DNA of 64,000 bases from Bradyrhizobium sp. CIAT3101 (GTDB lineage Bacteria > Pseudomonadota > Alphaproteobacteria > Rhizobiales > Xanthobacteraceae). The notes beneath the pieces were generated by a model. It was not told the DNA's origin, did no database searches, and saw only the letters and a program-made list of their open reading frames with translations. The stretch's first letter is position 1; each line of letters begins with the position of its first letter. Of the stretch, positions 1-64,000 are shown one piece after another. The DNA is taken from assembly GCF_029714945.1 (NCBI RefSeq), contig NZ_CP121634.1:3245001-3309000 (forward strand), in the 5' to 3' direction. The position numbers and the translations under genes are program-made.

Positions 1-1
1 T

Positions 2-1006
2 GGCACCGGCACAGACGTGGCGGTCACCGGCGGTGCGGCGGCCACGGCGCTCGGTCTCGGCAGCGTGACGCGCGGCAGCGTGCCGTCGACGGCTCCGATC
101 ACAGGTTCAACTGTGCTGAGCGGCACTGCGACGACGGGCGGTCCCTCAGTCCTCTCGACGGCGTTCCAGGCGGGGTCGGCGGGTCCGCCTGCCGTTAGCC
201 CCGATACGATTACGGTGAACGGTCAGACGCTGACCTTTGTCGCCTCGGGTGCCACAGGTCCAAACCAGATCAACGTTACCGACAATGTCTCAACTCTGCT
301 TAGCAAGATCGATCAGCTCACTGGCACCTCGAAACCATCGACCATCCATGGTGGCGTGATCACGATCAACACGGACGATCCCGGCAGCCTCAACATCACG
401 AGCTCGAACAGCACGGCGTTCGCGGCGCTCGGCTTCACGACGTCCCCGGTCACGGCGGCAAAGGCTCCGCTGCGCGTCGGCTCCTCGCCTGCGGGCTCGG
501 CGACGACCTTGGTGGACGGCTCGGCCACGACCGTGAAATGGTACACCGGCAATGACGGTCCGGGGTCGGCGCGCTCGACCGCGGTGGCGCGGGTCGATGA
601 TTCCGTCACGGTGCAATATGGCGCCCAGGCCGACGAGGACGCGATCCGCAAGCAGCTGCAGGCGGTCGCCGTGTACGGCACGTTCTCGACCTCGCCGACC
701 GGGCAATATTCGGGTGCGGCGGTCGCAGCCCTGAGCCTGCGTACCACCCAGGCACTTACCCCGCAGGCGGGCCAACAGAAAATCGAGGACATCCAGACCG
801 ACATCGCGATGGCCCAGAACACCATGAAGGACGCGACCACGCGCCAGACCCAGGCCAAGGCGCAGCTGCAGAACATCGTCGATCAGGCGGAGTCGGCCTC
901 GCCCGACCAGGTGGCGAGCGAAATCCTGTCGCTTCAGAACGCGCTGCAGGCGTCTTACCAGACTACCGCCAACCTCGCGCAGCTCTCGTTGGTCAAGTAC
1001 CTGTAA
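2..1006 (+). CDS. flgL: FlgL-like flagellar hook-filament junction protein, 3' part
   Basis: The frame is open to the left window edge, so only the last ~334 residues are seen; the GTG at 17 is internal. The visible part has a Ser/Thr/Gly-rich beta region with a DTITVNGQTLTF segment followed by an LLSKIDQL helix, the same module found twice in each flagellin downstream. The last ~75 residues are a heptad-rich helix ending in ANLAQLSLVKYL. A C-terminus ending in LSLxxYL is typical of FlgL/HAP3, whereas flagellins here end in SVLQLLR. HAP3 joins the hook to the filament and caps the first flagellin layer. The next operon starts 72 bp downstream. A divergent flagellin is the alternative; the missing N-terminus would decide. 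Confidence 0.72.
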   Translation, partial: GTGTDVAVTGGAAATALGLGSVTRGSVPSTAPITGSTVLSGTATTGGPSVLSTAFQAGSAGPPAVSPDTITVNGQTLTFVASGATGPNQINVTDNVSTLLSKIDQLTGTSKPSTIHGGVITINTDDPGSLNITSSNSTAFAALGFTTSPVTAAKAPLRVGSSPAGSATTLVDGSATTVKWYTGNDGPGSARSTAVARVDDSVTVQYGAQADEDAIRKQLQAVAVYGTFSTSPTGQYSGAAVAALSLRTTQALTPQAGQQKIEDIQTDIAMAQNTMKDATTRQTQAKAQLQNIVDQAESASPDQVASEILSLQNALQASYQTTANLAQLSLVKYL

Positions 1007-1013
1007 GGGCGCA

Positions 1014-1032
1014 TTAAGGCGCCGTTAACCAT
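1014..1032 (+). promoter_or_regulatory. CtrA box upstream of the 1079-6224 operon
   Basis: TTAA at 1014-1017, seven bases, then TTAACCAT at 1025-1032. This is a perfect match to the Caulobacter/rhizobial CtrA consensus TTAA-N7-TTAA, with the ACCAT extension often seen. It lies just after the flgL stop and ~47 bp before the first ATG of the operon, a normal promoter distance. Confidence 0.65.
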
Positions 1033-1078
1033 GCCTGTTTACCTCTTGGTGAGGATTTGAGCGGGGGCGGAGCCGTCA

Positions 1079-1864
1079 ATGTCGGACAAGATGCAACTGG
1101 TGGTGGCTACGCCATGCTTCGGCGGGCAGGTGTCGAGCATTTACGCGAGCTCGATCTTCGCGCTGCAGCGCGCCGTGCACGGCATGTCCAATCTCGGGCT
1201 CAAGGTGCACTTGCGCGACGGCGACGCGCTGATCACGCGCGCGCGGGCCAATCTGGTCGCGATGTTCCTGGACGACCCGGACGCGACGCATTTCCTGTTC
1301 ATCGACGCCGATATCGGCTTCAAGCCGGAGCAGGTCTTCCGGTTGATCGAATCCGGCGCCGACGTCGTCGCCGGCTGCTATCCGATCAAGCGGGTCAATT
1401 GGGACAAGGCAACGCGCGCGATCAAGGCGGGACGGACCGACGTCACGGCGGCCTCGCTCGACTACGTGCTCGAGATCGAGGATCCCGACCGCATCGTGGT
1501 GGTCAACGGCTTTACCCGCGTGCGCTATGCCGGCACCGGTTTCCTGATGATCCGGCGCCAGGCGCTGGAGGCGATGTGCCGCCATCCGGACTATGCCAAT
1601 CTGCAATTCTTCCGCGAGCATTCGCATGACTCGCTGGTCGCGAGCCAGAACCGGTTCGCGCTGTTCGAATGCATGATCGATCCGGCGACCGGCACCTATC
1701 TCTCGGAAGACTTCGCCTTCTGCAAGCGCTGGACCGATATCGGTGGCGAGATCTGGGCCGACATCCAGAGCTCGCTCGACCACGTCGGTCCTTCGGTGTT
1801 CCATGGCGACATCGCCTCGCAATTCGCAGCCGCACCCGCGGTGGCGGCGGCCGACGCGGCGTGA
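1079..1864 (+). CDS. Glycosyltransferase-like protein (GT-A fold, DxD motif)
   Basis: 261 residues, soluble, no signal peptide. It opens with a Rossmann-like strand (LVVATPCFGG), followed by a helix and then HFLFIDADIGF, with the DAD triplet at about residues 76-78 acting as the usual metal and nucleotide-sugar site of GT-A enzymes. Next come GADVVAGCYPIKR and, near the end, an acidic LSEDFAFCKRW segment, which resembles the catalytic-base region of this fold. The acceptor and sugar cannot be read from sequence. It is first in a four-gene operon that starts right after flgL and is followed 10 bp later by a PLP enzyme. That position suggests modification of flagellin or of a surface glycan, but this is inference. 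Confidence 0.68.
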   Translation: MSDKMQLVVATPCFGGQVSSIYASSIFALQRAVHGMSNLGLKVHLRDGDALITRARANLVAMFLDDPDATHFLFIDADIGFKPEQVFRLIESGADVVAGCYPIKRVNWDKATRAIKAGRTDVTAASLDYVLEIEDPDRIVVVNGFTRVRYAGTGFLMIRRQALEAMCRHPDYANLQFFREHSHDSLVASQNRFALFECMIDPATGTYLSEDFAFCKRWTDIGGEIWADIQSSLDHVGPSVFHGDIASQFAAAPAVAAADAA

Positions 1865-1874
1865 GCCTGTCGGG

Positions 1875-3479
1875 ATGAGCACCGGCGCATCCCACCTCGC
1901 AGATATCGAGCGAGCGTCCGAGGGCGGCTCGCGCTATCGCTTGCGCGATCTCTTCACGCCGCTGGATACGCTGCTCGTCTCCGGCGGCGACCAGCGGCTG
2001 GCGCTCGACCCGAGGGAGCGCGTCAATGCCTATGGCTGCGCGCCGTCGCCCGAACCCGAGATCTGGAATTTCGCCTCATCGACTGCGTCGACGATCTCGC
2101 AAGCAGGCTATGATCGAGCCGCGCTGGCGCGCGAGGAGCTGGTCCACAAATCGCTGTTCGACGAAGTCGAGATCGCCTTCGACCGGCGCTGCGAGGACCT
2201 GCGCGACGAACTGCGCGGACACTTCCAGCTCTCGCCGCGCGTCGATGTCGTGTTCTCGCCATCGGGTACCGATTCCCAGCTCCATGCCTTGTTCCTGGCG
2301 CACGCGGTGCTTGGCGGACCGCCGGTGTCCATCGTGGTCGGGGCCGACCAGACCGGCAGCGGAACGGCTCATACCGCACGCGGGCACCATTTCAGCACGA
2401 TGACGGCGAGCGGCGTTGCCGTGCGCAAGGACGCTGCGATCGCGGGTCTTTCCGGTGACAGCATCGCGGTACCGCTGCTCGACGCCACGTCCGGCCTCGC
2501 GATGCGCACCGACGCGGATGCCGAGGTCATGCGTGCAATCGAGGACAGCCTCGCGCAAGGCCGGCGCGTTTTGTTGCACATTATGGATTCGTCAAAGCTC
2601 GGCTGGCGTGCGCCGAGCGCCGCCTGTCTCGATGAGATCGCGCGGCGCTGGCCGCGCAAGGTTCAGGTCGTCGTCGATGCCTGTCAGGCGCGGCTTGGCC
2701 GTCGCCGGCTGCGCTCCTATCTCGATCGCGGTTACATGGTGCTGATCACCGGCTCGAAGTTCTTCGGCGGTCCTGCCTTCAGCGGTGCACTGCTGGTGCC
2801 GAAAGGACTGTCGCGCGCGCTCGACCGGATTGAAGGGATCGCGCCGGGCTTCTTCGATTATGCCGGCCGCTGCGACTGGCCGATGATGTGGACGGCGCTG
2901 CGCTCGCGCTTCGAACGCCGTCCGAATTTCGGCCAGTGGCTGCGCTGGGAAGCGGCGCTGGCCGAGATCGGCAACTACTACGCCGTGCCGGGGGCGTTCC
3001 GTGCCAAGGCGGTCGCCGAGCTTGCAGCCGGCATCGGCAGCATGATCGCGCTGTCGCCGTCGCTGCGCGCCGTACCGGCGGCCTTCGACGAGGCGGGCGT
3101 GGACGACGAGGAATTCGCGCGGCCTACGATCTTTCCATTCACGCTGCTTCGCAACGGCAAGCCGGTATCCATCGCCGATACCAGCGCCGTTCATCGCGCC
3201 CTGGCGCGGGACATGAACGACGACATCGTCGGGAGCGTGGCGGACCGGCAGGTTGCCGCACAACGCTGTCTCGTCGGCCAGCCGGTGCGGTTGGCGCAAC
3301 CGGACGGCGCGCCGCAGGCTGCGTTGCGCCTTTGCATCGGCGCGCGGCTCGTCACCGACGCCTGGTCGCCCGACGGCGCGCAAGCGCAACACAATGTGCA
3401 GCATATCCTCGATCGCATCGCCCACGTCCTGGTGAAGACCGAGCTGCTGCTTGACCATACCGCCGCTGTGCCGGCGTAG
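1875..3479 (+). CDS. PLP-dependent fold-type I enzyme, aminotransferase/desulfurase-like, unknown substrate
   Basis: 534 residues from ATG 1875; an upstream in-frame start at 1743 lies inside the glycosyltransferase gene and is rejected. Fold-type I marks are visible: a phosphate-binding SPSGTDSQLHAL turn (~128-139), the VVVDACQARLGR strand with the Asp (~268) that pairs with the PLP pyridine nitrogen, and ITGSKFFGGPAFSG with the probable Schiff-base Lys (~295). This layout is closest to class V aminotransferases and cysteine desulfurases, but the long N- and C-terminal extensions make it larger than either. The C-terminal ~200 residues carry no motif I recognise. It is translated with the genes on both sides and probably acts on the same intermediate as the ATP-grasp enzyme and decarboxylase that follow. 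Confidence 0.7.
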   Translation: MSTGASHLADIERASEGGSRYRLRDLFTPLDTLLVSGGDQRLALDPRERVNAYGCAPSPEPEIWNFASSTASTISQAGYDRAALAREELVHKSLFDEVEIAFDRRCEDLRDELRGHFQLSPRVDVVFSPSGTDSQLHALFLAHAVLGGPPVSIVVGADQTGSGTAHTARGHHFSTMTASGVAVRKDAAIAGLSGDSIAVPLLDATSGLAMRTDADAEVMRAIEDSLAQGRRVLLHIMDSSKLGWRAPSAACLDEIARRWPRKVQVVVDACQARLGRRRLRSYLDRGYMVLITGSKFFGGPAFSGALLVPKGLSRALDRIEGIAPGFFDYAGRCDWPMMWTALRSRFERRPNFGQWLRWEAALAEIGNYYAVPGAFRAKAVAELAAGIGSMIALSPSLRAVPAAFDEAGVDDEEFARPTIFPFTLLRNGKPVSIADTSAVHRALARDMNDDIVGSVADRQVAAQRCLVGQPVRLAQPDGAPQAALRLCIGARLVTDAWSPDGAQAQHNVQHILDRIAHVLVKTELLLDHTAAVPA

Positions 3480-3495
3480 CCCTCATAGGTGTGAG

Positions 3496-4731
3496 ATGTT
3501 GCATCCGCTTGCCGCGCCGAACTTTGCCGATCGTATCGGCTTTGCGCATTTGACCCGCCAGGCCTTCGAGGGCATCGATCTGCACCCGTTGCGCGAGCGG
3601 CTGCTGGCGCGGATCGCGGAGGGGACGGCGCAGGCTGGCGAGGGATTGGATCTGTCGCTGATCGCCCAGCTGATGGGCGAGAAGGAAGCAGGCCTCGTGA
3701 TCCAGTCCGAGGTGCTCTCCTTCCATCAATTGTTTCGCACGCCGTCTGCGGCGCCGAAGCCCGGCTTGCGCGTGCTTGCGCTTGCGGCCGATATCGACAT
3801 GGGCGGCAACACGCCGATCGAATTCTTGCTCGAAGGCTCCGATATCGAGCTCCTGACGCTCTATGTGACCAAGGACAAGGGCCTGCCGGAAGCGCTGCCT
3901 GAGCACGACGTTGCCATCGTGGTCGCATCCGACTCCGAGGAATGCCGCGAAGCGCTGGCGATGATCGAGAAAGCCGCGCCGCGCTGGCCGCGACCGCTGC
4001 TCAATCGCCCCGAGTTGATCGGCAATCTCGATCGCGACAAGCTCTACCGGTTGCTGGCTGATATCCCGGGTCTCGACATTCCCGTGACCGCCAACGCAAC
4101 GCGTGCGCAATTGACGGCTCTCTCCGAAGGGCGGATCGCTTGCGCGGAGATCTCGGGCGAATTGCACTTTCCGATGATCGCACGGCCGCGCGGCACGCAT
4201 GCCGGCGTCGGGCTTGCGAAGGTTGACGATGCTGCGGCGCTCGCGGCCTATCTTGCCGAACGGCAGGAGCTGGATTTCTTTGTGGCGCGTTTCGTCAACT
4301 ACGCGAGCCCCGACGGACTCTTTCGCAAGATCCGGCTCACCATGGTCGACGGCAAGCCTTATGCCTGCCACATGGCGATCGCCGATCGCTGGGACATCTG
4401 GTATCTCAACGCGTACATGGCGTTCAGCGAAGAGAAGCGCGCCGAAGAAGCCATCTTCATGCAAGACTTCGATCGCGCCTTCGCTGCACGTCACCAGAAT
4501 GCGCTCGACGAAATGAGCCGGCGCGTCGGCCTCGATTACTTCATCGTCGATTGCGCCGAGAACCAGAACGGCGAGCTCCTGGTGTTCGAGGCCGACAACA
4601 CGGCCGTCGTGCACAACATGGATTCGCCAGTGGTGTTTCCGTACAAGCCGCCGCAGATGCGCAAGATCTTTGCCGCGTTCACCGCGATGCTGTCGCGGCA
4701 TGCCAAAGCCTGCGTGGGGAGTGCAGCATGA
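3496..4731 (+). CDS. ATP-grasp superfamily ligase, unknown substrate
   Basis: 411 residues from ATG 3496, 16 bp after the preceding stop. Residues ~90-180 form an alpha/beta pre-ATP-grasp domain (LRVLALAADIDMGGNTPIEF). The ATP-grasp part follows, with a glycine-rich loop at MIARPRGTHAGVGL (~228-240), then YFIVDCAENQNGELLVFEADN, where Asp352, Glu365 and Asn368 would hold the metal ions and ATP. ATP-grasp enzymes join a carboxylate to an amine, thiol or similar nucleophile through an acyl phosphate. With two PLP enzymes beside it, a plausible reaction is forming an amide with an amine made by the decarboxylase. Its stop overlaps the next start (ATGA), so the two are translationally coupled. Confidence 0.72.
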   Translation: MLHPLAAPNFADRIGFAHLTRQAFEGIDLHPLRERLLARIAEGTAQAGEGLDLSLIAQLMGEKEAGLVIQSEVLSFHQLFRTPSAAPKPGLRVLALAADIDMGGNTPIEFLLEGSDIELLTLYVTKDKGLPEALPEHDVAIVVASDSEECREALAMIEKAAPRWPRPLLNRPELIGNLDRDKLYRLLADIPGLDIPVTANATRAQLTALSEGRIACAEISGELHFPMIARPRGTHAGVGLAKVDDAAALAAYLAERQELDFFVARFVNYASPDGLFRKIRLTMVDGKPYACHMAIADRWDIWYLNAYMAFSEEKRAEEAIFMQDFDRAFAARHQNALDEMSRRVGLDYFIVDCAENQNGELLVFEADNTAVVHNMDSPVVFPYKPPQMRKIFAAFTAMLSRHAKACVGSAA

Positions 4732-6224
4732 ACGAGATCATCCGCAACGCGCAGGCATCTGTCACGAACGGATCGCTCGATCCGCAGGACTGGAGCGAGT
4801 TTCGTGCACTCGCCCATCGCATGCTGGACGAGGCGATCGACGGCATCGCCAATGTCCGCGCGCGGCCGGTCTGGCAGCCGATCCCCGACGAGGTTCGCGC
4901 GGCAGTCCGGACCGACGTGCCGCGCGAAGCGACGTCTCTCGCCGACGTCTATCGCGAATTCTCCGAGCATGTCGCGCCTTACGCGACCGGCAACGTCCAT
5001 CCCGGCTTCATGGGCTGGGTGCACGGCGGCGGCACAGCCGTCGGCATGGTCGCGGAGATGCTTGCAGCAGGCCTCAATGCCAATCTCGGCGGACGCGATC
5101 ACATGCCGATCGAGGTCGAGCGTCAGATCGTCGCGTGGATGCGCGGCTTGTTCGGCTTTCCGGAAGGTGCGAGCGGCATTTTCGTCACCGGTACGTCGAT
5201 GGCCAATCTGATGGCGGTGCTGGTGGCGCGCACCAGCGCGCTCGGTACGCTGGCGCGCCAACACGGCATCGGCAATGACGGGACGTTGCTCACGGCCTAT
5301 GCGTCGAAGGCCGCGCATGGCTGTATCTCCCGCGCGATGGACATCGCTGGCTTCGGCACCGACGCGCTGCGCAAGATTGGTGTCGACACCGATCATCGCA
5401 TCGATGTCGCCGCGCTGCGCGCGCAGATCGCGATCGATCGCGAGGTCGGCTTCAAGCCGTTCCTGGTCACGGCATCGGCCGGCACGGTCGACATCGGCGC
5501 GATCGACGATCTCAAGGCAATCGCGGACCTGTGCCGCGAAGAGGGCATCTGGTTTCACGTCGATGGTGCCTTTGGTGCGCTCGCGATCCTCTCGCCCGAG
5601 CTTGCGCCGCTGCTCGCTGGCATCGAGCTTGCGGATTCGATCGCGCTCGACTTCCACAAATGGGGGCAGGTGCCTTATGACGCCGGCTTCCTGCTGGTGC
5701 GTGACGGTGAACGGCATCGGCAGGCCTTTGCACAGCCGGCGGCCTATCTGAGCCGCGAGGCGAGGGGGCTTGCGGCCGGTGCTGTCTGGCCGTGCGATCT
5801 CGGTCCGGATCTGTCGCGCGGTTTTCGTGCGCTGAAGACGTGGTTCACGCTGAAGACATTCGGCACCGACCGGCTGGGTGAGGTGATCGCACGCAGCTGC
5901 GCGCTCGCGCGATATCTCGAGACGCGCGTGCTCGCCGAGCCCAGGCTCGAATTGCTCGCGCCGGTCAATCTCAACATCGTCTGCTTCCGCTATCGCGCCG
6001 ACGATGCGATCAATCGGGAGATTGTCGCCGATGTCCAGGAGTCCGGCATTGCCGCACCGTCAAGCACGACGCTGGACGGCAGGTTCGCGATCCGCGCGGC
6101 GATCGTCAATCATCGTACCGCCGAGACGGACATCGACGCGCTGGTGTCGGCCGTGATCAAGTTCGGCACGCGGCGGACCGGCGGATTGATCGAGGTCGCT
6201 GCGCCGCCGCTCGCGGCGCAGTGA
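4728..6224 (+). CDS. Group II PLP-dependent amino acid decarboxylase
   Basis: 498 residues. The start ATG at 4728 overlaps the ATP-grasp stop. It has the full signature of the aromatic-amino-acid/glutamate decarboxylase family: HPGFMGWVHGGGT near the active site (~91-103), FVTGTSMANLMA for phosphate binding, an AAHGCI histidine (~197), FHVDGAFGA with Asp279 for the pyridine nitrogen, and ALDFHKWGQVPYDAG with Lys311 forming the Schiff base. The family removes CO2 from an L-amino acid (Trp, Tyr, Dopa, Glu, 2,4-diaminobutyrate) to give an amine; the substrate is not clear here. It is last in the operon, followed by a strong hairpin at 6247-6273. Together with the ligase it suggests an amine is made and then attached. 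Confidence 0.82.
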   Translation: MNEIIRNAQASVTNGSLDPQDWSEFRALAHRMLDEAIDGIANVRARPVWQPIPDEVRAAVRTDVPREATSLADVYREFSEHVAPYATGNVHPGFMGWVHGGGTAVGMVAEMLAAGLNANLGGRDHMPIEVERQIVAWMRGLFGFPEGASGIFVTGTSMANLMAVLVARTSALGTLARQHGIGNDGTLLTAYASKAAHGCISRAMDIAGFGTDALRKIGVDTDHRIDVAALRAQIAIDREVGFKPFLVTASAGTVDIGAIDDLKAIADLCREEGIWFHVDGAFGALAILSPELAPLLAGIELADSIALDFHKWGQVPYDAGFLLVRDGERHRQAFAQPAAYLSREARGLAAGAVWPCDLGPDLSRGFRALKTWFTLKTFGTDRLGEVIARSCALARYLETRVLAEPRLELLAPVNLNIVCFRYRADDAINREIVADVQESGIAAPSSTTLDGRFAIRAAIVNHRTAETDIDALVSAVIKFGTRRTGGLIEVAAPPLAAQ

Positions 6225-6246
6225 TATCAGAGAGCGTCAAAATAAA

Positions 6247-6273
6247 GCCGCCCCGGACATGGTCCGGGGCGGC
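6247..6273. terminator. Bidirectional terminator between the decarboxylase and flbT
   Basis: Perfect 12-bp stem GCCGCCCCGGAC / GTCCGGGGCGGC around a 3-base ATG loop, placed between two convergent genes. On the minus strand the hairpin is followed by CTTTATTTT, a good U-tract; on the plus strand only a short T-run follows. Confidence 0.75.
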
Positions 6274-6296
6274 ATCGTTTCAGATGTGCGAAGCGC

Positions 6297-6734
6297 TCAG
6301 GCGGCCGAGCTGACGTCACCCTTGATGCCATCCTTTGGGTGGGTGGCTTCGAATTGCTCACGCAGCTTGTCTTCATAGGCGATCAGCTTGCGGGCATCCT
6401 TCAGCGCCCGGTAGAGATCGCCGCTCATGATGTGGTTGTTGATCTCTTCGATGATCGGCCAGGCGCTTGGCACGGCGGTGACGATGTCGCGCACCAGGTT
6501 GAAATAGGTGCCGTGCTGGCCCTGCGGGTCCGGCGAGATGTACATGAGCTGGACCGCCAGATAGACGAGCTTGGCGGGCGTATCCGCGGTCTCGGGCGTG
6601 AGGATATCGCGCTCGCGCAGGATCGGCACGTTCTCGCCGTCGATCAGAAGGCGGGCGCGCTGGTCGGTGTTGGTGATGACGCAGTTCCCGACAATAATGC
6701 GTTCGTGCGGCCTGAGCTCGACCTTGAGGGCCAT
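6297..6734 (-). CDS. flbT: FlbT, post-transcriptional regulator of flagellin synthesis
   Basis: 145 residues from ATG 6734, preceded by a GGAGAAC ribosome site; a longer start at 6809 has no such site and does not fit the family. It begins MALKVELRPHERIIVGN and carries LLIDGENVPILRERDIL, both hallmarks of FlbT. In Caulobacter FlbT binds the flagellin mRNA 5' leader and promotes its decay until the hook is finished, opposed by FlaF. Here flbT lies just upstream of the four flagellin genes on the opposite strand, and flaF lies just beyond them, so the regulator pair brackets its likely targets instead of sitting side by side. Confidence 0.93.
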   Translation of the reverse strand: MALKVELRPHERIIVGNCVITNTDQRARLLIDGENVPILRERDILTPETADTPAKLVYLAVQLMYISPDPQGQHGTYFNLVRDIVTAVPSAWPIIEEINNHIMSGDLYRALKDARKLIAYEDKLREQFEATHPKDGIKGDVSSAA

Positions 6735-6896
6735 TGCCTGTTCTCCATCAACGCTTTCGTAACCGAAGCGCGTGTTGTGGCGGATCAGGGTGCAATACTC
6801 CCTCAACATTAGTTAACGAGTTGTGAATCCGGGCCAGCACCACGGAAAAGCTCAATCATATCAATGTTGAAATTGCCCGGCGGCGCCGCGTCACGT

Positions 6897-6910
6897 CGGC
6901 ACTGATTGCC
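6897..6910. promoter_or_regulatory. Palindromic CGGCA-N5-TGCC element upstream of fliC1 (ftr-like)
   Basis: CGGCACTGATTGCC, ~150 bp before the fliC1 start. It has the same half-sites and 5-bp spacer as elements before flgI/fliX (21008), flgB (45392) and fliO (45195). It resembles, from memory, the ftr sites bound by the sigma-54 activator FlbD in Caulobacter. The rest of the 6735-7056 gap holds no gene. Confidence 0.4.
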
Positions 6911-6948
6911 CGAATCACGCCGCGACTCAGCGAAAGCGGCGATTTCAT

Positions 6949-6963
6949 TTCATGCTTCGTTAG
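6949..6963 (+). promoter_or_regulatory. Conserved upstream motif of fliC1
   Basis: TTCATGCTTCGTTAG, ~95 bp before the fliC1 ATG. Close copies lie ~80 bp before fliC2 (9706-9720) and fliC3 (12321-12335), although the surrounding sequence is otherwise unlike. fliC4 lacks it. Conservation in otherwise divergent DNA suggests a promoter or activator site; no sigma-factor class can be assigned. Confidence 0.35.
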
Positions 6964-7037
6964 ATTCTCGGCGCCACGGTCCGCCAGTCGCTGGATCAAT
7001 CAAGATCCATGCAGACGCGTAACAGTAGCGTCGTTTA

Positions 7038-7050
7038 CCAGAAAGGTAAC
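7038..7050 (+). promoter_or_regulatory. Conserved flagellin mRNA leader motif, fliC1
   Basis: CCAGAAAGGTAAC ends 6 bp before the ATG and contains the ribosome site. The same element (CCAGAAGGGTAAC/G) precedes fliC2 at 9781 and fliC3 at 12398 but not fliC4. The leader is the region FlbT acts on in Caulobacter, so this is a candidate target for FlbT/FlaF. Confidence 0.45.
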
Positions 7051-7056
7051 AGAGTT

Positions 7057-9348
7057 ATGTCCGGTATCGTCCTCTCGGCATCGGTTCGTCAGAACCTCCT
7101 CTCCCTCCAGTCCACCGCTGATCTTCTCGCCACCACGCAGAACCGTCTGTCGACGGGCAAGAGCGTGAACTCGGCCCTGGACAATCCGACCAACTTCTTC
7201 ACCGCCCAGTCGCTCGACAATCGCGCCAGCGACATCAACAACCTCCTCGACAACATCGGCAACGGCGTGCAGGTGCTGCAGGCTGCCAACACCGGCATCA
7301 CCTCGCTGCAGAAGCTCGTCGACTCCGCCAAGTCGATCGCCAACCAGGCGCTGCAGACCACCGTCGGTTACTCCACCAAGTCCAACGTCTCCACCACGAT
7401 CTCCGGTGCGACGGCGGCCGACCTGCGTGGCACCACCTCGTTTGCGAGCACGGTTGCGAGCAGCAACGTCCTGTTCGACGGCACCGCCGGCGGCACGCAC
7501 GCTGCGAGCGGCACCACGACCCTCGGCGCGACCCAGGGCGTTCTCACCGGTGCGGCGGCAACCGCCGGCGACGGCTCGACGGCCATTACGGCGGCGATCA
7601 CGCTGCTCGGCACCGGTGCCGCGACCGCGACCGGCCTGGTCGGCAACGCCCAGCCCTCGGACGGCGACACGCTGACCGTCAACGGTCACACGATCACCTT
7701 CCGCTCCGGCGTGGCCCCGACCTCCTCGACCGTTGCGAGCGGCCTTGGCGCCAGCGGCAACATCACCACCGACGGCGCGGGCAACTCGACCATCTATCTG
7801 GGTGACACCACGACCCAGAAGGGTACGGTCGGTGACCTCGTCACCGCGATCGACCTTGCCAGCGGCGTGAAGGTTGCCTCGATCACCGCCGGTTCGGCGA
7901 CGATCTCCCAGAGCGCCAATGCGACCGCCGTTTCGGACGTCGGTGTCACGACGGCCAGCAAGCTCACGCTGCACAGCTCGAGCGGTGCCGATCTGAGCAT
8001 CACCGGCAAGGCCGACTTGCTGAAGGCCCTCGGCCTGTCCACCGCCACCGGCGGCGGCAACGCGACGGTGAACGTGAACCGCACCACCAGCTCCGGCTCG
8101 CTGGGTCAGCAGATCCAGGACGGCTCGACGCTGAATGTCGACGGTCATGTCATCACCTTCAAGAACGGCGCCGTTCCGGGCTCCACGGGTGCTCCGGCGA
8201 TCCCGAGCGGCTCCGGTGTCAGCGGCAACGTCCTCACCGACGGTGCCGGCAACTCGACGGTCTATCTGTCGTCCGGCACGATCTCCGACGTGCTGAACGC
8301 GATCGACCTTGCCTCCGGCGTGCAGACCGCGACCATCGCGGCCAACGGCACAGCGACGCTGAAGACCGCGACCGGCCAGACCAACTCGTCGATCAACGCC
8401 TCGGGCCAGCTCAAGGTCTCGACCGGCGTGAATGCCGACCTGTCGATCACCGGCACGGGCAATGCGCTGAACGTGCTCGGCTTCGCCGGCAACACCGGCA
8501 CCGGGACCGCGTTCACCGCGGCCCGTACCTCGGGCATCGGCGGCATTGCCGGCAAGACCTTGACCTTCTCCTCCTTCAACGGCGGCACGGCGGTCAACGT
8601 TACCTTCGGCGACGGCACCAACGGCACGGTCAAGACGCTCGATCAGCTCAACTCGCAGCTCCAGGCCAACAACCTGTCCGCGACGATCGACGCCAACGGC
8701 CTGCTGACGGTCTCGAGCACCAATGACTACGCGTCCTCAACCATCGGTTCGAGCGCCGCGGGCGGTGTCATCGGTGGTACGCTGACCTCGGCGCTGACGT
8801 TCTCGACGGCTTCCAGCCCCGTCCAGGACACGGTTGCCCAGACGGCTCGCGCCAACCTGGTGTCTCAGTACAACAACATCCTGAGCCAGATCGACTCGAC
8901 CTCGCAGGACTCCTCGTTCAACGGCGTGAACCTGTTGAACGGCGACCAGCTCAAGCTGACCTTCGACGAGACCGGCAAGTCGAGCCTGAACATCACGGGT
9001 GTGACGTACAACTCGAAGGGCCTGGGTCTTGCCTCGTTGACCAACGGTGTCGACTTCATCGACAACGCTGCGACCAACAAGGTGCTGACCAACCTGAACG
9101 CCGCGTCGAGCACGCTGCGCTCGGAAGCGTCGACCCTCGGTTCGAACCTCTCGGTGGTGCAGGTTCGTCAGGACTTCAACAAGAACCTGATCAACGTGCT
9201 GCAGACCGGCTCGTCCAACCTGACGCTGGCCGACACCAACGTCGAAGCGGCGAACAGCCAGGCGCTGTCGACCCGTCAGTCGATCGCGGTCTCCGCGCTG
9301 TCGCTGGCCAACCAGTCGCAGCAGAGCGTGCTGCAGCTGCTCCGCTAA
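7057..9348 (+). CDS. fliC1: Flagellin FliC1 (763 aa)
   Basis: Start chosen at MSGIVLSASVRQNLLSLQ, the flagellin N-terminus shared by all four copies; an in-frame ATG at 7009 would add 16 unrelated residues. Residues 1-~110 are the N-terminal D0/D1 helices (DLLATTQNRLSTGKSVNSALDNP). The centre (~110-560) is a Gly/Ser/Thr/Ala-rich surface region with two repeats of a DGxTLxVxGHxITF...AIDLASGV module and a third GKTLTFSSFNGG module. The last ~130 residues are the C-terminal helices ending SVLQLLR. There are no cysteines and very few aromatic residues. At 763 residues it is about 2.5 times a typical rhizobial flagellin. Nearly identical to fliC2 from 7331 to 8544. Confidence 0.95.
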   Translation: MSGIVLSASVRQNLLSLQSTADLLATTQNRLSTGKSVNSALDNPTNFFTAQSLDNRASDINNLLDNIGNGVQVLQAANTGITSLQKLVDSAKSIANQALQTTVGYSTKSNVSTTISGATAADLRGTTSFASTVASSNVLFDGTAGGTHAASGTTTLGATQGVLTGAAATAGDGSTAITAAITLLGTGAATATGLVGNAQPSDGDTLTVNGHTITFRSGVAPTSSTVASGLGASGNITTDGAGNSTIYLGDTTTQKGTVGDLVTAIDLASGVKVASITAGSATISQSANATAVSDVGVTTASKLTLHSSSGADLSITGKADLLKALGLSTATGGGNATVNVNRTTSSGSLGQQIQDGSTLNVDGHVITFKNGAVPGSTGAPAIPSGSGVSGNVLTDGAGNSTVYLSSGTISDVLNAIDLASGVQTATIAANGTATLKTATGQTNSSINASGQLKVSTGVNADLSITGTGNALNVLGFAGNTGTGTAFTAARTSGIGGIAGKTLTFSSFNGGTAVNVTFGDGTNGTVKTLDQLNSQLQANNLSATIDANGLLTVSSTNDYASSTIGSSAAGGVIGGTLTSALTFSTASSPVQDTVAQTARANLVSQYNNILSQIDSTSQDSSFNGVNLLNGDQLKLTFDETGKSSLNITGVTYNSKGLGLASLTNGVDFIDNAATNKVLTNLNAASSTLRSEASTLGSNLSVVQVRQDFNKNLINVLQTGSSNLTLADTNVEAANSQALSTRQSIAVSALSLANQSQQSVLQLLR

Positions 9349-9377
9349 CAAGCGGACGACGTCGCAAGCAAGATCCG

Positions 9378-9410
9378 GCGGCGGGGCTTCGGCCCCGCCG
9401 CTTTCTTTTT
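9378..9410 (+). terminator. Terminator of fliC1
   Basis: 10-bp stem GCGGCGGGGC / GCCCCGCCGC with a TTCG tetraloop, followed by TTTCTTTTT. The same hairpin and ~30 bp before it recur after fliC2. Confidence 0.9.
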
Positions 9411-9482
9411 GCGTGGCATTACGGTGTCGCTGCCTCGGATAAAGACGATGCCTTCGAAGGCAAGCAGTTTGTGTGCTGCGCG

Positions 9483-9608
9483 TTATGGTTGACAAATGGC
9501 AAATGTCCTGCCGCTGCACCAACGCGCTTAGATGTAGACAATGCAATTGAATGCAGCGAATTGCTCACTCTGAGTTATGGTTGACAAGTGGCAAACGCGC
9601 CGCCGCTG
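9483..9608 (+). repeat. Two imperfect direct repeats upstream of fliC2
   Basis: A ~36-bp unit beginning GTTATGGTTGACAAATGGCA and ending CCGCTGCA occurs near 9482-9518 and again near 9574-9610. A shorter form beginning GTTATGGTTAATGG lies before fliC3 near 12203. Each copy contains TTGACAARTGGCAAA, so each could be a -35-like site or a weak sigma-54-like TGGCA-N7-TGC, but both lie ~200-300 bp from the ATG. They may be activator sites or leftovers of duplication. The 9349-9798 gap holds the fliC1 terminator, these repeats and the conserved motif at 9706, and no gene. Confidence 0.45.
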
Positions 9609-9705
9609 CATCGAAAAGCATCATTCGATCATGACGATAGAAGCGGGCGCGATGCGGTGCGAAGCGCGCATATGGTGAATCCAAGCAAGGACTCGCGCGA
9701 CACGC

Positions 9706-9720
9706 TTCATGCTTTGTTAG
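9706..9720 (+). promoter_or_regulatory. Conserved upstream motif of fliC2
   Basis: TTCATGCTTTGTTAG, 79 bp before the ATG; differs by one base from the fliC1 copy. See 6949. Confidence 0.35.
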
Positions 9721-9780
9721 CCCTCAACGTTCACCGTCCCGGCATCGATTAATCCTAATCGAAGTTTGTTGCGTTGCGTA

Positions 9781-9793
9781 CCAGAAGGGTAAC
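9781..9793 (+). promoter_or_regulatory. Conserved flagellin mRNA leader motif, fliC2
   Basis: CCAGAAGGGTAAC just before the ATG, containing the ribosome site AAGGG. Confidence 0.45.
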
Positions 9794-9798
9794 ACTCA

Positions 9799-12090
9799 AT
9801 GTCCGGTATTGTTCTCTCCTCATCGGTTCGTCAGAACCTCCTCTCCCTCCAGTCCACCGCTGATCTTCTCGCCACCACGCAGAGCCGTCTGTCGACGGGC
9901 AAGAGCGTGAACTCGGCTCTGGACAATCCCACCAACTTCTTCACCGCCCAGTCGCTCGACAATCGCGCCAGCGACATCAACAACCTGCTCGATGGCATCG
10001 CCAACGGCGTGCAGGTGCTGCAGGCTGCCAACACCGGCATCACCTCGCTGCAGAAGCTGATCGATAGCGCGAAGTCGATCGCCAACCAGGCGCTGCAGAC
10101 CACCGTCGGTTACTCCACCAAGTCCAACGTCTCCACCACGATCTCCGGTGCGACGGCGGCCGACCTGCGTGGCACCACCTCGTTTGCGAGCACGGTTGCG
10201 AGCAGCAACGTCCTGTTCGACGGCACCGCCGGCGGCACGCACGCTGCGAGCGGCACCACGACCCTCGGCGCGACCCAGGGCGTTCTCACCGGTGCGGCGG
10301 CAACCGCCGGCGACGGCTCGACGGCCATTACGGCGGCGATCACGCTGCTCGGCACCGGTGCCGCGACCGCGACCGGCCTGGTCGGCAACGCCCAACCCTC
10401 GGACGGCGACACGCTGACCGTCAACGGTCACACGATCACCTTCCGCTCCGGCGTGGCCCCGACCTCCTCGACCGTTGCGAGCGGCCTTGGCGCCAGCGGC
10501 AACATCACCACCGACGGCGCGGGCAACTCGACCATCTATCTGGGTGACACCACGACCCAGAAGGGTACGGTCGGTGACCTCGTCACCGCGATCGACCTTG
10601 CCAGCGGCGTGAAGGTTGCCTCGATCACCGCCGGTTCGGCGACGATCTCCCAGAGCGCCAATGCGACCGCCGTTTCGGACGTCGGTGTCACGACGGCCAG
10701 CAAGCTCACGCTGCACAGCTCGAGCGGTGCCGATCTGAGCATCACCGGCAAGGCCGACTTGCTGAAGGCCCTCGGCCTGTCCACCGCCACCGGCGGCGGC
10801 AACGCGACGGTGAACGTGAACCGCACCACCAGCTCCGGCTCGCTGGGTCAGCAGATCCAGGACGGCTCGACGCTGAATGTCGACGGTCATGTCATCACCT
10901 TCAAGAACGGCGCCGTTCCGGGCTCCACGGGTGCTCCGGCGATCCCGAGCGGCTCCGGCGTCAGCGGCAACGTCCTCACCGACGGTGCCGGCAACTCGAC
11001 GGTCTATCTGTCGTCCGGCACGATCTCCGACGTGCTGAACGCGATCGACCTTGCCTCCGGCGTGCAGACCGCGACCATCGCGGCCAACGGCACGGCGACG
11101 CTGAAGACCGCGACCGGCCAGACCAACTCGTCGATCAACGCCTCGGGCCAGCTCAAGGTCTCGACCGGCGTGAATGCCGACCTGTCGATCACCGGCACGG
11201 GCAATGCGCTGAACGTGCTCGGCTTCGCCGGCAACACCGGCACCGGGACCGCGTTCACCGCGGCCCGTACCTCGGGCATCGGCGGCATCACCGGCAAGAC
11301 CTTGACCTTCTCCTCCTTCAACGGTGGCACGGCGGTCAACGTCACCTTCGGCGATGGCACCAACGGCACAGTCAAGACGCTCGATCAGCTCAACTCGCAG
11401 CTCCAGGCCAACAACCTGACCGCGACGATCGACGCCAACGGCCTGCTGACGGTCTCGAGCACCAATGACTACGCGTCCTCGACCATCGGTTCGAGCGCCG
11501 CGGGCGGCGTCATCGGTGGTACGCTCACCACTTCGCTGACGTTCTCGACGGCGTCTACGCCCACGCAGGATACTGTTGCCCAGACGGCCCGTACCAATCT
11601 GGTCAGCCAGTACAACAACATCCTCCAGCAGATCGACTCGACCTCGCTCGACTCGTCCTTCAACGGTGTCAACCTCTTGAACGGCGATCAGCTCAAGCTG
11701 GTGTTCGACGAAACCGGAAAGTCAAACCTCAACATCACCGGCGTGACCTACAACTCGAAGGGTCTCGGCCTTGCCGCACTGACCGGCGGTGTCGACTTCA
11801 TCGACAACGCCGCGACCAACAAGGTGCTGACCAACCTGAACTCCGCGTCGAGCACGCTGCGTTCGGAAGCCTCCGCCTTGGGTTCGAACCTGACGATCGT
11901 GCAGGTTCGTCAGGACTTCAACAAGAACCTGATCAACGTGCTGCAGACCGGCTCGTCGAACCTGACGCTGGCCGACACCAACGTCGAAGCGGCGAACAGC
12001 CAGGCGCTGTCGACCCGTCAGTCGATCGCGGTCTCTGCGCTGTCGCTGGCCAACCAGTCGCAGCAGAGCGTGCTGCAGCTGCTCCGCTAA
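9799..12090 (+). CDS. fliC2: Flagellin FliC2 (763 aa)
   Basis: Same length and architecture as fliC1: N-terminal D0/D1 helices, two DUF1522-like modules and a third beta module in the centre, C-terminal helices ending SVLQLLR. From 10073 to 11286 it matches fliC1 7331-8544 with only three base differences that I could find (at 10395, 10959 and 11094), all silent. Outside this stretch the two genes differ much more, at both amino acid and silent positions (for example LVFDETGKSNLNI against LTFDETGKSSLNI). This pattern points to recent gene conversion of the centre rather than a simple recent duplication of the whole gene. It has its own leader motif and terminator. Confidence 0.95.
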   Translation: MSGIVLSSSVRQNLLSLQSTADLLATTQSRLSTGKSVNSALDNPTNFFTAQSLDNRASDINNLLDGIANGVQVLQAANTGITSLQKLIDSAKSIANQALQTTVGYSTKSNVSTTISGATAADLRGTTSFASTVASSNVLFDGTAGGTHAASGTTTLGATQGVLTGAAATAGDGSTAITAAITLLGTGAATATGLVGNAQPSDGDTLTVNGHTITFRSGVAPTSSTVASGLGASGNITTDGAGNSTIYLGDTTTQKGTVGDLVTAIDLASGVKVASITAGSATISQSANATAVSDVGVTTASKLTLHSSSGADLSITGKADLLKALGLSTATGGGNATVNVNRTTSSGSLGQQIQDGSTLNVDGHVITFKNGAVPGSTGAPAIPSGSGVSGNVLTDGAGNSTVYLSSGTISDVLNAIDLASGVQTATIAANGTATLKTATGQTNSSINASGQLKVSTGVNADLSITGTGNALNVLGFAGNTGTGTAFTAARTSGIGGITGKTLTFSSFNGGTAVNVTFGDGTNGTVKTLDQLNSQLQANNLTATIDANGLLTVSSTNDYASSTIGSSAAGGVIGGTLTTSLTFSTASTPTQDTVAQTARTNLVSQYNNILQQIDSTSLDSSFNGVNLLNGDQLKLVFDETGKSNLNITGVTYNSKGLGLAALTGGVDFIDNAATNKVLTNLNSASSTLRSEASALGSNLTIVQVRQDFNKNLINVLQTGSSNLTLADTNVEAANSQALSTRQSIAVSALSLANQSQQSVLQLLR

Positions 12091-12118
12091 CAAGCGGACG
12101 ACATCGCAAGCAAGATCC

Positions 12119-12151
12119 GGCGGCGGGGCTTCGGCCCCGCCGCTTTTTTTT
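12119..12151 (+). terminator. Terminator of fliC2
   Basis: GCGGCGGGGC / GCCCCGCCGC stem with TTCG loop followed by eight T. The hairpin and flanking bases match the fliC1 terminator, showing that the repeated unit includes the 3' end. Confidence 0.92.
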
Positions 12152-12320
12152 GTTCGCCATCGGCATTCGAGGAGGCGGGAGCGATCGAAAAAGTAACCAG
12201 CGGTTATGGTTAATGGAGAGTAAGCGCGCAGAATCGCCAATGATTTCAGGCCGATTGCGAGGCCTGGCAACGCGTCACAATGGTTTATGGTGAACCGGCG
12301 CTTATGACAGTGAGACGCGT

Positions 12321-12335
12321 TTCACCCTTTGTTAG
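12321..12335 (+). promoter_or_regulatory. Conserved upstream motif of fliC3
   Basis: TTCACCCTTTGTTAG, 80 bp before the ATG, running into GCCATG. See 6949. Confidence 0.35.
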
Positions 12336-12397
12336 CCATGTCAGCGCACCCTGTGGCCGTCACTCGATCCAGAAGCGATCGAACGAAGACGCGTAAG

Positions 12398-12410
12398 CCA
12401 GAAGGGTAAG
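12398..12410 (+). promoter_or_regulatory. Conserved flagellin mRNA leader motif, fliC3
   Basis: CCAGAAGGGTAAG, 4 bp before the ATG; third copy of the leader motif. Confidence 0.45.
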
Positions 12411-12414
12411 AGTC

Positions 12415-14706
12415 ATGTCCGGTATTGTTCTCTCTGCGTCGGTTCGTCAGAACCTGCTCTCTCTCCAGTCCACCGCCGATCTTCTCGCCACCACACAGAA
12501 CCGTCTGTCGACCGGCAAGAGCGTCAATTCGGCTTTGGACAATCCCACCAACTTCTTCACCGCCCAGTCGCTCGACAATCGCGCCAGCGACATCAACAAC
12601 CTCCTCGATGGCATCGCCAACGGCGTGCAGGTGCTGCAGGCTGCCAACACCGGCCTGACCTCGCTGCAGAAGCTGATCGACAGCGCCAAGTCGATCGCCA
12701 ACCAGGCGCTGCAGACCACCGTCGGCTACTCCACCAAGTCCAACGTTTCCACCACTATCGCGGGTGCGACGGCGGCGGACCTGCGCGGCACGACCAGCTT
12801 TGCCAGCGCTTCTGCTTCCAGCAACGTGCTCTATGACGGCACGGCCGGCGGCATCCACGCTGCGAGCGGCACCACGACCCTCGGCGCGACCCAGGGCGTT
12901 CTCACCGGTGCGGCGGCAACCGCCGGCGACGGTTCGACCGCCATTACCGCGGGCATCACGCTTCTCGGCACTGGTGCGGCGACCGCGACCGGCCTGGTCG
13001 GCAACGCCCAGCCCTCGGACGGCGACACGCTGACCGTCAACGGTCACACGATCACCTTCCGCTCCGGCGTGGCGCCGACCTCCGCCACGGTTGCGAGCGG
13101 CCTTGGCGCCAGCGGCAACATCACCACCGACGGCGCGGGCAACTCGACCATCTATCTGGGCGACACCACGACGCCGAAGGGGACGGTCGGTGACCTCACC
13201 ACCGCGATCGACCTCGCCAGCGGCGTGAAGGTTGCCTCGATCACCGCCGGTTCGGCGACGATCTCCCAGAGCGCCAACGCGACCGCCGTTTCGGACGTCG
13301 GTGTCACGACGGCCAGCAAGCTCACGCTGCACAGTTCGAGCGGTGCTGATCTCAGCATCACCGGCAAGGCCGACTTGCTGAAGGCCCTCGGCCTGTCCAC
13401 CGCCACCGGCGGCGGCAACGCGACGGTGAACGTGAACCGCACCAGCAGCTCCGGCTCGCTGGGTCAGCAGATCCAGGACGGCTCGACGCTGAATGTCGAC
13501 GGCCATGTCATCACCTTCAAGAACGGCGCCGTTCCGGGCTCCACGGGTGCTCCGGCGATCCCGAGCGGCTCCGGCGTCAGCGGCAACGTCCTCACCGACG
13601 GCAACGGCAACTCGACGGTCTATCTGTCGTCCGGCACGGTCTCCGATGTGCTGAACGCGATCGACCTCGCCACCGGCGTGCAGACCGCGACCATCAACGC
13701 CGCAGGCGCTGCGACGCTGAAAACCGCCACCGGCCAGTCCAACTCGTCTATCAACAGCTCTGGCCAGCTCCGGCTTGCAACCGGCATCAATGCAGATCTC
13801 ACGATTACTGGGTCGGGCAATGCGCTGAACGCACTTGGCCTTGCCGGCAACACCGGGACGGCGACCGCTTTTACCGCGGCCCGCACCTCGGGTATCGGCG
13901 GCATTGCCGGCAAGACCTTGACCTTCGCCTCCTTCAACGGTGGTACGGCGGTCAACGTTACCTTCGGCGACGGCACCAACGGCACGGTCAAGACGCTCGA
14001 TCAGCTCAACACGCAGCTCCAGGCCAACAACCTGGCCGCGACGATCGACGCCAACGGTCAGCTGACCATTACGGCATCCAACGACTACGCGTCCTCGACG
14101 ATTGGCTCGACCACTGCGGGCGGTGCGATCGGTGGTACGCTCACCACCGCGCTGACTTTCTCGACGGCATCGACTCCCGTCCAGGATGCGGTGGCGCAGA
14201 CCGCTCGTGCCAATCTGGTGTCTCAGTACAACAACATCCTGAACCAGATCGACACGACCTCGCAGGACTCCTCGTTCAACGGCGTGAACCTGTTGAACGG
14301 CGACCAGCTCAAGCTGGTGTTCGACGAGACCGGCAAGTCGAGCTTGAACATCACCGGCGTAACCTACAACTCGAAGGGTCTGGGCCTCGCTGCGCTGACC
14401 GTCGGCGTCGACTTCATCGACAACGCCGCGTCGAACAAGGTGCTGACCAACCTGAACGCTGCGTCGAGCACGCTGCGGTCCGAGGCTTCCGCACTCGGTT
14501 CGAACCTCTCGGTGGTGCAGGTACGTCAGGACTTCAACAAGAACCTGATCAACGTGCTGCAGACCGGCTCGTCCAACCTGACCCTGGCCGACACCAACGT
14601 CGAAGCGGCGAACAGCCAGGCGCTGTCGACCCGCCAGTCGATCGCGGTCTCGGCGCTGTCACTGGCCAACACCTCGCAGCAGAGCGTGCTTCAGCTGCTT
14701 CGCTAA
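12415..14706 (+). CDS. fliC3: Flagellin FliC3 (763 aa)
   Basis: Same 763-residue plan as fliC1 and fliC2. The first half of the centre is nearly identical to them (LGATQGVLTGAAATAGDGST through the TASKLTLHSS segment). Residues ~425-480 differ more (INAAGAATLKTATGQSNSSI; LRLATGINADLTITGSGNALNALGLAG), giving a mosaic look consistent with patchy gene conversion among the tandem copies. The C-terminus has ANTSQQSVLQLLR where the other copies have ANQSQQ. It has its own leader motif, an upstream gap of 324 bp without a gene, and its own terminator, so it is probably transcribed alone. Confidence 0.95.
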   Translation: MSGIVLSASVRQNLLSLQSTADLLATTQNRLSTGKSVNSALDNPTNFFTAQSLDNRASDINNLLDGIANGVQVLQAANTGLTSLQKLIDSAKSIANQALQTTVGYSTKSNVSTTIAGATAADLRGTTSFASASASSNVLYDGTAGGIHAASGTTTLGATQGVLTGAAATAGDGSTAITAGITLLGTGAATATGLVGNAQPSDGDTLTVNGHTITFRSGVAPTSATVASGLGASGNITTDGAGNSTIYLGDTTTPKGTVGDLTTAIDLASGVKVASITAGSATISQSANATAVSDVGVTTASKLTLHSSSGADLSITGKADLLKALGLSTATGGGNATVNVNRTSSSGSLGQQIQDGSTLNVDGHVITFKNGAVPGSTGAPAIPSGSGVSGNVLTDGNGNSTVYLSSGTVSDVLNAIDLATGVQTATINAAGAATLKTATGQSNSSINSSGQLRLATGINADLTITGSGNALNALGLAGNTGTATAFTAARTSGIGGIAGKTLTFASFNGGTAVNVTFGDGTNGTVKTLDQLNTQLQANNLAATIDANGQLTITASNDYASSTIGSTTAGGAIGGTLTTALTFSTASTPVQDAVAQTARANLVSQYNNILNQIDTTSQDSSFNGVNLLNGDQLKLVFDETGKSSLNITGVTYNSKGLGLAALTVGVDFIDNAASNKVLTNLNAASSTLRSEASALGSNLSVVQVRQDFNKNLINVLQTGSSNLTLADTNVEAANSQALSTRQSIAVSALSLANTSQQSVLQLLR

Positions 14707-14738
14707 TAAGTAGCTGAAATTACTGAATAAAATTGAGT

Positions 14739-14768
14739 GGCGGGGCTTTTGCCCCGCCGCTCTCTTTT
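14739..14768 (+). terminator. Terminator of fliC3
   Basis: 8-bp stem GGCGGGGC / GCCCCGCC around TTTT, followed by a CTCTCTTTT tract. Confidence 0.85.
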
Positions 14769-14815
14769 GCGTTTTGAGACCGGGAAGGGCGTACACCAGC
14801 CATTAACCCTATCTC

Positions 14816-14834
14816 TTAAACCGGCGTTAACCAT
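14816..14834 (+). promoter_or_regulatory. CtrA box upstream of fliC4
   Basis: TTAA at 14816-14819, seven bases, TTAACCAT at 14827-14834: a perfect full site, ~90 bp before the ATG. The other three flagellin genes lack a full site, so fliC4 appears to be controlled differently. Confidence 0.65.
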
Positions 14835-14924
14835 ACTTTAAAGGACAGGTCCTAAAACTGGACAAACGCCCGCTTCCAGACCCGCGCGGCCGATTCGTAT
14901 CCGGTTCAAGAGGAAGACCTGCCA

Positions 14925-17219
14925 ATGTCCAACATCGTTCTCTCGGCGTCCGTTCGCCAGAACCTGTTGTCGCTGCAGTCGACGGCCGACTTGCTGGCCA
15001 CGACGCAGGAGCGGTTGTCGACCGGCAAGAAGGTCAACACGGCGCTCGACAATCCCACCAACTTCTTCACGGCGCAGGGGCTGGACAACCGAGCAAGCGA
15101 CATCAGCAACCTGCTCGACGGCATCAACAACGGTGTGCAGGTGTTGCAGGCCGCCAATACCGGCATCACCTCGCTGCAGAAGCTGATCGACAGCGCGAAG
15201 TCGATCGCCAACCAGGCGCTGCAGACCACGGTCGGCTACTCCACCAAGTCCAACGTCTCGACCACGATCCCGGGTGCGACGCCGGCGGATCTGCGCGGCA
15301 CGACCTCCTATGCGAGCGCGACCGCCAACAGCAACGTGCTCTATACCGGTGCGCCCGGCGGTGTCACGCCGGTGACGGCAGCGGCCGCCCTCGGTGCTTC
15401 GCTCGGTTCGAGCGCTGGTACATTGACCGGTAGTGCGGTGAATGCCGCCGACAACAGCACTGCGCTGATCGGCACCGACACGCTGCTCGGCACCACGACG
15501 TCCTCCACGTTCAGCACGCCGCCCGCGGACGGCGACACCATCACGGTGAACGGCAAGACCGTTACCTTCCGCACCGGCCCCGCTCCGGCGACGCAGCCGA
15601 CCGGCTGGGGCCTCAATGCCAGCGGAAGCATCGCCACCGACGGCAACGGCAACTCGATCGTTTATGAGGGAACGGCGGCCGCGCCCAAGGCGACGGTCAA
15701 CGACGTCCTTAGCGCGATCGATCTCGCGAGCGGCGTCAAGACCGCGACCATCAGCGCAGGCGCGGCGACCATCGCTGTCAGCGGTTCGGCCGGCCCTGTG
15801 GGCACCCTTCAGACAGCCTCCTCCATCAGCGCGGGCGGTGTCGTCACGCTGAAGAGCTCGACCGGCGCCGATCTCAGCGTGACGGGCAATGCCGACTTCC
15901 TCCACGCCCTCGGCTTGACGGCCGCGACCGGCGCGGGCAATGCCAGCGTGAGCGCGAATCGCTCGACCACAGCGGGCTCGCTGGGCTCGCTGGTCCAGGA
16001 CGGCTCGACGCTGAACGTCGACGGCCACACCATCACCTTCAAGAACGCGCAGACTCCGCAATCGGCAGCGAGCGTGCCCACCGGCTACGGCGTCAACGGC
16101 AATGTCGTCACCGACGGCAACGGCAACTCGACGGTCTATCTGCAGAGCGCGAACCTGACCGACCTGCTCAATTCGATCGACCTGGCGACCGGCGTCAAGA
16201 CCGCCAGCCTCTTCAACGGTGCTGCCACGCTTAGCACCACCTCGGGCCAGATCCCGTCGTCGGTGAACTCCAGCGGCCAGCTCTCGATCTCGACCGGCAT
16301 CAACGCCGACCTCTCGATCACCGGCACGGGCAACGCGCTGAACGCCTTCGGCCTCAGCGGCAACACTGGAACGGCGACGGCGTTCAGCGCATCGCGGACC
16401 TCCGGTGTCGGCGGCGTCAGCGGCAAGACCCTGACCTTCACCTCGTTCAACGGCGGCACGCCGGTCAACGTCACCTTCGGCGACGGCACCAACGGCACGG
16501 TCAAGACGCTCGACCAGCTCAACGTCCAGCTTCAGGCCAACCACCTGACCGCGACGATCGACGCCAACGGCGTACTGACGGTCACCACCGTCAACGAATA
16601 CGCATCGTCGACCCTCGGTTCGTCGACCGCAGGCGGCGCGGTCGGCGGTACGCTCACGAGCGTGCTTGCCTTCACCACCGCGCAGCCCCCGGTTCAGGAT
16701 CCCGTGGCGCAGACCGCGCGTTCGAGCCTGGTCAGCCAGTTCAACAACATCCTGGCGCAGATCGACACGACCTCGCAGGACTCCTCCTTCAACGGCGTCA
16801 ACCTGCTGAACGGCGACACCTTGAAGCTGGTCTTCAACGAGACCGGCAGCTCCACGCTCGGCATCAACGGCGTCGTGTTCAACGCGGCCGGTCTTGGCCT
16901 CAGCAATCTCGTCCCCGGCACCGACTTCATCGACAACGGCGCTACCAACAAGGTCCTCCAGAGCCTGAACGCTGCTTCGAGCACGCTGCGCTCGGAAGGT
17001 TCTTCGCTCGGTTCGAACCTGTCGATCGTGCAGGTCCGCCAGGACTTCTCCAAGAACCTGATCAACGTGCTGCAGACCGGCTCGTCCAACCTGACGCTTG
17101 CGGACACCAACGAGGAAGCGGCTAACAGCCAGGCGCTGTCGACCCGCCAATCGATCGCAGTCTCCGCACTGTCGCTGGCCAACCAGTCGCAGCAGAGCGT
17201 GCTGCAGCTGCTCCGCTAA
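14925..17219 (+). CDS. fliC4: Flagellin FliC4 (764 aa), divergent copy
   Basis: 764 residues; starts MSNIVLSASVRQNLLSLQ after a GAGGAAG ribosome site. Helical ends and the last ~130 residues are close to the other copies. The centre is clearly divergent (LYTGAPGGVTPVTAAAALGA; TADGDTITVNGKTVTFRTG-like; VVFNAAGLGLSNLVPGTDF) but keeps the two ITVNGK/LNVDGH modules and the GKTLTFTSFNGG module. It lacks both the conserved upstream motif and the CCAGAAGGGTAA leader, and instead has a full CtrA box. It is likely the oldest or a functionally distinct paralogue, perhaps placed at a different part of the filament or made at a different stage. Confidence 0.94.
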   Translation: MSNIVLSASVRQNLLSLQSTADLLATTQERLSTGKKVNTALDNPTNFFTAQGLDNRASDISNLLDGINNGVQVLQAANTGITSLQKLIDSAKSIANQALQTTVGYSTKSNVSTTIPGATPADLRGTTSYASATANSNVLYTGAPGGVTPVTAAAALGASLGSSAGTLTGSAVNAADNSTALIGTDTLLGTTTSSTFSTPPADGDTITVNGKTVTFRTGPAPATQPTGWGLNASGSIATDGNGNSIVYEGTAAAPKATVNDVLSAIDLASGVKTATISAGAATIAVSGSAGPVGTLQTASSISAGGVVTLKSSTGADLSVTGNADFLHALGLTAATGAGNASVSANRSTTAGSLGSLVQDGSTLNVDGHTITFKNAQTPQSAASVPTGYGVNGNVVTDGNGNSTVYLQSANLTDLLNSIDLATGVKTASLFNGAATLSTTSGQIPSSVNSSGQLSISTGINADLSITGTGNALNAFGLSGNTGTATAFSASRTSGVGGVSGKTLTFTSFNGGTPVNVTFGDGTNGTVKTLDQLNVQLQANHLTATIDANGVLTVTTVNEYASSTLGSSTAGGAVGGTLTSVLAFTTAQPPVQDPVAQTARSSLVSQFNNILAQIDTTSQDSSFNGVNLLNGDTLKLVFNETGSSTLGINGVVFNAAGLGLSNLVPGTDFIDNGATNKVLQSLNAASSTLRSEGSSLGSNLSIVQVRQDFSKNLINVLQTGSSNLTLADTNEEAANSQALSTRQSIAVSALSLANQSQQSVLQLLR

Positions 17220-17252
17220 TTCGAAAGCGCGAAATTGAATCTTGAGACGGCG

Positions 17253-17280
17253 CGGCGGGGCTAATGTCCCGCCGTTCTTT
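17253..17280 (+). terminator. Terminator of fliC4
   Basis: 7-bp stem CGGCGGG / CCCGCCG with an 8-base loop and TTCTTTT after it. Confidence 0.8.
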
Positions 17281-17416
17281 TGAGGGAGTTCGCTAAGACA
17301 AGATTAGCTGCGATCGAGATGCGCGATGCAACGCAAGTTTACAGCTTGCGTCCTTGCATCTAGCCTCGCGCTCACGAAGCGACCCGTAATAATCCGGAGT
17401 GCTTCCAGGCGCACAT

Positions 17417-17431
17417 GTAAGCAAATCTTAA
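17417..17431 (+). promoter_or_regulatory. Near-match CtrA box upstream of flaF
   Basis: GTAA-N7-TTAA at 17417-17431, one mismatch from TTAA-N7-TTAA, ~75 bp before the flaF ATG. Confidence 0.35.
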
Positions 17432-17505
17432 GCGCTACTGCATAGGGTTGGGAAAGAAATCCTTAAGTCCGTTCAACGGGCTAGGAAGCTTCCAAGGTGT
17501 GATTG

Positions 17506-17874
17506 ATGTCGAATTCCGCTGCCTCGGCCTACGCGCGTGTTGCAACGACCACCGCATCTCCTCGAGATGTCGAGGCGCAGACCTTGCTGAAGGCGGCCAA
17601 CAAGCTCCAGGACGCGATCAATGCCGCTGACCCCTTCAGCGAGCAGACCACGCAGGCGCTGATGTTCAACCGCAAGCTCTGGACCATCTTCCTCAGCGAA
17701 GCGATGCGCGAGAACAACCCACAGCCGCTCGACGTCCGGCAGAAGATCGCCAACATCAGCGTGTTCGTGCTGAGCCAGACCGCGGCGCTGCAGATGAGCC
17801 CGCAGTTCGATCACTTCCGCCCGCTGATCGAGATCAACCGCAATATTGCTGCCGGTCTGTCCGGCCGGCCCTGA
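17506..17874 (+). CDS. flaF: FlaF, flagellin synthesis regulator
   Basis: 122 residues from ATG 17506, with AAGGTG 7 bp upstream; the TTG one codon earlier is less likely. It contains the FlaF pattern: SPRDVEAQTLLKAANKLQ near the N-terminus, then NRKLWTIFLSEAM and LDVRQKIANISVFVLSQT. FlaF is needed for flagellin translation in Caulobacter and rhizobia, where it works against FlbT. Here it follows the flagellin array directly, while flbT precedes it. The next small gene starts 12 bp downstream and is probably co-transcribed. Confidence 0.93.
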   Translation: MSNSAASAYARVATTTASPRDVEAQTLLKAANKLQDAINAADPFSEQTTQALMFNRKLWTIFLSEAMRENNPQPLDVRQKIANISVFVLSQTAALQMSPQFDHFRPLIEINRNIAAGLSGRP

Positions 17875-17886
17875 CGGAGACTCGTG

Positions 17887-18255
17887 ATGTCCGACATCAT
17901 GAGCATCCTGTCGACCGCGTATAAGGCGAATACGCTTTCGAGCACGACAGGCTCGTCCAAATACGTTGCGGTCGATTCGTCGCTGTACCAGGGCAACTGG
18001 ACGGGCACCTACGCCGACGGCAAGAAGTTTTCGCTCAACATCTCGCAGGTCAACGGCTTCCGCGCGCAGCTCCACTATCAGAGCGAGGGGACCTCGCAAT
18101 ACCAGCAGGTGCTGATCAAGGATTCGTCGTTCCGCTTCGGCAACACGAAGTTCACGCTGACCGACACCGGCACGGCGCAGATCAAGAACGTCGTCACGGA
18201 CCCGGCGACCGGCTCGAGCTATCTCGACACCGCCCAGGCCACGCTCGACAACTGA
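17887..18255 (+). CDS. Small conserved-looking protein downstream of flaF
   Basis: 122 residues from ATG 17887 (GGAG at 17876-17879 fits; a GTG one codon earlier is possible). The N-terminal third is Ser/Thr-rich (SILSTAYKANTLSSTTGSSK). The rest reads as a small beta structure: NWTGTYADGKKFSLNISQVNG, then QYQQVLIKDSSFRFGNTKFTLTDTG. There is no signal peptide or membrane segment. The GTYADGKKFxLNI pattern resembles small lipocalin-like or barrel folds, but I do not recognise a family. Codon use is as in its neighbours. Its place 12 bp after flaF suggests co-expression and perhaps a part in flagellin handling. Confidence 0.7.
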   Translation: MSDIMSILSTAYKANTLSSTTGSSKYVAVDSSLYQGNWTGTYADGKKFSLNISQVNGFRAQLHYQSEGTSQYQQVLIKDSSFRFGNTKFTLTDTGTAQIKNVVTDPATGSSYLDTAQATLDN

Positions 18256-18269
18256 TCGGCGGGCGCTCT

Positions 18270-18629
18270 TTAAGCGCTGAGGTCCGTATTGAGCGGACGT
18301 GAGGGCTCCGACTTCAAATCCAGTGCGTGGAAATAGGCTCGCCGGCGCAGCATCGCCTCGTCGGGGAACTGATTGACCACGGCATCGGTCCGGTCGTTGA
18401 CGACCTGGAAGACCATCGATGCGGACGCCTGGTCGAACACGACCTGGCGCGAAATGTTCGCATTGCTCTGCAGATCATTGCTCGCAGCCGCGCTCGTATC
18501 GCTCGCGGCGACCGTCTGGCTCACCGGTAAATCGGTTTGCACGGCATCGTTCGCCGCCGAATTCGACGTCGTGACGATCTGTACGGGGGCCGGTATCCCC
18601 ACCGGCCTGATGCTGAAATCTGTACTCAT
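18270..18629 (-). CDS. FlaG-like small flagellar-locus protein
   Basis: 119 residues from ATG 18629, with a strong CAGGAGG ribosome site. The N-terminal ~60 residues are low-complexity (Ser, Ala, Asp, Asn, Gln). The C-terminal part, RQVVFDQASASMVFQVVNDRTDAVVNQFPDE, matches the FlaG pattern: a conserved strand pair, then a V(V/I)xQxP-type turn. FlaG proteins affect filament length in other bacteria. It is convergent with the gene after flaF and upstream of flgI-cheL-flbY on the same strand. Assignment rests on the short C-terminal motif only. Confidence 0.65.
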   Translation of the reverse strand: MSTDFSIRPVGIPAPVQIVTTSNSAANDAVQTDLPVSQTVAASDTSAAASNDLQSNANISRQVVFDQASASMVFQVVNDRTDAVVNQFPDEAMLRRRAYFHALDLKSEPSRPLNTDLSA

Positions 18630-18789
18630 GGCAGCCTCCTGGTTGCCTTGTGTGAGTCAAATCCCAACCCCTCTCAATGCGCAACCATGGAACACCAGGA
18701 TTGAACACCCGGTAAGCAAACGTGACTAACCGCGCGACGCTATCGCCGCGCGGTTTTTCGTAAAATTGGATGGAGTTCCTTGTCTGCGT

Positions 18790-19287
18790 TCAGAGCGTGC
18801 GGCTGACCGCGAGCGGCGTGATGTGACGCGGGCCGGGCGTGGCGCGGCGTCCCGCGGCCGTATAGGTGTTCGGCACGTTGCGCTTCTGGATCTCGGCGTT
18901 GACGCCGCGCACGACGCTCTCGGAGACCGCATGAGCGGTCGCGAGCACGGTGAGATTGACCTGAAGCATGGCGCGGAAGGCGTCGTGGTGACGGTGCAGC
19001 GTCGAGAGCAACTCGGGCGCGGATTTCGAGAGCTGGGTCTGGTTCGCCTTCAACTGACTGACGGCGCCGACGTAGCGCCGCGATAGCTCCTGCTTCTGGC
19101 TCTCCATCGTCATCGCCTCGCGGACCTTGCCGGCACGAACCAGCTCAGTCTCGCGCTCGATCAGGCCGAGCAGGGCGCTCATCGCGTCCATCAGGTCCTC
19201 TGCGAGCTTGCGTGCCGCGGCGCTCTCGGGCGTGCTGTTCGGGCGCTGCGCTGGCATCGGCTGACGTGACGGGCTGAAGTGGTTCAT
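18790..19287 (-). CDS. flbY: FlbY/FlgN-like flagellar protein
   Basis: 165 residues, mostly helical, no signal peptide. Core: LAEDLMDAMSALLGLIERETELVRAGK, a FlgN-type helix, then KQELSRRYVGAVSQLK and HHDAFRAMLQVNLTVLATAHAVSESVVRGV. FlgN-like proteins are export chaperones for hook-associated proteins. In Caulobacter the flgI operon runs flgI-cheL-flbY, the same order as here, which supports calling this FlbY. It is third in the operon, starting 12 bp after the cheL stop. The C-terminal tail after TYTAAGRRA is basic and probably disordered. Confidence 0.75.
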   Translation of the reverse strand: MNHFSPSRQPMPAQRPNSTPESAAARKLAEDLMDAMSALLGLIERETELVRAGKVREAMTMESQKQELSRRYVGAVSQLKANQTQLSKSAPELLSTLHRHHDAFRAMLQVNLTVLATAHAVSESVVRGVNAEIQKRNVPNTYTAAGRRATPGPRHITPLAVSRTL

Positions 19288-19298
19288 CTCGTTTGACC

Positions 19299-19682
19299 TT
19301 ATGCCGTACGAAGAGTGGTTTTGGCCTGCTGCATGATCAGGGTACGGTAGACGTCGCGGGCGACGCCGATGCCGCCGGCATTGGCGAAGTTCTTGGAATA
19401 TTGCTCGGTCAGCATCGAGCGCCAGACGCCGGTGCCCGGCGTGTCGCCGAACGGGCCTTCACCCTTCAAGCCCGACGTCATCTGCGCGAACATGCTGTTG
19501 AGGAACATGCCCTCGAAGTCGGTCGCGGTCTTCTGCGCCTTGGCCTGCTGTTGCGGCGAGACCTTCTGAAGCGCGGCGGCGAGCTCGAAGTCGGGCCGGT
19601 TGTTGCGACTCTCAACCGAGAAGGCAGGGTTCGAGAGCGCGGCGGTGACGACGTGCGCGGTGTTGAGCATGCCGGTTTGCAT
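19299..19682 (-). CDS. cheL: CheL / FlgJ N-terminal rod-binding protein
   Basis: 127 residues from ATG 19682, which shares one base with the flgI stop; a GTG one codon upstream is possible. It carries the rod-binding domain of FlgJ: KTATDFEGMFLNSMFAQMTSGL, GPFGDTPGTGVWRSMLTEQYSKNFANAGGIGVARDVYR. The muramidase half present in gammaproteobacterial FlgJ is absent, as is normal for alphaproteobacteria, so rod penetration of peptidoglycan must use another enzyme. It acts in the periplasm as the rod assembles. Second gene of flgI-cheL-flbY. Confidence 0.9.
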   Translation of the reverse strand: MQTGMLNTAHVVTAALSNPAFSVESRNNRPDFELAAALQKVSPQQQAKAQKTATDFEGMFLNSMFAQMTSGLKGEGPFGDTPGTGVWRSMLTEQYSKNFANAGGIGVARDVYRTLIMQQAKTTLRTA

Positions 19683-20818
19683 CACATCACCTCGATGTCG
19701 GCTTCGATCGCACCCGCGGCCTTGATCGCCTGGAGGATGCTGATGAGGTCGCGCGGGCCGATGCCGAGGCCGTTGAGGCCATCGACGAGCTGCTGCAGCG
19801 AGACGCCGTCCTTGACGACGGCGAACTTCTTGCCGTCCTCGGTGACGCCGACGCTCGATCGCGGCGTGACCACGGTCCGGCCCCGCGACAGCGGGTTGGG
19901 CTGGCTCACCTGCGGGCTCTCGGAGATCGTGACCGTGAGGTTGCCCTGTGCAACCGCGACGGTGGCGACGCGGACGTCGCGGCCCATCACGATGATGCCG
20001 GAGCGCTCGTCGATGATGATCTTGGCGGCGAGATCCGGATCGACCTGGAGCTGTTCGATCTCGGTCAGGAATGCGACCACGTTGCCCTTGAACTCCGGCG
20101 GGATGGTCAGCTGCACCGTCGAGGGATCGATCGGCTCGGCGCTCTTGACGCCGAGATAATCGTTGATCGCAGCCGCGATGCGCTTGGCCGTGGTGAAATC
20201 TGCGTTCCGGAGCGCCAGTCGCACGTTCGGCAGCCGGTTCAGCGCGAACTCGATCTCGCGCTCGATGATGGCGCCGTTGGCGATCCGGCCTACGGTCGGA
20301 ACGCCGCGCACGATTTTCGCCGCTTCGCCCTCGGCCTGGAAACCGGAGATCGCGAGCGAGCCCTGCGCGACCGCGTAGACGTTGCCGTCGGCGCCGAGAA
20401 GCGGGGTGACGAGCAGGGTGCCGCCGCGCAGATCCTTGGCGTCGCCGAGCGCGGAGACGGTGACGTCCATGCGCGTGCCCTGCGTGGAGAAAGCCGGCAG
20501 GTTGCCGGTCACCATCACGGCGGCGACGTTACCGGTGCGGATGGTGGCGCCGCGGATGTTGACGCCCATGCGCTCGAGCATCGCTTGCAGCGACTGCTTG
20601 GTGAAGGGGATGTTGTTGAGGGTGTCGCCGGTGCCGTTGAGGCCGACGACGAGGCCGTAGCCGATAAGCTGGTTCTGCCGCACGCCTTCGATATTGGCGA
20701 GATCCTTGATACGCGAGGTCGCGTTTGCAGAGGCCGCCGAGAGCGCCAGCGCTGACAGCGCGGCACAGGCCACCCCAAAAACCCCACTCAGAATCCTTAC
20801 CCAACGAACGCCTGGCAT
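19682..20818 (-). CDS. flgI: FlgI, flagellar P-ring protein
   Basis: 378 residues if started at ATG 20818, chosen because a GGGGAG site precedes it and it opens directly into a signal peptide (VRWVRILSGVFG to ASANA). An upstream ATG at 20869 would add 17 residues and has a weaker site. The mature protein begins SRIKDLANIEGVRQNQLIGYGLVVGLNGTGD, the classic FlgI start, and ends AGAIEADIEVM. FlgI forms the ring around the rod in the peptidoglycan layer and needs FlgA, encoded at 27838. A sigma-54-like element lies at 20894-20909. Confidence 0.96.
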   Translation of the reverse strand: MPGVRWVRILSGVFGVACAALSALALSAASANATSRIKDLANIEGVRQNQLIGYGLVVGLNGTGDTLNNIPFTKQSLQAMLERMGVNIRGATIRTGNVAAVMVTGNLPAFSTQGTRMDVTVSALGDAKDLRGGTLLVTPLLGADGNVYAVAQGSLAISGFQAEGEAAKIVRGVPTVGRIANGAIIEREIEFALNRLPNVRLALRNADFTTAKRIAAAINDYLGVKSAEPIDPSTVQLTIPPEFKGNVVAFLTEIEQLQVDPDLAAKIIIDERSGIIVMGRDVRVATVAVAQGNLTVTISESPQVSQPNPLSRGRTVVTPRSSVGVTEDGKKFAVVKDGVSLQQLVDGLNGLGIGPRDLISILQAIKAAGAIEADIEVM

Positions 20819-20893
20819 CCTCTGCTCCCCGAGGCTCCTCACATCTCGGACCATCTGCGACACTCCCATGACGAGCTGGTCCGACGCTTTCCT

Positions 20894-20909
20894 TGCGAGC
20901 GCTGTGCCA
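20894..20909 (-). promoter_or_regulatory. Sigma-54-like promoter of flgI-cheL-flbY
   Basis: Read on the minus strand: TGGCACAGCGCTCGCA. GG and GC are at the correct -24/-12 distance (consensus TGGCACG-N4-TTGCA), with mismatches only at one T and the G after TGGCAC. Transcription would start near 20883, before both possible flgI starts. Basal-body operons of this class are sigma-54-dependent in Caulobacter. Confidence 0.55.
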
Positions 20910-21007
20910 ACACGGGGCAGAGGGGATAGTCGATTGAATAGGTTGAATAAATCTCTTGGGATCGGCGCCAGCAGGCATTCGCCTTGAGGAGCGAAACTGC
21001 CGCCTGT

Positions 21008-21022
21008 CGGCAGATTTTGCCG
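21008..21022. promoter_or_regulatory. CGGCA-N5-TGCC palindrome between flgI and fliX (ftr-like)
   Basis: CGGCAGATTTTGCCG, a near-perfect palindrome ~100 bp upstream of the flgI sigma-54-like element and 6 bp before the CtrA-like site of fliX. A placement 100 bp upstream of -24/-12 is typical for an enhancer bound by an NtrC-type activator such as FlbD. Confidence 0.5.
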
Positions 21023-21027
21023 GGCCG

Positions 21028-21046
21028 TTTACGCCCCGTTAACCAT
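21028..21046 (+). promoter_or_regulatory. CtrA-like box upstream of fliX
   Basis: TTTA-N7-TTAACCAT, one mismatch from the full CtrA consensus, 42 bp before the fliX ATG. Confidence 0.5.
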
Positions 21047-21087
21047 AAAGCGGCGAATGTGGCGCATCGATCACCCGGATTGCTCTG

Positions 21088-21501
21088 ATGCGCATCTACG
21101 GACCGAATGGCACCACGCTTGGAACGCCGGCCAGCCAGGCCAAGCGAACGAGCTCCGGCACCTTCGTGCTGCCCGAAACCTCGTCGGCGCAAGAGACGCG
21201 CGCCGCAGCCGCACCGAAAGCTTCCGCCAACATCGACGCGCTGCTCGCGCTGCAAGGCATCGAGGAAGATCCGGTCGAGCGCCGCAAGCGCTCGGTCGCC
21301 CGCGGCAAGACCGCGCTCGACGTGCTCGACGATCTCAAGATGGGACTCTTGTCCGGCAATCTCGACGCCTCGACGGTGATGCGGCTGCGCGACGCGGCCG
21401 CAAACCTGAAATCGTCCTCCGGCGATCCCGGTCTCGATTCCGTGCTGTCCGAGATCGAGCTGCGCGTCGAGGTCGAACTGGCGAAGGCCGGGCGGGGCTG
21501 A
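21088..21501 (+). CDS. fliX: FliX, regulator of class II flagellar assembly
   Basis: 137 residues. Starts MRIYGPNGTTLG and contains IDALLALQGIEEDPVERRKRSVARGKTALDVLDDLKMGLL, the FliX core, with a heptad helix near the C-terminus (DSVLSEIELRVEVELAKA). In Caulobacter FliX senses completion of the early basal body and controls FlbD, the activator of sigma-54 flagellar promoters. Divergent from flgI; a single-gene unit, since the next gene lies on the other strand. Its presence supports reading the CGGCA-N5-TGCC elements as FlbD sites. Confidence 0.93.
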   Translation: MRIYGPNGTTLGTPASQAKRTSSGTFVLPETSSAQETRAAAAPKASANIDALLALQGIEEDPVERRKRSVARGKTALDVLDDLKMGLLSGNLDASTVMRLRDAAANLKSSSGDPGLDSVLSEIELRVEVELAKAGRG

Positions 21502-21526
21502 CCGCGATCCCGCGAGAACAACGGCT

Positions 21527-21898
21527 TTACGCCGCTTCCTCCTTCTGCTGCGAATCGTAGCGGCGCTGGGCGGCGAGCACGTCTTTCAGATTCTCCTCGG
21601 CCCAATCGCGCAACGGATCCACCGCAGCAGCGAGTGTCACGCCGAGCTGCGTGATCGAATATTCAACCGTCACCGGCACGGTCGCGATGGCGCGGCGCTT
21701 GATCAGGCCGTCGCGTTCGAGTGACTTGAGAACCTGGCTCAGCATCTTCTGCGAGATGCCTTCAATGGTGCGGCGTAACTGATTGAAGCGCATTGGCTCC
21801 TCGCGCAGCAGCAACAGGATCAGCACGGCCCATTTGTCGCCGACGCGATCGAGAATTTGGCGTGTCGGGCACTCGGCGGCATAGACATTGGGTTTCAT
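21527..21898 (-). CDS. HxlR-family transcriptional regulator
   Basis: 123 residues from ATG 21898; an upstream start at 21973 adds 25 atypical residues. Contains the HxlR winged-helix core: CPTRQILDRVGDKWAVLILLLL, RFNQLRRTIEGISQKMLSQVLKSLERDGLI, then a basic wing (KRRAIATVPVTVEYSIT). Cys10 sits where redox- or aldehyde-sensing HxlR proteins such as YodB and HypR have their sensor cysteine. It is divergent from the NAD(P)-binding protein gene at 22032; a 19-bp palindrome between them is its likely operator. It probably represses both genes and is released by an electrophile. Confidence 0.88.
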   Translation of the reverse strand: MKPNVYAAECPTRQILDRVGDKWAVLILLLLREEPMRFNQLRRTIEGISQKMLSQVLKSLERDGLIKRRAIATVPVTVEYSITQLGVTLAAAVDPLRDWAEENLKDVLAAQRRYDSQQKEEAA

Positions 21899-21992
21899 CT
21901 CAATCCTCGCGCTTGCTTCGGCTTGCCGGTTACTCCTGCGTAAGCAGGTAAGCACAAAGTGCTCTCTTAACACCAGCGTTCTTTGCGATATC

Positions 21993-22011
21993 TAGTAACT
22001 ATTGGTTACTA
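21993..22011. promoter_or_regulatory. Candidate HxlR operator (perfect dyad)
   Basis: TAGTAAC-TATTG-GTTACTA: a perfect 7-bp inverted repeat with a 5-bp spacer, 21 bp before the reductase ATG and in the divergent gap with the HxlR gene. Size and symmetry fit a dimeric winged-helix regulator. Confidence 0.6.
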
Positions 22012-22031
22012 TAGAAGCGAAGGAGCCTTCC

Positions 22032-22643
22032 ATGAAAATCGCAGTTGCCGGCGCCTCGGGCCGGGCCGGTTCGGAGATCACCAAGGAACTATCCCGCCGT
22101 GGCCATGGCGTTACCGCCATCGCACGGAACCCGGAGAAGATCGCAGGCCTGCCGAACGTCACGCCGACCAAAGGCGATGTGCTCGATCAGGCCGGCCTGA
22201 CCAAACTCTGGGCCGGGCATGATGTTGCGGTGAGTTCCGTCCACTTCCTGGCGAGCGACCCGCACAAGCTGATTGCTGCTGCCAAGGACTCCAAGGTCGG
22301 TCGTTACCTGGTTGTCGGGGGCGCCGGCAGCCTGGAGGTCGCTCCTGGCGTCAAACTGGTCACAACCCCCGGTTTTCCGGCCCAATACAAAGCCGAGGCG
22401 GAGGCGGGTGGCGCTTTCCTCGACCTGCTACGGCAGGAAAAGGAGCTGAACTGGACCTTCCTCTCGCCCTCGGCACTGTTCATTGAGGGCGAACGCACCG
22501 GCAAGTTCCGTCTCGGCACCGATCAGCTTCTCGCAGATGCGAACGGCAAGAGCTGGATCAGCTTCGCCGACTACGCCATCGCGCTCGCCGACGAGATCGA
22601 GAAGCCGGCCCATCTGAGGCAGCGTTTCACGGTCGGTTACTAG
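22032..22643 (+). CDS. NAD(P)-binding NmrA-like oxidoreductase
   Basis: 203 residues from ATG 22032 with AAGGAG upstream. Begins MKIAVAGASGRAGSEITKEL, an atypical short-chain dehydrogenase Rossmann fold with GASGRAG binding the dinucleotide, then RYLVVGGAGSLEV. The length and absence of a clear YxxxK catalytic pair match the NmrA/YwnB-like group, often controlled by HxlR repressors and induced by quinones or other electrophiles. Divergent from such a regulator here. Substrate unknown; it may reduce a quinone or act as a redox sensor. Confidence 0.82.
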   Translation: MKIAVAGASGRAGSEITKELSRRGHGVTAIARNPEKIAGLPNVTPTKGDVLDQAGLTKLWAGHDVAVSSVHFLASDPHKLIAAAKDSKVGRYLVVGGAGSLEVAPGVKLVTTPGFPAQYKAEAEAGGAFLDLLRQEKELNWTFLSPSALFIEGERTGKFRLGTDQLLADANGKSWISFADYAIALADEIEKPAHLRQRFTVGY

Positions 22644-22725
22644 GCTTTTGGCCGCCCCCGGGCCCTTACGGATAAACCTTCCTGTGCAAGGGCTTGGGGG
22701 CGGTAACCGCGCTATTAAGGAAATA

Positions 22726-22754
22726 TTGTCTGTCACATGGGGTAGCTATATAAG
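22726..22754 (+). promoter_or_regulatory. Housekeeping-type promoter of dksA
   Basis: TTGTCT, 17 bp, TATAAG, followed ~50 bp later by the dksA start. It matches the alphaproteobacterial sigma-70 consensus at most positions. Confidence 0.45.
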
Positions 22755-22813
22755 CCCCGGCTCAACGGACTTCGTTCCGTTCACGAGTCGTTGCTTAAGA
22801 AGATAGGCCGCCC

Positions 22814-23224
22814 TTGGAAAAGTTGAAAAACTACCGACCGACCGAAAAAGAGCCTTTCATGAACGACCGGCAGAAGGAGTACTTCCGTATGAAGCTCCTC
22901 GCCTGGAAGGATGAGATCCTCAAAGAGTCCAAGCTCACCCTGCAGGCTCTGCAGGAGGAGAACGTGAACCACCCCGATCTCGCCGATCGGGCATCGTCCG
23001 AAACCGACCGCGCCATCGAACTCCGCGCCCGCGACCGCCAGCGCAAGTTGATCGCCAAGATCGACGCCGCGCTCCAGCGCATCGAGGACAACACCTACGG
23101 GTATTGCGAGGATACCGGCGAGCCGATCTCTTTGAAACGGCTCGAGGCCCGGCCCATCGCGACGCTCTCGGTGGAAGCGCAGGAGCGCCACGAGAAACGC
23201 GAGAAGGTCTATCGCGACGAATAG
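22814..23224 (+). CDS. dksA: DksA, RNA polymerase-binding transcription factor
   Basis: 136 residues if started at TTG 22814; this keeps YRPTEKEPFMNDRQKEYFR, which family members carry. ATG 22859 is the alternative. A coiled coil runs from ~25 to ~95 and includes DRASSETDRAIELRARDRQRKLIAKIDAAL, whose DxxDxA tip reaches into the polymerase secondary channel. The zinc-finger region reads YGYCEDTGEPISLKRLEARPIATLSVEAQ: only one of the four usual cysteines remains. Such cysteine-poor DksA forms are common in alphaproteobacteria and work without the zinc. It acts with ppGpp at rRNA and amino acid promoters. Single-gene unit with its own promoter and terminator. Confidence 0.93.
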   Translation: MEKLKNYRPTEKEPFMNDRQKEYFRMKLLAWKDEILKESKLTLQALQEENVNHPDLADRASSETDRAIELRARDRQRKLIAKIDAALQRIEDNTYGYCEDTGEPISLKRLEARPIATLSVEAQERHEKREKVYRDE

Positions 23225-23229
23225 AGTCC

Positions 23230-23258
23230 GAGCCGCAGCGATGCGGCTCTTTATTTTT
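23230..23258 (+). terminator. Terminator of dksA
   Basis: 8-bp stem GAGCCGCA / TGCGGCTC with a GCGA tetraloop, followed by TTTATTTTT. Confidence 0.92.
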
Positions 23259-23485
23259 GAGCTTACGGTGCCGCTTGAGCGCCGCTGGTTTGGCGCGTAA
23301 ATTTGCGCCGCCATGATGATTTGCACTCTCAATATCGCTTCGGTTTCCTTCCTGGGCTGAGCGCAGGCGCCTCCATCGCAGAGGCATCGCGTCCCGCGAG
23401 TTCCACTCGCGGATTCCCAACCGATTGAGCCGGCCGGTTCCGCAACGCGCGGACGACGAAGGCTGGCGAGCAATTGAGAGACAGC

Positions 23486-24286
23486 ATGACTGCCAATTCC
23501 TGCGCGCTCGACGAGGCGCAAATCGACCAATTCATTCGCGAAGGCTTCGTCCGGATCGACAATGCCTTTCCCCGCAACCTCGCCGAGGCCGCGCGCGCCA
23601 TCATGTGGCGCGACCTGCCGTGTAGGGAGGATGACCCGTCGACCTGGACGCGGCCGGTGATCCGGTTGCCGGGCTATGGCGATCCTCCGTTCCGGGACGC
23701 CATCAACACGGCCGTCCTCCATGCGGCATTCGACCAGATCGTCGGATCTGGACGCTGGCGCCCGCGTCGCGACATCGGCACGATTCCAGTGCGCTTTCCG
23801 CATCCGGACGATCCGGGCGACGCCGGCTGGCACGTCGATCTCAGCTTTCCCGGCGCGGATTGCGACCCGAACGAGACGCGCGACTTCTCGGCCTGGCGCG
23901 TCAACGTCACCTCGCGCGGACGGGCGCTGTTGCTCCTGTTCCTGTTCTCCGACGTCGGCGAGGACGATGCGCCGACGCGCATCCGGGTCGGCTCGCATGT
24001 TCCGATGGCGCGCTATCTGGCGCCGGCGGGTGAGGCGGGCGGGGCGCGCATGGTGCTGGACGAGATGGGAGCCGATTGTCCGATTGCGCTGGCGACCGGC
24101 GATGCCGGCACCGTCTATCTCTGCCATCCCTTCCTGGTTCATGCCGCGCAGAGGCACCAGGGGACGCGGCCGCGCTTCATGGCACAGCCGTCGCTTCCTC
24201 TCGCCGAGCCGTACAGGCTGAAGCGGCCCGATGGCGTCTACTCGCCGGTCGAGAGCGCAATCCGGCTCGCGCTCGGCTACGCCTGA
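23486..24286 (+). CDS. PhyH-like 2-oxoglutarate/Fe(II) dioxygenase
   Basis: 266 residues from ATG 23486. The N-terminus (LDEAQIDQFIREGFVRIDNAFP) is the usual phytanoyl-CoA dioxygenase opening. The iron triad is visible: GWHVDLSF gives His116 and Asp118, and CHPFLVHAAQRH gives the distal His219; the following TRPRFMAQPS supplies the arginine that holds 2-oxoglutarate. The family hydroxylates diverse small molecules, so the substrate is open. It stands alone, with its own hairpin downstream, between dksA and an HxlR gene. It is unrelated to flagella. Confidence 0.85.
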   Translation: MTANSCALDEAQIDQFIREGFVRIDNAFPRNLAEAARAIMWRDLPCREDDPSTWTRPVIRLPGYGDPPFRDAINTAVLHAAFDQIVGSGRWRPRRDIGTIPVRFPHPDDPGDAGWHVDLSFPGADCDPNETRDFSAWRVNVTSRGRALLLLFLFSDVGEDDAPTRIRVGSHVPMARYLAPAGEAGGARMVLDEMGADCPIALATGDAGTVYLCHPFLVHAAQRHQGTRPRFMAQPSLPLAEPYRLKRPDGVYSPVESAIRLALGYA

Positions 24287-24308
24287 GACGCGGAGCTTCG
24301 ATCTCGTC

Positions 24309-24340
24309 ATGTCGTGGTGCCGGTTCGGGCACCACGACAT
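24309..24340 (+). terminator. Hairpin after the PhyH-like gene
   Basis: 13-bp perfect stem ATGTCGTGGTGCC / GGCACCACGACAT with a 6-base loop. No strong T-run follows, so it may also be a dispersed repeat hairpin. The remaining ~190 bp to the next gene show nothing I recognise. Confidence 0.55.
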
Positions 24341-24526
24341 CGCGCTTATCGTCGCGATGGTGGAAAGTGAATCAGGATCAAGGACCTAGAGTCGATTCCT
24401 GCAAGCTCACGTGAATTCACATGAGAAACAGCTTTCACTTCACGTGCGGGAGGTTTTGCGAGTCGCATCAACGAGATCGTCTCGGATGCTGAGGCCCTGA
24501 TCCAGCAGCTTCAAACATCGCTGCAA

Positions 24527-24925
24527 TCAGGCTTCACGCGATGCAGCAAGGCTTGCATCCCCATAAACCCTGGACCAGCTCAATATTTCCTTAAACGCCG
24601 GCAGCAGGCCGTAAGCCGCGTCCGTCAGCTCGTACTCGACCCGCAACGGCTTCTCCGCGAAAGCGGTGCGCGACACCAAGCCGTCCTGCTCGAGCTCCCG
24701 CAGCTGCGTGGTCAGCATGTGCTGGGTGATGCCACCGATCGACCGCCGCAACGCGCCGAAACGAACCGCACCGTTCATCAGCGCGAACAGGATCTCCAGT
24801 TTCCACTTGCCGCCGAGCGCATGGATCGCGCGCTTGAAATCGGCGAGCAGGGTTGGGTCCGGGCTGCAATCGCAGTCGCCGTCGCAAACGCTGGTCAGGT
24901 TTTCCATACCGGTCTCGAAATCCAT
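24527..24925 (-). CDS. HxlR-family transcriptional regulator (second)
   Basis: 132 residues from ATG 24925 with GGGGGAAC upstream; a longer frame to 25039 runs into the divergent gene. N-terminal ~30 residues include VCDGDCDCSPD, with three cysteines in five positions after another Cys, unusual for HxlR proteins and possibly a metal or redox site. The winged helix follows: AIHALGGKWKLEILFAL, RFGALRRSIGGITQHMLTTQLRELEQDGLV. Divergent from the epimerase/reductase gene at 25020. This repeats the layout at 21527-22643: HxlR regulator facing an NAD(P)-dependent enzyme. Confidence 0.87.
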   Translation of the reverse strand: MDFETGMENLTSVCDGDCDCSPDPTLLADFKRAIHALGGKWKLEILFALMNGAVRFGALRRSIGGITQHMLTTQLRELEQDGLVSRTAFAEKPLRVEYELTDAAYGLLPAFKEILSWSRVYGDASLAASREA

Positions 24926-24970
24926 TCTACTTGTTCCCCCGGAGATAGTGACCAGATGCGGTTCTGAGCA

Positions 24971-24996
24971 GGGTGGCGGAACCAATTTAGCCACCC
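24971..24996. promoter_or_regulatory. Candidate operator of the second HxlR regulator
   Basis: GGGTGGC and GCCACCC form a perfect 7-bp inverted repeat with a 12-bp spacer inside the 94-bp divergent gap. Confidence 0.4.
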
Positions 24997-25019
24997 GGCG
25001 CAATATGGGGAATTTGGCA

Positions 25020-26048
25020 ATGAGCATCGTTCTGGTCACCGGCGGATCCGGCTTCGTCGGTATCCATGTCGTCCTGCAGCTTCTGGCCGCCGGTCATGTG
25101 GTGCGAACGACGGTGCGGCGGCCGGACCGGCAAACCGATGTGCTGGCCATGCTGCGCGAGGGCGGGGCGGCGTCGCCGGAGAATCTGTCCTTCTTCACCG
25201 CCGACCTCACGGCGGACGAGGGCTGGCAGGCGGCGGTGACGGGCTGCGACTACGTGCTCCACGTCGCCTCGCCGCTATCGACCAGCGTGCCCAAGGACGA
25301 GAACGAGATGATCGTTCCGGCCCGCGACGGCACGCTGCGGGTGCTGCGCGCCTCGCGCGATGCCGGCGTCAGGCGGGTCGTCATCACCTCGTCGCTGGGC
25401 GCGATCGGCTACGGCCATCCGCCGCGGGAGAAGCCGTTCGACGAGACCGAGTGGACCAATCTCGCCGGCAGCGACGTGCAGCCGTATATCAAGTCCAAGA
25501 CGCTGGCGGAGCGGGCGGCTTGGGATTTCATCGCGCGCGACGGCGGCGGGCTCGAATTGTCGGTGATCAACCCCGCCGGGATTTTCGGTCCGGTGCTCGG
25601 GCCGGACTTCTCTGGCTCGATCGAGATCGTCAAATCGCTGCTCGACGGCGCCATGCCGGCGGTGCCGCGGGTCTATTTCGGCGTGGTCGACGTGCGCGAT
25701 GTCGCCGACCTGCATTTGCGGGCGATGACAGCGCCGGAGGCGAAAGGCGAGCGCTTCATCGCGGTCTCCGGAGAGACGCTGTCGATCTTCGATATCGGCA
25801 AGGTGCTGCGGCGGGAACTGGGATCGCGGGCGCGCCGGGTTCCCCGGCTCCAGGCCCCGGACTGGCTGGTGCGGCTCGCCGCGAGCCGGATTCCCCTGCT
25901 GCAGGCGGTCGTGCCGATGCTCGGCCGCGTCAGGCATTCCACCAGCGCCAAGGCGAGGTCGATGCTGGGCTGGCAGCCCCGTTCCAACGACGAGGCGATC
26001 CTCGCCACGGCCGAGAGCCTGATCCGGCTCGGCCTGGTCAAGGCGTGA
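25020..26048 (+). CDS. NAD-dependent epimerase/dihydroflavonol-4-reductase-like protein
   Basis: 342 residues from ATG 25020 (GGGGAAT upstream). Extended short-chain dehydrogenase: VLVTGGSGFVGIHVVLQLL binds NAD(P), GCDYVLHVASPLS and VVITSSLGAIGYG follow, and the catalytic pair lies in YIKSKTLAERAAWDF (Tyr-x3-Lys). The sequence is closest to the dihydroflavonol reductase / aldehyde reductase group, which reduces ketones or aldehydes with NADPH. Divergently arranged with an HxlR regulator, so likely induced by a reactive carbonyl or quinone. The hydratase gene begins 84 bp downstream. Confidence 0.87.
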   Translation: MSIVLVTGGSGFVGIHVVLQLLAAGHVVRTTVRRPDRQTDVLAMLREGGAASPENLSFFTADLTADEGWQAAVTGCDYVLHVASPLSTSVPKDENEMIVPARDGTLRVLRASRDAGVRRVVITSSLGAIGYGHPPREKPFDETEWTNLAGSDVQPYIKSKTLAERAAWDFIARDGGGLELSVINPAGIFGPVLGPDFSGSIEIVKSLLDGAMPAVPRVYFGVVDVRDVADLHLRAMTAPEAKGERFIAVSGETLSIFDIGKVLRRELGSRARRVPRLQAPDWLVRLAASRIPLLQAVVPMLGRVRHSTSAKARSMLGWQPRSNDEAILATAESLIRLGLVKA

Positions 26049-26132
26049 CAGCATATGCCGCCCGCGCTTGTCATGCCCGGGCGGGGATGCTGAAGTGCGG
26101 CTCTCAAGTGCGTAGCGTGGGAGTCGGCGCCG

Positions 26133-26912
26133 ATGGACAAAATTCTCGAAGCCGCAAAGGCCATCGCGCTGGCGCGCCGCAACCATGCGCCGCTTGCGGC
26201 GCTTGAAGTTCCCCCGGCCGATGAAGCCGAGGGCTATGAGGTTCAGCGGGCGCTGCATGATCTTCTGCTGAAGAATGTCGGACCGCTGGTCGGCTACAAG
26301 ATCGGCTGCACCAGCCAGGTGATGCAGGACTATATCGGCATCCCGCACCCCTGCGGCGGCGGCGTATTCCAGAAGGGGGTGCATGACAGCGGCGTCAAGC
26401 TCGCGGCCTCCGACTATGTCCGTGTCGGCGTCGAGTGCGAGATCGCGGTGCGCCTGAAGCGGAACCTCGCCGCCGGCGAGGCGCCGTTCACCGCCGAATG
26501 GGTCGGCGAAGCCGTCGAGGCCTATCATCCCGCGATCGAGATCGTCGACGACCGCTATGTAAAATGGGAGACGATGGGCGCGCCGACGCTGATTGCGGAT
26601 GATTTCTTCGCCGCCGGCTGCGTGCTGGGCGAGGCGGTACCACGCTCGTCGGTCCCGGACCTGAAGGCGGTCAAGGGCCGCGCCCTCGTCAATGGCGAGG
26701 AGGTCAGCCACGGCACCGGCGCCGACGTGCTCGGCCATCCCCACAATGCACTCGCCTGGCTCGCCAACCACCTCGCCGCCGAAGGCAAGGGGTTGCATGC
26801 GGGACAGCTCGTGCTGACCGGCAGCCTGGTGAAGACGCTATGGCTGAAAGCCGGCGACAAGGTGCGGATGGAGCTGGATGGATTGGGCTCGGTGGAGGCG
26901 GAGTTCACGTGA
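26133..26912 (+). CDS. 2-keto-4-pentenoate hydratase-like protein (MhpD family)
   Basis: 259 residues. Fumarylacetoacetase-fold hydratase: EGYEVQRALHDLLLK, GYKIGCTSQVMQDYIGI, then VRVGVECEIAVRLKRNL, which carries the ExE metal ligands of this fold, and LTGSLVKTLWLKAGDKVRMELDGLGSVEAEF at the end. MhpD/HpcG enzymes add water to 2-hydroxypenta-2,4-dienoates in meta-cleavage pathways of aromatic compounds. No ring-cleavage genes are visible nearby, so the pathway is unclear. It may be read through from the reductase gene 84 bp upstream. Confidence 0.85.
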   Translation: MDKILEAAKAIALARRNHAPLAALEVPPADEAEGYEVQRALHDLLLKNVGPLVGYKIGCTSQVMQDYIGIPHPCGGGVFQKGVHDSGVKLAASDYVRVGVECEIAVRLKRNLAAGEAPFTAEWVGEAVEAYHPAIEIVDDRYVKWETMGAPTLIADDFFAAGCVLGEAVPRSSVPDLKAVKGRALVNGEEVSHGTGADVLGHPHNALAWLANHLAAEGKGLHAGQLVLTGSLVKTLWLKAGDKVRMELDGLGSVEAEFT

Positions 26913-26968
26913 ACGCTCTCTCCGTTTGCAATGGCCGAGTGTGAAGCGCCACCACCGCCAAAATACAT

Positions 26969-27001
26969 GCGGCCCTCGCCAGGGGAGCTAGCGAGGGCCG
27001 C
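26969..27001. terminator. Hairpin between the hydratase gene and flgH
   Basis: 11-bp perfect stem GCGGCCCTCGC / GCGAGGGCCGC with an 11-base loop, between convergent genes. On the minus strand it is followed by ATGTATTTT, so it probably ends the flgF-flgG-flgA-flgH transcript. Confidence 0.65.
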
Positions 27002-27060
27002 GTAGTACATCGTCGTTCGCGCCTAGGTTCGCGAACACGATGTGGGAGCTCGGGAGAGAC

Positions 27061-27828
27061 TTAGAAGGGCAGCAGCACGTCCATGACTTGCTGGCCGTAG
27101 CGCGGCTGCTGCACGTCCGTGATCTGGCCGCGGCCGCCATAGGCGATGCGGGCCTGCGCGATCTTGCTGGAATCGATGGTGTTGTCGCTCTGGATGTCCT
27201 CAGGCCGGACGATGCCGGCGACCACGAGTTCGCGGATCTCGAAGTTGACGCGGATCTCCTGCTTGCCTTCGACGACGAGATTGCCGTTCGGCAGCACCTG
27301 GGTCACGACCGCTGCGACGTTGGTCTGCAGGGCTTCCGTGCGATTGACCGAGCCCTTGCCGTCGCTGGAGGCGGTGGAGTCGGCGGTGAGGATGCGGCCG
27401 GGCAGCACCTTCTGCGCCTGGACGCCGAGCGTCTTCGAGCCGATGAAATCGGTGATGCCCGAATCTTCCGAATTGGTGCGGCTGCGCTGGGTCTCGTTGG
27501 AGAGGTTGGCCTTGTCGGTGATGTTCACGGTCACGGTCAGGAGGTCGCCGACATGGGTCGCGCGTTGATCCTTGAAGAAGGCGCGGCTGCCGTTCCGCCA
27601 CAGCGAGTTCGGATTGTAGGAGGCGACTTCCGGCTTCGGCATCGGCATCTGCACCGGCTTGTAGCCGGGCTGCGTCGTCGGATTGTCGATCGCGGACAGT
27701 TTCGGTTGCTCGCCGATCTGCGACAGGCGGTCGATCGAGGAGCAGCCGCTTGCGAGCGCGCAAGTGGCGAGCAGCAGGGCCGAGATCACGACGCGACGAA
27801 GACGGTAAGCCGAACTGAAAGCGGACAT
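27061..27828 (-). CDS. flgH: FlgH, flagellar L-ring lipoprotein
   Basis: 255 residues. Signal peptide with lipobox LASGC at ~26-30, so the mature protein is lipid-anchored in the outer membrane. Core: SLWRNGSRAFFKDQRATHVGDLLTVTVNITDKANLSNET, GVQAQKVLPGRILTADSTASSDGKGSVNR, and LVVAGIVRPEDIQSDNTIDSSKIAQARIAYGGRG, all diagnostic of FlgH. Ends in VMDVLLPF. Last gene of flgF-flgG-flgA-flgH; it follows flgA by 9 bp and is ended by the hairpin at 26969. Confidence 0.96.
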   Translation of the reverse strand: MSAFSSAYRLRRVVISALLLATCALASGCSSIDRLSQIGEQPKLSAIDNPTTQPGYKPVQMPMPKPEVASYNPNSLWRNGSRAFFKDQRATHVGDLLTVTVNITDKANLSNETQRSRTNSEDSGITDFIGSKTLGVQAQKVLPGRILTADSTASSDGKGSVNRTEALQTNVAAVVTQVLPNGNLVVEGKQEIRVNFEIRELVVAGIVRPEDIQSDNTIDSSKIAQARIAYGGRGQITDVQQPRYGQQVMDVLLPF

Positions 27829-27837
27829 GACGAACTC

Positions 27838-28971
27838 TTACTTTGCTTGAGCTTGCGAGACGCGAGCTTGCGGGATCTGGGCTTCTGCGATCTGGGCCGG
27901 CGACGCGGGGGACTGGACCAGGTTCCGGAGGAGGGCTGCGGTGTCGACGGGGGCGGGCGCCTCGTCACGCTTGAGCGAGGAGGTCTGCTCGACCGCAGCC
28001 TCCATCGGCGCGGACTGGCTGGCGCCCTGCACGGTCACCTGGCCGCGGGCGGTGACGATGCCGGTCAGCGTGCGCTTGGTCTGCAAATTGAGGACGCTCA
28101 CGGTGTCGCCCTCGGCGCCACTCTCGATCGCCTTGCCGCGGGTGGTGAGATAAATCCCGGGGACCTGGTAGATGACGGTGACGCTCTGGTCGCGTGACAC
28201 GTATTCGGGCTTGGCGATGTCGGCGACGCGGATCGGCGTGCCGGCGCGCATCGGCCGGCGAAGCTGCATGCCGACGGTGCGGTCGCGCGTGGCGGCCTCG
28301 CCCGGCACTTCCGCCTTGGGCCGTCGCTCCTGCGCGACGTCGGAGGATTTCAGCGTCTCGGTGCGCTCGATGTCGCGGGTCAGGACGGCGACTTCCACGG
28401 TCTCGATCGCAGTACCGGTCAAGCGCAGCTTGGTCGGCGTCGGGGTGTTGTCGTTGTTGATCTCGAAGGCGAGGTCGAAGCGGCCGCTGCGGGCGTCGTA
28501 GCGCGTTGCGACGGGCTGCAGCGCGCCGGTGTTGGAGGCATCGAGCCGCATGTCGGAAACGCCGCGGTCGAAGGTCACGGTGATGTTGGCCGCGTCGCCG
28601 AGGCCGAAGCGGCGTTCGAGCGCGGAGGCGACCGCGTTTTCGAGATCCTTGTTGGCGAAGGTGCGGGCGAGCCGCGTGACCTGGACTTCCTTGATGTCGC
28701 CGGTCATCACGCCGATCACCTGCTTGGCGCGAAGCACGCTCAGGACCTGGGCAACCGGCAGCGCGCCGGTGGTGCCGAGATCGGGCGAGCGATAGACCGC
28801 GATCAGCGCGGCCGAGCCGGCGTTCTCGATGAGGTCGCCGACCCGCACCACGTCGGAGGTGACGGTGACGCTGGCGCGCAGCGTCGGCACGGCGATGCCG
28901 TCGTCGGCGGCCTGTGCCGGCAGCGCCAGCACGAGCAGGGCGGAGAGAGTGGCAAGCGTGGTGCGGATCAT
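27838..28971 (-). CDS. flgA: FlgA, P-ring assembly chaperone
   Basis: 377 residues from ATG 28971, six bases after a GAGGTG ribosome site; starts two and three codons further up are too close to that site. Signal peptide (IRTTLATLSALLVLALPAQA). The middle has RFDLAFEI, then a SAF-like domain VLTRDIERTETLKSSDVAQERR and GMQLRRPMRAGTPIRVADI, followed by GIYLTTRGKAIESGAEGDTVSVLN, the FlgA end. A ~70-residue Ala/Pro/Gln-rich tail after GASQSAP exceeds typical FlgA. It works in the periplasm to help FlgI form the P ring. Follows flgG with ~10 bp between. Confidence 0.93.
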   Translation of the reverse strand: MIRTTLATLSALLVLALPAQAADDGIAVPTLRASVTVTSDVVRVGDLIENAGSAALIAVYRSPDLGTTGALPVAQVLSVLRAKQVIGVMTGDIKEVQVTRLARTFANKDLENAVASALERRFGLGDAANITVTFDRGVSDMRLDASNTGALQPVATRYDARSGRFDLAFEINNDNTPTPTKLRLTGTAIETVEVAVLTRDIERTETLKSSDVAQERRPKAEVPGEAATRDRTVGMQLRRPMRAGTPIRVADIAKPEYVSRDQSVTVIYQVPGIYLTTRGKAIESGAEGDTVSVLNLQTKRTLTGIVTARGQVTVQGASQSAPMEAAVEQTSSLKRDEAPAPVDTAALLRNLVQSPASPAQIAEAQIPQARVSQAQAK

Positions 28972-28981
28972 GGTCATCACC

Positions 28982-29770
28982 TCAGCGGAACAGCGCCGTG
29001 GTCGATTGCATCATCTGGTCGGCGGCGCTGATCACCTTGGCGTTCATCTCGTAGGCGCGCTGCGCGGCGATCAGGTCGCTCATCTCCGACACGACGTCGA
29101 CATTGGCCTGTTCGAGGCTGCCTTGCGTGATCTTGCCGTAGCCTTCGGAGTTCGCGGTGCCGTCCTGCGGCGCGCCGGATGAGGTCGTCTCGGTGAACTG
29201 GTTGCTGCCGACCGGCTGCAGGCCCGCCTTGTTGATGAAGCGGGTCACGCCGATCTGGCCGAGAATGGTGTTGCTCGACGAGCCCGGCAGCGTCACCGAC
29301 ACCTGGCCCTGCTCGTTGACGGTGATGCCCGAGGCGTTGTTCGGGATCGTGATGGTCGGCTGCACCGGGTTGCCCTGCGCGGTGACGACGCGGCCCTGGT
29401 TGTCCATCTGGAACGTGCCGTCGCGGGTGTACTGGTAGGTGCCGTCAGGCATCAGGATCTTGAAGAAGCCTTCGCCGGACATCGCGAGGTCGAGGTCGTT
29501 GCCGGTCTGCGACAGCGTGCCCTGCGTCATGCTGCGGGGGGTGCCGACGGTCTTGACGCCGCCGCCGATATCGACGCCGACCGGCAGGATGGTGCCCTGG
29601 TCCGAGGCCTGCGCGCCGACGCGGCGGACGTGTTCGTAGATCAGGTCCTGGAACGCCGCGGTTTGCTTCTTGAAGCCGGTGGTGCGCAGGTTGGCGATGT
29701 TGTTGGAGATCACCTGAACGTTCAGTTCCTGTGCCGCCATTCCGGTCGCAGCGGTGTGGAGCGCTTGCAT
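28982..29770 (-). CDS. flgG: FlgG, distal rod protein
   Basis: 262 residues. Starts MQALHTAATGMAAQELNVQVISNNIANLRTTGFKK, the flagellar rod N-terminus. The centre has the FlgG-specific beta domain (GTLSQTGNDLDLAMSGEGFF, YTRDGTFQMDNQGRVVT), and the end is QGSLEQANVDVVSEMSDLIAAQRAYEMNAKVISAADQM. 262 residues is the standard FlgG length. It forms the distal rod crossing the peptidoglycan. Second gene of the operon, 16 bp after flgF. Confidence 0.97.
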   Translation of the reverse strand: MQALHTAATGMAAQELNVQVISNNIANLRTTGFKKQTAAFQDLIYEHVRRVGAQASDQGTILPVGVDIGGGVKTVGTPRSMTQGTLSQTGNDLDLAMSGEGFFKILMPDGTYQYTRDGTFQMDNQGRVVTAQGNPVQPTITIPNNASGITVNEQGQVSVTLPGSSSNTILGQIGVTRFINKAGLQPVGSNQFTETTSSGAPQDGTANSEGYGKITQGSLEQANVDVVSEMSDLIAAQRAYEMNAKVISAADQMMQSTTALFR

Positions 29771-29786
29771 GTCAGTGGTCCCCTAA

Positions 29787-30551
29787 TCAGGCCGGAACGT
29801 CGGCGAGCTTTTCGATCGCCGATTTGTGGAGGTCGCTCTGCTGCTGGAGCAGGTTGGCGATCGCGGTGTAGCTGCGCATGACCTCGACCATGCGGCTCAT
29901 CTCGCCGACCGAATTCACGTTCGACTTCTCGATGTAGCCCTGCTGCAGGGTGGACTTGGAAGTGGTCTGCTGCTGGTTGGCGGAGCCGGCGCCGTAGAGA
30001 TTGGCGCCGAGCTTGGTCAGCTTGGCCGGATCGTCGAACTCCACCATGCGGATCTTGCCGCGGATCGAGTCGGTCTTGGCCGTGCCTTCGAGCACGGTCA
30101 CGGTGCCGTCGGCGGCGACGTTGATGTCGTGGTCGGTCGGCTGGAAGACGATCGGGCCGCCGGTGCCGAGCACGAGATTGCCGTCGGAGGTCATGAGCTG
30201 GCCGGTGCTGCTGAGCGCGAACTTGCCGTCGCGGGTGTAGCGCTCGGCGCCATTGGCCTGCACGGCGAAGAACGCGTTGCCGCTGATCGCCATGTCGAGC
30301 GGGTTGTTGGTCGCCTCCATCGGCCCCTGGCCGACGTCGCGGTAGGTGCCGCGGTCCTGCACATAGGAGACCCGGCGGTCGGAGCCGACGAAATTGTCCT
30401 CATGCGCGTTCGAGTTGAGGTACTCCTCGAACAGCGAATGGTCGGCCTTGAAGCCGTTGGTGTTGGCATTGGCGACGTTGTTGGCGATGACATCCATCTG
30501 CCGCTCCAACGTCATCTGCCGTGACAAGCCGATCAGAAGCGCATTCTGCAT
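29787..30551 (-). CDS. flgF: FlgF, proximal rod protein
   Basis: 254 residues from ATG 30551 with GGGGAG upstream. N-terminus MQNALLIGLSRQMTLERQMDVIANNVANANTNGFK and C-terminus LQQGYIEKSNVNSVGEMSRMVEVMRSYTAIANLLQ mark it as a rod protein; the order flgF-flgG and the sequence fit FlgF. First gene of a four-gene minus-strand operon, with a strong sigma-54-like element ~115 bp upstream at 30665-30680. Confidence 0.95.
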   Translation of the reverse strand: MQNALLIGLSRQMTLERQMDVIANNVANANTNGFKADHSLFEEYLNSNAHEDNFVGSDRRVSYVQDRGTYRDVGQGPMEATNNPLDMAISGNAFFAVQANGAERYTRDGKFALSSTGQLMTSDGNLVLGTGGPIVFQPTDHDINVAADGTVTVLEGTAKTDSIRGKIRMVEFDDPAKLTKLGANLYGAGSANQQQTTSKSTLQQGYIEKSNVNSVGEMSRMVEVMRSYTAIANLLQQQSDLHKSAIEKLADVPA

Positions 30552-30664
30552 CGGTCAATCTCCCCTTGCGTGAGATCCGCCATTTCGCTCTCCCAAGCGC
30601 CTTGGCCGATCCCGTGAACGAGACCGTCGGGTTCTCCCAAACCGTTCGGTCTCGCCCCTCTCTC

Positions 30665-30680
30665 AGCGAAAGCCGTGCCA
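30665..30680 (-). promoter_or_regulatory. Sigma-54-like promoter of flgF-flgG-flgA-flgH
   Basis: Read on the minus strand: TGGCACGGCTTTCGCT, matching TGGCACG-N4-TTGCW at all but one base. This is the best -24/-12 element in the window. The 30552-30935 gap between flgF and fliL also holds an imperfect CGGCA palindrome and a CtrA half-site for fliL, and no gene. Confidence 0.68.
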
Positions 30681-30766
30681 ACTTGAAATGGTGTTAAATT
30701 CCAATGGGTTGTCGATTTTTGGCGGCGCGGGCGGGAGGCAGAAAGGTTCTGTTAGCCATGTTTGCC

Positions 30767-30780
30767 CGGCAGATTTTTCC
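30767..30780. promoter_or_regulatory. Imperfect CGGCA-N5-TGCC-like element upstream of fliL/flgF
   Basis: CGGCAGATTTTTCC; the right half-site is TTCC instead of TGCC. Preceded at 30752-30758 by TTAGCCA. It is ~90 bp upstream of the flgF sigma-54-like element, as an enhancer would be, and also close to the fliL promoter region. Confidence 0.35.
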
Positions 30781-30807
30781 TAGCGGGGGCCCAATCGAAA
30801 GGTTCCG

Positions 30808-30815
30808 TTAACCAT
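30808..30815 (+). promoter_or_regulatory. CtrA half-site upstream of fliL
   Basis: TTAACCAT, the CtrA box II half-site; the left half is GAAA, so the full site is poor. 121 bp before the fliL ATG. Confidence 0.4.
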
Positions 30816-30935
30816 TATTACCGTAGCGTTTGCTTGTAAGAGGAGCGCTTTGCGCTGGGGCATTTGTATCGCGTCACTGTCTGCCAGGAGGCTTCGCTCT
30901 TTCGATCCTTTTGAGATGAGCGAGCCCGGACGATC

Positions 30936-31436
30936 ATGGCAGAGAATGAAGCGGAAGGCGGCGGAGCCGCCGAAGGCGCGGAAGCCGCTGCCCCCAAAAG
31001 CAAGTTCAAGCTGATCCTGATCATCGTCGGCGCGCTGGTCGTGCTCGGCGGCGGCGCCGCAACCTGGTTCCTGTTCTTCCGTCATGGTGAAGACGAGCAT
31101 CATGCCGAGGTCGCTCCCCCGCCGAAGCCGCCGGCCTTCGTCGAAGTGCCCGACATGATGGTCAACCTCGCCGGTGCGCCCGGCGAGCGCGTGCAATATC
31201 TCAAGCTCAAGATCGTGCTCGAGCTGAAGGAAGAGAAGCAGATCGAGGCGATCAAGCCGTCGATGCCGCGGGTCACCGACATCTTCCAGACCTATGTGCG
31301 CGAGCTCCGCTCCTCCGACCTCAACGGCTCCGCCGGCGTCTTCCGCCTCAAGGAAGAGCTGACCAAGCGCGTCAACGCCGCAGTCGCGCCGATCCAGGTC
31401 AGCGCGGTGCTGTTCAAGGAAGTCGTGCTCCAGTGA
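30936..31436 (+). CDS. fliL: FliL, flagellar basal body-associated stator protein
   Basis: 166 residues. Short charged cytoplasmic N-terminus, one membrane helix at ~26-48 (FKLILIIVGALVVLGGGAATWFLF), a His/Pro-rich linker, then the periplasmic FliL domain: VEVPDMMVNLAGAPGERVQYLKLKIVLELKEEKQIEAI and RPSDLNGSAG-like region to VLFKEVVLQ. FliL surrounds the MotAB stator and supports torque. First gene of fliL-fliM-32665-motE, starting 29 bp before fliM. Confidence 0.95.
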   Translation: MAENEAEGGGAAEGAEAAAPKSKFKLILIIVGALVVLGGGAATWFLFFRHGEDEHHAEVAPPPKPPAFVEVPDMMVNLAGAPGERVQYLKLKIVLELKEEKQIEAIKPSMPRVTDIFQTYVRELRSSDLNGSAGVFRLKEELTKRVNAAVAPIQVSAVLFKEVVLQ

Positions 31437-31465
31437 CGGTTCAGAGAAGGTAACGGGCTAGCGTC

Positions 31466-32668
31466 ATGGCCGGCAACGAGCAGATGGACCAGGATGCGAT
31501 TGCCGCCCAATGGGAGGCGTCGCTCGATTCCGAGGATCCCGCAGAGGCCGCGAAGGCTGCTGCCGAAAACGAACTCTCGGAGACCATGGCCCTGCAATGG
31601 GCGGCCATGGTCGAGGACGGCAGCCGCGATCTCGGCAACGGCAAGAACTCGGGCGAGCGGGTGCTGTCGCAGGAGGAGATCGACAATCTCCTCGGCTTCA
31701 CCGTCGGTGACGTCACGCTCGACGACCATTCCGGCATCCGCGCGATCATCGATTCGGCGATGGTCTCCTACGAGCGTCTGCCGATGCTCGAAATCGTCTT
31801 CGACCGCCTGGTGCGGTTGCTGACGACCTCCTTGCGCAATTTCACCTCCGACAACGTCGAAGTCTCGCTCGACCGCATCACCTCGGTGCGTTTCGGCGAC
31901 TACATGAACTCGATCCCGCTGCCCGCCGTGCTCTCGGTCTTCAAGGCCGAGGAGTGGGACAATTTCGGCATGGCGACGGTCGATTCCAGCCTGATCTACT
32001 CGATGATCGACGTGCTGCTCGGCGGCCGCCGCGGCTCGAGCCAGCTCCGCATCGAGGGCCGGCCCTACACCACGATCGAGACCGAGCTGGTCAAGCGCCT
32101 GGTCGAGGTGGTGCTGGCCGATGCCGAGCAGGCGTTCCGGCCGCTGTCGCCGGTGACCTTCACGATCGACCGGCTCGAGACCAATCCGCGCTTCGCCGCG
32201 ATCAGCCGTCCCGCCAACGCCGCGATCCTGGTGCGCCTGCGCATCGACATGGAAGATCGCGGCGGCAACATCGAACTGCTGCTGCCTTACGCGACCATCG
32301 AACCGATCCGGGCCGTCCTGCTCCAGATGTTCATGGGCGAAAAGTTCGGCCGCGACCCGATCTGGGAAGGCCATTTCGCCACCGAGATCGTGCAGGCCGA
32401 GATTTCCGTCGACGCCGTGCTCTACGAGGCCGACATTCCGCTCAAGCAGCTGATGCGGCTGAAGGTCGGCGACACGCTGCCGCTCGACATGCGCGCCGAT
32501 GCCAACGTCACCGTGCGCTGCGGCGACGTCACGATCACCGAAGGACGCATGGGCCGGGTCGGGGAACGCGTTGCGATCCGCGTGACGAAACCCTTGCGCA
32601 AGCCAAGTACGACACTTGCGATGTTCGAGAAGGTGGACGAACAGAACAAGCTGATGGAGGCCCCATGA
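31466..32668 (+). CDS. fliM: FliM, flagellar motor switch protein
   Basis: 400 residues. The N-terminal ~60 residues are longer than in E. coli, with LSQEEIDNLLGF at ~71-82; the usual CheY-P-binding LSQxEIDxLL peptide is thus internal and not at the very start. The CheC-like middle domain follows (LEIVFDRLVRLLTTSLRNFTSDNVEVSLDRI, SLIYSMIDVLLGGRRG, PLSPVTFTIDRLETNPRFA) and then the C-terminal SpoA domain (LKQLMRLKVGDTLPLDM). FliM links FliG and FliN in the C ring and reverses or stops rotation when CheY-P binds. Its stop overlaps the next start (ATGA). Confidence 0.96.
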   Translation: MAGNEQMDQDAIAAQWEASLDSEDPAEAAKAAAENELSETMALQWAAMVEDGSRDLGNGKNSGERVLSQEEIDNLLGFTVGDVTLDDHSGIRAIIDSAMVSYERLPMLEIVFDRLVRLLTTSLRNFTSDNVEVSLDRITSVRFGDYMNSIPLPAVLSVFKAEEWDNFGMATVDSSLIYSMIDVLLGGRRGSSQLRIEGRPYTTIETELVKRLVEVVLADAEQAFRPLSPVTFTIDRLETNPRFAAISRPANAAILVRLRIDMEDRGGNIELLLPYATIEPIRAVLLQMFMGEKFGRDPIWEGHFATEIVQAEISVDAVLYEADIPLKQLMRLKVGDTLPLDMRADANVTVRCGDVTITEGRMGRVGERVAIRVTKPLRKPSTTLAMFEKVDEQNKLMEAP

Positions 32669-33111
32669 ACCACTCTCTGGGAATGGCGATCGAGACGTTG
32701 GTGGCTATCCTGCTAATGCTCACGATCGGCTACTGCATCCTGCTCAACAAGCGGCTGACGCGGCTGAAGGCGGACGAGCATTCGCTGAAGGCTGTGATCG
32801 GCGAGCTCATCACCGCGACCGAGATCGCCGAGCGCGCGATCGGCGGGCTCAAGCTCGCGGTGCGCGACGTCAACGAGAATCTCGGCAGCCAGCTTGCCGC
32901 CGCCACGCAGATGTCCGACCAGCTCCACAAGCAGCTCGGCGAAGCCGACAACGTGGTGCGTCGCCTCTCCAAGATCGCGATCGCGGCGCGCCCCGTCACG
33001 AATCCGGAAGCCGCGGCCGCCCCGGTCGCCAAGCCGTCGGCGGCGAAGGCGGTGGCCGCTGCCGCCGAAGCGTTCTCCGAGCGCCGAAGGTCCAACGGTC
33101 TCGCCGCATAA
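32665..33111 (+). CDS. Small membrane protein in the fliL-fliM operon (DUF6468-type)
   Basis: 148 residues. The start overlaps the fliM stop, so the two are translationally coupled. One membrane helix at ~7-26 (MAIETLVAILLMLTIGYCILL), then a coiled-coil stretch ~28-110 (LKAVIGELITATEIAERAIGGLKLAVRDVNENL), and an Ala/Pro-rich tail. It looks like a membrane-tethered cytoplasmic coiled coil. From memory, alphaproteobacterial fliM operons carry such a protein (DUF6468). Its role is unknown; a structural or anchoring part near the switch or stator would fit. Confidence 0.8.
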   Translation: MNHSLGMAIETLVAILLMLTIGYCILLNKRLTRLKADEHSLKAVIGELITATEIAERAIGGLKLAVRDVNENLGSQLAAATQMSDQLHKQLGEADNVVRRLSKIAIAARPVTNPEAAAAPVAKPSAAKAVAAAAEAFSERRRSNGLAA

Positions 33112-33120
33112 AGTCAGGGT

Positions 33121-33879
33121 ATGAAGTCCTTTCGTAACATCCGCGTCATTCCGGTCGTCCTGGTTGCGGTCGCAGGTCTCGCCACACTGAAAGTGGCGGG
33201 GCTCGTGATCAATGGCGGCTATGTCTTCGACTACCAGCCGAAGCAGGTGAAGAAGTCCTGGGCGCAGGAGAATTTGAATTTTCCCGGGGGCGAGGACCCT
33301 GACATCACCGGCTCCACGCATGGCGCGCCGAAGGAAGCGCCGAAGCCGGCCGCGCCCGAAACCAAGTTCGAGGGCACCCCGGTCAAGATGGACGAAGCCC
33401 AGCCGCAGGTCTCGGCCTCGGAGCGCGCGATCCTGGAACGGTTGCAGGCGCGCCGCCAGGAGATCGAGTCCCGTCAGCGCGAGATCGATATCCGCGAGAG
33501 CCTTTTGAAGTCGGCCGAGAAGCGCATCGAGGACAAGGTCGAGGAGATGAAAGCGGTGGAATCCCGCATCACCGCGACCCAGGCCGAGCAGAAGGCCGCC
33601 GAGGCCCAGCGCTTGAAGGGCCTCGTGACCATGTATGAGGGCATGAAGCCCAAGGACGCGGCGCGGGTGTTCGACCGGTTGGAAATGGGTGTGCTGATCG
33701 AGATCGCCTCGGCGATCGCCCCGCGCAAGATGTCCGACATCCTGGGACTGATGTCGTCGGAAGCGGCCGAGCGGCTGACCGTCGAAATGGCCCGCCGCGC
33801 CAATGGGGGCGGCGATCAGGCTGCCTCCGCCAGTGATCTTCCCAAGATCGACGGCAAGCCGACGCAAAAGCCGAATTGA
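33121..33879 (+). CDS. motE: MotE-like periplasmic motility protein
   Basis: 252 residues. An N-terminal hydrophobic segment (~9-30) serves as signal or anchor. A Pro/Glu-rich linker is followed by a long coiled coil (~100-175; ILERLQARRQEIESRQREIDIRESLL), then a MgtE-N-like helical domain: VTMYEGMKPKDAARVFDRLEMGVLIEIASAIAPRKMSDILGLM. This domain order is that of MotE/FliG-like proteins of alphaproteobacteria. In Sinorhizobium MotE is a periplasmic chaperone for MotC. Last gene of the fliL-fliM operon, 9 bp after the previous stop. Confidence 0.82.
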   Translation: MKSFRNIRVIPVVLVAVAGLATLKVAGLVINGGYVFDYQPKQVKKSWAQENLNFPGGEDPDITGSTHGAPKEAPKPAAPETKFEGTPVKMDEAQPQVSASERAILERLQARRQEIESRQREIDIRESLLKSAEKRIEDKVEEMKAVESRITATQAEQKAAEAQRLKGLVTMYEGMKPKDAARVFDRLEMGVLIEIASAIAPRKMSDILGLMSSEAAERLTVEMARRANGGGDQAASASDLPKIDGKPTQKPN

Positions 33880-33936
33880 GGGCTCGAGAGGCGCGGAGCG
33901 CGAGAAGGCGACATTGACACCGTCGCCCTGCGGGCA

Positions 33937-36678
33937 TCACACGATCAGATCGTGCGGTACGAGGGCGTGAGTTGAGCCTGGCCCGTGAGCTGGATCAATG
34001 TGCAGCGGGGACAGTTCAGGCATCGGCGCCGCCCCGAATCCATGGACTACGCCGGCATGTTCGTGATGACCGGACGGGTCCGAGGGATCATCCAATCCTG
34101 CGCCGGACCCTGATCGGTGGTCACGCAAAGCGCCATCCTCGGTGGCGTGGGGTTCGGCCGCCGCGTGTCTCGGCTCGGGCGCAAGGACACCCGAACCGTC
34201 TGGGGCTGGCTGCTTGAAATGAAATGAGTCCCCGAGGCGAACCCAGGCAACACGAGGAAGGTCGTTCTCGCCTGTCGGGTCCCGGTGATGTTGCTCGAGC
34301 AACTGATTTTCATGGTGTGACGTCTCGATGGGACCTGTGCCGGAATGGATGCTGCGGTCGACGCCGAGAGCCGTCAGGTCGATGCGCTCAGAGTCTATCT
34401 TGAATCCAGAGACGATATCAGGGCGCGCCGCACCGGGATTTGATGTCGAGGCAAAGACGAAATGGTCGTCTCTGGAACTACTGGCAAGAAGATTCCGCTC
34501 GTATCCGCCAGAACGGGCATCGCAACTGTCCTGTGAACTGATCTTGCCATCATCCGGACTTTCGCCGGAGACAGCGGTGTCACCGGTGCGCGCGTCGTGG
34601 GTGCTCGCAGCCACCGTCTGAACGGCGGCAAAACCATCTGCAGCCGTATTGTCTTCGGGGATCGCGGCAGCATGGGGCGGGGCGGCGGCATCGTGAGCTG
34701 CCGCGTGACCGAAATGGTCGCGATCGTCGGCACCGTGGATTGTGATCGCTATCGTCTGTTCCGTGCCATCGATGGTGGTGACCGCGAAGGTGTCGGTCAA
34801 TGTGTCACAGGAAGAAAGCGCCTTTACGGCGCAGTTGGTGGTATCGAGCGTGTAGGTCCACACGCCGGCGGCGGTCATCGTGAAGGTGCCGTAGCCGCCC
34901 GCGCTCCGCGTCGCACAAGTGACCGGCGTGAATGTGTTGGGCGGGTTGTCGACGTCGGTGTCGGTCAGTCTGCCGCTCGCCGTCGGCTTGCCTCGTTCCT
35001 CGCAGTCGGGCTCGGTCACCGAGCCTGTGGTGCAGCCGCGGATGATGGCGGGATCGTTCGTGCCGTGGATGGTGATCGTCACCACCTGCGCGGTGCCGTC
35101 GATGGTGGTCACCGTGAAGGTGTCCGTCAGGGTATCGCAGGCGTTCAGCGCCTGGACGGCGCAATTTGCGTTGTCGAGCAGGTAGGTCCAGACACCGTCT
35201 GCCGTCATCTGGAAGCTGCCATAACCGTGGTCGCTCACCTTTGGCGAGGTCACCGGCGTGAAGCTGTCGGGAGTATTGTCGACATCCGTATCGGTGAGCC
35301 TGCCGGTTGCGGTCGGTGTCCCGCGCGTCCCATACGCGGCTTCCGTTACGGTGCCGGTCGCCGTCCCGGAGATGATGGCAGCATCGTTGGAGCCGTTGAT
35401 CGTGATGGTAATCAACTGCGGGGTCCCGCCGATGCTCGTCACCGTAAAAGTGTCGGTCAGCGTCTGGCCAATGTTCAACGCCTGGACTGCGCTGTTGGAT
35501 TGATCGAGCGTGTAGGCCCAGACGCCATCGGCGGTCATCGTGAAAGTGCCGTAGCCGTGTGCACTCGGCGTCGGCGAATTGACGGCCGTGAAAGTGTTGG
35601 CGGGGTCGTCGACATCGACATCCGAGAGCTTGCCGGTCGTGACGGATGATCCGGACGAGGCATTGGCGACGCCGCCGGATTCGATCGATGTGCCGGTCGT
35701 TATGCCGGAGATGATCGCCGCGTCGTCGACCCCATTGATGTTGATCGTGAAGACCTGCTGTGCCGAAAGCGACCCGTCTGACACGGCGATCACAAAGCTA
35801 TCGGTGGTCGACGTCTTCAGCGCGTTGATCGCGTCATTGTCGGGAACGAAGGCATAGGCGCCAGTCGTACTGTTCAGATAAAGCGTGCCATAAGCGCTGG
35901 TCTTCGATACGTCGTAGGTTGCTCCATCCAGCACGGTATTGCCCGGAGCGCCTCCGCTGATGGCGAAAGTCAGCGCGGCGTTGGAGCTGGAGCTGCTGGC
36001 GCTGAACGTTCCCCTCGTTGCGGTGAAGACGTCGAACACGGCCGTGTCGAGTTCAAGCGGGGGCGCCTGAGCATTCAAGGTCGGCGGCGTCTTCACGATC
36101 ATGATCTCGGGCATCATGATGACGGGCACCGCTGGCAGTGCGTTCGGCGCCGCGGGTGCGTCGGGCGCTATGAAATGGATCGGCTCCAGCGGCAGGGATT
36201 TGACGAACGGAGGGGTGCCGGACCCGTGCGTGCCATATCCCTTCGCGAAATTTTCGAGCGCCTCTTGCTGGACCGCCCGCAGCTCCTCCATGCGCGTCGC
36301 GCTGTTGTCGAGCTGGTTCACGGAAACCCCGGAGCCGACCTTACTCAGCACGACCGTTTGTCCGGGATCCTCGACGATGATGTGCCGCGGGATGGCCTCC
36401 TTGGTGGTGAGCTCGAACGCGCCGTGCGCAAGGTCCTTGTACGCAATCGTATCGTCGTCGAGGAACGTTACGTTCGGGTCTGCCGCCTCGACCTCTTTGA
36501 TCATCGAGAGGAGCAATGCCGTGAGCGACAGCATCCCGAAGCCCCCGGCAGAGGCCCGCTCACGAATCTGGGTAGCGGGCGCATCAAGAGCGCCGCTCGT
36601 CGCGGTCCTCACTTGGCGGTGCGGGGCCGCGGCGGCTTCGCGCTCGTCCCCGTGCCTTGCAGTGGACGTGCCGAACAT
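33937..36678 (-). CDS. VCBS-repeat secreted protein, probable type I secretion substrate/adhesin
   Basis: 913 residues, no Sec signal. N-terminal ~250 residues have no recognisable domain. From ~215 there are about four VCBS-type beta repeats of ~100 residues, each with TGxLSDVDVDxPxNTFTxV, YGTFTMTADGVWxYTLDxxN and TLTDTFTVTxxDGTxQxITITIxGxNDxA. The C-terminal region contains DDHFVFASTSNPGAARPDIVSGFKIDSERIDLTALG, the layout of type I-secreted proteins, and ends in the short LIV typical of such signals. Odd: the last two repeats carry seven cysteines (for example NCAVQALNACDTL) where the earlier repeats have Ser/Gly; T1SS adhesins almost always lack Cys. It interrupts the flagellar cluster on the opposite strand. 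Likely a surface adhesin. Confidence 0.8.
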   Translation of the reverse strand: MFGTSTARHGDEREAAAAPHRQVRTATSGALDAPATQIRERASAGGFGMLSLTALLLSMIKEVEAADPNVTFLDDDTIAYKDLAHGAFELTTKEAIPRHIIVEDPGQTVVLSKVGSGVSVNQLDNSATRMEELRAVQQEALENFAKGYGTHGSGTPPFVKSLPLEPIHFIAPDAPAAPNALPAVPVIMMPEIMIVKTPPTLNAQAPPLELDTAVFDVFTATRGTFSASSSSSNAALTFAISGGAPGNTVLDGATYDVSKTSAYGTLYLNSTTGAYAFVPDNDAINALKTSTTDSFVIAVSDGSLSAQQVFTININGVDDAAIISGITTGTSIESGGVANASSGSSVTTGKLSDVDVDDPANTFTAVNSPTPSAHGYGTFTMTADGVWAYTLDQSNSAVQALNIGQTLTDTFTVTSIGGTPQLITITINGSNDAAIISGTATGTVTEAAYGTRGTPTATGRLTDTDVDNTPDSFTPVTSPKVSDHGYGSFQMTADGVWTYLLDNANCAVQALNACDTLTDTFTVTTIDGTAQVVTITIHGTNDPAIIRGCTTGSVTEPDCEERGKPTASGRLTDTDVDNPPNTFTPVTCATRSAGGYGTFTMTAAGVWTYTLDTTNCAVKALSSCDTLTDTFAVTTIDGTEQTIAITIHGADDRDHFGHAAAHDAAAPPHAAAIPEDNTAADGFAAVQTVAASTHDARTGDTAVSGESPDDGKISSQDSCDARSGGYERNLLASSSRDDHFVFASTSNPGAARPDIVSGFKIDSERIDLTALGVDRSIHSGTGPIETSHHENQLLEQHHRDPTGENDLPRVAWVRLGDSFHFKQPAPDGSGVLAPEPRHAAAEPHATEDGALRDHRSGSGAGLDDPSDPSGHHEHAGVVHGFGAAPMPELSPLHIDPAHGPGSTHALVPHDLIV

Positions 36679-37067
36679 TGTTCAACCCCGATTGCCCAAA
36701 CAGTCGGCCTCAGCCGTCGCCGTACCTTGGCCGGCTTGCCGCGTCACGCGATCGGGAACAGTTTTGTGCCGGCAACGTCAGTCAGGCCCGCTAAAGGCCG
36801 TGGTCTCCGAGAATTCCGCCCAGGCGGATCACGGCAGAACTGCTGTCGTTTGCCGGACGCCACGGCTTTGAGAAAAGCTGTTTGAAATTGCCGGGCGCGG
36901 ATAGTGGCTCTTTTGGGCACCGCGATCAGCCATTCGGATTAAGCCGGAATAACCATTTTGACTGTCGTGGCTTGTTGTGACGGGTCTGCCATGATGCGCG
37001 ATGGCTTCACCGACGCTGTCCGAGCCGTTCGGATGCTCAAGGACGATATCTTCTAGAGGAGGAAGCC
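36679..37067. other. Divergent intergenic region, adhesin/FecR gene
   Basis: 389 bp between two divergent genes. It must hold promoters for both, but I see no CtrA box, sigma-54 element, palindrome or repeat. The only clear signal is the strong ribosome site GAGGAGGAAG just before ATG 37068. Confidence 0.5.
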
Positions 37068-37715
37068 ATGGGCACTCGTGCAACGATTATTCTCGTGGCA
37101 GGTCTCGTCCTCGCGCAGGCCGCCTGCGCAGTCCACGCGCAGAGCGATTCTCCGCGTCGTGCCGTGCTGGACTCGGCGTCAACGCCAATCGGGAAAGTTG
37201 TGACGGCCGATGGCTCGGTCATCATCGAGCATGCGGGTGCCGCCATTGTCCAGGCAAACGTCGCGGGCGACGCCATCCAGACGAAGATCGGAGATCCCGT
37301 CTATTCGGGCGATGTGGTCCGAACCGGTGCCGACGGACGGGTCGGCATCAACTTTGTCGATGGAACTTCGTTCAACCTGTCGAGCAACGCCCACATGACG
37401 CTGGACGAATATGTCTACGACCCGACTGGGAAGTCCAATTCGACGGTTTTCAATCTGACTCGGGGGACGTTCGTTTTTGTCGCCGGCCAGGTTGCGAAGA
37501 CCGGCGACATGAAGATCGAAACGCCGGTTGCCACGATGGGCATTCGAGGCACCACACCTCACGTCGAAATCTCGGACGACGGAACCACCAGGTTCTCTAC
37601 TCTCATCGAAGAGGGCAAGAACAAATATACGAAGAGGTCCGGCGCAGCGGGGGCGCCGAAAGCCGAGCAAAGGGTCGAGCACAGGCTCAATCTGAACATT
37701 TGCCGCGGCTGCTAG
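37068..37715 (+). CDS. FecR-domain periplasmic protein
   Basis: 215 residues. Signal peptide to about residue 25 (VLAQAACAVHAQ). The FecR domain covers ~40-165: GKVVTADGSVIIEHAG, GDPVYSGDVVRTGADGRVGINFVDGTSFNLSSNAHMTLDEYVYDP, LTRGTFVFVAGQVAKTGDMKIETPVATMGIRGTT. There is no FecA-type cytoplasmic helix or sigma factor nearby, so this belongs to the secreted FecR group often found beside large repeat adhesins and calcium-binding surface proteins. It ends in NICRGC, a short Cys-rich tail. Divergent from the VCBS protein gene, which also gained cysteines. Confidence 0.85.
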   Translation: MGTRATIILVAGLVLAQAACAVHAQSDSPRRAVLDSASTPIGKVVTADGSVIIEHAGAAIVQANVAGDAIQTKIGDPVYSGDVVRTGADGRVGINFVDGTSFNLSSNAHMTLDEYVYDPTGKSNSTVFNLTRGTFVFVAGQVAKTGDMKIETPVATMGIRGTTPHVEISDDGTTRFSTLIEEGKNKYTKRSGAAGAPKAEQRVEHRLNLNICRGC

Positions 37716-37766
37716 AATTGGTGCTAACCGTGCCATCGCCAGATCTCAGAAGATCGGGAGCCTGAC

Positions 37767-38630
37767 ATGGAAGCAAGGTCCTCCATCGCTGAAGGCGGAA
37801 TCGCACTTGTCGTCTTGCTGTTGGTCGGCCTGCCGGTCGCAGCCCAGAACGCCAAGGTGAAGGACAGCTATCTCAGCAAGATCGAATTATGCAACGGGAC
37901 CGGTGCCACCCCGCTCGATGCCCGGATCGACGCCTGCACGGCTTTCATAGAGGCGCGTCAAGGTCCGACCACAGCGCTGGCCATCGCCTATAACAATCGC
38001 GGCAACGCCTACACCGCAAGGGGCGACTACGACAGGGCGCTCCGCGATTTCGATCAGTCGATCACACTCAATCCGACATACGCGAAGGCTTTCAACAACC
38101 GCGGCGTGGCTCATCTGAGGCAAGGCGAATTTGAACTCGCGATCGAAGCCTTTGATGGTGCGATCAAGCTCGATCCCGGCTACGGCGCTGCCTTCGTCAA
38201 CCGCGCCGGAGCCTATCTGAAGAAGAAGGACCACCAGCGCGCGGCGCGCGACTACGACGAGGCAATTCGTCTCCAGCCCGACCTGCAGTCCGCATGGAGC
38301 GGACGATGCTGGACCCGGGCGGTTCTCGGCGCCTGGCAGGCGGCGCTGGAGGATTGCGACAGAGCGCTTCAATCGGGATCGACCAGCGCTGCCGTGTACG
38401 ATTCGCGCGGACTGATCCACCTGAAGATGGGTGAATTCGGCGCCGCGATCGACGACTACAATTCTGCCCTGCGAGCTGCCCCGGCATTGGCCAGCGCGCT
38501 TTTTGGCCGCGGGCTTGCCAAACTGAAGCAAGGCGACGGGGTTGGCGGGGATGCCGACATTTCGGCAGCCAAGACAATTCAGGGGAACATCGGCGACGAG
38601 TTCACACGTTTTGGCGTCGTTTCCGACTGA
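37767..38630 (+). CDS. Secreted tetratricopeptide-repeat protein
   Basis: 287 residues. Signal peptide ~1-28 (GIALVVLLLVGLPVAAQ). From ~50 onward there are about six TPR units, each with the NRGxAY...G/YDxALxDFDxxIxLxP pattern (NNRGNAYTARGDYDRALRDF, NNRGVAHLRQGEFELAIEAF, VNRAGAYLKKKDHQRAARDY). TPR proteins build protein-binding scaffolds; here in the periplasm. Starts 51 bp after the FecR gene and is probably co-transcribed with it. The partner is unknown; the neighbouring FecR and adhesin genes suggest envelope or secretion duties. Confidence 0.85.
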   Translation: MEARSSIAEGGIALVVLLLVGLPVAAQNAKVKDSYLSKIELCNGTGATPLDARIDACTAFIEARQGPTTALAIAYNNRGNAYTARGDYDRALRDFDQSITLNPTYAKAFNNRGVAHLRQGEFELAIEAFDGAIKLDPGYGAAFVNRAGAYLKKKDHQRAARDYDEAIRLQPDLQSAWSGRCWTRAVLGAWQAALEDCDRALQSGSTSAAVYDSRGLIHLKMGEFGAAIDDYNSALRAAPALASALFGRGLAKLKQGDGVGGDADISAAKTIQGNIGDEFTRFGVVSD

Positions 38631-38666
38631 GTTGGCCTGGTCACGCGGAACGAATCGGAGGTGAAT

Positions 38667-38858
38667 ATGGATGCAAGGTTCGCGCTCATTCGAGCTCACG
38701 ACAGCATTCGCCGCTATCAGCGGTTGTTGAACACGCAGCTGACGGATCTCGAGCGTGAGTACATCGAGAGTCGAATCTCGGAAGAGCGATCGACCATGCA
38801 GTCAGTTCGCGAAGCGCGAGGCGAGATAAGTTTCTTGCCGGCCAATGGTGGCGCTTGA
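38667..38858 (+). CDS. Small protein of unknown function (63 aa)
   Basis: 63 residues from ATG 38667, preceded by the strong site GGAGGTG; a GTG two codons earlier lies inside that site. Helical and charged: RFALIRAHDSIRRYQRLLNT, then LTDLEREYIESRISEERS and VREAREISF-like end. No membrane segment. I recall many similar short ORFs in Bradyrhizobium genomes but no function. It starts 36 bp after the TPR gene and may be the last gene of that operon. Confidence 0.65.
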   Translation: MDARFALIRAHDSIRRYQRLLNTQLTDLEREYIESRISEERSTMQSVREARGEISFLPANGGA

Positions 38859-38913
38859 TTGGCCGTCTTTTTGTGCCCACGCGGCCGATGACGGTGCGCG
38901 CGACGACGGGGCG

Positions 38914-38930
38914 TTAACACCTCCTTAACC
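38914..38930 (+). promoter_or_regulatory. CtrA box 1 upstream of the 1261-aa TPR gene
   Basis: TTAA-N7-TTAACC, perfect full site, 190 bp before ATG 39104. Confidence 0.6.
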
Positions 38931-39020
38931 CATTGCTCCCCCAGATTCCGTACGCGAACGTCTCGGTCCACGAGCAGGGCGTCGCGTCACCCTGTGCCCA
39001 ATCAAGTCCTCATTACAGCA

Positions 39021-39035
39021 TTAACAAGTCCTTAA
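39021..39035 (+). promoter_or_regulatory. CtrA box 2 upstream of the 1261-aa TPR gene
   Basis: TTAA-N7-TTAA, perfect full site, ~70 bp before ATG 39104. Two full sites before one gene is the strongest CtrA signal in the window. Confidence 0.62.
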
Positions 39036-39103
39036 TTGGCAAAACCTACAGTCGACGGCACGGGCCGGCGCCAGTGCCGGCATGACTCGTCGAACCGGAA
39101 GAA

Positions 39104-42100
39104 ATGCCGCCAATGGCGCAGAAGGCTGCCGCTGGATTTGTGTCGCGAGCCCGCGCTTTGGCGCTGGGCCTGTCGCGTCATATCCGTAAGGCACCTGTTC
39201 TGGCAGCCTGCCTGTTGGTCGGCCTTAATCATGGTGCCCGAGCGGCCGATACGATTCGGGGCGAGGCGAGCTTTTCGGCCAGCGGCGGTTTTGCCCGTCT
39301 CGTGATCAAGCTCGGCGAAGACGTACCCTCCGAGGTGACGACCGCCGGCTCCATCCTCATCATCCGCTTCGATCGACCCGTCGACGTTCCCGTCGACCGG
39401 GTGCCGGAAGGTGCGCCCGATTACGTCAACTCCGCCCGGCGCGACCCCGACGGCAGCGCGATCCGGCTGTCGCTAGCGCGGCGCGTCACCGTCAACACCA
39501 TGAATGCCGGCGAGCGCACCTTCGTCGATCTGATGCCGGAAGGTTGGAAGGGACCGCCGCCCAGCCTGCCTCAGGAGGTGGTCAAGGAACTCGCCGAGCG
39601 CGCGCGCGCTGCCGAACGCGCGCTGCGCGCCCAGCGCGCCGCGGCCGAAGGCAAGAAGCGTCCGCCGATCCGCGTGCGGGCCTCGATGCAGCCGACCTTC
39701 GTGCGCTTCGTGTTCGAGATGCCCGACGGCGTCGGTGTGTCCTCCGTGCTCAATGAGCAGAAGCTGACGCTCGCCTTCAACGCCAATCTCAGCTTCGACC
39801 TTGCAGATGCCGTCGTCGCCGCGCCGCCGAACGTCGCGTCGATCAAGCAGAAGTCCGATATCGACCAGACCAGCGTCGAGATTGCGCTGATCGGCGATTC
39901 CGACGTGCACTCCTTCCGCGACGACAAGAACTACGTCGTCGACATCGCCTTCCAGCCCGACAAGACCAGGGCGGCGACGCCTGAAGCGACGATCGCAAAG
40001 GCCGAATCCGGTGGTCACGGACCGGCGCCGGCTACTGAGAAGCCGGCGGCCGCAAAGCCGAAGGACGCCCATGGCGAGATCAAGCCGCCGACCTCGGAAA
40101 CGATCGCGCGCGAAGCTAAAATTGACGTGAAGCCCGAGGTGAAGCCGGAAACGCCCGCGGCGATGCCGCCCGCCGAGGCGCCGAAGTCGGCAGCGGCAAT
40201 AAATTCGACCGAAGCTCCGCGCGTCACGGAAGCGCCCAAGCCCGCGCCACCCGCGACGGAAGCCGCCGTGCCTGCCGCTCCTGCCAAGCCCGTGGTGCCC
40301 GAGGCGCCCAAAGAGGTCGTGAAGGAAGCCGCGAAGGAACCGATCAAGGAAGAGCCCAAGGAAGCTGCCAAGGAGACGCCGAAAGAAGCACCCAAAGAAA
40401 CGCCCAAGGCTGCGCCCGTCGAAGCCCAAGCTTCGCCACCGCCCGCGGCGGCGAGTGTCGATGCGCGGCGTGACAGCGACGGCCTGCGCGTGACATTCCC
40501 GCTTCAGGTCTCAACGCCCGCCGCCGCGTTCCGTCGCGGCGACACGGTGTGGCTGGTGTTCGACTCGCCAAAGCCGGTCGACGTCGAAGCGATCCGCACC
40601 AAAGGCGGTGCCATGATCGGCGAGGTCAGCCGCATGCCGCTCGAGAAGGGGCAGGCGGTGCGCATCCGTCTCACCCGTCCGCTGGTCTATTCGCTGACCA
40701 GCGAGGAGGTCGGCAAGGAGACCAACTGGCTGCTCACGCTCGCCGACAAGATCCAGGCAACGCCGCTGCCGTTGATGATGTCGCGCAACATCACCGATCC
40801 CGCACTCGCCAACATCGCGATCCCCTTCGCCAATCCGGGCCTGATGCACAAGCTCACCGATCCTGACGCCGGCGACATGCTCTATGTCGTCACCGCGCAG
40901 CGGCCGGTCCGCGGCTTCATCAAGCGGCAGGATCTCGTCGATCTCTCGCTGCTGGAATCCGCCCACGGCATCGCGATCCGGCCGAACTCCGACGAGGTCG
41001 GCGTCGAGGTCGGATCGGACAAGGTCATCCTCGGCAAGAAGGGCGGCCTGACGCTGTCGCCGGTCGACGTTTCGGCCGAGCGCGCACCGACTGCGGTGCG
41101 GCCGGTCTTCAATCCCGAGGGCTGGCGCAAGGGCCAGTCGGAAGAGTTCTGGACGCGCCAGAGCGAACTGATTGCGGCGATCTCCGCCGTCGAGCCGGCA
41201 CAGCGTTCGCTGCCGCGGCTCGACCTCGCGCAGTTCTACATGTCGCGCGCGATGTATCACGAAGCCAAGTCCGTGACCGAATTGATGCTGAGCGATCCCC
41301 TCAACAAGGAGGAGAGCGGCGCGTTGATCGTGCATGCGATCTCGAGCATCCTGATCGGACGGCCTGCATTAGGCCTGAAGGATCTCGCCAATCCCGTGAT
41401 CGGCAACAGCCACGACTCGCAGCTTTGGAAGGCGCTCGCCTATGCGCGCCAGGGCAAATGGGCGGATGCCCGCGAGAAGTTCAAGAATGTCGAATTCGCC
41501 ATCGCCTCGCTGCCGCTCGACATCCAGCGCATCGTGACGATGGATGCGATGCGCGCCTCGCTCGAGGTGAAGGACTATGCCGGCGCCTCCAAGCGCCGCG
41601 GCGAGATCGAGGTGGTCGGCGTGTCGCCGGAAGCTGCGCCCGGCTTTGCCGTGTTGCGCGGCCGGCTCGCCGAGGCGCTCGGTCACGACAAGGACGCGCT
41701 CGACGACTACAAATTCGCGGTCGCCTCGAATGACCGGCAGGCAGCGGCGGAAGCCAAGCAGCTCGAGGTCGCGCTGCGGCAGAAGCGTGACGAGATCAGC
41801 AAGGAAGACGCGCTGAAGGAGCTCGAGACGCTGTCGATGACGTGGCGCGGCGACGCGATCGAGGTCAAGACGCTGCAGATGCTGTCGCAACTCTATTCCG
41901 AGAATGGGCGTTATCGCGATGCGCTCACCGCGGCGCGGACCGCGACCAAGCTGCAGCCGAATGCGGAAGCCTCGCGCCAGGCGCAGGATCTGGCCTCGGA
42001 TCTGTTTACGCAGATCTTCCTGGGGCCGAAGGGCGACGAGCTGCCGCCGGTCGAGGCGCTCGGGATGTTCTATGAGTTCCGCGAGCTGACGCCGATCGGC

Positions 42101-42889
42101 CGCCGCGGTGACGAGCTGATCCGCCGCCTGGCCGATCGTCTCGCCTCGATCGATCTGCTCGACCAGGCCGCCGAGCTGCTACAATACCAGGTCGACCACC
42201 GCCTCGAAGGTGCCGCGCGCGCGCAGGTCGCGGCGCGCCTCGCCATGATCTACCTCGCCAACCGCAAGCCCGACATGGCGATCACGGCGCTGCGCGCCAG
42301 CCGCATCAGCGATCTCTCCGGCGAGTTGCGGCAGCAGCGCCTGCTGCTGGAAGCGCGTGCGCAGAGCGACGTCGGCCGCCATGATCTCGCACTCGACATC
42401 GTCTCCAATGTCAGTGGCCGCGAGGTGCTGCGGCTGCGGTCCGACATCTTCTGGGCAGGACGTCGCTGGCGCGAGTCCGCCGAGCAGATCGAGCTCTATT
42501 ACGGCGACCGCTTCCGCGACTTCAAGCCGCTCAATGCGGTGGAGAAGAGCGACATCATCCGCGCCGCCGTCGGCTATGCGCTGGCCGACGACTCGATCGG
42601 GCTGTCGCGCTTTCGCGAGAAATACGCCCCCCTGATGAGCGAGAGCGCGGACCGGCTCGCCTTCGACATCGCCAGCAAGCCGGCCGCGGCGTCCAGCGCC
42701 GAATTCGCCGACATTGCAAAACTCGCCGCAAGCGTCGACACGCTCGATGGCTTCCTCCGCGAGATGAAGCAGCGCTTCCCCGACGCCACCGCCCGCGCAC
42801 CGGCCGCCCCGCAGGCCAAGGACGAGACCGATCATACCGGCTCGCTGCCGACGATCCCGGTCGTGCGGCAGATCAAGATGACGCGATAG
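39104..42889 (+). CDS. Large periplasmic TPR protein, probable flagellar/motility factor
   Basis: 1261 residues. Cleavable signal peptide ending near GARAAD (~47). Residues ~50-280 are beta-rich with two AMIN-like units (FARLVIKLGEDVPSEVTTAGSILIIRFDRPVDV; PTFVRFVFEMPDGV). A ~170-residue Lys/Pro/Glu/Ala linker with KEAPKE-type repeats (~285-455) follows; then a third AMIN-like unit (~460-560). The C-terminal ~600 residues are helical TPR-like repeats (LAQFYMSRAMYHEAKSVTEL, MLSQLYSENGRYRDALTAARTATKLQPN). This layout is seen in a conserved alphaproteobacterial flagellar-locus protein. AMIN units bind peptidoglycan or secretins, so a scaffold joining the wall to the motor is plausible. Two CtrA boxes precede it. 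Confidence 0.75.
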   Translation: MPPMAQKAAAGFVSRARALALGLSRHIRKAPVLAACLLVGLNHGARAADTIRGEASFSASGGFARLVIKLGEDVPSEVTTAGSILIIRFDRPVDVPVDRVPEGAPDYVNSARRDPDGSAIRLSLARRVTVNTMNAGERTFVDLMPEGWKGPPPSLPQEVVKELAERARAAERALRAQRAAAEGKKRPPIRVRASMQPTFVRFVFEMPDGVGVSSVLNEQKLTLAFNANLSFDLADAVVAAPPNVASIKQKSDIDQTSVEIALIGDSDVHSFRDDKNYVVDIAFQPDKTRAATPEATIAKAESGGHGPAPATEKPAAAKPKDAHGEIKPPTSETIAREAKIDVKPEVKPETPAAMPPAEAPKSAAAINSTEAPRVTEAPKPAPPATEAAVPAAPAKPVVPEAPKEVVKEAAKEPIKEEPKEAAKETPKEAPKETPKAAPVEAQASPPPAAASVDARRDSDGLRVTFPLQVSTPAAAFRRGDTVWLVFDSPKPVDVEAIRTKGGAMIGEVSRMPLEKGQAVRIRLTRPLVYSLTSEEVGKETNWLLTLADKIQATPLPLMMSRNITDPALANIAIPFANPGLMHKLTDPDAGDMLYVVTAQRPVRGFIKRQDLVDLSLLESAHGIAIRPNSDEVGVEVGSDKVILGKKGGLTLSPVDVSAERAPTAVRPVFNPEGWRKGQSEEFWTRQSELIAAISAVEPAQRSLPRLDLAQFYMSRAMYHEAKSVTELMLSDPLNKEESGALIVHAISSILIGRPALGLKDLANPVIGNSHDSQLWKALAYARQGKWADAREKFKNVEFAIASLPLDIQRIVTMDAMRASLEVKDYAGASKRRGEIEVVGVSPEAAPGFAVLRGRLAEALGHDKDALDDYKFAVASNDRQAAAEAKQLEVALRQKRDEISKEDALKELETLSMTWRGDAIEVKTLQMLSQLYSENGRYRDALTAARTATKLQPNAEASRQAQDLASDLFTQIFLGPKGDELPPVEALGMFYEFRELTPIGRRGDELIRRLADRLASIDLLDQAAELLQYQVDHRLEGAARAQVAARLAMIYLANRKPDMAITALRASRISDLSGELRQQRLLLEARAQSDVGRHDLALDIVSNVSGREVLRLRSDIFWAGRRWRESAEQIELYYGDRFRDFKPLNAVEKSDIIRAAVGYALADDSIGLSRFREKYAPLMSESADRLAFDIASKPAAASSAEFADIAKLAASVDTLDGFLREMKQRFPDATARAPAAPQAKDETDHTGSLPTIPVVRQIKMTR

Positions 42890-42892
42890 AGC

Positions 42893-42972
42893 ATGATCCG
42901 GAAAAGTGCGCCGCGGTTTTCCCTCGCGACAAACGCGGAACGCGTTTGCGCGGAGATCATGCTCAAACAATA
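42893..42972. repeat. Dispersed hairpin repeat (GAGCATGATCCGGAAAAG family)
   Basis: Begins GAGCATGATCCGGAAAAGTG and ends AGATCATGCTCAAACAA; the outer GAGCATGAT / ATCATGCTC arms pair. I recognise this as a very common intergenic repeat in Bradyrhizobium, Rhodopseudomonas and Nitrobacter. It may also end the TPR transcript. Confidence 0.65.
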
Positions 42973-43077
42973 ACCTAAAGCGCGTATCGCGCTTTAGGAA
43001 CTCTGCTACTTCTGGCCTCTCGACAGGTGCCGGGCGAGACGGCAACCTGTGCACCTTCATGCCGGGAGAGCGACGAT

Positions 43078-43311
43078 ATGAGCAAGCCTGCCAAGACCGA
43101 AGCCGAACTCATCGCCATGGCGCGCGCCGAGTTGAAGGTCCATACCGACGGCCCCGAGGGCATGTCCATCTCGATCGTCCGCGACGGCGACAGCTGGGAG
43201 TTCCGCGCCGATGCCGACCAGGCGACGCGCGCCAAGCCCGGCTTTCCCGAAAGCGTCGCCATGCTGGTGCAGATCGGCGATCACCTCAGCAAGCAGTATG
43301 ACGTGAAGTAA
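43078..43311 (+). CDS. Small protein of unknown function (77 aa)
   Basis: 77 residues from ATG 43078 (GGGAGAG upstream); an in-frame ATG at 43027 adds an unlikely Cys-containing extension. Sequence: an N-terminal helix (TEAELIAMARAELKVH), a beta stretch (MSISIVRDGDSWEFRADAD) and a C-terminal helix (SVAMLVQIGDHLSKQYDVK). The size and strand-helix pattern recall small rhizobial proteins of unknown function. Convergent with fliP; no link to motility is evident. Confidence 0.7.
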   Translation: MSKPAKTEAELIAMARAELKVHTDGPEGMSISIVRDGDSWEFRADADQATRAKPGFPESVAMLVQIGDHLSKQYDVK

Positions 43312-43335
43312 GGGGGGCTGCGTAAATCGCGGCGA

Positions 43336-44112
43336 CTACCCCCCGTAACTCTGCACCAGGCTTCCCGCCACCAGCGACCAGCCGTCGACCAGCACGAAGA
43401 AGATCAGCTTGAACGGCAGCGAGATCGTCGCTGGCGGCAGCATCATCATGCCCATCGACATCAGCACCGAGGCGACGACGAGGTCGATGATCAGGAAGGG
43501 GAGGAACAGCAGGAAACCGATCTCGAAGGCGCGCTTCAGCTCGGAGATCATGAAGGCAGGGACGAGGATGCGCAGCGCAAGCTCATCGGGCGTCGCCGGC
43601 GGCGGCTCGCCGGAGAGATCGAGAAACAGCTTCAGATCCTTCTCGCGCACGTTCTTCTGCATGAAGCCGCGCAAGGGCACGGAGGCGCGCTGGAGCGCGT
43701 CCTCGACGCCGATCTGGTTGGCGACGAGCGGGCGGATGCCGTCGTCGTAGGATTTCTGCAGCACCGGCCCCATCACGAAGAAGGTGAGGAACATCGCCAG
43801 CGCCAGGATCACCGAGTTGGGCGGCGCTGTCGCCGTGCCCATCGCGGTCCGCAGCAGCGAGAGCACGACCACGATGCGCGTGAACGACGTCATCATGATC
43901 AGGATCGACGGCGCGATCGACAGCACCGTGAGCAGCGCGATCAGCTGGATCGCGCGCTCGGTGACGCCGCCACCGCCAGCACCGCCGCCACCGAGATTGA
44001 TGCTGATGTCCTGCGCATGCGCAGGCGAGGCAAGCAAACCCGTGGCGAGCAAGGCCGCGGCGATCAGAACAGAAGGGATAAGAACTCTACGCGGGAAGGA
44101 CGGCAGCCTCAC
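43336..44112 (-). CDS. fliP: FliP, flagellar export gate protein
   Basis: 258 residues. Signal peptide ending ASPAHAQ, then RAIQLIALLTVLSIAPSILIMMTSFTRIVVVLSLLRTAMG, the FliP signature, a periplasmic domain (RPLVANQIGVEDALQRASVPLRGFM) and two C-terminal membrane helices (FLLFLPFLIIDLVVASVLMSMGMMMLPP). FliP5-FliQ4-FliR1 forms the core export channel. Overlaps fliO by 4 bp (ATGA). fliQ and fliR lie in the divergent flgB operon. Confidence 0.97.
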   Translation of the reverse strand: MRLPSFPRRVLIPSVLIAAALLATGLLASPAHAQDISINLGGGGAGGGGVTERAIQLIALLTVLSIAPSILIMMTSFTRIVVVLSLLRTAMGTATAPPNSVILALAMFLTFFVMGPVLQKSYDDGIRPLVANQIGVEDALQRASVPLRGFMQKNVREKDLKLFLDLSGEPPPATPDELALRILVPAFMISELKRAFEIGFLLFLPFLIIDLVVASVLMSMGMMMLPPATISLPFKLIFFVLVDGWSLVAGSLVQSYGG

Positions 44113-45101
44113 GAAGACGGCTTCGGACGGCCGAGCAGCGAGGCCATCTCGTCTTCGAGATTTTCAAAGCTGGTCTTTTCCGGAGCCGGTCTGGCCGGCG
44201 GCGCGGGAGGGGCCGGCGGCTCGGCGCGGGCGACGCGCGGCGGAGCGGCGGGCGGCTCCGGCGCGACCGGCGGGGCGATGGTCTCGCCGGCCGGACGACG
44301 GAGCGCCGCCTCGAGGCGCTGGGCCATCTCGGCGAGATTTTGCTCGGCACTCGACGGCGCGGCGGCAGGGGCCGGCGGCGGCACGGGCGGAGCCTGTAGT
44401 CCCGGCGGAGCCTGCGGCACGGGCGGCGGGGGCGGCGGCGCGGCTGCGCGCTCGGCACGCACCGGCGGCACCTTGGCCGGCTCGCTCGCGCGCGGCGGGC
44501 GCGGCATCAACGGCGGCTCGCTGCGCGCAACGCGCGGCGGCATCGGCTCGGGGCGGGGCTCACGCTCGGGACGCGGCGGCATCGGTTCCGGCGAGAAACC
44601 GCCGAGTGCCGGTTCGCCGCGGCGTTCGGCCAGAGCGGGCGCCGGCCGGCGGACTTCGTCGGCGAAGGACGGACGTGCGGGCCGCGGCGGCGGCTCGGGC
44701 ATTTGCGGCTCGGGATGGTCGAGCACTTCGGGGCGCGGCGCTTCGTCGGCCCAGCTGCCGGCATCGGGCATCGGGGCGAGGCGCGGCGGCTCGGCGGCGC
44801 TGGAACGCTGCGGAATCTGGTCGCGGCCGGCTGCGGCGCGCACGATATTCGGTTCGACGACGATGTCGGTCGGACCGCCGATCATCAAGAGATGTTCGAC
44901 ATTGTCACGGCGCACCAGCACCAGGCGCCGGCGGCCATCGACGGCGGCCGCGTCGATCACGGCAAGCCGGGGCATCCTGCCGCGCTGGGTATTGGCACCG
45001 AGCCGGGTGGTCGCGAATCGGCGGACCAGCCACGCCGCGACGCCGATCAACGCCAGCACGACGATGAACGCGACGATGAAAGTGATAGGGCTACCGTTCA
45101 T
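44109..45101 (-). CDS. fliO: FliO-like export gate assembly protein with long Pro-rich tail
   Basis: 330 residues. One membrane helix at ~7-27 (TFIVAFIVVLALIGVAAWLVRRF), then the short FliO domain: RRLVLVRRDNVEHLLMIGGPTDIVVEPNI, which ends near residue 90. The remaining ~240 residues are a Pro/Arg/Ala/Glu-rich low-complexity tail (PRPERE, PPPPPP). Typical FliO is ~120-150 residues, so more than half is added tail. FliO helps FliP assemble into the gate. The stop overlaps the fliP start. A CGGCA-N5-TGCC element lies ~95 bp upstream. Confidence 0.88.
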   Translation of the reverse strand: MNGSPITFIVAFIVVLALIGVAAWLVRRFATTRLGANTQRGRMPRLAVIDAAAVDGRRRLVLVRRDNVEHLLMIGGPTDIVVEPNIVRAAAGRDQIPQRSSAAEPPRLAPMPDAGSWADEAPRPEVLDHPEPQMPEPPPRPARPSFADEVRRPAPALAERRGEPALGGFSPEPMPPRPEREPRPEPMPPRVARSEPPLMPRPPRASEPAKVPPVRAERAAAPPPPPPVPQAPPGLQAPPVPPPAPAAAPSSAEQNLAEMAQRLEAALRRPAGETIAPPVAPEPPAAPPRVARAEPPAPPAPPARPAPEKTSFENLEDEMASLLGRPKPSS

Positions 45102-45194
45102 ACCTGTCCCCGGTAAATGGCGCTTCTCTCGTGCCCATGGTCAGCCAACCACCGGCGTGCGATGCCCCAAAAACTGCGATCTCTTAACGTTCCG

Positions 45195-45209
45195 CGGCAA
45201 GTTTTGCCG
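45195..45209. promoter_or_regulatory. CGGCA-N5-TGCC palindrome upstream of fliO (ftr-like)
   Basis: CGGCAAGTTTTGCCG, the most symmetric copy in the window, 94 bp before the fliO ATG. The 45102-45463 gap between fliO and flgB also holds a second element at 45392 and a CtrA box at 45368, and no gene. Confidence 0.5.
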
Positions 45210-45367
45210 TCCCCAACCCTTAATAACCCATGAATCGCCCGATCCAAAACGACTTCTTGGCCTGTGCGTGGGCCGCCAAGCGGTTGGGTTAATACGGCTT
45301 TTGGAATGCGTAGAAACACGGGGGGACACAATGCGTGTCTCAATCAGAAACACGCATCTGCCTCGCC

Positions 45368-45386
45368 TTAACCACCTGTTAACCAT
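45368..45386 (+). promoter_or_regulatory. CtrA box upstream of flgB
   Basis: TTAA-N7-TTAACCAT, a perfect full site, ~80 bp before the flgB ATG. Confidence 0.68.
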
Positions 45387-45391
45387 ACACG

Positions 45392-45405
45392 CGGCAAATT
45401 CTGCC
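45392..45405. promoter_or_regulatory. CGGCA-N5-TGCC element upstream of flgB (ftr-like)
   Basis: CGGCAAATTCTGCC, 5 bp after the CtrA box. The same pairing, palindrome within 6 bp of a CtrA-type site, occurs before fliX. Confidence 0.5.
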
Positions 45406-45463
45406 TAGCTTCGGGCCACACTCCGCACTTGGGGGTCCGCAAGAGGCGGAAGGAGCCGCAACG

Positions 45464-45868
45464 ATGTCCATCAACGATCTTCCGGTGCTGTCGGCGCTTC
45501 GCACCAAGATGCAGTGGCACCAGGAACGCCAGCGCGTCCTGTCCGAGAACGTCTCCAATTCCGACACCCCCAATTTCCGCCCGCGCGAGTTGGTCGAGCC
45601 GAAATTCGACAAGACCGGCGCTCCGGCGGGCTCGATGGGGCCTCTCGCCATGGCCGTCACCAGCGCTTCGCACATGACGCCGTCAGGCGCGGCCTCGAGC
45701 TTCGACCAGAACAAGAATGCGGGCTTCGAGACCCGTCCGGCGGGCAACGCCGTCAATCTCGAGGAGGAGATGATGAAGTCCGCCAACAACCAGATGGATT
45801 ATGCGGCCGTCACCTCGCTCTACTCGAAGAGCCTGCATCTTCTGAAGACCGCGATCGGCAAGGGCTAG
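45464..45868 (+). CDS. flgB: FlgB, proximal rod protein
   Basis: 134 residues. Starts with DLPVLSALRTKMQWHQERQRVLSENVSNSDTPNFRPREL, the rod-protein N-terminus, and ends NAVNLEEEMMKSANNQMDYAAVTSLYSKSLHLLKTAIG. Length and order (flgB-flgC-fliE) are standard. FlgB forms the most proximal rod ring above FliE. GGAAGGAG ribosome site. First gene of flgB-flgC-fliE-fliQ-fliR-flhB, behind a CtrA box. Confidence 0.96.
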   Translation: MSINDLPVLSALRTKMQWHQERQRVLSENVSNSDTPNFRPRELVEPKFDKTGAPAGSMGPLAMAVTSASHMTPSGAASSFDQNKNAGFETRPAGNAVNLEEEMMKSANNQMDYAAVTSLYSKSLHLLKTAIGKG

Positions 45869-45886
45869 GGCTAGGGGAGCCGCATC

Positions 45887-46312
45887 ATGGCGAATGACAG
45901 CAGTGACTTTGCCCGCTCGATGGCGATCGCGACCTCCGGGTTGCGGGCGCAGGCCGGGCGCATGCGGGTGATCTCGGAAAACATCGCGAATGCCGACTCG
46001 ACCGCGCCGACCGCAGGCGGCGATCCCTATCGGCGCAAGGTGCCGACGTTCTCCTCGGCGCTCGACCGCGCGCTCGACGCGCAGGTCGTGACGCTCGGCA
46101 AGATCAAGCCCGACCAGTCCAACTTCCGCGTCAAATACGAGCCGAGCAATCCGGCGGCGGATGCCACCGGCAACGTCAAATATCCCAACGTGAATTCAGT
46201 GGTCGAGATGACCGACATGCGCGACGCGCAGCGGTCCTACGAGGCCAATGTCAACATCATCAGTGCAACGCGCCGGATGATCCAGCGCACGCTCGACATC
46301 CTCAAGAGCTGA
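45887..46312 (+). CDS. flgC: FlgC, proximal rod protein
   Basis: 141 residues. N-terminus FARSMAIATSGLRAQAGRMRVISENIANADSTAPTAGGDPYRRK; C-terminus YPNVNSVVEMTDMRDAQRSYEANVNIISATRRMIQRTLDIL. Both are diagnostic of FlgC. It sits 18 bp after flgB and 17 bp before fliE. Confidence 0.97.
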   Translation: MANDSSDFARSMAIATSGLRAQAGRMRVISENIANADSTAPTAGGDPYRRKVPTFSSALDRALDAQVVTLGKIKPDQSNFRVKYEPSNPAADATGNVKYPNVNSVVEMTDMRDAQRSYEANVNIISATRRMIQRTLDILKS

Positions 46313-46329
46313 ACAGGAAACCCTAGGCC

Positions 46330-46638
46330 ATGGCAACACCGACAATCGCGGCCAATGCTTATGCCAACCTTGCCCGCGTGCTGGAAAACACCGGCGCCGG
46401 CAAGGGCAGCGAGGCGAGCGGGCAGTCCTTTGCTTCGCTGCTGAAAGACGCGGTTGGCAGCGTCATGGAATCCGGCCGCAAATCGGACGCGCAGACCGTC
46501 GCAATGGCCTCCGGCAAAGCCAACGTGATGGATGTGGTGACGGCGGTCGCCGACACCGACGTCGCGGTGTCCACGCTGGTCTCGGTCCGCGATCGCGTGA
46601 TCGCGGCCTACGAAGACATCATGAAGATGCCGATCTGA
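46330..46638 (+). CDS. fliE: FliE, MS ring-rod junction protein
   Basis: 102 residues. The N-terminal half is low in motifs (ANAYANLARVLENTGAGKGSEASGQSFASLLKDAV); the C-terminal half has VMDVVTAVADTDVAVSTLVSVRDRVIAAYEDIMKMPI, the FliE end that fits the MS ring and rod. It is followed by a long hairpin (46646-46701) before fliQ. Confidence 0.94.
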   Translation: MATPTIAANAYANLARVLENTGAGKGSEASGQSFASLLKDAVGSVMESGRKSDAQTVAMASGKANVMDVVTAVADTDVAVSTLVSVRDRVIAAYEDIMKMPI

Positions 46639-46645
46639 CGAGAGC

Positions 46646-46701
46646 GGTGAGTAGCGAATGGCGAGTGGGGAGTTGCTCCCATTCGCCATTCGCTACTCAC
46701 C
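46646..46701. repeat. Long inverted repeat between fliE and fliQ
   Basis: Perfect 19-bp arms GGTGAGTAGCGAATGGCGA (46646-46664) and its complement (46683-46701); the pairing continues inward four more bases with one mismatch. The transcript would form a ~23-bp stem in the 102-bp gap between two export and rod genes. It looks like a dispersed palindromic repeat that landed here. It could reduce expression of fliQ-fliR-flhB relative to flgB-flgC-fliE or stabilise the upstream RNA. Confidence 0.75.
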
Positions 46702-46740
46702 ATTCGCAGCCATCAAGACAACCAACAACGGAATTCTGCA

Positions 46741-47004
46741 ATGACCGGACCCGAGACCCTCGACGTCGCGCGCGATGCGCTCTGGACCATCGTGATCGTG
46801 TCGTCGCCGCCCATGGTGGTCGGCCTCGTGGTCGGCGTCATCGTGTCGCTGTTCCAGGCGCTGACCCAGATCCAGGAGCAGACGCTGGTCTACGTGCCGA
46901 AGATCCTGGCCATCTTCGCCACAATGCTGCTGGCGCTGCCGTTCATGGCCGACGCGCTCCATTCCCACATGATGCGGATCTCGTCGCGAATCATCGGCGG
47001 GTAA
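46741..47004 (+). CDS. fliQ: FliQ, flagellar export gate protein
   Basis: 87 residues with two membrane helices (~15-42 and ~52-75): ALWTIVIVSSPPMVVGLVVGVIVSLFQALTQIQEQTLVYVPKILAIF, the FliQ signature. Four copies join FliP and FliR in the gate. Starts 102 bp after fliE, unlike the otherwise tight spacing of this operon. Confidence 0.97.
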   Translation: MTGPETLDVARDALWTIVIVSSPPMVVGLVVGVIVSLFQALTQIQEQTLVYVPKILAIFATMLLALPFMADALHSHMMRISSRIIGG

Positions 47005-47021
47005 GGCACAATGCGCCCACC

Positions 47022-47792
47022 ATGCGCATCGACGTCTCGCTGCTGCCGGCGCTTGCCGCGGCCTTCATGCTCGCCTTCGCCCGGGTCGGCGCGATGGTGA
47101 TGCTGCTGCCGGGGCTCGGCGAGACCAACATCCCGACGCGGGTGAAGCTCTCGATCGCGCTGCTGCTGACGCTGATCATCCTGCCGCTGCATCGCAACGC
47201 CTATCAGGTCGACATGGGTTCGCTCGCGCCGATGCTGGTGCTCATGCTGCATGAGATCGTGATCGGCATCGTGCTGGGAGCGACCGCGCGCGTGACGCTG
47301 TCGGCGCTCCAGGTCGCAGGCGCCGTGATCGCGCAGCAGATGGGGTTGGGCTTCGTGACCTCGGTCGATCCGACGCAAGGGCAGCAGGGTGTCCTGGTCG
47401 GCAATTTCCTCACCATGCTGGGTGTGACGTTGCTGTTCGCCACCGACAGCCATCATCTGGTGATCGCTGCGTTGAACGACAGCTACGCGATCTTCGCGCC
47501 GGGCGAGACGGTGTCGAGCGGCGACATCGCCTCGCTTGCCACGCGGGCTTTCTCGGCCGCGTTTCTGCTCGGCCTGCAGTTGTCGGGGCCGTTCCTGGTG
47601 TTCGGCCTCGTCTTCAATATCGGGCTCGGCGTGCTGGCGCGGTTGATGCCGCAGATGCAGGTCTATTTCGTCGGCGTGCCGCTGTCGATCTTCGTGGGCT
47701 TCATGGTGCTGGCCCTGGTGCTTGCGGCGATGATGGGCACCTATCTCGACTACTTCATCGGTGTCATGCACCAGATGCTTCCGTTGAAATAA
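47022..47792 (+). CDS. fliR: FliR, flagellar export gate protein
   Basis: 256 residues from ATG 47022; a second ATG at 47011 is in another frame. Six membrane helices: AFMLAFARVGAMVMLLPGLGETNIPTRVK, LMLHEIVIGIVLGATARVTLSALQVAGAVIAQQMGLGF, SVDPTQGQQG, and C-terminal GVLARLMPQMQVYFVGVPLSIFVGFMVL. All are FliR hallmarks. 17 bp after fliQ, 9 bp before flhB. Confidence 0.97.
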   Translation: MRIDVSLLPALAAAFMLAFARVGAMVMLLPGLGETNIPTRVKLSIALLLTLIILPLHRNAYQVDMGSLAPMLVLMLHEIVIGIVLGATARVTLSALQVAGAVIAQQMGLGFVTSVDPTQGQQGVLVGNFLTMLGVTLLFATDSHHLVIAALNDSYAIFAPGETVSSGDIASLATRAFSAAFLLGLQLSGPFLVFGLVFNIGLGVLARLMPQMQVYFVGVPLSIFVGFMVLALVLAAMMGTYLDYFIGVMHQMLPLK

Positions 47793-47801
47793 GAGAGATC
47801 G

Positions 47802-48881
47802 ATGGCGGAAGACAACGATCCAGAGAGTCAAACAGAAGACCCGACGCAAAAGCGCCTCGAACAGGCGCTCGAACGCGGCGACGTCGCCAAGAGCCAGGAG
47901 ATCAACACCTGGTTCATGATCGCGGGCGGCACGCTCGTGGTTTCGACCTTCTCCGGCTCGGTCGGCAGCGGCCTCTTGACGCCGTTGCGCAACCTGCTCG
48001 CCAATTCCTGGATGATCAAGACCGACGGCGGGAACCTGCTCGCGTTGATGCAGCAGATCGAGGTCGCGGTGTTGGCGGCGGTCGGTGTGCCGCTCCTGAT
48101 GCTGGTGATCGCGGCTATCGCCGGCAACATGCTGCAGCACCGGCTGGTATGGTCGGCGGAATCCCTCACGCCCAAATTCAGCAAGCTCTCGCCAGCAGCC
48201 GGCTTCAAGCGCATCTTCGGCAAGCAGGCGGGCGCCAATTTTCTCAAGGGCATCGGCAAGCTCATCGTGCTCGGCGTGGTTATGACCACGATCCTGTGGC
48301 CGGAGCGGCATCGCATGGAGGCGATGGTCAAGCTCGATCCGGCCGCGATGATGGGCGCCATTACCAGCCTGACGGTCCATCTGCTCGGCGCGGTGGTCGC
48401 AGCGCTCGCGATCATCGCCATCGGCGACTATTTCTTCCAGTATCGCAGCTGGTTCCAGCGGCAGAAGATGTCGCTCCAGGAGATCAAGGAAGAGTTCAAG
48501 CAGTCCGAAGGCGACCCGCACATCAAGGGCAAGCTCAGGCAGTTGCGCCAGCAGCGCTCCAAGAAGCGCATGATGGCTGCGGTTCCCAAGGCCTCCGTGA
48601 TCATCACCAACCCGACCCACTATTCGGTGGCGCTCTCCTACGAGCGCGGCATGTCGGCGCCGATCTGCGTCGCCAAGGGTGTCGACAATCTCGCTTTCAA
48701 GATCCGGGAGATCGCGCGCGAGCACGACATTCCGATCGTCGAGAACGTGCCGCTGGCCCGCGCGCTGTACGCCACCGCCGAAATCGACAAGGAAATCCCT
48801 GTCGAGCACTACCATGCGGTCGCCGAAGTCATCGGCTACGTCATCCGGCTGAAGCGCGGTTTCAGTGCCGCGCGGCAATAA
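47802..48881 (+). CDS. flhB: FlhB, export gate switch protein
   Basis: 359 residues. N-terminal EDPTQKRLEQALERGDVAKSQEINTW, four membrane helices, and the cytoplasmic domain with the autocleavage site NPTH (VIITNPTHYSVALSYERG). Cleavage between Asn and Pro switches export from rod/hook to filament substrates. Ends near LKRGFSAARQ. Last flagellar gene of the flgB operon; cckA begins ~155 bp later. Confidence 0.97.
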   Translation: MAEDNDPESQTEDPTQKRLEQALERGDVAKSQEINTWFMIAGGTLVVSTFSGSVGSGLLTPLRNLLANSWMIKTDGGNLLALMQQIEVAVLAAVGVPLLMLVIAAIAGNMLQHRLVWSAESLTPKFSKLSPAAGFKRIFGKQAGANFLKGIGKLIVLGVVMTTILWPERHRMEAMVKLDPAAMMGAITSLTVHLLGAVVAALAIIAIGDYFFQYRSWFQRQKMSLQEIKEEFKQSEGDPHIKGKLRQLRQQRSKKRMMAAVPKASVIITNPTHYSVALSYERGMSAPICVAKGVDNLAFKIREIAREHDIPIVENVPLARALYATAEIDKEIPVEHYHAVAEVIGYVIRLKRGFSAARQ

Positions 48882-49035
48882 AACCCCCGAAAAGTACCGG
48901 AAATGGCTGTAAACTGGGAATCAGCGTACGTTTCGCCCCTGCCGCCCTTGCGTCCGCGGGTCCAATTCAGGCAGGGAGGACCCCACGCGCCGCGTAGCGC
49001 GCTGATTCTCTGCCGACAGGCTGCACAAGCGTGAA

Positions 49036-51618
49036 ATGACCGCCGAGACCGACCACGACCTGTCACGCGAGCCCGTTGCGGCGCATGAGCCGTCGCCGCG
49101 CTCGGGCAGCATTGTGCTGGTGCTCCTGGTGGCCGCCGGCCTTGTCGCGGTCGCCATCGGGCTGATGACGCTCGGGCGCGCGCAGGCGCAGCCCTATATC
49201 CTCGGCATCCTCGCCGTGCTGGCGATGATCGGCCTGTTCAATCTGTTCGCCTTCGCCGCCGGCATCATCCGCTTCGTCGATCGCAGCCTCGACGATCCCG
49301 TAATGGGGCGCATTGCCGATCACGCCTTCGACGGCCTCGCGGTGACCGATCCGCGCGGCCATGTGGTCTATTCCAACGCGGCTTATCTGACGCTGACCGG
49401 CGCCTCCGGCCCGCAGGACGTGCGGCCGGTCGAGCGCGTCTTCATCGGCAATCCCGACGTTTCGGAAGCCGTGTTCCGCCTGCTCAAAGCGGCGCGCGAA
49501 GGAAAACGACAGCAGGAAGAAGTGCGCATTTCCGGCCAGGACGGCAGCCATGGGCGCTGGTTGCGCATGCGCGTGCGTCCGCTCGGCACCGGGAAGCGCG
49601 AAGCCAAATATGCGGTGTGGTCGATCGCTGACATCACCCGCGACCGCGAACGCCAGGAGGACGTGTTCCAGGAGCTTCAGCACGCGATCGAGTATCTCGA
49701 TCACGCGCCGTGCGGCTTCTTCTCGGTCAATCCCGCCGGCGAGCTCGCTTATGTCAATGCGACACTGGCGAACTGGCTCGACTATGATCTCGCCGAGATC
49801 GGCTCGGGCGGCTTGAAGCTCGCCGACATCGTCTCCGGCGACGGCGCTTCGCTGCTGAGCGCGATCGTGGCGGTGCCGGGCGAAGTGAAGACCGAAGTCT
49901 TCGACATCGATTTGCGCATGCGCACCGGCAAGACGATGCCGGTCCGGCTCTATCACAAGCTCGCCTTCGGTGCCGACGGCGCGCCGGGGCCGTCGCGCAC
50001 GCTCGTCATCAGCCGGGCCCGCGACGAGCGCAGTGATCCCGATCGTGCCGCCGAAGTGCGCTTCATGCGCTTCTTCGACCACACCCCGATGGCGATCGCC
50101 ACCGTCGAGCGCGGCGGCAATGTCGTGCGGGCGAACGCGCGCTACGCCAAGCTCGCACAGGGCCTCGGGCTCGACAGCGCCAGCAAGTCGATCTTCCGCG
50201 CCGTCAACGCGCGCGACCGCCACCTTTTGATTGCAGCCATCAATCAGGCCGCCGAAAACCAGGCCGACATCGCGCCGGTCGAGGTGGCGCTGGAGGGGAC
50301 CAAGGAGCGCTGGGGCCAGTTCTTCGTCACGCCGGTCGATGCGGCCGAGAACGAGGCCGAAGCCGCGATCGTGCACATGCTCGAGACCACCGAGCGGCGC
50401 GCGCTGGAGAACCAGATCAACCAGTCGCAGAAGATGGAGACGGTCGGCCAGCTCGCCGGCGGCATCGCTCACGACTTCAACAACGTGCTGTCCGCCATCA
50501 TGATGGCGAACGACTTCCTGCTGAACGCGCACAAGCCGACCGACCCGTCGTTCCAGGACATCATGCAGATCAAGCAGAACGCGACGCGGGCTGCGACCCT
50601 GGTGCGGCAGCTGCTCGCATTCTCGCGGCGGCAGACGCTGCGGCCGCAGGTGCTCGATCTCGGCGATGCCTTGTCCGATCTCACCATGCTGCTGCGCCGG
50701 CTGATCGGCGAGAAGGTCAAGCTCGACCTGATCCACGGTCGCGATCTCTGGCCGGTCAAGGTCGACGTCTCCCAGTTCGAGCAGGTCATCGTCAATCTCG
50801 CGGTGAACGCGCGCGACGCCATGCCCGACGGCGGCAAGCTGATCATCCGCACCGCCAATGTCGCGACCGACGAGGCAGGCAAGCTCGCCTACAAGGGTAT
50901 GCCGGCGGCGGACTATGTGCGGATCGAGGTCGCCGACACCGGCACCGGCATCCCCGCCGACATCCGCGACAAGATTTTCGAGCCGTTCTTCTCGACCAAG
51001 GAAGTGGGCAAGGGCACCGGCCTCGGGCTGTCCACCGTCTACGGCATCGTCAAGCAGACCGGCGGCTTCATCTACGTCGATTCCGAGCCGGGTCAGGGCA
51101 CCTCGTTCCACATCTTCCTCCCGCGCCATCACGCCGAGCCGGAAGTGCAGGTCGAGCAGCCCGCGGCGGTTGCCGCGACCAATGGTGCTGCGAAGGACGC
51201 TGCACCTGCAGCCGCGGAGGCGAAGCCGCGCACCGATCTCACGGGGCAGGGCACCATCCTGCTGGTCGAGGACGAAGAGGGTCTGCGCGCGCTGAACGCA
51301 CGCGGCCTGCGCTCGCGCGGCTACACCGTCGTCGAAGCCGAGAACGGCGTCGAGGCCATGGAGGTGCTGGAGGAGCAGAGCGGCGGCATCGATCTCGTCG
51401 TCTCCGACGTGGTGATGCCGGAGATGGACGGGCCGACGCTGCTCAAGGCGATGCGGGAGAAGAACCCCGACATTCGCTTCATCTTCGTCTCCGGCTACGC
51501 CGAAGATGCCTTCGAGAAGAGCCTGCCCGAGGGCCAGCAGTTCGACTTCCTGCCAAAGCCGTTCACGCTCAGCCAGCTCGTGGCGGCGGTGAAGGAGACG
51601 ATGACGAAGCAGGGGTGA
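49036..51618 (+). CDS. cckA: CckA, cell-cycle hybrid histidine kinase
   Basis: 860 residues. Two membrane helices (~25-45 and ~52-75), then three PAS-like domains (~90-200, ~210-330, ~335-455). HisKA with [14 protein letters not shown], phosphoacceptor His479. ATPase domain: [16 protein letters not shown] (N box), [43 protein letters not shown] (G1, F, G2 boxes). Receiver at ~735-855 with phosphoacceptor Asp791 ([12 protein letters not shown]) and conserved Lys (FLPKPF). This order is that of CckA, which passes phosphate through ChpT to CtrA and CpdR. CtrA then acts at TTAA-N7-TTAA sites, several of which are seen in this window. Starts ~155 bp after flhB. Confidence 0.93.
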
Positions 51619-51626
51619 GGCTCAGC

Positions 51627-51654
51627 TGTCGTCCTGGCTTTCGCCAGGACGACA
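51627..51654. terminator. Hairpin after cckA
   Basis: 12-bp perfect stem TGTCGTCCTGGC / GCCAGGACGACA with a TTTC loop, 9 bp after the stop. No T-run follows. This GTCGTCCTGGC hairpin is also a common dispersed repeat in Bradyrhizobium, so it may be both. Confidence 0.6.
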
Positions 51655-51855
51655 TCGCGGATATCGCGTTAAACTCGCCGGTAATCCGCGACCACAGTTC
51701 CCTCCCGCATTCGACCAACTCCCCGGCAAATATGGGCTTTTGCCACATCCCCGCGACTGAGGGCCGCAGCCGGGGGTTCCGAAACCGGCTTCCTTTTTGT
51801 AGAAGGCTGCCCATCTTAGGAGCGCGTCCCCATGCCGGGGATTTGGGAAACGAAC

Positions 51856-52854
51856 ATGAATTTCTCGCAATGGTCCCGCAGTCTGGTGAAGACGATTGCC
51901 GTCGTTCTGGCGCTCGCGCTGCCGACGGCGCTTGCGATCTCCTCCGCTGACGCCCGCGTTGGCGGCGGCGTCTCGTCGGGTTCGCGCGGTTCGCGGACCT
52001 TCTCGGCCCCGCCGTCGACCACGACCTCGCCGGGCTCAACCTCGCAATTCAACCGCACCTACAGCCAGCCGGGCGCCGGCATGAACACGGCTGCGCCCGC
52101 GCGCGGCGGCCTGTTCGGCCGCGGCGGCGGCTTCCTGGGTGGTCTAGCGGCCGGCTTCCTCGGCGCAGGCCTTCTGGGCATGCTGTTCGGGGGTGGCCTG
52201 TTCGGCGGCCTCGGCGGGCTCTCGTCGATCCTGGGTCTAATCATCCAGATCGTGCTCGTCGTGTTCGTGGTGCGGCTGGCGATGTCCTGGTGGCAGCGTC
52301 GCAACGCGCCGCAGGCGGCCTATGCCGGTGCTGACGGCAGCGCCGGTCAGGGGCCGCAGACGAACTATCGCAGCGGCCTCGGTGGTGGCCTTGGCGGTGG
52401 TCTTGGCTCGAGTCTTGGCGGCGGCTTCGGCTTCGGCGCCAACAACGCGCCGCTCGAGATCAAGCCGGACGATTACGAAGCATTCGAGCGTCTGCTTGGC
52501 GACATCCAGGCGGCCTGGTCGAACGAGGACGTCGCAAAGCTGCACACGCTCGCGACCCCGGAGATGGTCTCCTACTTCGAGAGGGATCTCGCAGAGAACC
52601 GCGCGCGCAATGCCGTCAACAAGGTGACCAACGTCAAGCTGTTGCAGGGCGATCTCGCGGAAGCCTGGCGCGAAGGCGAGACCGACTACGCGACGGTGGC
52701 GATGCGCTTCGCGCTCACCGACAAGACGGTCGACCGCAACACCGGCGCGATCGTCGCCGGCAGCGAGCAGCCGGGCGAAGTCACGGAAGTCTGGACGTTT
52801 GCTCGCCGCCCCGGCAGCGCCTGGGAATTGTCGGCGATCCAGCAGACCAACTGA
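51856..52854 (+). CDS. Tim44-like domain membrane protein
   Basis: 332 residues from ATG 51856; an in-frame ATG at 51832 has an AGGAG site but spoils the signal peptide start. Signal peptide (NFSQWSRSLVKTIAVVLALA to SADA). A Ser/Thr linker and Gly/Phe-rich stretch follow, with two hydrophobic segments (~100-130 and ~130-150: LSSILGLIIQIVLVVFVVRLAMSWW). C-terminal Tim44/MBA1 domain: DDYEAFERLLGDIQAAWSNEDVAKLHTLATPEMVSYFERDL to TEVWTFARRPGSAWELSAIQ. Bacterial TimA-like proteins are of unclear function. Not linked to flagella by sequence. Confidence 0.87.
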   Translation: MNFSQWSRSLVKTIAVVLALALPTALAISSADARVGGGVSSGSRGSRTFSAPPSTTTSPGSTSQFNRTYSQPGAGMNTAAPARGGLFGRGGGFLGGLAAGFLGAGLLGMLFGGGLFGGLGGLSSILGLIIQIVLVVFVVRLAMSWWQRRNAPQAAYAGADGSAGQGPQTNYRSGLGGGLGGGLGSSLGGGFGFGANNAPLEIKPDDYEAFERLLGDIQAAWSNEDVAKLHTLATPEMVSYFERDLAENRARNAVNKVTNVKLLQGDLAEAWREGETDYATVAMRFALTDKTVDRNTGAIVAGSEQPGEVTEVWTFARRPGSAWELSAIQQTN

Positions 52855-53000
52855 TCGCGCTCGACATGAGAAACCGAGGCGTCGTGCTTCCGGCACGGCG
52901 CCTTTTTCTTTTGGACGTCTCGCATCGCGGCATCGGAATAAGCGGGCGCGCGTCGGGTTGACATCAGGTGGCTAAATACAAATACAACTGGGAGGACAGG

Positions 53001-53681
53001 ATGATCCGCATCGCAAGATCCGTGATGGTGTCAGGCCTCGCGCTCGCGGCAGCCTTGCTTGCGACGCCATCGGCGCAGGCGCAGTCGGCCGGCATGACGT
53101 TCTTCGTGACTTCCAACGGTCCGGGCAAGGGCGCCGATCTCGGCGGCCTCGATGGCGCCGATGCGCAGTGCCAGAAGCTGGCGCAGGCCGGCGGCGCCAC
53201 TGCAAAAACCTGGCACGCCTATCTTTCGACGCAAGCGGCCGACGGCAAGCCCGCCGTCAACGCAAAAGACCGCATCGGCAAGGGACCGTGGCAGAACGCC
53301 AAGGGCGTGGTGGTCGCCAAGGACGTTGCCGACCTGCACAGCGCGGCCAACAATCTCACCAAGCAGACCGCGCTCAGCGAGAAGGGCGAGGTCATCAACG
53401 GCCGCGGCGACACGCCGAACCGGCATGACATCCTTACGGGATCGCAGGCCGACGGTACCGCCTTTGCCGCGGGTGAGGACAAGACCTGCAAGAACTGGAC
53501 GTCGAGCACGCAAGGCGCGGCGATGCTCGGTCATGTCGACCGTCAAGGCCTGCGCGACGACGAGCCGTCAAAGTCCTGGAACAGCTCTCATCCCTCGCGC
53601 GGCCCCGATGGCGGCTGCTCGCAGGCCGATCTGAAGACCACCGGCGGCGACGGTCTGCTGTATTGTTTCGCGGCGAACTGA
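53001..53681 (+). CDS. Secreted lectin-like protein
   Basis: 226 residues from ATG 53001, directly behind GGAGGACAGG; an earlier start at 52968 is not needed. Signal peptide ending PSAQAQ (~28). Mature part: MTFFVTSNGPGKGADLGGLDGADAQCQKLAQAGG, KTWHAYLSTQ, NGRGDTPNRHDILTGSQADG, CKNWTSS, HPSRGPDGGCSQADLKTTGGDGLLYCFA. The GLxGADxxCQxxA pattern with later CxxW and a C-terminal Cys pair matches a C-type-lectin-like or collagenase-NC10-like family of secreted bacterial proteins. Ligand unknown. Single gene. Confidence 0.75.
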   Translation: MIRIARSVMVSGLALAAALLATPSAQAQSAGMTFFVTSNGPGKGADLGGLDGADAQCQKLAQAGGATAKTWHAYLSTQAADGKPAVNAKDRIGKGPWQNAKGVVVAKDVADLHSAANNLTKQTALSEKGEVINGRGDTPNRHDILTGSQADGTAFAAGEDKTCKNWTSSTQGAAMLGHVDRQGLRDDEPSKSWNSSHPSRGPDGGCSQADLKTTGGDGLLYCFAAN

Positions 53682-53689
53682 GCGACTGG

Positions 53690-53817
53690 GCCTCCTCCGT
53701 CACTGCGAGCCACCGGGTCCGCGCGAAGCGCGGCCCGATGACAGGCTCCGCGAAGCAATCCAGAGTCCCTCCGCGGTGACAGTCTGGATTGCTTCGCTTG
53801 CGCTCGCAATGACGTGT
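53690..53817. repeat. Dispersed palindromic repeat (CATTGCGAGC...GAAGCAATCCAGA family)
   Basis: Contains CACTGCGAGCCACCGGGT on the left and GCTCGCAATGACG on the right, with GCGAAGCAATCCAGAGT and ACTCTGGATTGCTTCGC-like arms inside; the two halves can pair. The GCGAAGCAATCCAGA element is very common between genes in Bradyrhizobium. A degenerate fragment (GCGCTCGCAATGACGGAG) lies at ~57404. The 53682-53897 gap holds nothing else. Confidence 0.7.
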
Positions 53818-53897
53818 GGGGCCAATGGGACGCTCACGACGACGGGACTTGCGTCGCGTGCTAGGCTTGTCCTGCGCGCGTCTCAAAGGACTGTCTC

Positions 53898-54605
53898 ATG
53901 AAATACGAGCTCTACTACTGGCCCGAGATCCAGGGCCGCGGTGAATATGTGCGGCTGGCGCTGGAGGAGGCGGGGGCGGCTTACGACGACGTCGCACGCG
54001 GCCCGCGTGGCTCGGCCGCGATGATGAAGATGATGGAGGCGCACAAGGGCACGCCGCCCTTTGCGCCGCCGTTTCTGAAAGCGGGCAAGCTCGTCATCGG
54101 ACAGACCGCTAACATCCTGCTCTATCTCGGAGCCCGTCACGCCCTCGCGCCGAAGACGGAAGCAGGACAACTCTGGGTGCACCAGCTTCAGCTCACCATT
54201 ACCGACCTCGTGGTCGAGATCCACGACACCCATCATCCGCTCGGGCCGTCGCTGTACTATGAGGACCAGAAGCCGCCGGCGAAGAAACGCACCGCCGAAT
54301 TCTGGGACGAACGCGTACCGAAATATCTCGGCTATTTCGAACAGCTTCTCGACGACAATGGCGGCGCCTATGTCACAGGTCGGCGCCTGACTTACGTCGA
54401 TCTCTCACTGTTCCAGATTGTCGCCGGCCTGCGCTATGCCTTCCCCAAGCGCATGAAGGCGTTCGAGAAGAATATCTCCGGCCTCGTCGGCCTGCACGAC
54501 CGGATCGCGGCGCGGCCGAACATCAAGGCCTATCTCGCAAGCGAGCGCCGGATTCCGTTCAACGAGCAGGGCATCTTCCGGCGCTACCGCGAATTGGATC
54601 ATTAG
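53898..54605 (+). CDS. Glutathione S-transferase family protein
   Basis: 235 residues. N-terminal thioredoxin-like domain ~1-80: YELYYWPEIQGRGEYVRLALEEAGAAYDDVA, with Tyr7 near the usual catalytic position, then PPFAPPFLKAGKLVIGQTANILLYLGARH (the P-x-L and Q/S-x-I glutathione site, here QTANIL). Helical C-terminal domain: GGAYVTGRRLTYVDLSLFQIVAGLRYAFPKRM. Family members conjugate glutathione to electrophiles or reduce peroxides. Substrate unknown. Single gene. Confidence 0.88.
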   Translation: MKYELYYWPEIQGRGEYVRLALEEAGAAYDDVARGPRGSAAMMKMMEAHKGTPPFAPPFLKAGKLVIGQTANILLYLGARHALAPKTEAGQLWVHQLQLTITDLVVEIHDTHHPLGPSLYYEDQKPPAKKRTAEFWDERVPKYLGYFEQLLDDNGGAYVTGRRLTYVDLSLFQIVAGLRYAFPKRMKAFEKNISGLVGLHDRIAARPNIKAYLASERRIPFNEQGIFRRYRELDH

Positions 54606-54655
54606 AGCGTTTTCGAGCGAAGTGGATACCGGTTCGCGTGAAGAAAACGCGTCAA
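54605..54655. repeat. Dispersed repeat (GAGCGTTTTCGAGCGAAGTGG family)
   Basis: GAGCGTTTTCGAGCGAAGTG at the left and GAAGAAAACGCGTCAAA at the right; GCGTTTTC and GAAAACGC form the outer arms. I recognise it as a common intergenic repeat in Bradyrhizobium, often with ACCGGTTCGCGTGAAG in the middle as here. Confidence 0.6.
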
Positions 54656-54988
54656 AGCACGAAGCTTTAGCCGGTCCGGACGGAGGCTGGCGGCAGCTCC
54701 CGTTCCGGACCGGCCGCTTCGGGCGCGATCGGTCGCCCAAAGACGGGATGGCTCCCGACCGGCTGCGCGCGCTCGGGACCGGATCGATCGTCCGAGCGAT
54801 CGGGAACGGGAGAGAGATCATGCTCGTCGGGGCAGGGGGGCTTGCAGAACATCATCGCCTCTCGCGCTGTGCATCCGGATCGGAATCGCGTGCAGGTGCG
54901 AGCCTTCTCTAGCGAGGTCCATTCGCCACGGCGTCAGTCGATCGGAGGACGCGCAGGTCTTTTCAGGAGGCGCCGATGTGACGCGCGC
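54656..54988. other. Intergenic region without a supported gene
   Basis: About 330 bp between the GST gene and the methyltransferase gene on the other strand. Two short GC-rich inverted pieces (GGTCCGGAC... GTCCGGACC-like near 54673-54712) are visible. A 96-residue frame here has no ribosome site and Arg-rich, shadow-like composition, so I do not call it. Confidence 0.5.
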
Positions 54989-55663
54989 TCACCACAGTCC
55001 AGGCAGCACGCGGTAGCGCACGCGTGCCGCATAGTCGGCATAGCCGGCGAGGCCCGCGATCAGCGTGCGCTCCTCGATGCGGATGCGGACCGCAAGCAAC
55101 GCCAGGAAGAGCGGCGCGATCGCCAATCCCCACAACGAGCCGAGGATCAGCGGCACGCTGGCAAAGAACAGAATCATGCCGCTGTACATGGGATGGCGGA
55201 CATGGGCGTAGGGACCTGTCGAGATCACGCGCTGCGCGCGTTCGGTCTGCAGCTTCACCACGGGGGCGGCGAACGAATTCTCGCGAAAGACCCACAGCGT
55301 GAACAGTGTCGAGGTGAGGAACAGCACGAATCCGAGCACCTGCCATGCGATGGTCATGTGGGATGCAAGATGACGACGGTCGAGCCCCATCACGACGAGC
55401 CAGCCCAGCATCGCCACGACGAACGCGACCATGAAAACCTTGTCGGCCGCCGGCTGGTCTCTCTGAAGAACCGGGCGCAGACGTTCGGCCAGAAGCGCCG
55501 GATCGATCCGGTAGAGCCACCAGCCGCAGAGCGGGCCGAGCAGGACGGAGGTGACGAGAAATACCCACGCGCCGGGCCAATGCAGCGTGCCGGCGGCGGC
55601 AAACAGCAGCGCGCCCATTCCGGCGGTGAGAATGGTGTTCTGCAACAACAGGCGTGCGATCAT
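54989..55663 (-). CDS. Isoprenylcysteine carboxyl methyltransferase-like membrane protein
   Basis: 224 residues with five or six membrane helices (for example GALLFAAAGTLHWPGAWVFLVTSVLLGPLCGWWL and TIAWQVLGFVLFLTSTLFTLWVF). The C-terminal part has GPYAHVRHPMYSGMILF, which binds S-adenosylmethionine, and EERTLIAGLAGYADYAARVRYRVLPGLW. This is the ICMT/PEMT/NnrU-type signature. Bacterial members methylate small thiols, amines or lipids; substrate unknown. Single gene, next to a LuxR-type regulator on the same strand. Confidence 0.85.
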   Translation of the reverse strand: MIARLLLQNTILTAGMGALLFAAAGTLHWPGAWVFLVTSVLLGPLCGWWLYRIDPALLAERLRPVLQRDQPAADKVFMVAFVVAMLGWLVVMGLDRRHLASHMTIAWQVLGFVLFLTSTLFTLWVFRENSFAAPVVKLQTERAQRVISTGPYAHVRHPMYSGMILFFASVPLILGSLWGLAIAPLFLALLAVRIRIEERTLIAGLAGYADYAARVRYRVLPGLW

Positions 55664-55743
55664 GTTCGATCTGCCTCCATCACGCGCCGGGCCATTGATA
55701 GCACGCTTCCGGCCAACAAGCGGCCGGCGCGACGGTGTTGGCG

Positions 55744-56853
55744 TCAGATCTTGATGGGCGGTGTAAAGGCCGCCACGAGCCGCACCAGATCGGCCTGCCG
55801 TTTGGTTCCGGTCTTCGTGAAGATCCTGGCGAGGTGGGTCTTGATCGTCGTTTCGGCGACGCCCATGCTTTTGGCCACGTCTGGGACACCGCCGACCTCG
55901 ACGATGGACAGGAACACGCGCAGCTCGGCCGGCGTCAGCTTGAAGAGCTTGCGGATGAGGTCGGGAGCAACGATCGTATCGATCGCCGCTTTGCTGACGA
56001 ACAGGACGGCACAGGCCTCGTAGCCGGCGCCGAATGTTTTGCGGCGCCCGGCGGTCAGCGCCACGAGATGCCCCACATAATGCGATCCGTCGCGGGCCGC
56101 CAGATGCAGCGAGAGGCCCGCCCGGTCGCCGAGAGCCGTGCCCGCCAGAGCCTGCCGCAGCATGCGATCCGCATTCAGGTCGGACGTCACGAGCCGGCCA
56201 TGGACCGATCGAAGCACGTCGGCTTCGTCCAGAATCTCCTGCGCGCTCGCGTTGGAGTGCGTGATGTGACCGTTGGCATCAAGCAGCAGGATGGCGGCTC
56301 GCAAGGCATCGAGCGTGCGGGCCGACGTCGCCTCCAATGCGTTCTGCTGTTGCAGCTTCTGCCGGATGTGCATCGCCCGCTGCATGTGCGGGGTGAGGTG
56401 AGAGATCACCCGATACATCTTGCGATCGACAGGACCGCCGGCCTTCATGATCGAGAGGCGGGATATTCCATCGCTGGACTTGTCGAGCAGGATGTTGGCG
56501 GCGTCCTCGAGACCCTGCGGCCGTGTCCAATCGTTGTAGAACATGGTCTTTCGGAATTCGTCGACGTCGATCCAGTCCCCGATGGTCTGGATCTGACCGA
56601 CCGGCGCGTGGAGCACTGCGCGCGACGGATCGAACGGCTCGTAGGTTTCGATATAGGATCGAACATAGGCGAGATCGACACCGACGGCATGCGAGATCAC
56701 GGCCTCGCCGCGAGCCCCGATCCGGACGAGGCCACCGCCCTGGCCGCCCGCGAGGTCGACGATACTGGCAAGCGTCATCGTCCACCGGGAATCGTCGAGC
56801 GCTGCGTCGTAGATGTTCCCCACCAGCGAGAGCAGCTCGTCATTCAGTTCCAT
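55744..56853 (-). CDS. LuxR-type transcriptional regulator with PAS-like sensor
   Basis: 369 residues from ATG 56853 (MELNDELLSLVGNIYDAALD); a longer frame to 56898 adds 15 atypical residues. N-terminal ~180 residues form a sensory region with no named family; a PAS-like segment at ~195-290 (LRAAILLLDANGHITHSNASAQEILDEADVL). C-terminal LuxR helix-turn-helix at ~310-369: FKLTPAELRVFLSIVEVGGVPDVAKSMGVAETTIKTHLARIFTKTGTKRQADLVRL. No receiver or autoinducer domain is seen. The same layout is frequent in Bradyrhizobium. It may control the methyltransferase 80 bp downstream. Confidence 0.87.
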   Translation of the reverse strand: MELNDELLSLVGNIYDAALDDSRWTMTLASIVDLAGGQGGGLVRIGARGEAVISHAVGVDLAYVRSYIETYEPFDPSRAVLHAPVGQIQTIGDWIDVDEFRKTMFYNDWTRPQGLEDAANILLDKSSDGISRLSIMKAGGPVDRKMYRVISHLTPHMQRAMHIRQKLQQQNALEATSARTLDALRAAILLLDANGHITHSNASAQEILDEADVLRSVHGRLVTSDLNADRMLRQALAGTALGDRAGLSLHLAARDGSHYVGHLVALTAGRRKTFGAGYEACAVLFVSKAAIDTIVAPDLIRKLFKLTPAELRVFLSIVEVGGVPDVAKSMGVAETTIKTHLARIFTKTGTKRQADLVRLVAAFTPPIKI

Positions 56854-57059
56854 TGGCGTGTCCCATGAACGCGTGGATGGACTCGTTCGGCCTCGCACAT
56901 GAGCACGCCGGATGTGGAAATTTGATGAGCCGGATCACACTTCAGGGCTGGGAACAATCACGCCCGAGGCCAGCGGCGCGGCCCGGCGGGCTCGCTTCGC
57001 GATGCGTGAGATCAAACAAGGAGAGGCCGCGCTATCCGGCAAATCCGGACGCGCGAAAG

Positions 57060-57080
57060 GCCCGGTCAACCGGACCGGGC
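57060..57080 (-). terminator. Hairpin after the 57-aa gene
   Basis: 7-bp stem GCCCGGT / ACCGGGC with a 7-base loop, 22 bp after the stop of the minus-strand small gene. No clear T-run. Confidence 0.4.
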
Positions 57081-57102
57081 GATCCATCGCAGGCAAGCCG
57101 GA

Positions 57103-57276
57103 TCAGGCGAGCTGATCGATCCGCGTGCCCTGGCCCGGCGGCAGCGGCGCGGGCGGCGTCGGTTGATAGGTCGGGTCGTTGTCCTTGGTCTTGGTCTGGT
57201 CGTCCGGCTGCTTGGTCGTGTCGTAGCTCGGGACCACGATCGTCACAGGCGGCGGCGCAACGCTGGAAACGCTCAT
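57103..57276 (-). CDS. Small Pro-rich protein of unknown function (57 aa)
   Basis: 57 residues from ATG 57276 with GAGG 12 bp upstream. Begins SVSSVAPPPVTIVVPSYDTT, then a charged stretch (KQPDDQTKTKDNDPTYQPT) and ends PPAPLPPGQGTRIDQLA. No signal peptide or membrane segment; probably disordered. Larger in-frame starts reach 57447 but run through Arg-rich shadow sequence. I recognise the general type from Bradyrhizobium but not a function. Confidence 0.55.
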   Translation of the reverse strand: MSVSSVAPPPVTIVVPSYDTTKQPDDQTKTKDNDPTYQPTPPAPLPPGQGTRIDQLA

Positions 57277-57481
57277 CCACAAATCCTCACAGATTGAAAC
57301 AATTGACCCTGCCCTGTGAGGGACGAAAGCTCCGTCAAGCCAATTGTTAAAATGCGAGGGATCTGGTGCGAAAAGGAAGGCGTTTTCGCGCCCGACATCA
57401 CACTGCGCTCGCAATGACGGAGTCTGTGGCCGCTTGCGAAGCGACACATGCGTGTCGCGACTGCGGTGAGAGCAGCTCGGC

Positions 57482-57961
57482 CTACTCGTCCTTCGGCCGC
57501 GTGATCGTGATCGCGGCTTCCGTCTTGGTGCGCGTGCATTCCATGTTGAGGCGCTTGTAGCGCATCGTCACCTTGTCGCCGCGCAACAGGCCCATGCGCT
57601 TCAGGCAGCGCGTCGCGCCGGTCGTGGTGTCGTCCTTCGTCACCGTGAAGATGATCGCGGCCGCGGACGCCACCAGATCATAGAATTGCGGCGTCGGCTT
57701 GCGGTCGCCCTTGGCATAGAGCTCGTTGGAATAGGTCTGTCCCTGCGACCGGCAACCGAGCGACAGCTCCTTCGCTGCCGGGTGGGTGAGGTAGATGATA
57801 TTGGCGGCCTTGAAGTTCACCTTCAGTCCGTCGATGCCGCCGGCGAGCTGCTTTGCGATGTCGTCGCACTGGTCCGCGCGCGCAGGCGCGGCGAGGGTCA
57901 CAAGGCCGATGATTGCGGCGGCGACCACAATCGCGCCGCGGACGTGCAGTTTGAAAATCAT
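57482..57961 (-). CDS. Secreted protein of unknown function (159 aa)
   Basis: 159 residues from ATG 57961, with AAGGGG about 9 bp upstream. Signal peptide (FKLHVRGAIVVAAAIIGLVTLAAPARA), mature start DQCDDIAKQLAGGIDGLKVNFKAANIIYLTHPAAKELSLGC. Two or three later cysteines (C in RCLKRMG, MECTRTKT) could pair. A repeated strand pattern is seen in the C-terminal half (AIIFTVTKDDTTTG; VTMRYKRLNMECTR). No family recognised. Single gene. Confidence 0.75.
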   Translation of the reverse strand: MIFKLHVRGAIVVAAAIIGLVTLAAPARADQCDDIAKQLAGGIDGLKVNFKAANIIYLTHPAAKELSLGCRSQGQTYSNELYAKGDRKPTPQFYDLVASAAAIIFTVTKDDTTTGATRCLKRMGLLRGDKVTMRYKRLNMECTRTKTEAAITITRPKDE

Positions 57962-58209
57962 GATGAAAAGCCCCTTGAGCGCGCGCATTCAACCGTCGCC
58001 GCGCGCGAAGCGCAAGGGGTGCAACCCGGCTTGATTGGGCACAACTACGACCCCCCTCTGATCGAAGGAGGGGGTAGGAAAATGGTCGCAATGGCCCCGA
58101 ATCCGGATGCCCCGGCCGCGCCGGAACGCCTTCCCTTTGCGGCAAAAAAGCTTAGAACGCTTCTATGCTTAGAGGCCCGCGAGGGCTCCAGAACCCCGAG
58201 ATTGCCCCC

Positions 58210-59865
58210 ATGAACGCTCCCACCGCCTTCCCCGACGCCTCAAAACCCGTCCCGCCTTACAAGCACACCCCGCTGTTCCCGCTGGGCAAGGACGAGACGC
58301 CCTACAAGAAGATCACGGCCGAGGGCGTCCGGGTCGAGAAGGTCCTGGGCAAGGACATGCTGGTGGTGTCGCGTGAGGCGCTGCGGGCGCTGTCGGAGGC
58401 GGCTTTCGGCGACATCAACCATTATCTGCGCCCGGGCCATCTGAAGCAGCTCCGCGCGATCCTGGAGGACGGCGAGGCGAGCCCGAACGACAAGTTCGTG
58501 GCGCTGGACTTTCTGAAGAATGCCAACATCGCCGCCGGCGGCGTGCTGCCGATGTGCCAGGACACCGGCACCGCCATCATCATGGGCAAGAAGGGCTGCA
58601 ACGTCATCACCGACGGTGACGACGAGGCGGCGCTGTCGGAAGGCGCGCGCGATGCCTATTTGCGCCGCAATCTGCGCTACTCGCAGGTCGCGCCGCTCTC
58701 GATGTACGAGGAGAAGAACACCGCCAACAACATGCCGGCGCAGTGCGAGATCTACGCCGAGGGCGACGACGCCTACAAGTTCATGTTCATGGCCAAGGGC
58801 GGCGGCTCCGCCAACAAGAGCTTCCTGTTCCAGGCCACGCCGTCCGTCCTGACCAAGGACCGGCTGCTCGCCTTCCTGAAGGAGAAGATCCTGACGCTGG
58901 GCACCGCTGCGTGCCCGCCTTATCACCTTGCCATCGTGATCGGCGGCACCTCGGCCGAGCTCTGCATGAAGACGGTGAAGCTGGCGTCGGCGCGCTATCT
59001 CGATGCGCTGCCGACCCACGGCTCGCCCGACGGCAACGCCTTCCGCGACGTCGAGATGGAGAAGGAAATCCACAAGATGACGCAGTCGCTCGGCGTCGGC
59101 GCGCAGTTCGGCGGAAAATATTTCTGCCACGACGTGCGCGTGATCCGCATGCCGCGCCACGGCGCCTCGCTGCCGATCGGGCTCGGCGTGTCCTGCTCAG
59201 CCGACCGCCAGGTGCTCGGCAAGATCACCAAGGACGGCGTCTATCTCGAGGAGCTCGAGCACAACCCCGCGCAATATCTGCCGCAGGTCGAGGAGTCGCT
59301 CGGCGGCGAGGTCGTCAAGATCGACCTCAACCAGCCGATGAAGGACATCCTTGCGACGTTCTCCAAGAACCCGATCAAGACCCGGGTCTCGATGACCGGC
59401 ACCATGATCGTCGCGCGCGATAGCGCCCATGCGAAGCTGCGCGAGCGGCTCGAGAAGGGCGAGCCGCTGCCGGATTACTTCAAGAACCATCCGGTCTATT
59501 ACGCCGGTCCCGCCAAGACGCCCGAGGGCTACGCCTCCGGCGCGTTCGGCCCGACCACGGCGGGCCGCATGGACTCCTTCGTCGACCAGTTCCAGGCCGC
59601 GGGCGGCTCGATGGTGATGGTGGCCAAGGGCAATCGCGCGCCTGCCGTGCGCGAGGCCTGCAAGAAATATGGCGGCTTCTATCTCGGCTCGATCGGCGGT
59701 GCGGCGGCGAACCTCGCCGAGCACTGCATCAAGAAGGTCGAGGTGCTCGAATATCCCGAGCTCGGCATGGAAGCGATCTGGCGCATCGAAGTCGTCGACT
59801 TCCCGGCCTTCATCATCATCGATGATAAGGGGAACGACTTCTTCAAGGAATTGAATCTGGGCTAG
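58210..59865 (+). CDS. fumA: Class I fumarate hydratase
   Basis: 551 residues from ATG 58210. N-terminal part carries [22 protein letters not shown]; the middle has [41 protein letters not shown]; later [12 protein letters not shown]. These three cysteines (in MCQD, AACPP and VSCSA) bind the catalytic [4Fe-4S] cluster. The C-terminal domain (~375-551) has [19 protein letters not shown] and [26 protein letters not shown]. It catalyses fumarate to malate in the TCA cycle; oxygen-sensitive class. Single gene with a strong terminator. Confidence 0.97.
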
Positions 59866-59869
59866 CCTG

Positions 59870-59905
59870 CTTTCACCTCTCCCCGCTTGCGGGGAGAGGT
59901 GAAAG
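59870..59905. terminator. Bidirectional terminator between fumA and the SH3 gene
   Basis: 16-bp perfect stem CTTTCACCTCTCCCCG / CGGGGAGAGGTGAAAG with a CTTG loop, between convergent genes. This CACCTCTCCCCGC hairpin is also widespread between genes in this group. Confidence 0.75.
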
Positions 59906-59907
59906 AG

Positions 59908-60828
59908 CTAGCTGCAATTCGTGACCTGGTTGGAGCACAGCGCGCGCCACCAGCCGCGGACGCCGTCCTCGCTCTCGACCAGGCCCCAGAGGCCACTGCA
60001 CGCAAAGATGCGCTTCGGCCCGCCGTCGGTGTCGATCGCGCCGCCGAGCTCGCGCTGGGCAGGCATCCATTTGGCATCGACGAACGGCGCCTGAAACAGG
60101 CCGCCCATGCGCGTTGCGCCATTGGCGTAGGACGCGCCGACTTTGTTGGAAGCGACCCAGCCGCGGCCCGCGTAAGGCTTCGGCGCGCTGTGCGGATACC
60201 GCTTCTCGTCCTCGTAATCCTTGCCGGGCGGCCTCGCGCCTTCGATCAGGAACCAGCCGTCCCGAAAGCCGATGATGCGGAATTCGGTGAGCCAGCCGCC
60301 ATCGGGCGTGTTCTCGGCGCCGCCAAGCTTGAGCCGGTAAGGCGGCGGCAGGGTCCCGAGCACGCGCGCCTTCGCTGAAGGCTCGGCGCGGACGTTGAGG
60401 CCGTTCGGATCCTTGTCGATCGACCAGGCGCCGAGATCGCAGGGCTCGGTACGTTCGGGCAGTGTTGCCCGCTTGGCGGCGAGATCGGCATGCAATTTTG
60501 CGAAATCGGTGTCGTCGTTGTCAGGATCCGGCGCGGCACGCGGCTTCAGTTCGGCTGACAGTGCACGCGTTGCATCCGGCGTCAGCGTGACGACGAGGGC
60601 CTGGCGCGCGGCGAACACGCTTGCCGGTGTCTTCGGATCGTTCGACGACGCAGGATAGACGGCGAGATAGCCGGTCGAACCTTCGGTCTTGTAGGCGGTG
60701 CCGGCAACGTAGCCTGCCGGCACCATGGCGAGCGCGCTTGCGCGCCACGCCGGTTGAGTGTCATCCGCACGCGCCGCTTGTGCCGCGACACACAGGATCA
60801 CTGCCGCGATACGATGGAGGGCACGCAT
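59908..60828 (-). CDS. Secreted bacterial SH3-domain protein
   Basis: 306 residues. Signal peptide ending AAQAARA (~21). Residues ~25-135 form an unknown domain (AMVPAGYVAGTAYKTEGSTGYLAVYP). A bacterial SH3 domain lies at ~145-235: DPNGLNVRAEPSAKARVLGTLPP and IIGFRDGWFLIEGA to GRGWVASNKVGASY. C-terminal region has RIFACSGLWGLVESEDGVRGWWRALCSNQVTNCS with three cysteines. SH3 proteins of this type bind peptidoglycan or metals in the periplasm. Convergent with fumA. Confidence 0.82.
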   Translation of the reverse strand: MRALHRIAAVILCVAAQAARADDTQPAWRASALAMVPAGYVAGTAYKTEGSTGYLAVYPASSNDPKTPASVFAARQALVVTLTPDATRALSAELKPRAAPDPDNDDTDFAKLHADLAAKRATLPERTEPCDLGAWSIDKDPNGLNVRAEPSAKARVLGTLPPPYRLKLGGAENTPDGGWLTEFRIIGFRDGWFLIEGARPPGKDYEDEKRYPHSAPKPYAGRGWVASNKVGASYANGATRMGGLFQAPFVDAKWMPAQRELGGAIDTDGGPKRIFACSGLWGLVESEDGVRGWWRALCSNQVTNCS

Positions 60829-60843
60829 GAATGCCGCGCGGGC

Positions 60844-61140
60844 TTACGCGCGCGCGCCGGTGAACGGGAAGCTGCCCATCGGGCCGATGCCCATCTCGCC
60901 GCTCATGCTGTCGCCGGAAACCTTGCCTATGAACTCGAGCGTCAACGGCATCGGATTGGTGATGGAGACCTTCCAGTTGACGGCGTCGCCGCTGACGGTG
61001 CCGTCGAAGATCTCGGCGGTATTGCCTTCCGCGCCCTGCGTGCCCGTGAGCGTGCCGCCCGCTTCCTTCAGGCTCAGCGTCGCCTGGCGTTCGCCCATCG
61101 GCGTCGTCATGGTCAGATTCCAGTTGCCGTCCACGGCCAT
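60844..61140 (-). CDS. Small protein of unknown function (98 aa)
   Basis: 98 residues from ATG 61140. A compact all-beta pattern: MAVDGNWNLTMTTPMGERQATLSLKEAGGTLTGTQ, then FDGTVSGDAVNWKVSITNPMPLTLEFIGKVSGDSMSGEMGIGPMGSFPFTGAR. This GTLTGT...VSGDxxxWxVxIxxP...GxxxGDxxxG pattern recurs in short bacterial proteins, probably a small lipocalin-like barrel. Located 15 bp upstream of the SH3 gene start on the same strand, so possibly co-transcribed with it. Function unknown. Confidence 0.7.
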   Translation of the reverse strand: MAVDGNWNLTMTTPMGERQATLSLKEAGGTLTGTQGAEGNTAEIFDGTVSGDAVNWKVSITNPMPLTLEFIGKVSGDSMSGEMGIGPMGSFPFTGARA

Positions 61141-61260
61141 TCGCGTCTCCCGAACAATGTCCCGGCGGGCTGCGATGATCCGCAACCAGTCCTGGGTCGA
61201 GCGTATAGCGCAACTTGGCTCGCGCGCCTAACGTGCCTTCAACGCTTCTTGGGGCGGCAT

Positions 61261-61815
61261 TCAGGCGCGGGCGGCGGCGCGTCGGCGGCTGGTGACGACG
61301 AGCCTGAACACCACGTACTGCACGGCAAAGGCGAGGGCCTTGGCGCCACCTGCGACCGCCGAGATGTAGAACGCCCACAGCTTCAGATCGCCGGTGGCGG
61401 CGACCGCGATCGTGCCGGCGCCGAGGACGAACATCAGCGCGGCCCAGGCATAGCCCGCGGCGGTGACGTATTCCGGCGCGGTCTCGACCACGATCGGCGG
61501 CATGTAGCGCAGCATCCAGCCGCGCTTGAGCATGATCGCGCCGATCGCGAAATGCGCGATCGCAGGCTTGGCCAGCATGAAGCGGGGATCGTTGGTCAGC
61601 AGCGTGACGGTGCCGAGCACGATGACGAGCGCGACGCTCGCATAGGTCATGTAGCCGAGCTCGCGCCCCTTGATGCGGGCATGGACCACTTGCGCGATCG
61701 CGCCGGCAATCGCGACCGATGTCGCGAGGATGACGTTGTCGGTGACGAGGTAGATCACCAGGAAGACGATGGCCGAGAGGAAGTCGGAGGCGAGGCGGGC
61801 GAATACGTCCTTCAT
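61261..61815 (-). CDS. Intracellular septation protein A-like (IspZ/YciB family) membrane protein
   Basis: 184 residues from ATG 61815. Five membrane helices. N-terminal FARLASDFLSAIVFLVIYLVTDNVILATSVAIAGAIAQV matches the start of IspZ/YciB; RGWMLRYMP and AGYAWAALMFVLGAGTIAVAATGDLKLWAFYISAVAGGAKALAFAVQYVVFR follow. YciB takes part in envelope maintenance and septation in E. coli. The main septation gene of this organism may be elsewhere. Follows a related membrane protein gene by 13 bp. Confidence 0.75.
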   Translation of the reverse strand: MKDVFARLASDFLSAIVFLVIYLVTDNVILATSVAIAGAIAQVVHARIKGRELGYMTYASVALVIVLGTVTLLTNDPRFMLAKPAIAHFAIGAIMLKRGWMLRYMPPIVVETAPEYVTAAGYAWAALMFVLGAGTIAVAATGDLKLWAFYISAVAGGAKALAFAVQYVVFRLVVTSRRRAAARA

Positions 61816-61828
61816 GGTCGGTCCTGTC

Positions 61829-62404
61829 TCACTGCGCTTCGGTGAGCGCGCCGGCGGGCGCACCATACTTGATCTGGCGATATTCGGGATACCATTTGGT
61901 GAAGTAGATCGCGCTGTTGCGGGCGGCGAAGGCAACTGCAAGGCCGAGCCAAACCGGCAGGCCCGGGAAGTAGAGCAGCACGATGTTGGCGGCCATCATC
62001 AGCAGCGCGGCGACGGTCCACGCGCCGGTGATGATGTAATTGGCGGTGAGGAAGCCGGGCATCGCCGCGGTCTCGGCCGGCACGGATTCGATCGCGTATT
62101 GTAGCGTGAACGGCCGGCGCGCCAGCATCGAGCCGAGTGAGATGACGAAGATGCCGATATCGACCGAGAGCTTGACGCCGAGGCTGCCGAGCTTCGGATC
62201 GAACAGCACGAGGGTGAGGCCGATGCCGGCGAACAGGATCGCCGAGCCCGCGGCCAGGATCTTCACCGAGCGGCCGCAGGCCACGTCGACCGCGATGGTC
62301 GCAAGGCAGATGGCGGAGGCCACGAACACGCTGGTCGCGGCCGACGTCACCATCATCAGGAAGGTATAGACGCCGTAGGGGGCAAGGATCAGGAAGATCG
62401 TCAT
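61829..62404 (-). CDS. Polytopic membrane protein, septation-family-like partner
   Basis: 191 residues with five or six membrane helices: FLILAPYGVYTFLMMVTSAATSVFVASAICLATIAV, AAGSAILFAGIGLTLVLF, LSVDIGIFVISLGSMLARRPFTLQYA, then two more to FAARNSAIYFTKWYPEYRQIKYGAP. The RRPFTLQYA segment after a helix pair recalls the IspZ layout, so this may be a distant relative of the gene 13 bp downstream; the two may form one unit. Function unknown. Confidence 0.68.
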   Translation of the reverse strand: MTIFLILAPYGVYTFLMMVTSAATSVFVASAICLATIAVDVACGRSVKILAAGSAILFAGIGLTLVLFDPKLGSLGVKLSVDIGIFVISLGSMLARRPFTLQYAIESVPAETAAMPGFLTANYIITGAWTVAALLMMAANIVLLYFPGLPVWLGLAVAFAARNSAIYFTKWYPEYRQIKYGAPAGALTEAQ

Positions 62405-62479
62405 GGTCGCCTCGGTCGAACCAATCTTTACGATGTCAAGATTGATAGTTCAGGGTCGGCGCCGGGTCAAGCGAAATCT

Positions 62480-62962
62480 TTACAGTGTCAAAATGATATG
62501 GATGACCTGTAAAAATTCAATTGTTGCAATGGCTTGATCCGATATTTCGTCGGCGACGGCCGCCCAGGGCAGGCGCGACAGGATGGTCAGCGCGGTGCTG
62601 ATCAGCAGGCCGATGGTCAGGAAGATGCTGCCGCCGCGGCAGATCGTGAATTTGAGCGAGCCCGGCGTCGCGTACATGCCAAGCGGATGCAGCAGCCGCG
62701 ACAGCACCAGCGCACCCATCAACAGGTGAATGCGCAAGGGCGATGCGCCGGACATTTCGAGAAACGCGACCATCAGCGTGATGATCGGAACGTATTCCAT
62801 GAAATTGCCATGGGCACGGATCGCGCTGCGCAGGCCTTCACTGCCGCCATCGTTGAACGGGGCGTTGCTGTTTCGCCGCAGCCGGATCACTTGCAGCGCA
62901 AGCGCGGCGTAGATCAGCGCGAGGATCGCGAGATAGTTCGCCGTGATCGAGGGCATGTGCAT
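62480..62962 (-). CDS. MAPEG-family membrane protein
   Basis: 160 residues from ATG 62962 (a second ATG two codons later is possible). Four membrane helices. MAPEG pattern: ALALQVIRLRRNSNAPFNDGGSEGLRSAIRAHGNFMEYVPIITLMVAFLEMSGAS, then LLMGALVLSRLLHPLGMYATP. The RAHGNFMEYVP segment matches the RAQxNxxE glutathione-binding loop of the family (eicosanoid and glutathione metabolism in animals; function unclear in bacteria). Larger in-frame ORF to 63451 is shadow sequence. Starts ~45 bp after the carotenoid oxygenase stop. Confidence 0.85.
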   Translation of the reverse strand: MHMPSITANYLAILALIYAALALQVIRLRRNSNAPFNDGGSEGLRSAIRAHGNFMEYVPIITLMVAFLEMSGASPLRIHLLMGALVLSRLLHPLGMYATPGSLKFTICRGGSIFLTIGLLISTALTILSRLPWAAVADEISDQAIATIEFLQVIHIILTL

Positions 62963-63006
62963 GCGAGGCCTCGCTGGTGGTGCAACCGCAACGACAGGGG
63001 AGGGAG

Positions 63007-64000
63007 CTACTGCGCTCCCACCCAATTGCCGTGAAAGCCGTCGGGCACGCGATGGCCGAGCTGCACCAGCGCGGCGGGGCCGGCCTCGATGTCGGTGGCG
63101 TTGAACACGGCGAGGTCGCTGCGGTTTTCCCGCGCGCGCCAGACCACCGCCAGCAGCCAGCCGTCGCCTTCCTCCGCATCCTTCGATCGCTCGACGAACA
63201 CGGGCTCGGAGATGGTGTCGCCGGCCGGCAGCAGATATTGCCCGAGCCGCTTGCCGGTGCCGTCGACGTGGACGATGCCTGATAACGCGCCGAACATCTG
63301 CATTCGCGGATTGGCGCAGGCGTACCAGCCGTGACGGCTCTTCAAGCCGGCGCGGCGATCGTCGATGCGGGGGAATTCGCCGGTGACGTCGTCGAGATAA
63401 GTCTGCTGAAAGCGGTCGGTATTGCCGGAGAGATCGAACGTCCAGCGACAATGGCGCGCGAATGATTTGTCGGGATTGGTCGGCCTTCCGTCGGGATGCG
63501 GAAACAGCGGCGCTTCCTCGAACTGCATGACGTCGGCGACGATGCGGTCACCGTCCTCCCAGGCATTCATGACGTGGAAGACGTAGCAGGCCTCGGCGCG
63601 GAACCAGACGATGTCCTTCGCCGTTCCATTGCGCTTCATCACGCCGACGTAGGAGCCCTTCTCCGGCTCCCAGGCATAGGGCGGCTTGCCGCTCATCGCG
63701 CGCTCCATGCTGCCGGTGATCGGCAGGACTGGAAACAGCACGTGATTCCTGGTGACGATGAAGTCGTGCACCATGCTGGCATAGGGTGTGTCGAAACGCT
63801 CGAAGCGCGTCACCTTGCCGCTTGCGTCGATCGATCCGTAGGAGAGGGCGGGTGTCAGCGGTCCCGCCGCATTGTAGCCGAAGAACACCAGCTCGCCCGT
63901 GACCGGATCGACCTTCGGATGCGCGGTGAAGGCGCCCGCGATGCGGTTCTGATAAGTGTGATAGCCGCGCGTGGCCAGCGTGCCCGGCTCGATTTCGGTC
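63007..64000 (-). CDS. Carotenoid oxygenase (RPE65/CCD family), 5' end cut by window
   Basis: Only the C-terminal ~330 residues are in the window; the frame stays open to 64000. Four histidines that bind Fe(II) are placed as in carotenoid cleavage dioxygenases: TAHPKVDPVTGELVFFGY, YASMVHDFIVT, CYVFHVMNAWEDGD and DGFHGNWVGAQ at the end. Also RKSRHG-like SRHGWYACANPRM and EPVFVERSKDAEEGDGWLLAVV are typical. The family cuts carotenoids or stilbenes (such as resveratrol and lignin-derived compounds) with O2. Substrate cannot be read. The MAPEG gene follows on the same strand. Confidence 0.92.
   Translation of the reverse strand, partial: TEIEPGTLATRGYHTYQNRIAGAFTAHPKVDPVTGELVFFGYNAAGPLTPALSYGSIDASGKVTRFERFDTPYASMVHDFIVTRNHVLFPVLPITGSMERAMSGKPPYAWEPEKGSYVGVMKRNGTAKDIVWFRAEACYVFHVMNAWEDGDRIVADVMQFEEAPLFPHPDGRPTNPDKSFARHCRWTFDLSGNTDRFQQTYLDDVTGEFPRIDDRRAGLKSRHGWYACANPRMQMFGALSGIVHVDGTGKRLGQYLLPAGDTISEPVFVERSKDAEEGDGWLLAVVWRARENRSDLAVFNATDIEAGPAALVQLGHRVPDGFHGNWVGAQ

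Follow-up and report, generated by a model that had tools for sequence, protein, structure and literature searches.

Two flagellin-modification systems that include an ATP-grasp protein are the closest described counterparts of the operon reported here. In Shewanella oneidensis, the five-gene operon sfmABCDE is required for flagellin mass and the modification is O-linked. The last gene encodes SfmE, an ATP-grasp protein of 412 aa for which a role as carboxylate-amine ligase is suggested, and SfmE is accompanied by proteins with a NeuB domain (SfmA), a TPP-binding domain (SfmB), a reductase (SfmC) and a methyltransferase (SfmD) (PMC3765264). In the Gram-positive C. difficile, the type B flagellin O-glycan is capped through an amide linkage with taurine, alanine and glycine, and the glycan extension is missing in mutants of a PF13535 ATP-grasp protein or of GT3; the locus also encodes PF00535 glycosyltransferases, FemAB-like and cyclodeaminase-like proteins and an FdtB-like transaminase (PMC5207245, PMC5207246). 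The known ATP-grasp flagellin systems have other gene sets than the operon described below. In the available portions of these papers, none of the five Sfm proteins is a PLP enzyme or PLP decarboxylase (PMC3765264) and no decarboxylase is reported in the type B locus (PMC5207245, PMC5207246), whereas the present operon has both a PLP enzyme and a decarboxylase. SfmE has an ATP-grasp_4 domain (printed as 'ARP-grasp_4' in PMC3765264), whereas the ATP-grasp protein here is without a Pfam match, and Pfam found neither a NeuB-like SfmA nor a methyltransferase among the four operon proteins.

A review of rhizobial motility suggests possible glycosylation of the subpolar flagellum in B. diazoefficiens, and names no Bradyrhizobium genes for this in its available portion (PMC8429497). 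The operon is a candidate gene set for that suggested glycosylation. In the literature searched, seen in part, no report of flagellin modification in Bradyrhizobium was found, and a search combining flagellin, ATP-grasp, decarboxylase, glycosyltransferase and pyridoxal surfaced a single paper, on archaeal fusions. No description of this four-enzyme operon at a flagellin locus was found there, in keeping with the initial annotation, which knew of no flagellin-modification system with this set. The operon lies at 1079-6224 of the window, the whole 64,000-nucleotide stretch of Bradyrhizobium sp. CIAT3101 DNA that was analysed, as four plus-strand genes between flgL and flbT with the flagellins, behind a CtrA-type box:

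17..1006, + strand: flgL, C-terminal part (hook-filament junction protein), upstream neighbour; NCBIfam NF004669 at 8.9e-12 and TIGR02550 at 5.2e-5, both under cut-off; place conserved
1014..1032, + strand: CtrA-type box TTAA-GGCGCCG-TTAACCAT (TTAA-N7-TTAACCAT), about 50 bp upstream of the first start codon
1079..1864, + strand: GT-A-like glycosyltransferase candidate, 261 aa; PHROG_1574 at 6e-32; D76-x-D78
1875..3479, + strand: PLP enzyme, fold-type-I, class-V-aminotransferase-like by modelled fold, 534 aa; D268, K295
3496..4731, + strand: RimK/LysX-type ATP-grasp ligase by modelled fold, 411 aa; D353, E366, D368
4728..6224, + strand: group II PLP decarboxylase, 498 aa; PF00282 at 5e-65
6297..6734, - strand: flbT, flagellin regulator, downstream neighbour; PF07378 at 5.7e-42, NF009432 above cut-off
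7057..17219, + strand: tandem array of four flagellins, each about 763 aa, that belong to the subpolar (thick) flagellum, proposed target; ORFs 7009-9348 (start taken as 7057), 9799-12090, 12415-14706 and 14925-17219

The first two flagellins served as flagellin queries, and the third and fourth were assigned by length and place. Their counterparts in strain USDA110 are FliC1-4, or Bll5843-46 (PMC4823718 and PMC10888616, each seen in part). Going by the label Bll5850 on the relative P0020 and the published numbers of the flagellins and hook protein, the four operon genes would correspond in USDA110 to bll5851, bll5850, bll5849 and bll5848; bll5848-bll5851 are not named in any paper that the literature search found. 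The tight packing noted earlier holds to the base: 72 bp separate the end of flgL (1006) from the first operon ATG, the glycosyltransferase-like (GT-like) and PLP genes are 10 bp apart, the PLP and ATP-grasp genes 16 bp, and the ATP-grasp and decarboxylase genes share an ATGA overlap.

The conservation beside flgL and flagellins that the initial annotation proposed to look for is found within the genus. The order flgL, GT-like, PLP, ATP-grasp, decarboxylase, flbT (minus strand), fliC is kept in 72 of 80 fetched loci, which are the best 80 of 137 found through the ATP-grasp gene; 79 of the 80 are labelled Bradyrhizobium or Bradyrhizobiaceae, and several are the same contigs as genomes in our genus sample. 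A chance grouping of four genes is ruled out because order and place are conserved across loci. The GT-like or PLP gene is broken in five of the 72 order-keeping loci and broken or missing in 11/80, and the decarboxylase is intact in all 80. In the genus sample, a close ATP-grasp relative (E<1e-100) occurs in 15 of 25 genomes, always at the flagellar locus, which in one of them (G015) is a variant. The other 10 genomes have flagellar genes and no operon, with no replacement of at least 90 aa in any of the 10. One variant locus (L034) encodes a TPR protein plus a GT9-like protein. Flagellins at or near the locus measure about 380-440, 535 or 752 aa without the operon and about 763, 812 or 535 aa with it; a tie to long flagellins was dropped as a strict rule because these lengths overlap.

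The box at 1014-1032 is perfect, as had been noted, and conserved. Across 71 distinct intergenic sequences its 12 bases are 99.6% conserved, against 90.7% for the spacer and 90.0% for the remaining 52 columns; the TTAA-N7-TTAA pattern expected of the CtrA regulon is thereby present as a conserved element ahead of the operon. With up to one mismatch, TTAA-N7-TTAACC occurs seven times in the window, four times perfectly, where 100 shuffled versions average 0.12 occurrences. For the subpolar flagellins of B. diazoefficiens, CtrA has been named as master regulator (PMC10888616, seen in part).

The enzyme classes proposed earlier were upheld for the decarboxylase by family match and for the PLP and ATP-grasp proteins by modelled fold; three of the four operon proteins (GT-like, PLP and ATP-grasp) match no Pfam family. 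The decarboxylase scores 220 bits against PF00282 (curated cut-off 27) and reaches the cut-off of none of the 14 listed NCBIfam models. It aligns to solved PDB enzymes, and H197, D279, K311 and Y340, invariant in eight sequences, are presumably the stacking His, the Asp, the PLP lysine (in HKW) and the catalytic-loop Tyr. PF00282 and the catalytic residues are common to it and to the known group II enzymes (aromatic amino acid, DABA and DfoJ lysine decarboxylases); it forms a separate subfamily (53-65% identity in the non-Bradyrhizobium rows of the eight-sequence alignment) which, unlike those enzymes, adjoins or is fused with an ATP-grasp partner. The third protein is, by its model, probably a RimK-type ligase with an ATP-grasp fold and an N-terminal helical part. 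Its closest folds are RimK, LysX and ArgX, which couple an amino group to a carboxylate on a protein or carrier protein; identity to these is 14-22%, the helical part is an addition relative to them, and the score of 17 bits against the RimK model TIGR00768 is far under the cut-off of 143.4. D353, E366 and D368 (numbering one higher than counted from the ATG) are invariant in 11 sequences and form a C-terminal D...E-x-(N/D), which we take to be the ATP-grasp metal-binding motif. The second protein appears to be a class-V-type, fold-type-I PLP enzyme, with the modelled fold and, as its PLP Asp and lysine, invariant D268 and K295; it matched no Pfam family at E 0.1, PF00266 included, and PDB sequence searches gave no useful match. 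Two long relatives are named Flavobacterium MAG proteins. The FdtB-like transaminase of C. difficile presumably belongs to a different PLP family.

The first protein had been read as a sugar-moving GT-A enzyme. The D-x-D motif stands, with D76 and D78 invariant in seven sequences; the family match does not, as no Pfam family appeared up to E 5 and a PDB sequence search gave no useful match. Among 15 listed phage relatives, one is named putative glycosyltransferase and one polysaccharide biosynthesis. From motif and context we infer that the protein may move a sugar.

We consider it probable that the operon modifies the flagellin of the subpolar flagellum, the main one for swimming: an amine would be made, joined through an amide and the product put on flagellin. 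The link to flagellin is likely; the chemistry is read from the enzyme classes. The decarboxylase would convert an amino acid, perhaps prepared by the PLP enzyme, to a primary amine. The RimK-type ligase would use ATP to join the amine to a carboxylate, and the GT-like protein would transfer the product, or a sugar bearing it, to Ser/Thr of flagellin. Modification would take place in the cytoplasm ahead of export, in the cell-cycle phase when CtrA switches on flagellar genes. Of the earlier proposal of an amine-bearing conjugate for flagellin or a surface polymer, the linkage to flagellin has held.

The PLP, ATP-grasp and decarboxylase genes form one module, being contiguous in distant lineages (L200, L202, L203, L230) and fused pairwise, as a decarboxylase::ligase of 884 aa found with a PLP gene (L151) and as PLP::ligase proteins (P0138, P0142 and, by reading, P0165). 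The module is not flagellum-specific, because the trio is found at non-flagellar sites too, such as a plasmid of Rhizobium tumorigenes and loci in relatives of the genome G100; a flagellum-only system is rejected on the same ground. Flagellar query matches were absent around the four contiguous trios, L151, the ligase pairs (L148, L152, L199, L201) and the lone ligases (L149, L153). Wide occurrence away from flagellar genes had been named as evidence against the proposal; the trio does occur elsewhere, yet within the genus its position at the flagellin locus is fixed. Instead, the product might be a small amine or amide conjugate, either free or secreted, with the operon co-expressed with the flagellum and the locus an address only. 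Besides the trios off flagellar genes, a PLP relative that overlaps an NRPS gene in a nonribosomal-peptide cluster on pSMED03 and an MFS transporter gene (PF07690) directly ahead of the ATP-grasp-decarboxylase pair in L148 fit this idea. We think it unlikely in view of the place fixed in 72/80 loci and of two further arrangements in distant Alphaproteobacteria, where the same families stand with flagellin, flbT and flaF. In G100 the trio surrounds these genes (PLP, then fliC-flbT-flaF, then ligase-decarboxylase), and in two distant genomes (L217, L218) a GT-like relative of 55-57% identity lies between fliC and flbT-flaF, where the sisters L224 and L225 have none.

These arrangements also bear on whether the target is another surface polymer, or hook and hook-associated proteins (FlgE, FlgL). 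The first operon gene is immediately 3' of flgL, and FlgL has a stretch of about 120 aa in common with the upstream-encoded protein, read as the hook protein; in L217 and L218, however, the GT-like gene adjoins flagellin and not flgL, and it is flagellin that the G100 trio flanks, leaving this target improbable. We give slightly less credence still to a RimK-like enzyme acting on the protein itself, through an amide at a flagellin side chain or the C-terminus, with the GT-like protein being no glycosyltransferase. The closest ATP-grasp folds and the missing GT family match agree with such ligation, but the D-x-D is invariant and GT-like relatives occur in islands with glycosyltransferase-like genes: L218 also encodes a sulfotransferase and a TPR/glycosyltransferase-like protein. 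L224 and L225 have a TPR/GT41 protein and Maf at the locus.

Genome-wide counts point both ways. In favour of flagellin modification, FlbT is present in 6/6 class-sample genomes from outside the genus whose ligase relatives are closest (two of these genomes share a genus) versus 133/383 (p 0.0016). On the other side, the association of ligase and flagellin varies with the cut-off: they occur together in 18/19 genomes at E<1e-20 (p 0.0008) and 18/23 at E<1e-3 (p 0.058), with cut-offs picked after the hits were seen and p values that ignore phylogeny; an association at any cut-off was given up, as it weakens with the faintest hits. Flagellin is present in 13/13 genomes with these families in one set and in 20/25 class-sample genomes with any ATP-grasp hit. 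The GT-like gene was not found in G436, G437, G054, G187, G118, G396, G062 and G365, and is in fragments only in G100, where the module genes are present; each of the nine carries at least one module gene.

A fuller version, from which we lean somewhat away, is that the trio is a new mobile amide-forming module, alone in some bacteria, that in Bradyrhizobium has joined a new GT family and CtrA control and caps flagellin with an amino-acid-derived amide. If true, amide-capped flagellin would have no described Gram-negative example in the literature searched, seen in part. Naming the product of the recurring trio would annotate proteins in many Alphaproteobacteria, because its PLP and ATP-grasp members are without a Pfam match. 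Flagellin surface chemistry may matter for plant immune recognition and root competition. We left out of the system those ATP-grasp relatives of 29-37% identity that have an N-terminal extension (L035-L038, L156-L159), as no matched partner adjoins them; in L036 the extension was confirmed as TPR.

The four genes lie on a source genome (G000) that is a single contig of 9.37 Mb. In the window, the operon and its flagellar neighbours are laid out as follows.

17-1006: C-terminal part of flgL, the upstream neighbour of the operon
1079-1864, + strand: glycosyltransferase-like (GT-like) gene
1875-3479, + strand: PLP enzyme gene
3496-4731, + strand: ATP-grasp (ligase) gene
4728-6224, + strand: decarboxylase gene
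6297-6734, - strand: flbT, the downstream boundary of the four-gene stretch

The tight packing described in the initial annotation agrees with these coordinates: 72 bp separate the flgL part from the GT gene, 10 bp the GT from the PLP gene and 16 bp the PLP from the ATP-grasp gene, which meets the decarboxylase gene in an ATGA overlap. Beyond flbT lie four flagellin ORFs, each of about 763 aa.

Within Bradyrhizobium, the operon is a cassette that is present or absent at a single site. The ATP-grasp protein was searched against 41 genomes, 25 of them members of the genus, and a close relative (E<1e-100) was found in 15 of the 25, the window's own genome counted. ATP-grasp and decarboxylase genes lie between flgL and flbT or flagellin, in the window's order, in 13 of the 14 other operon-bearing genus genomes opened. 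Both are kept at the locus in G009, where the PLP gene is a remnant only, and in G013, where this is true of the GT gene. A variant in G015 (L034:7250-13956) reads flgL, ATP-grasp, TPR plus GT9-like protein, GT, second ATP-grasp, decarboxylase, flbT and flagellin, with no PLP match within that stretch. All ten genus genomes without the operon contain flbT; nine have flgL followed directly by flbT (L183-L191), and the tenth (G023, L192) has flgL, then flagellins and flbT. The cassette reading follows from these ten genomes, since they keep the flagellar genes at the site.

A wider collection scan gave 137 ATP-grasp relatives; the 80 best-matching ones were retained as loci, some on contigs identical to those of the 41-genome sample. 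Among these best 80 of 137, 79 are labelled Bradyrhizobium or Bradyrhizobiaceae and one Frankia; the latter, titled Frankia sp. RB7 (L041), contains the entire locus with 93-98% identity, and its title looks like a wrong label or a mixed sample. The nearest named relative among the matches listed is Bradyrhizobium sp. CCGUVB4N (L039), with an ATP-grasp protein 99% identical. The conservation beside flgL and flagellins that the initial annotation proposed to check is borne out, with the complete gene order in 72 of these best 80 loci. The other eight comprise three without PLP, one without GT, three without a matched neighbour (L074, L087, L117) and one with flbT elsewhere. Intact GT and PLP genes number 74 each and decarboxylase genes 80, while the ATP-grasp count of 80/80 holds by construction, the loci having been chosen by it; in 11 loci, five of them within the 72 of full order, either GT or PLP is disrupted or absent. 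The C-terminal FlgL query also gave a second, upstream match at L021 (L021:15076-15408 and L021:10381-11259), and comparable ones in most flagellar loci opened. As the similarity is about 60% over 120 aa, it points to a domain common to FlgL and the upstream protein, which we read as the probable hook protein.

The perfect CtrA-type box claimed ahead of the operon is present, TTAA-N7-TTAACCAT starting 7 bp beyond the flgL stop codon. The same TTAA-N7-TTAACCAT occurs in 72 of the 78 loci having both flgL and GT matches, a shorter TTAA-N7-TTAA in four, and two are unreadable because the GT gene is truncated. Conservation across 71 distinct intergenic sequences is 99.6% at the 12 box positions, 90.7% within the spacer and 90.0% at the remaining 52 columns; some columns downstream are nearly invariant as well, so the box is not the sole conserved element. 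Among 12 stretches from operon-free genus genomes (L183-L194), a perfect box occurs just once, between flagellins in L192. Passages of PMC10888616 and PMC4823718 give Bll5843-46 as the subpolar flagellins of USDA110 and Bll5854 as a flagellar hook protein, and term ctrA the master regulator of those flagellins. One PLP homologue (P0020) is labelled Bll5850, which fits the operon's position relative to these genes. Three further perfect TTAA-N7-TTAACC boxes lie at window 14816, 38914 and 45368, one just before the fourth flagellin.

Judged by gene linkage, the PLP enzyme, ligase and decarboxylase form one module. Profile searches of a class-wide sample of 385 genomes matched ATP-grasp in 25 and PLP in 11, six strongly; outside the genus, the ligase (E<1e-20) occurs in 3/4 strong-PLP genomes vs 19/383 of all (Fisher p 0.0004). 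Fused genes add weight: L151 joins decarboxylase and ligase in a single 884-aa frame, with the PLP gene adjoining, in P0138 a PLP enzyme, at 45% to its window counterpart over 507 aligned columns, is followed by a ligase (49% over 396), and P0142 is a like fusion. P0165 looks, on reading, like another. Within the taxonomic order of G100, loci L202 (PLP-ligase-decarboxylase, both junctions ATGA), L203 and L200 from its relatives carry the three genes side by side; L199 and L201 carry a ligase next to a PLP gene. A Rhizobium tumorigenes plasmid has ligase, PLP (34%) and decarboxylase (57%) contiguous; on a Paraburkholderia plasmid (L229:7941-10306), a ligase relative overlaps a neighbour with a SerC-type transaminase annotation; this transaminase may take the PLP enzyme's place.

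Flagellin genes adjoin relatives of the operon outside the genus too. G100 reads PLP(-), flagellin(+), flbT(+), flaF(+), ligase(-), decarboxylase(-), and Pfam confirms its flagellar genes. G440 and G442 each have a GT relative (55-57%) flanked by flagellin and flbT-flaF (L217, L218), and their module genes are on other contigs; L218 also has a sulfotransferase gene (PF13469; L218:3446-4528) between flagellin and the GT-like gene, and flaF followed by a TPR/glycosyltransferase-like protein. Their relatives G436 and G437 (L225, L224) have no GT between flagellin and flbT-flaF, which are followed by a TPR/GT41 protein and a Maf glycosyltransferase. In G462 (L221:7244-8446), a flaF-like gene (29%) has a more remote GT-like relative (38%) as its neighbour. 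Flagellin (PF00669) was found in 18/18 genomes, eight with module genes and ten operon-free genus genomes, the G187 match being under the cut-off, and in 13/13 genomes with ATP-grasp or PLP matches vs 235/385 of the class sample. Non-genus ligase genomes have flagellin in 18/19 cases at E<1e-20 (p 0.0008) and 18/23 at E<1e-3 (p 0.058), and FlbT in 6/6 with the closest ligases (p 0.0016) and 12/19 at E<1e-20 (p 0.009), in tests that ignore phylogeny and use cut-offs picked after the matches were seen.

The initial annotation had tied the operon to flagellar genes, and its place in the genus is kept in 72 of the best 80 of 137 loci, but the complete trio also stands without any match to the flagellar queries (flgL, flbT and flagellin, with flaF added in later searches) in stretches L200, L202, L203 and L230. 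The same queries found nothing in the stretches of the L151 fusion or of the ligase pairs L148, L152, L199 and L201. On Sinorhizobium medicae pSMED03 (L227:8992-10527), the gene for a PLP relative (33%) and that for a very large NRPS overlap, with genes of SagB type and for a phosphopantetheinyl transferase nearby. Thus, the trio is a general module, recruited to the flagellin locus at least twice, rather than a flagellar function as such. Among the PLP relatives, two long ones are recorded under names of Flavobacterium MAG proteins. Distant relatives of the GT-like protein (window 1079-1864) occur in 65 of 50,697 phage records, 43 being Synechococcus phages.

For flagellin modification, the direct basis is the operon's place, the conserved regulatory site, the enzyme folds and the gene linkage. 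The enzymes would form an amine, ligate it through an amide bond and transfer the product to flagellin. Two known systems show that such a mechanism is workable: in Shewanella, the ATP-grasp protein SfmE, whose loss shifts flagellin mass (PMC3765264), and in C. difficile type B, a flagellin with a taurine-alanine-glycine cap, where an ATP-grasp gene mutant lacks the extension (PMC5207245, PMC5207246). Neither, as described in the portions cited, includes the window's PLP enzyme and decarboxylase. In keeping with the initial claim of novelty, the open-access literature searched contained no paper naming bll5848-bll5851, and no description of the four-enzyme set under flagellin glycosylation with ATP-grasp or under flagellin combined with all the enzyme classes of the operon. 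A passage in a review (PMC8429497) suggests glycosylation of the B. diazoefficiens subpolar flagellum as possible.
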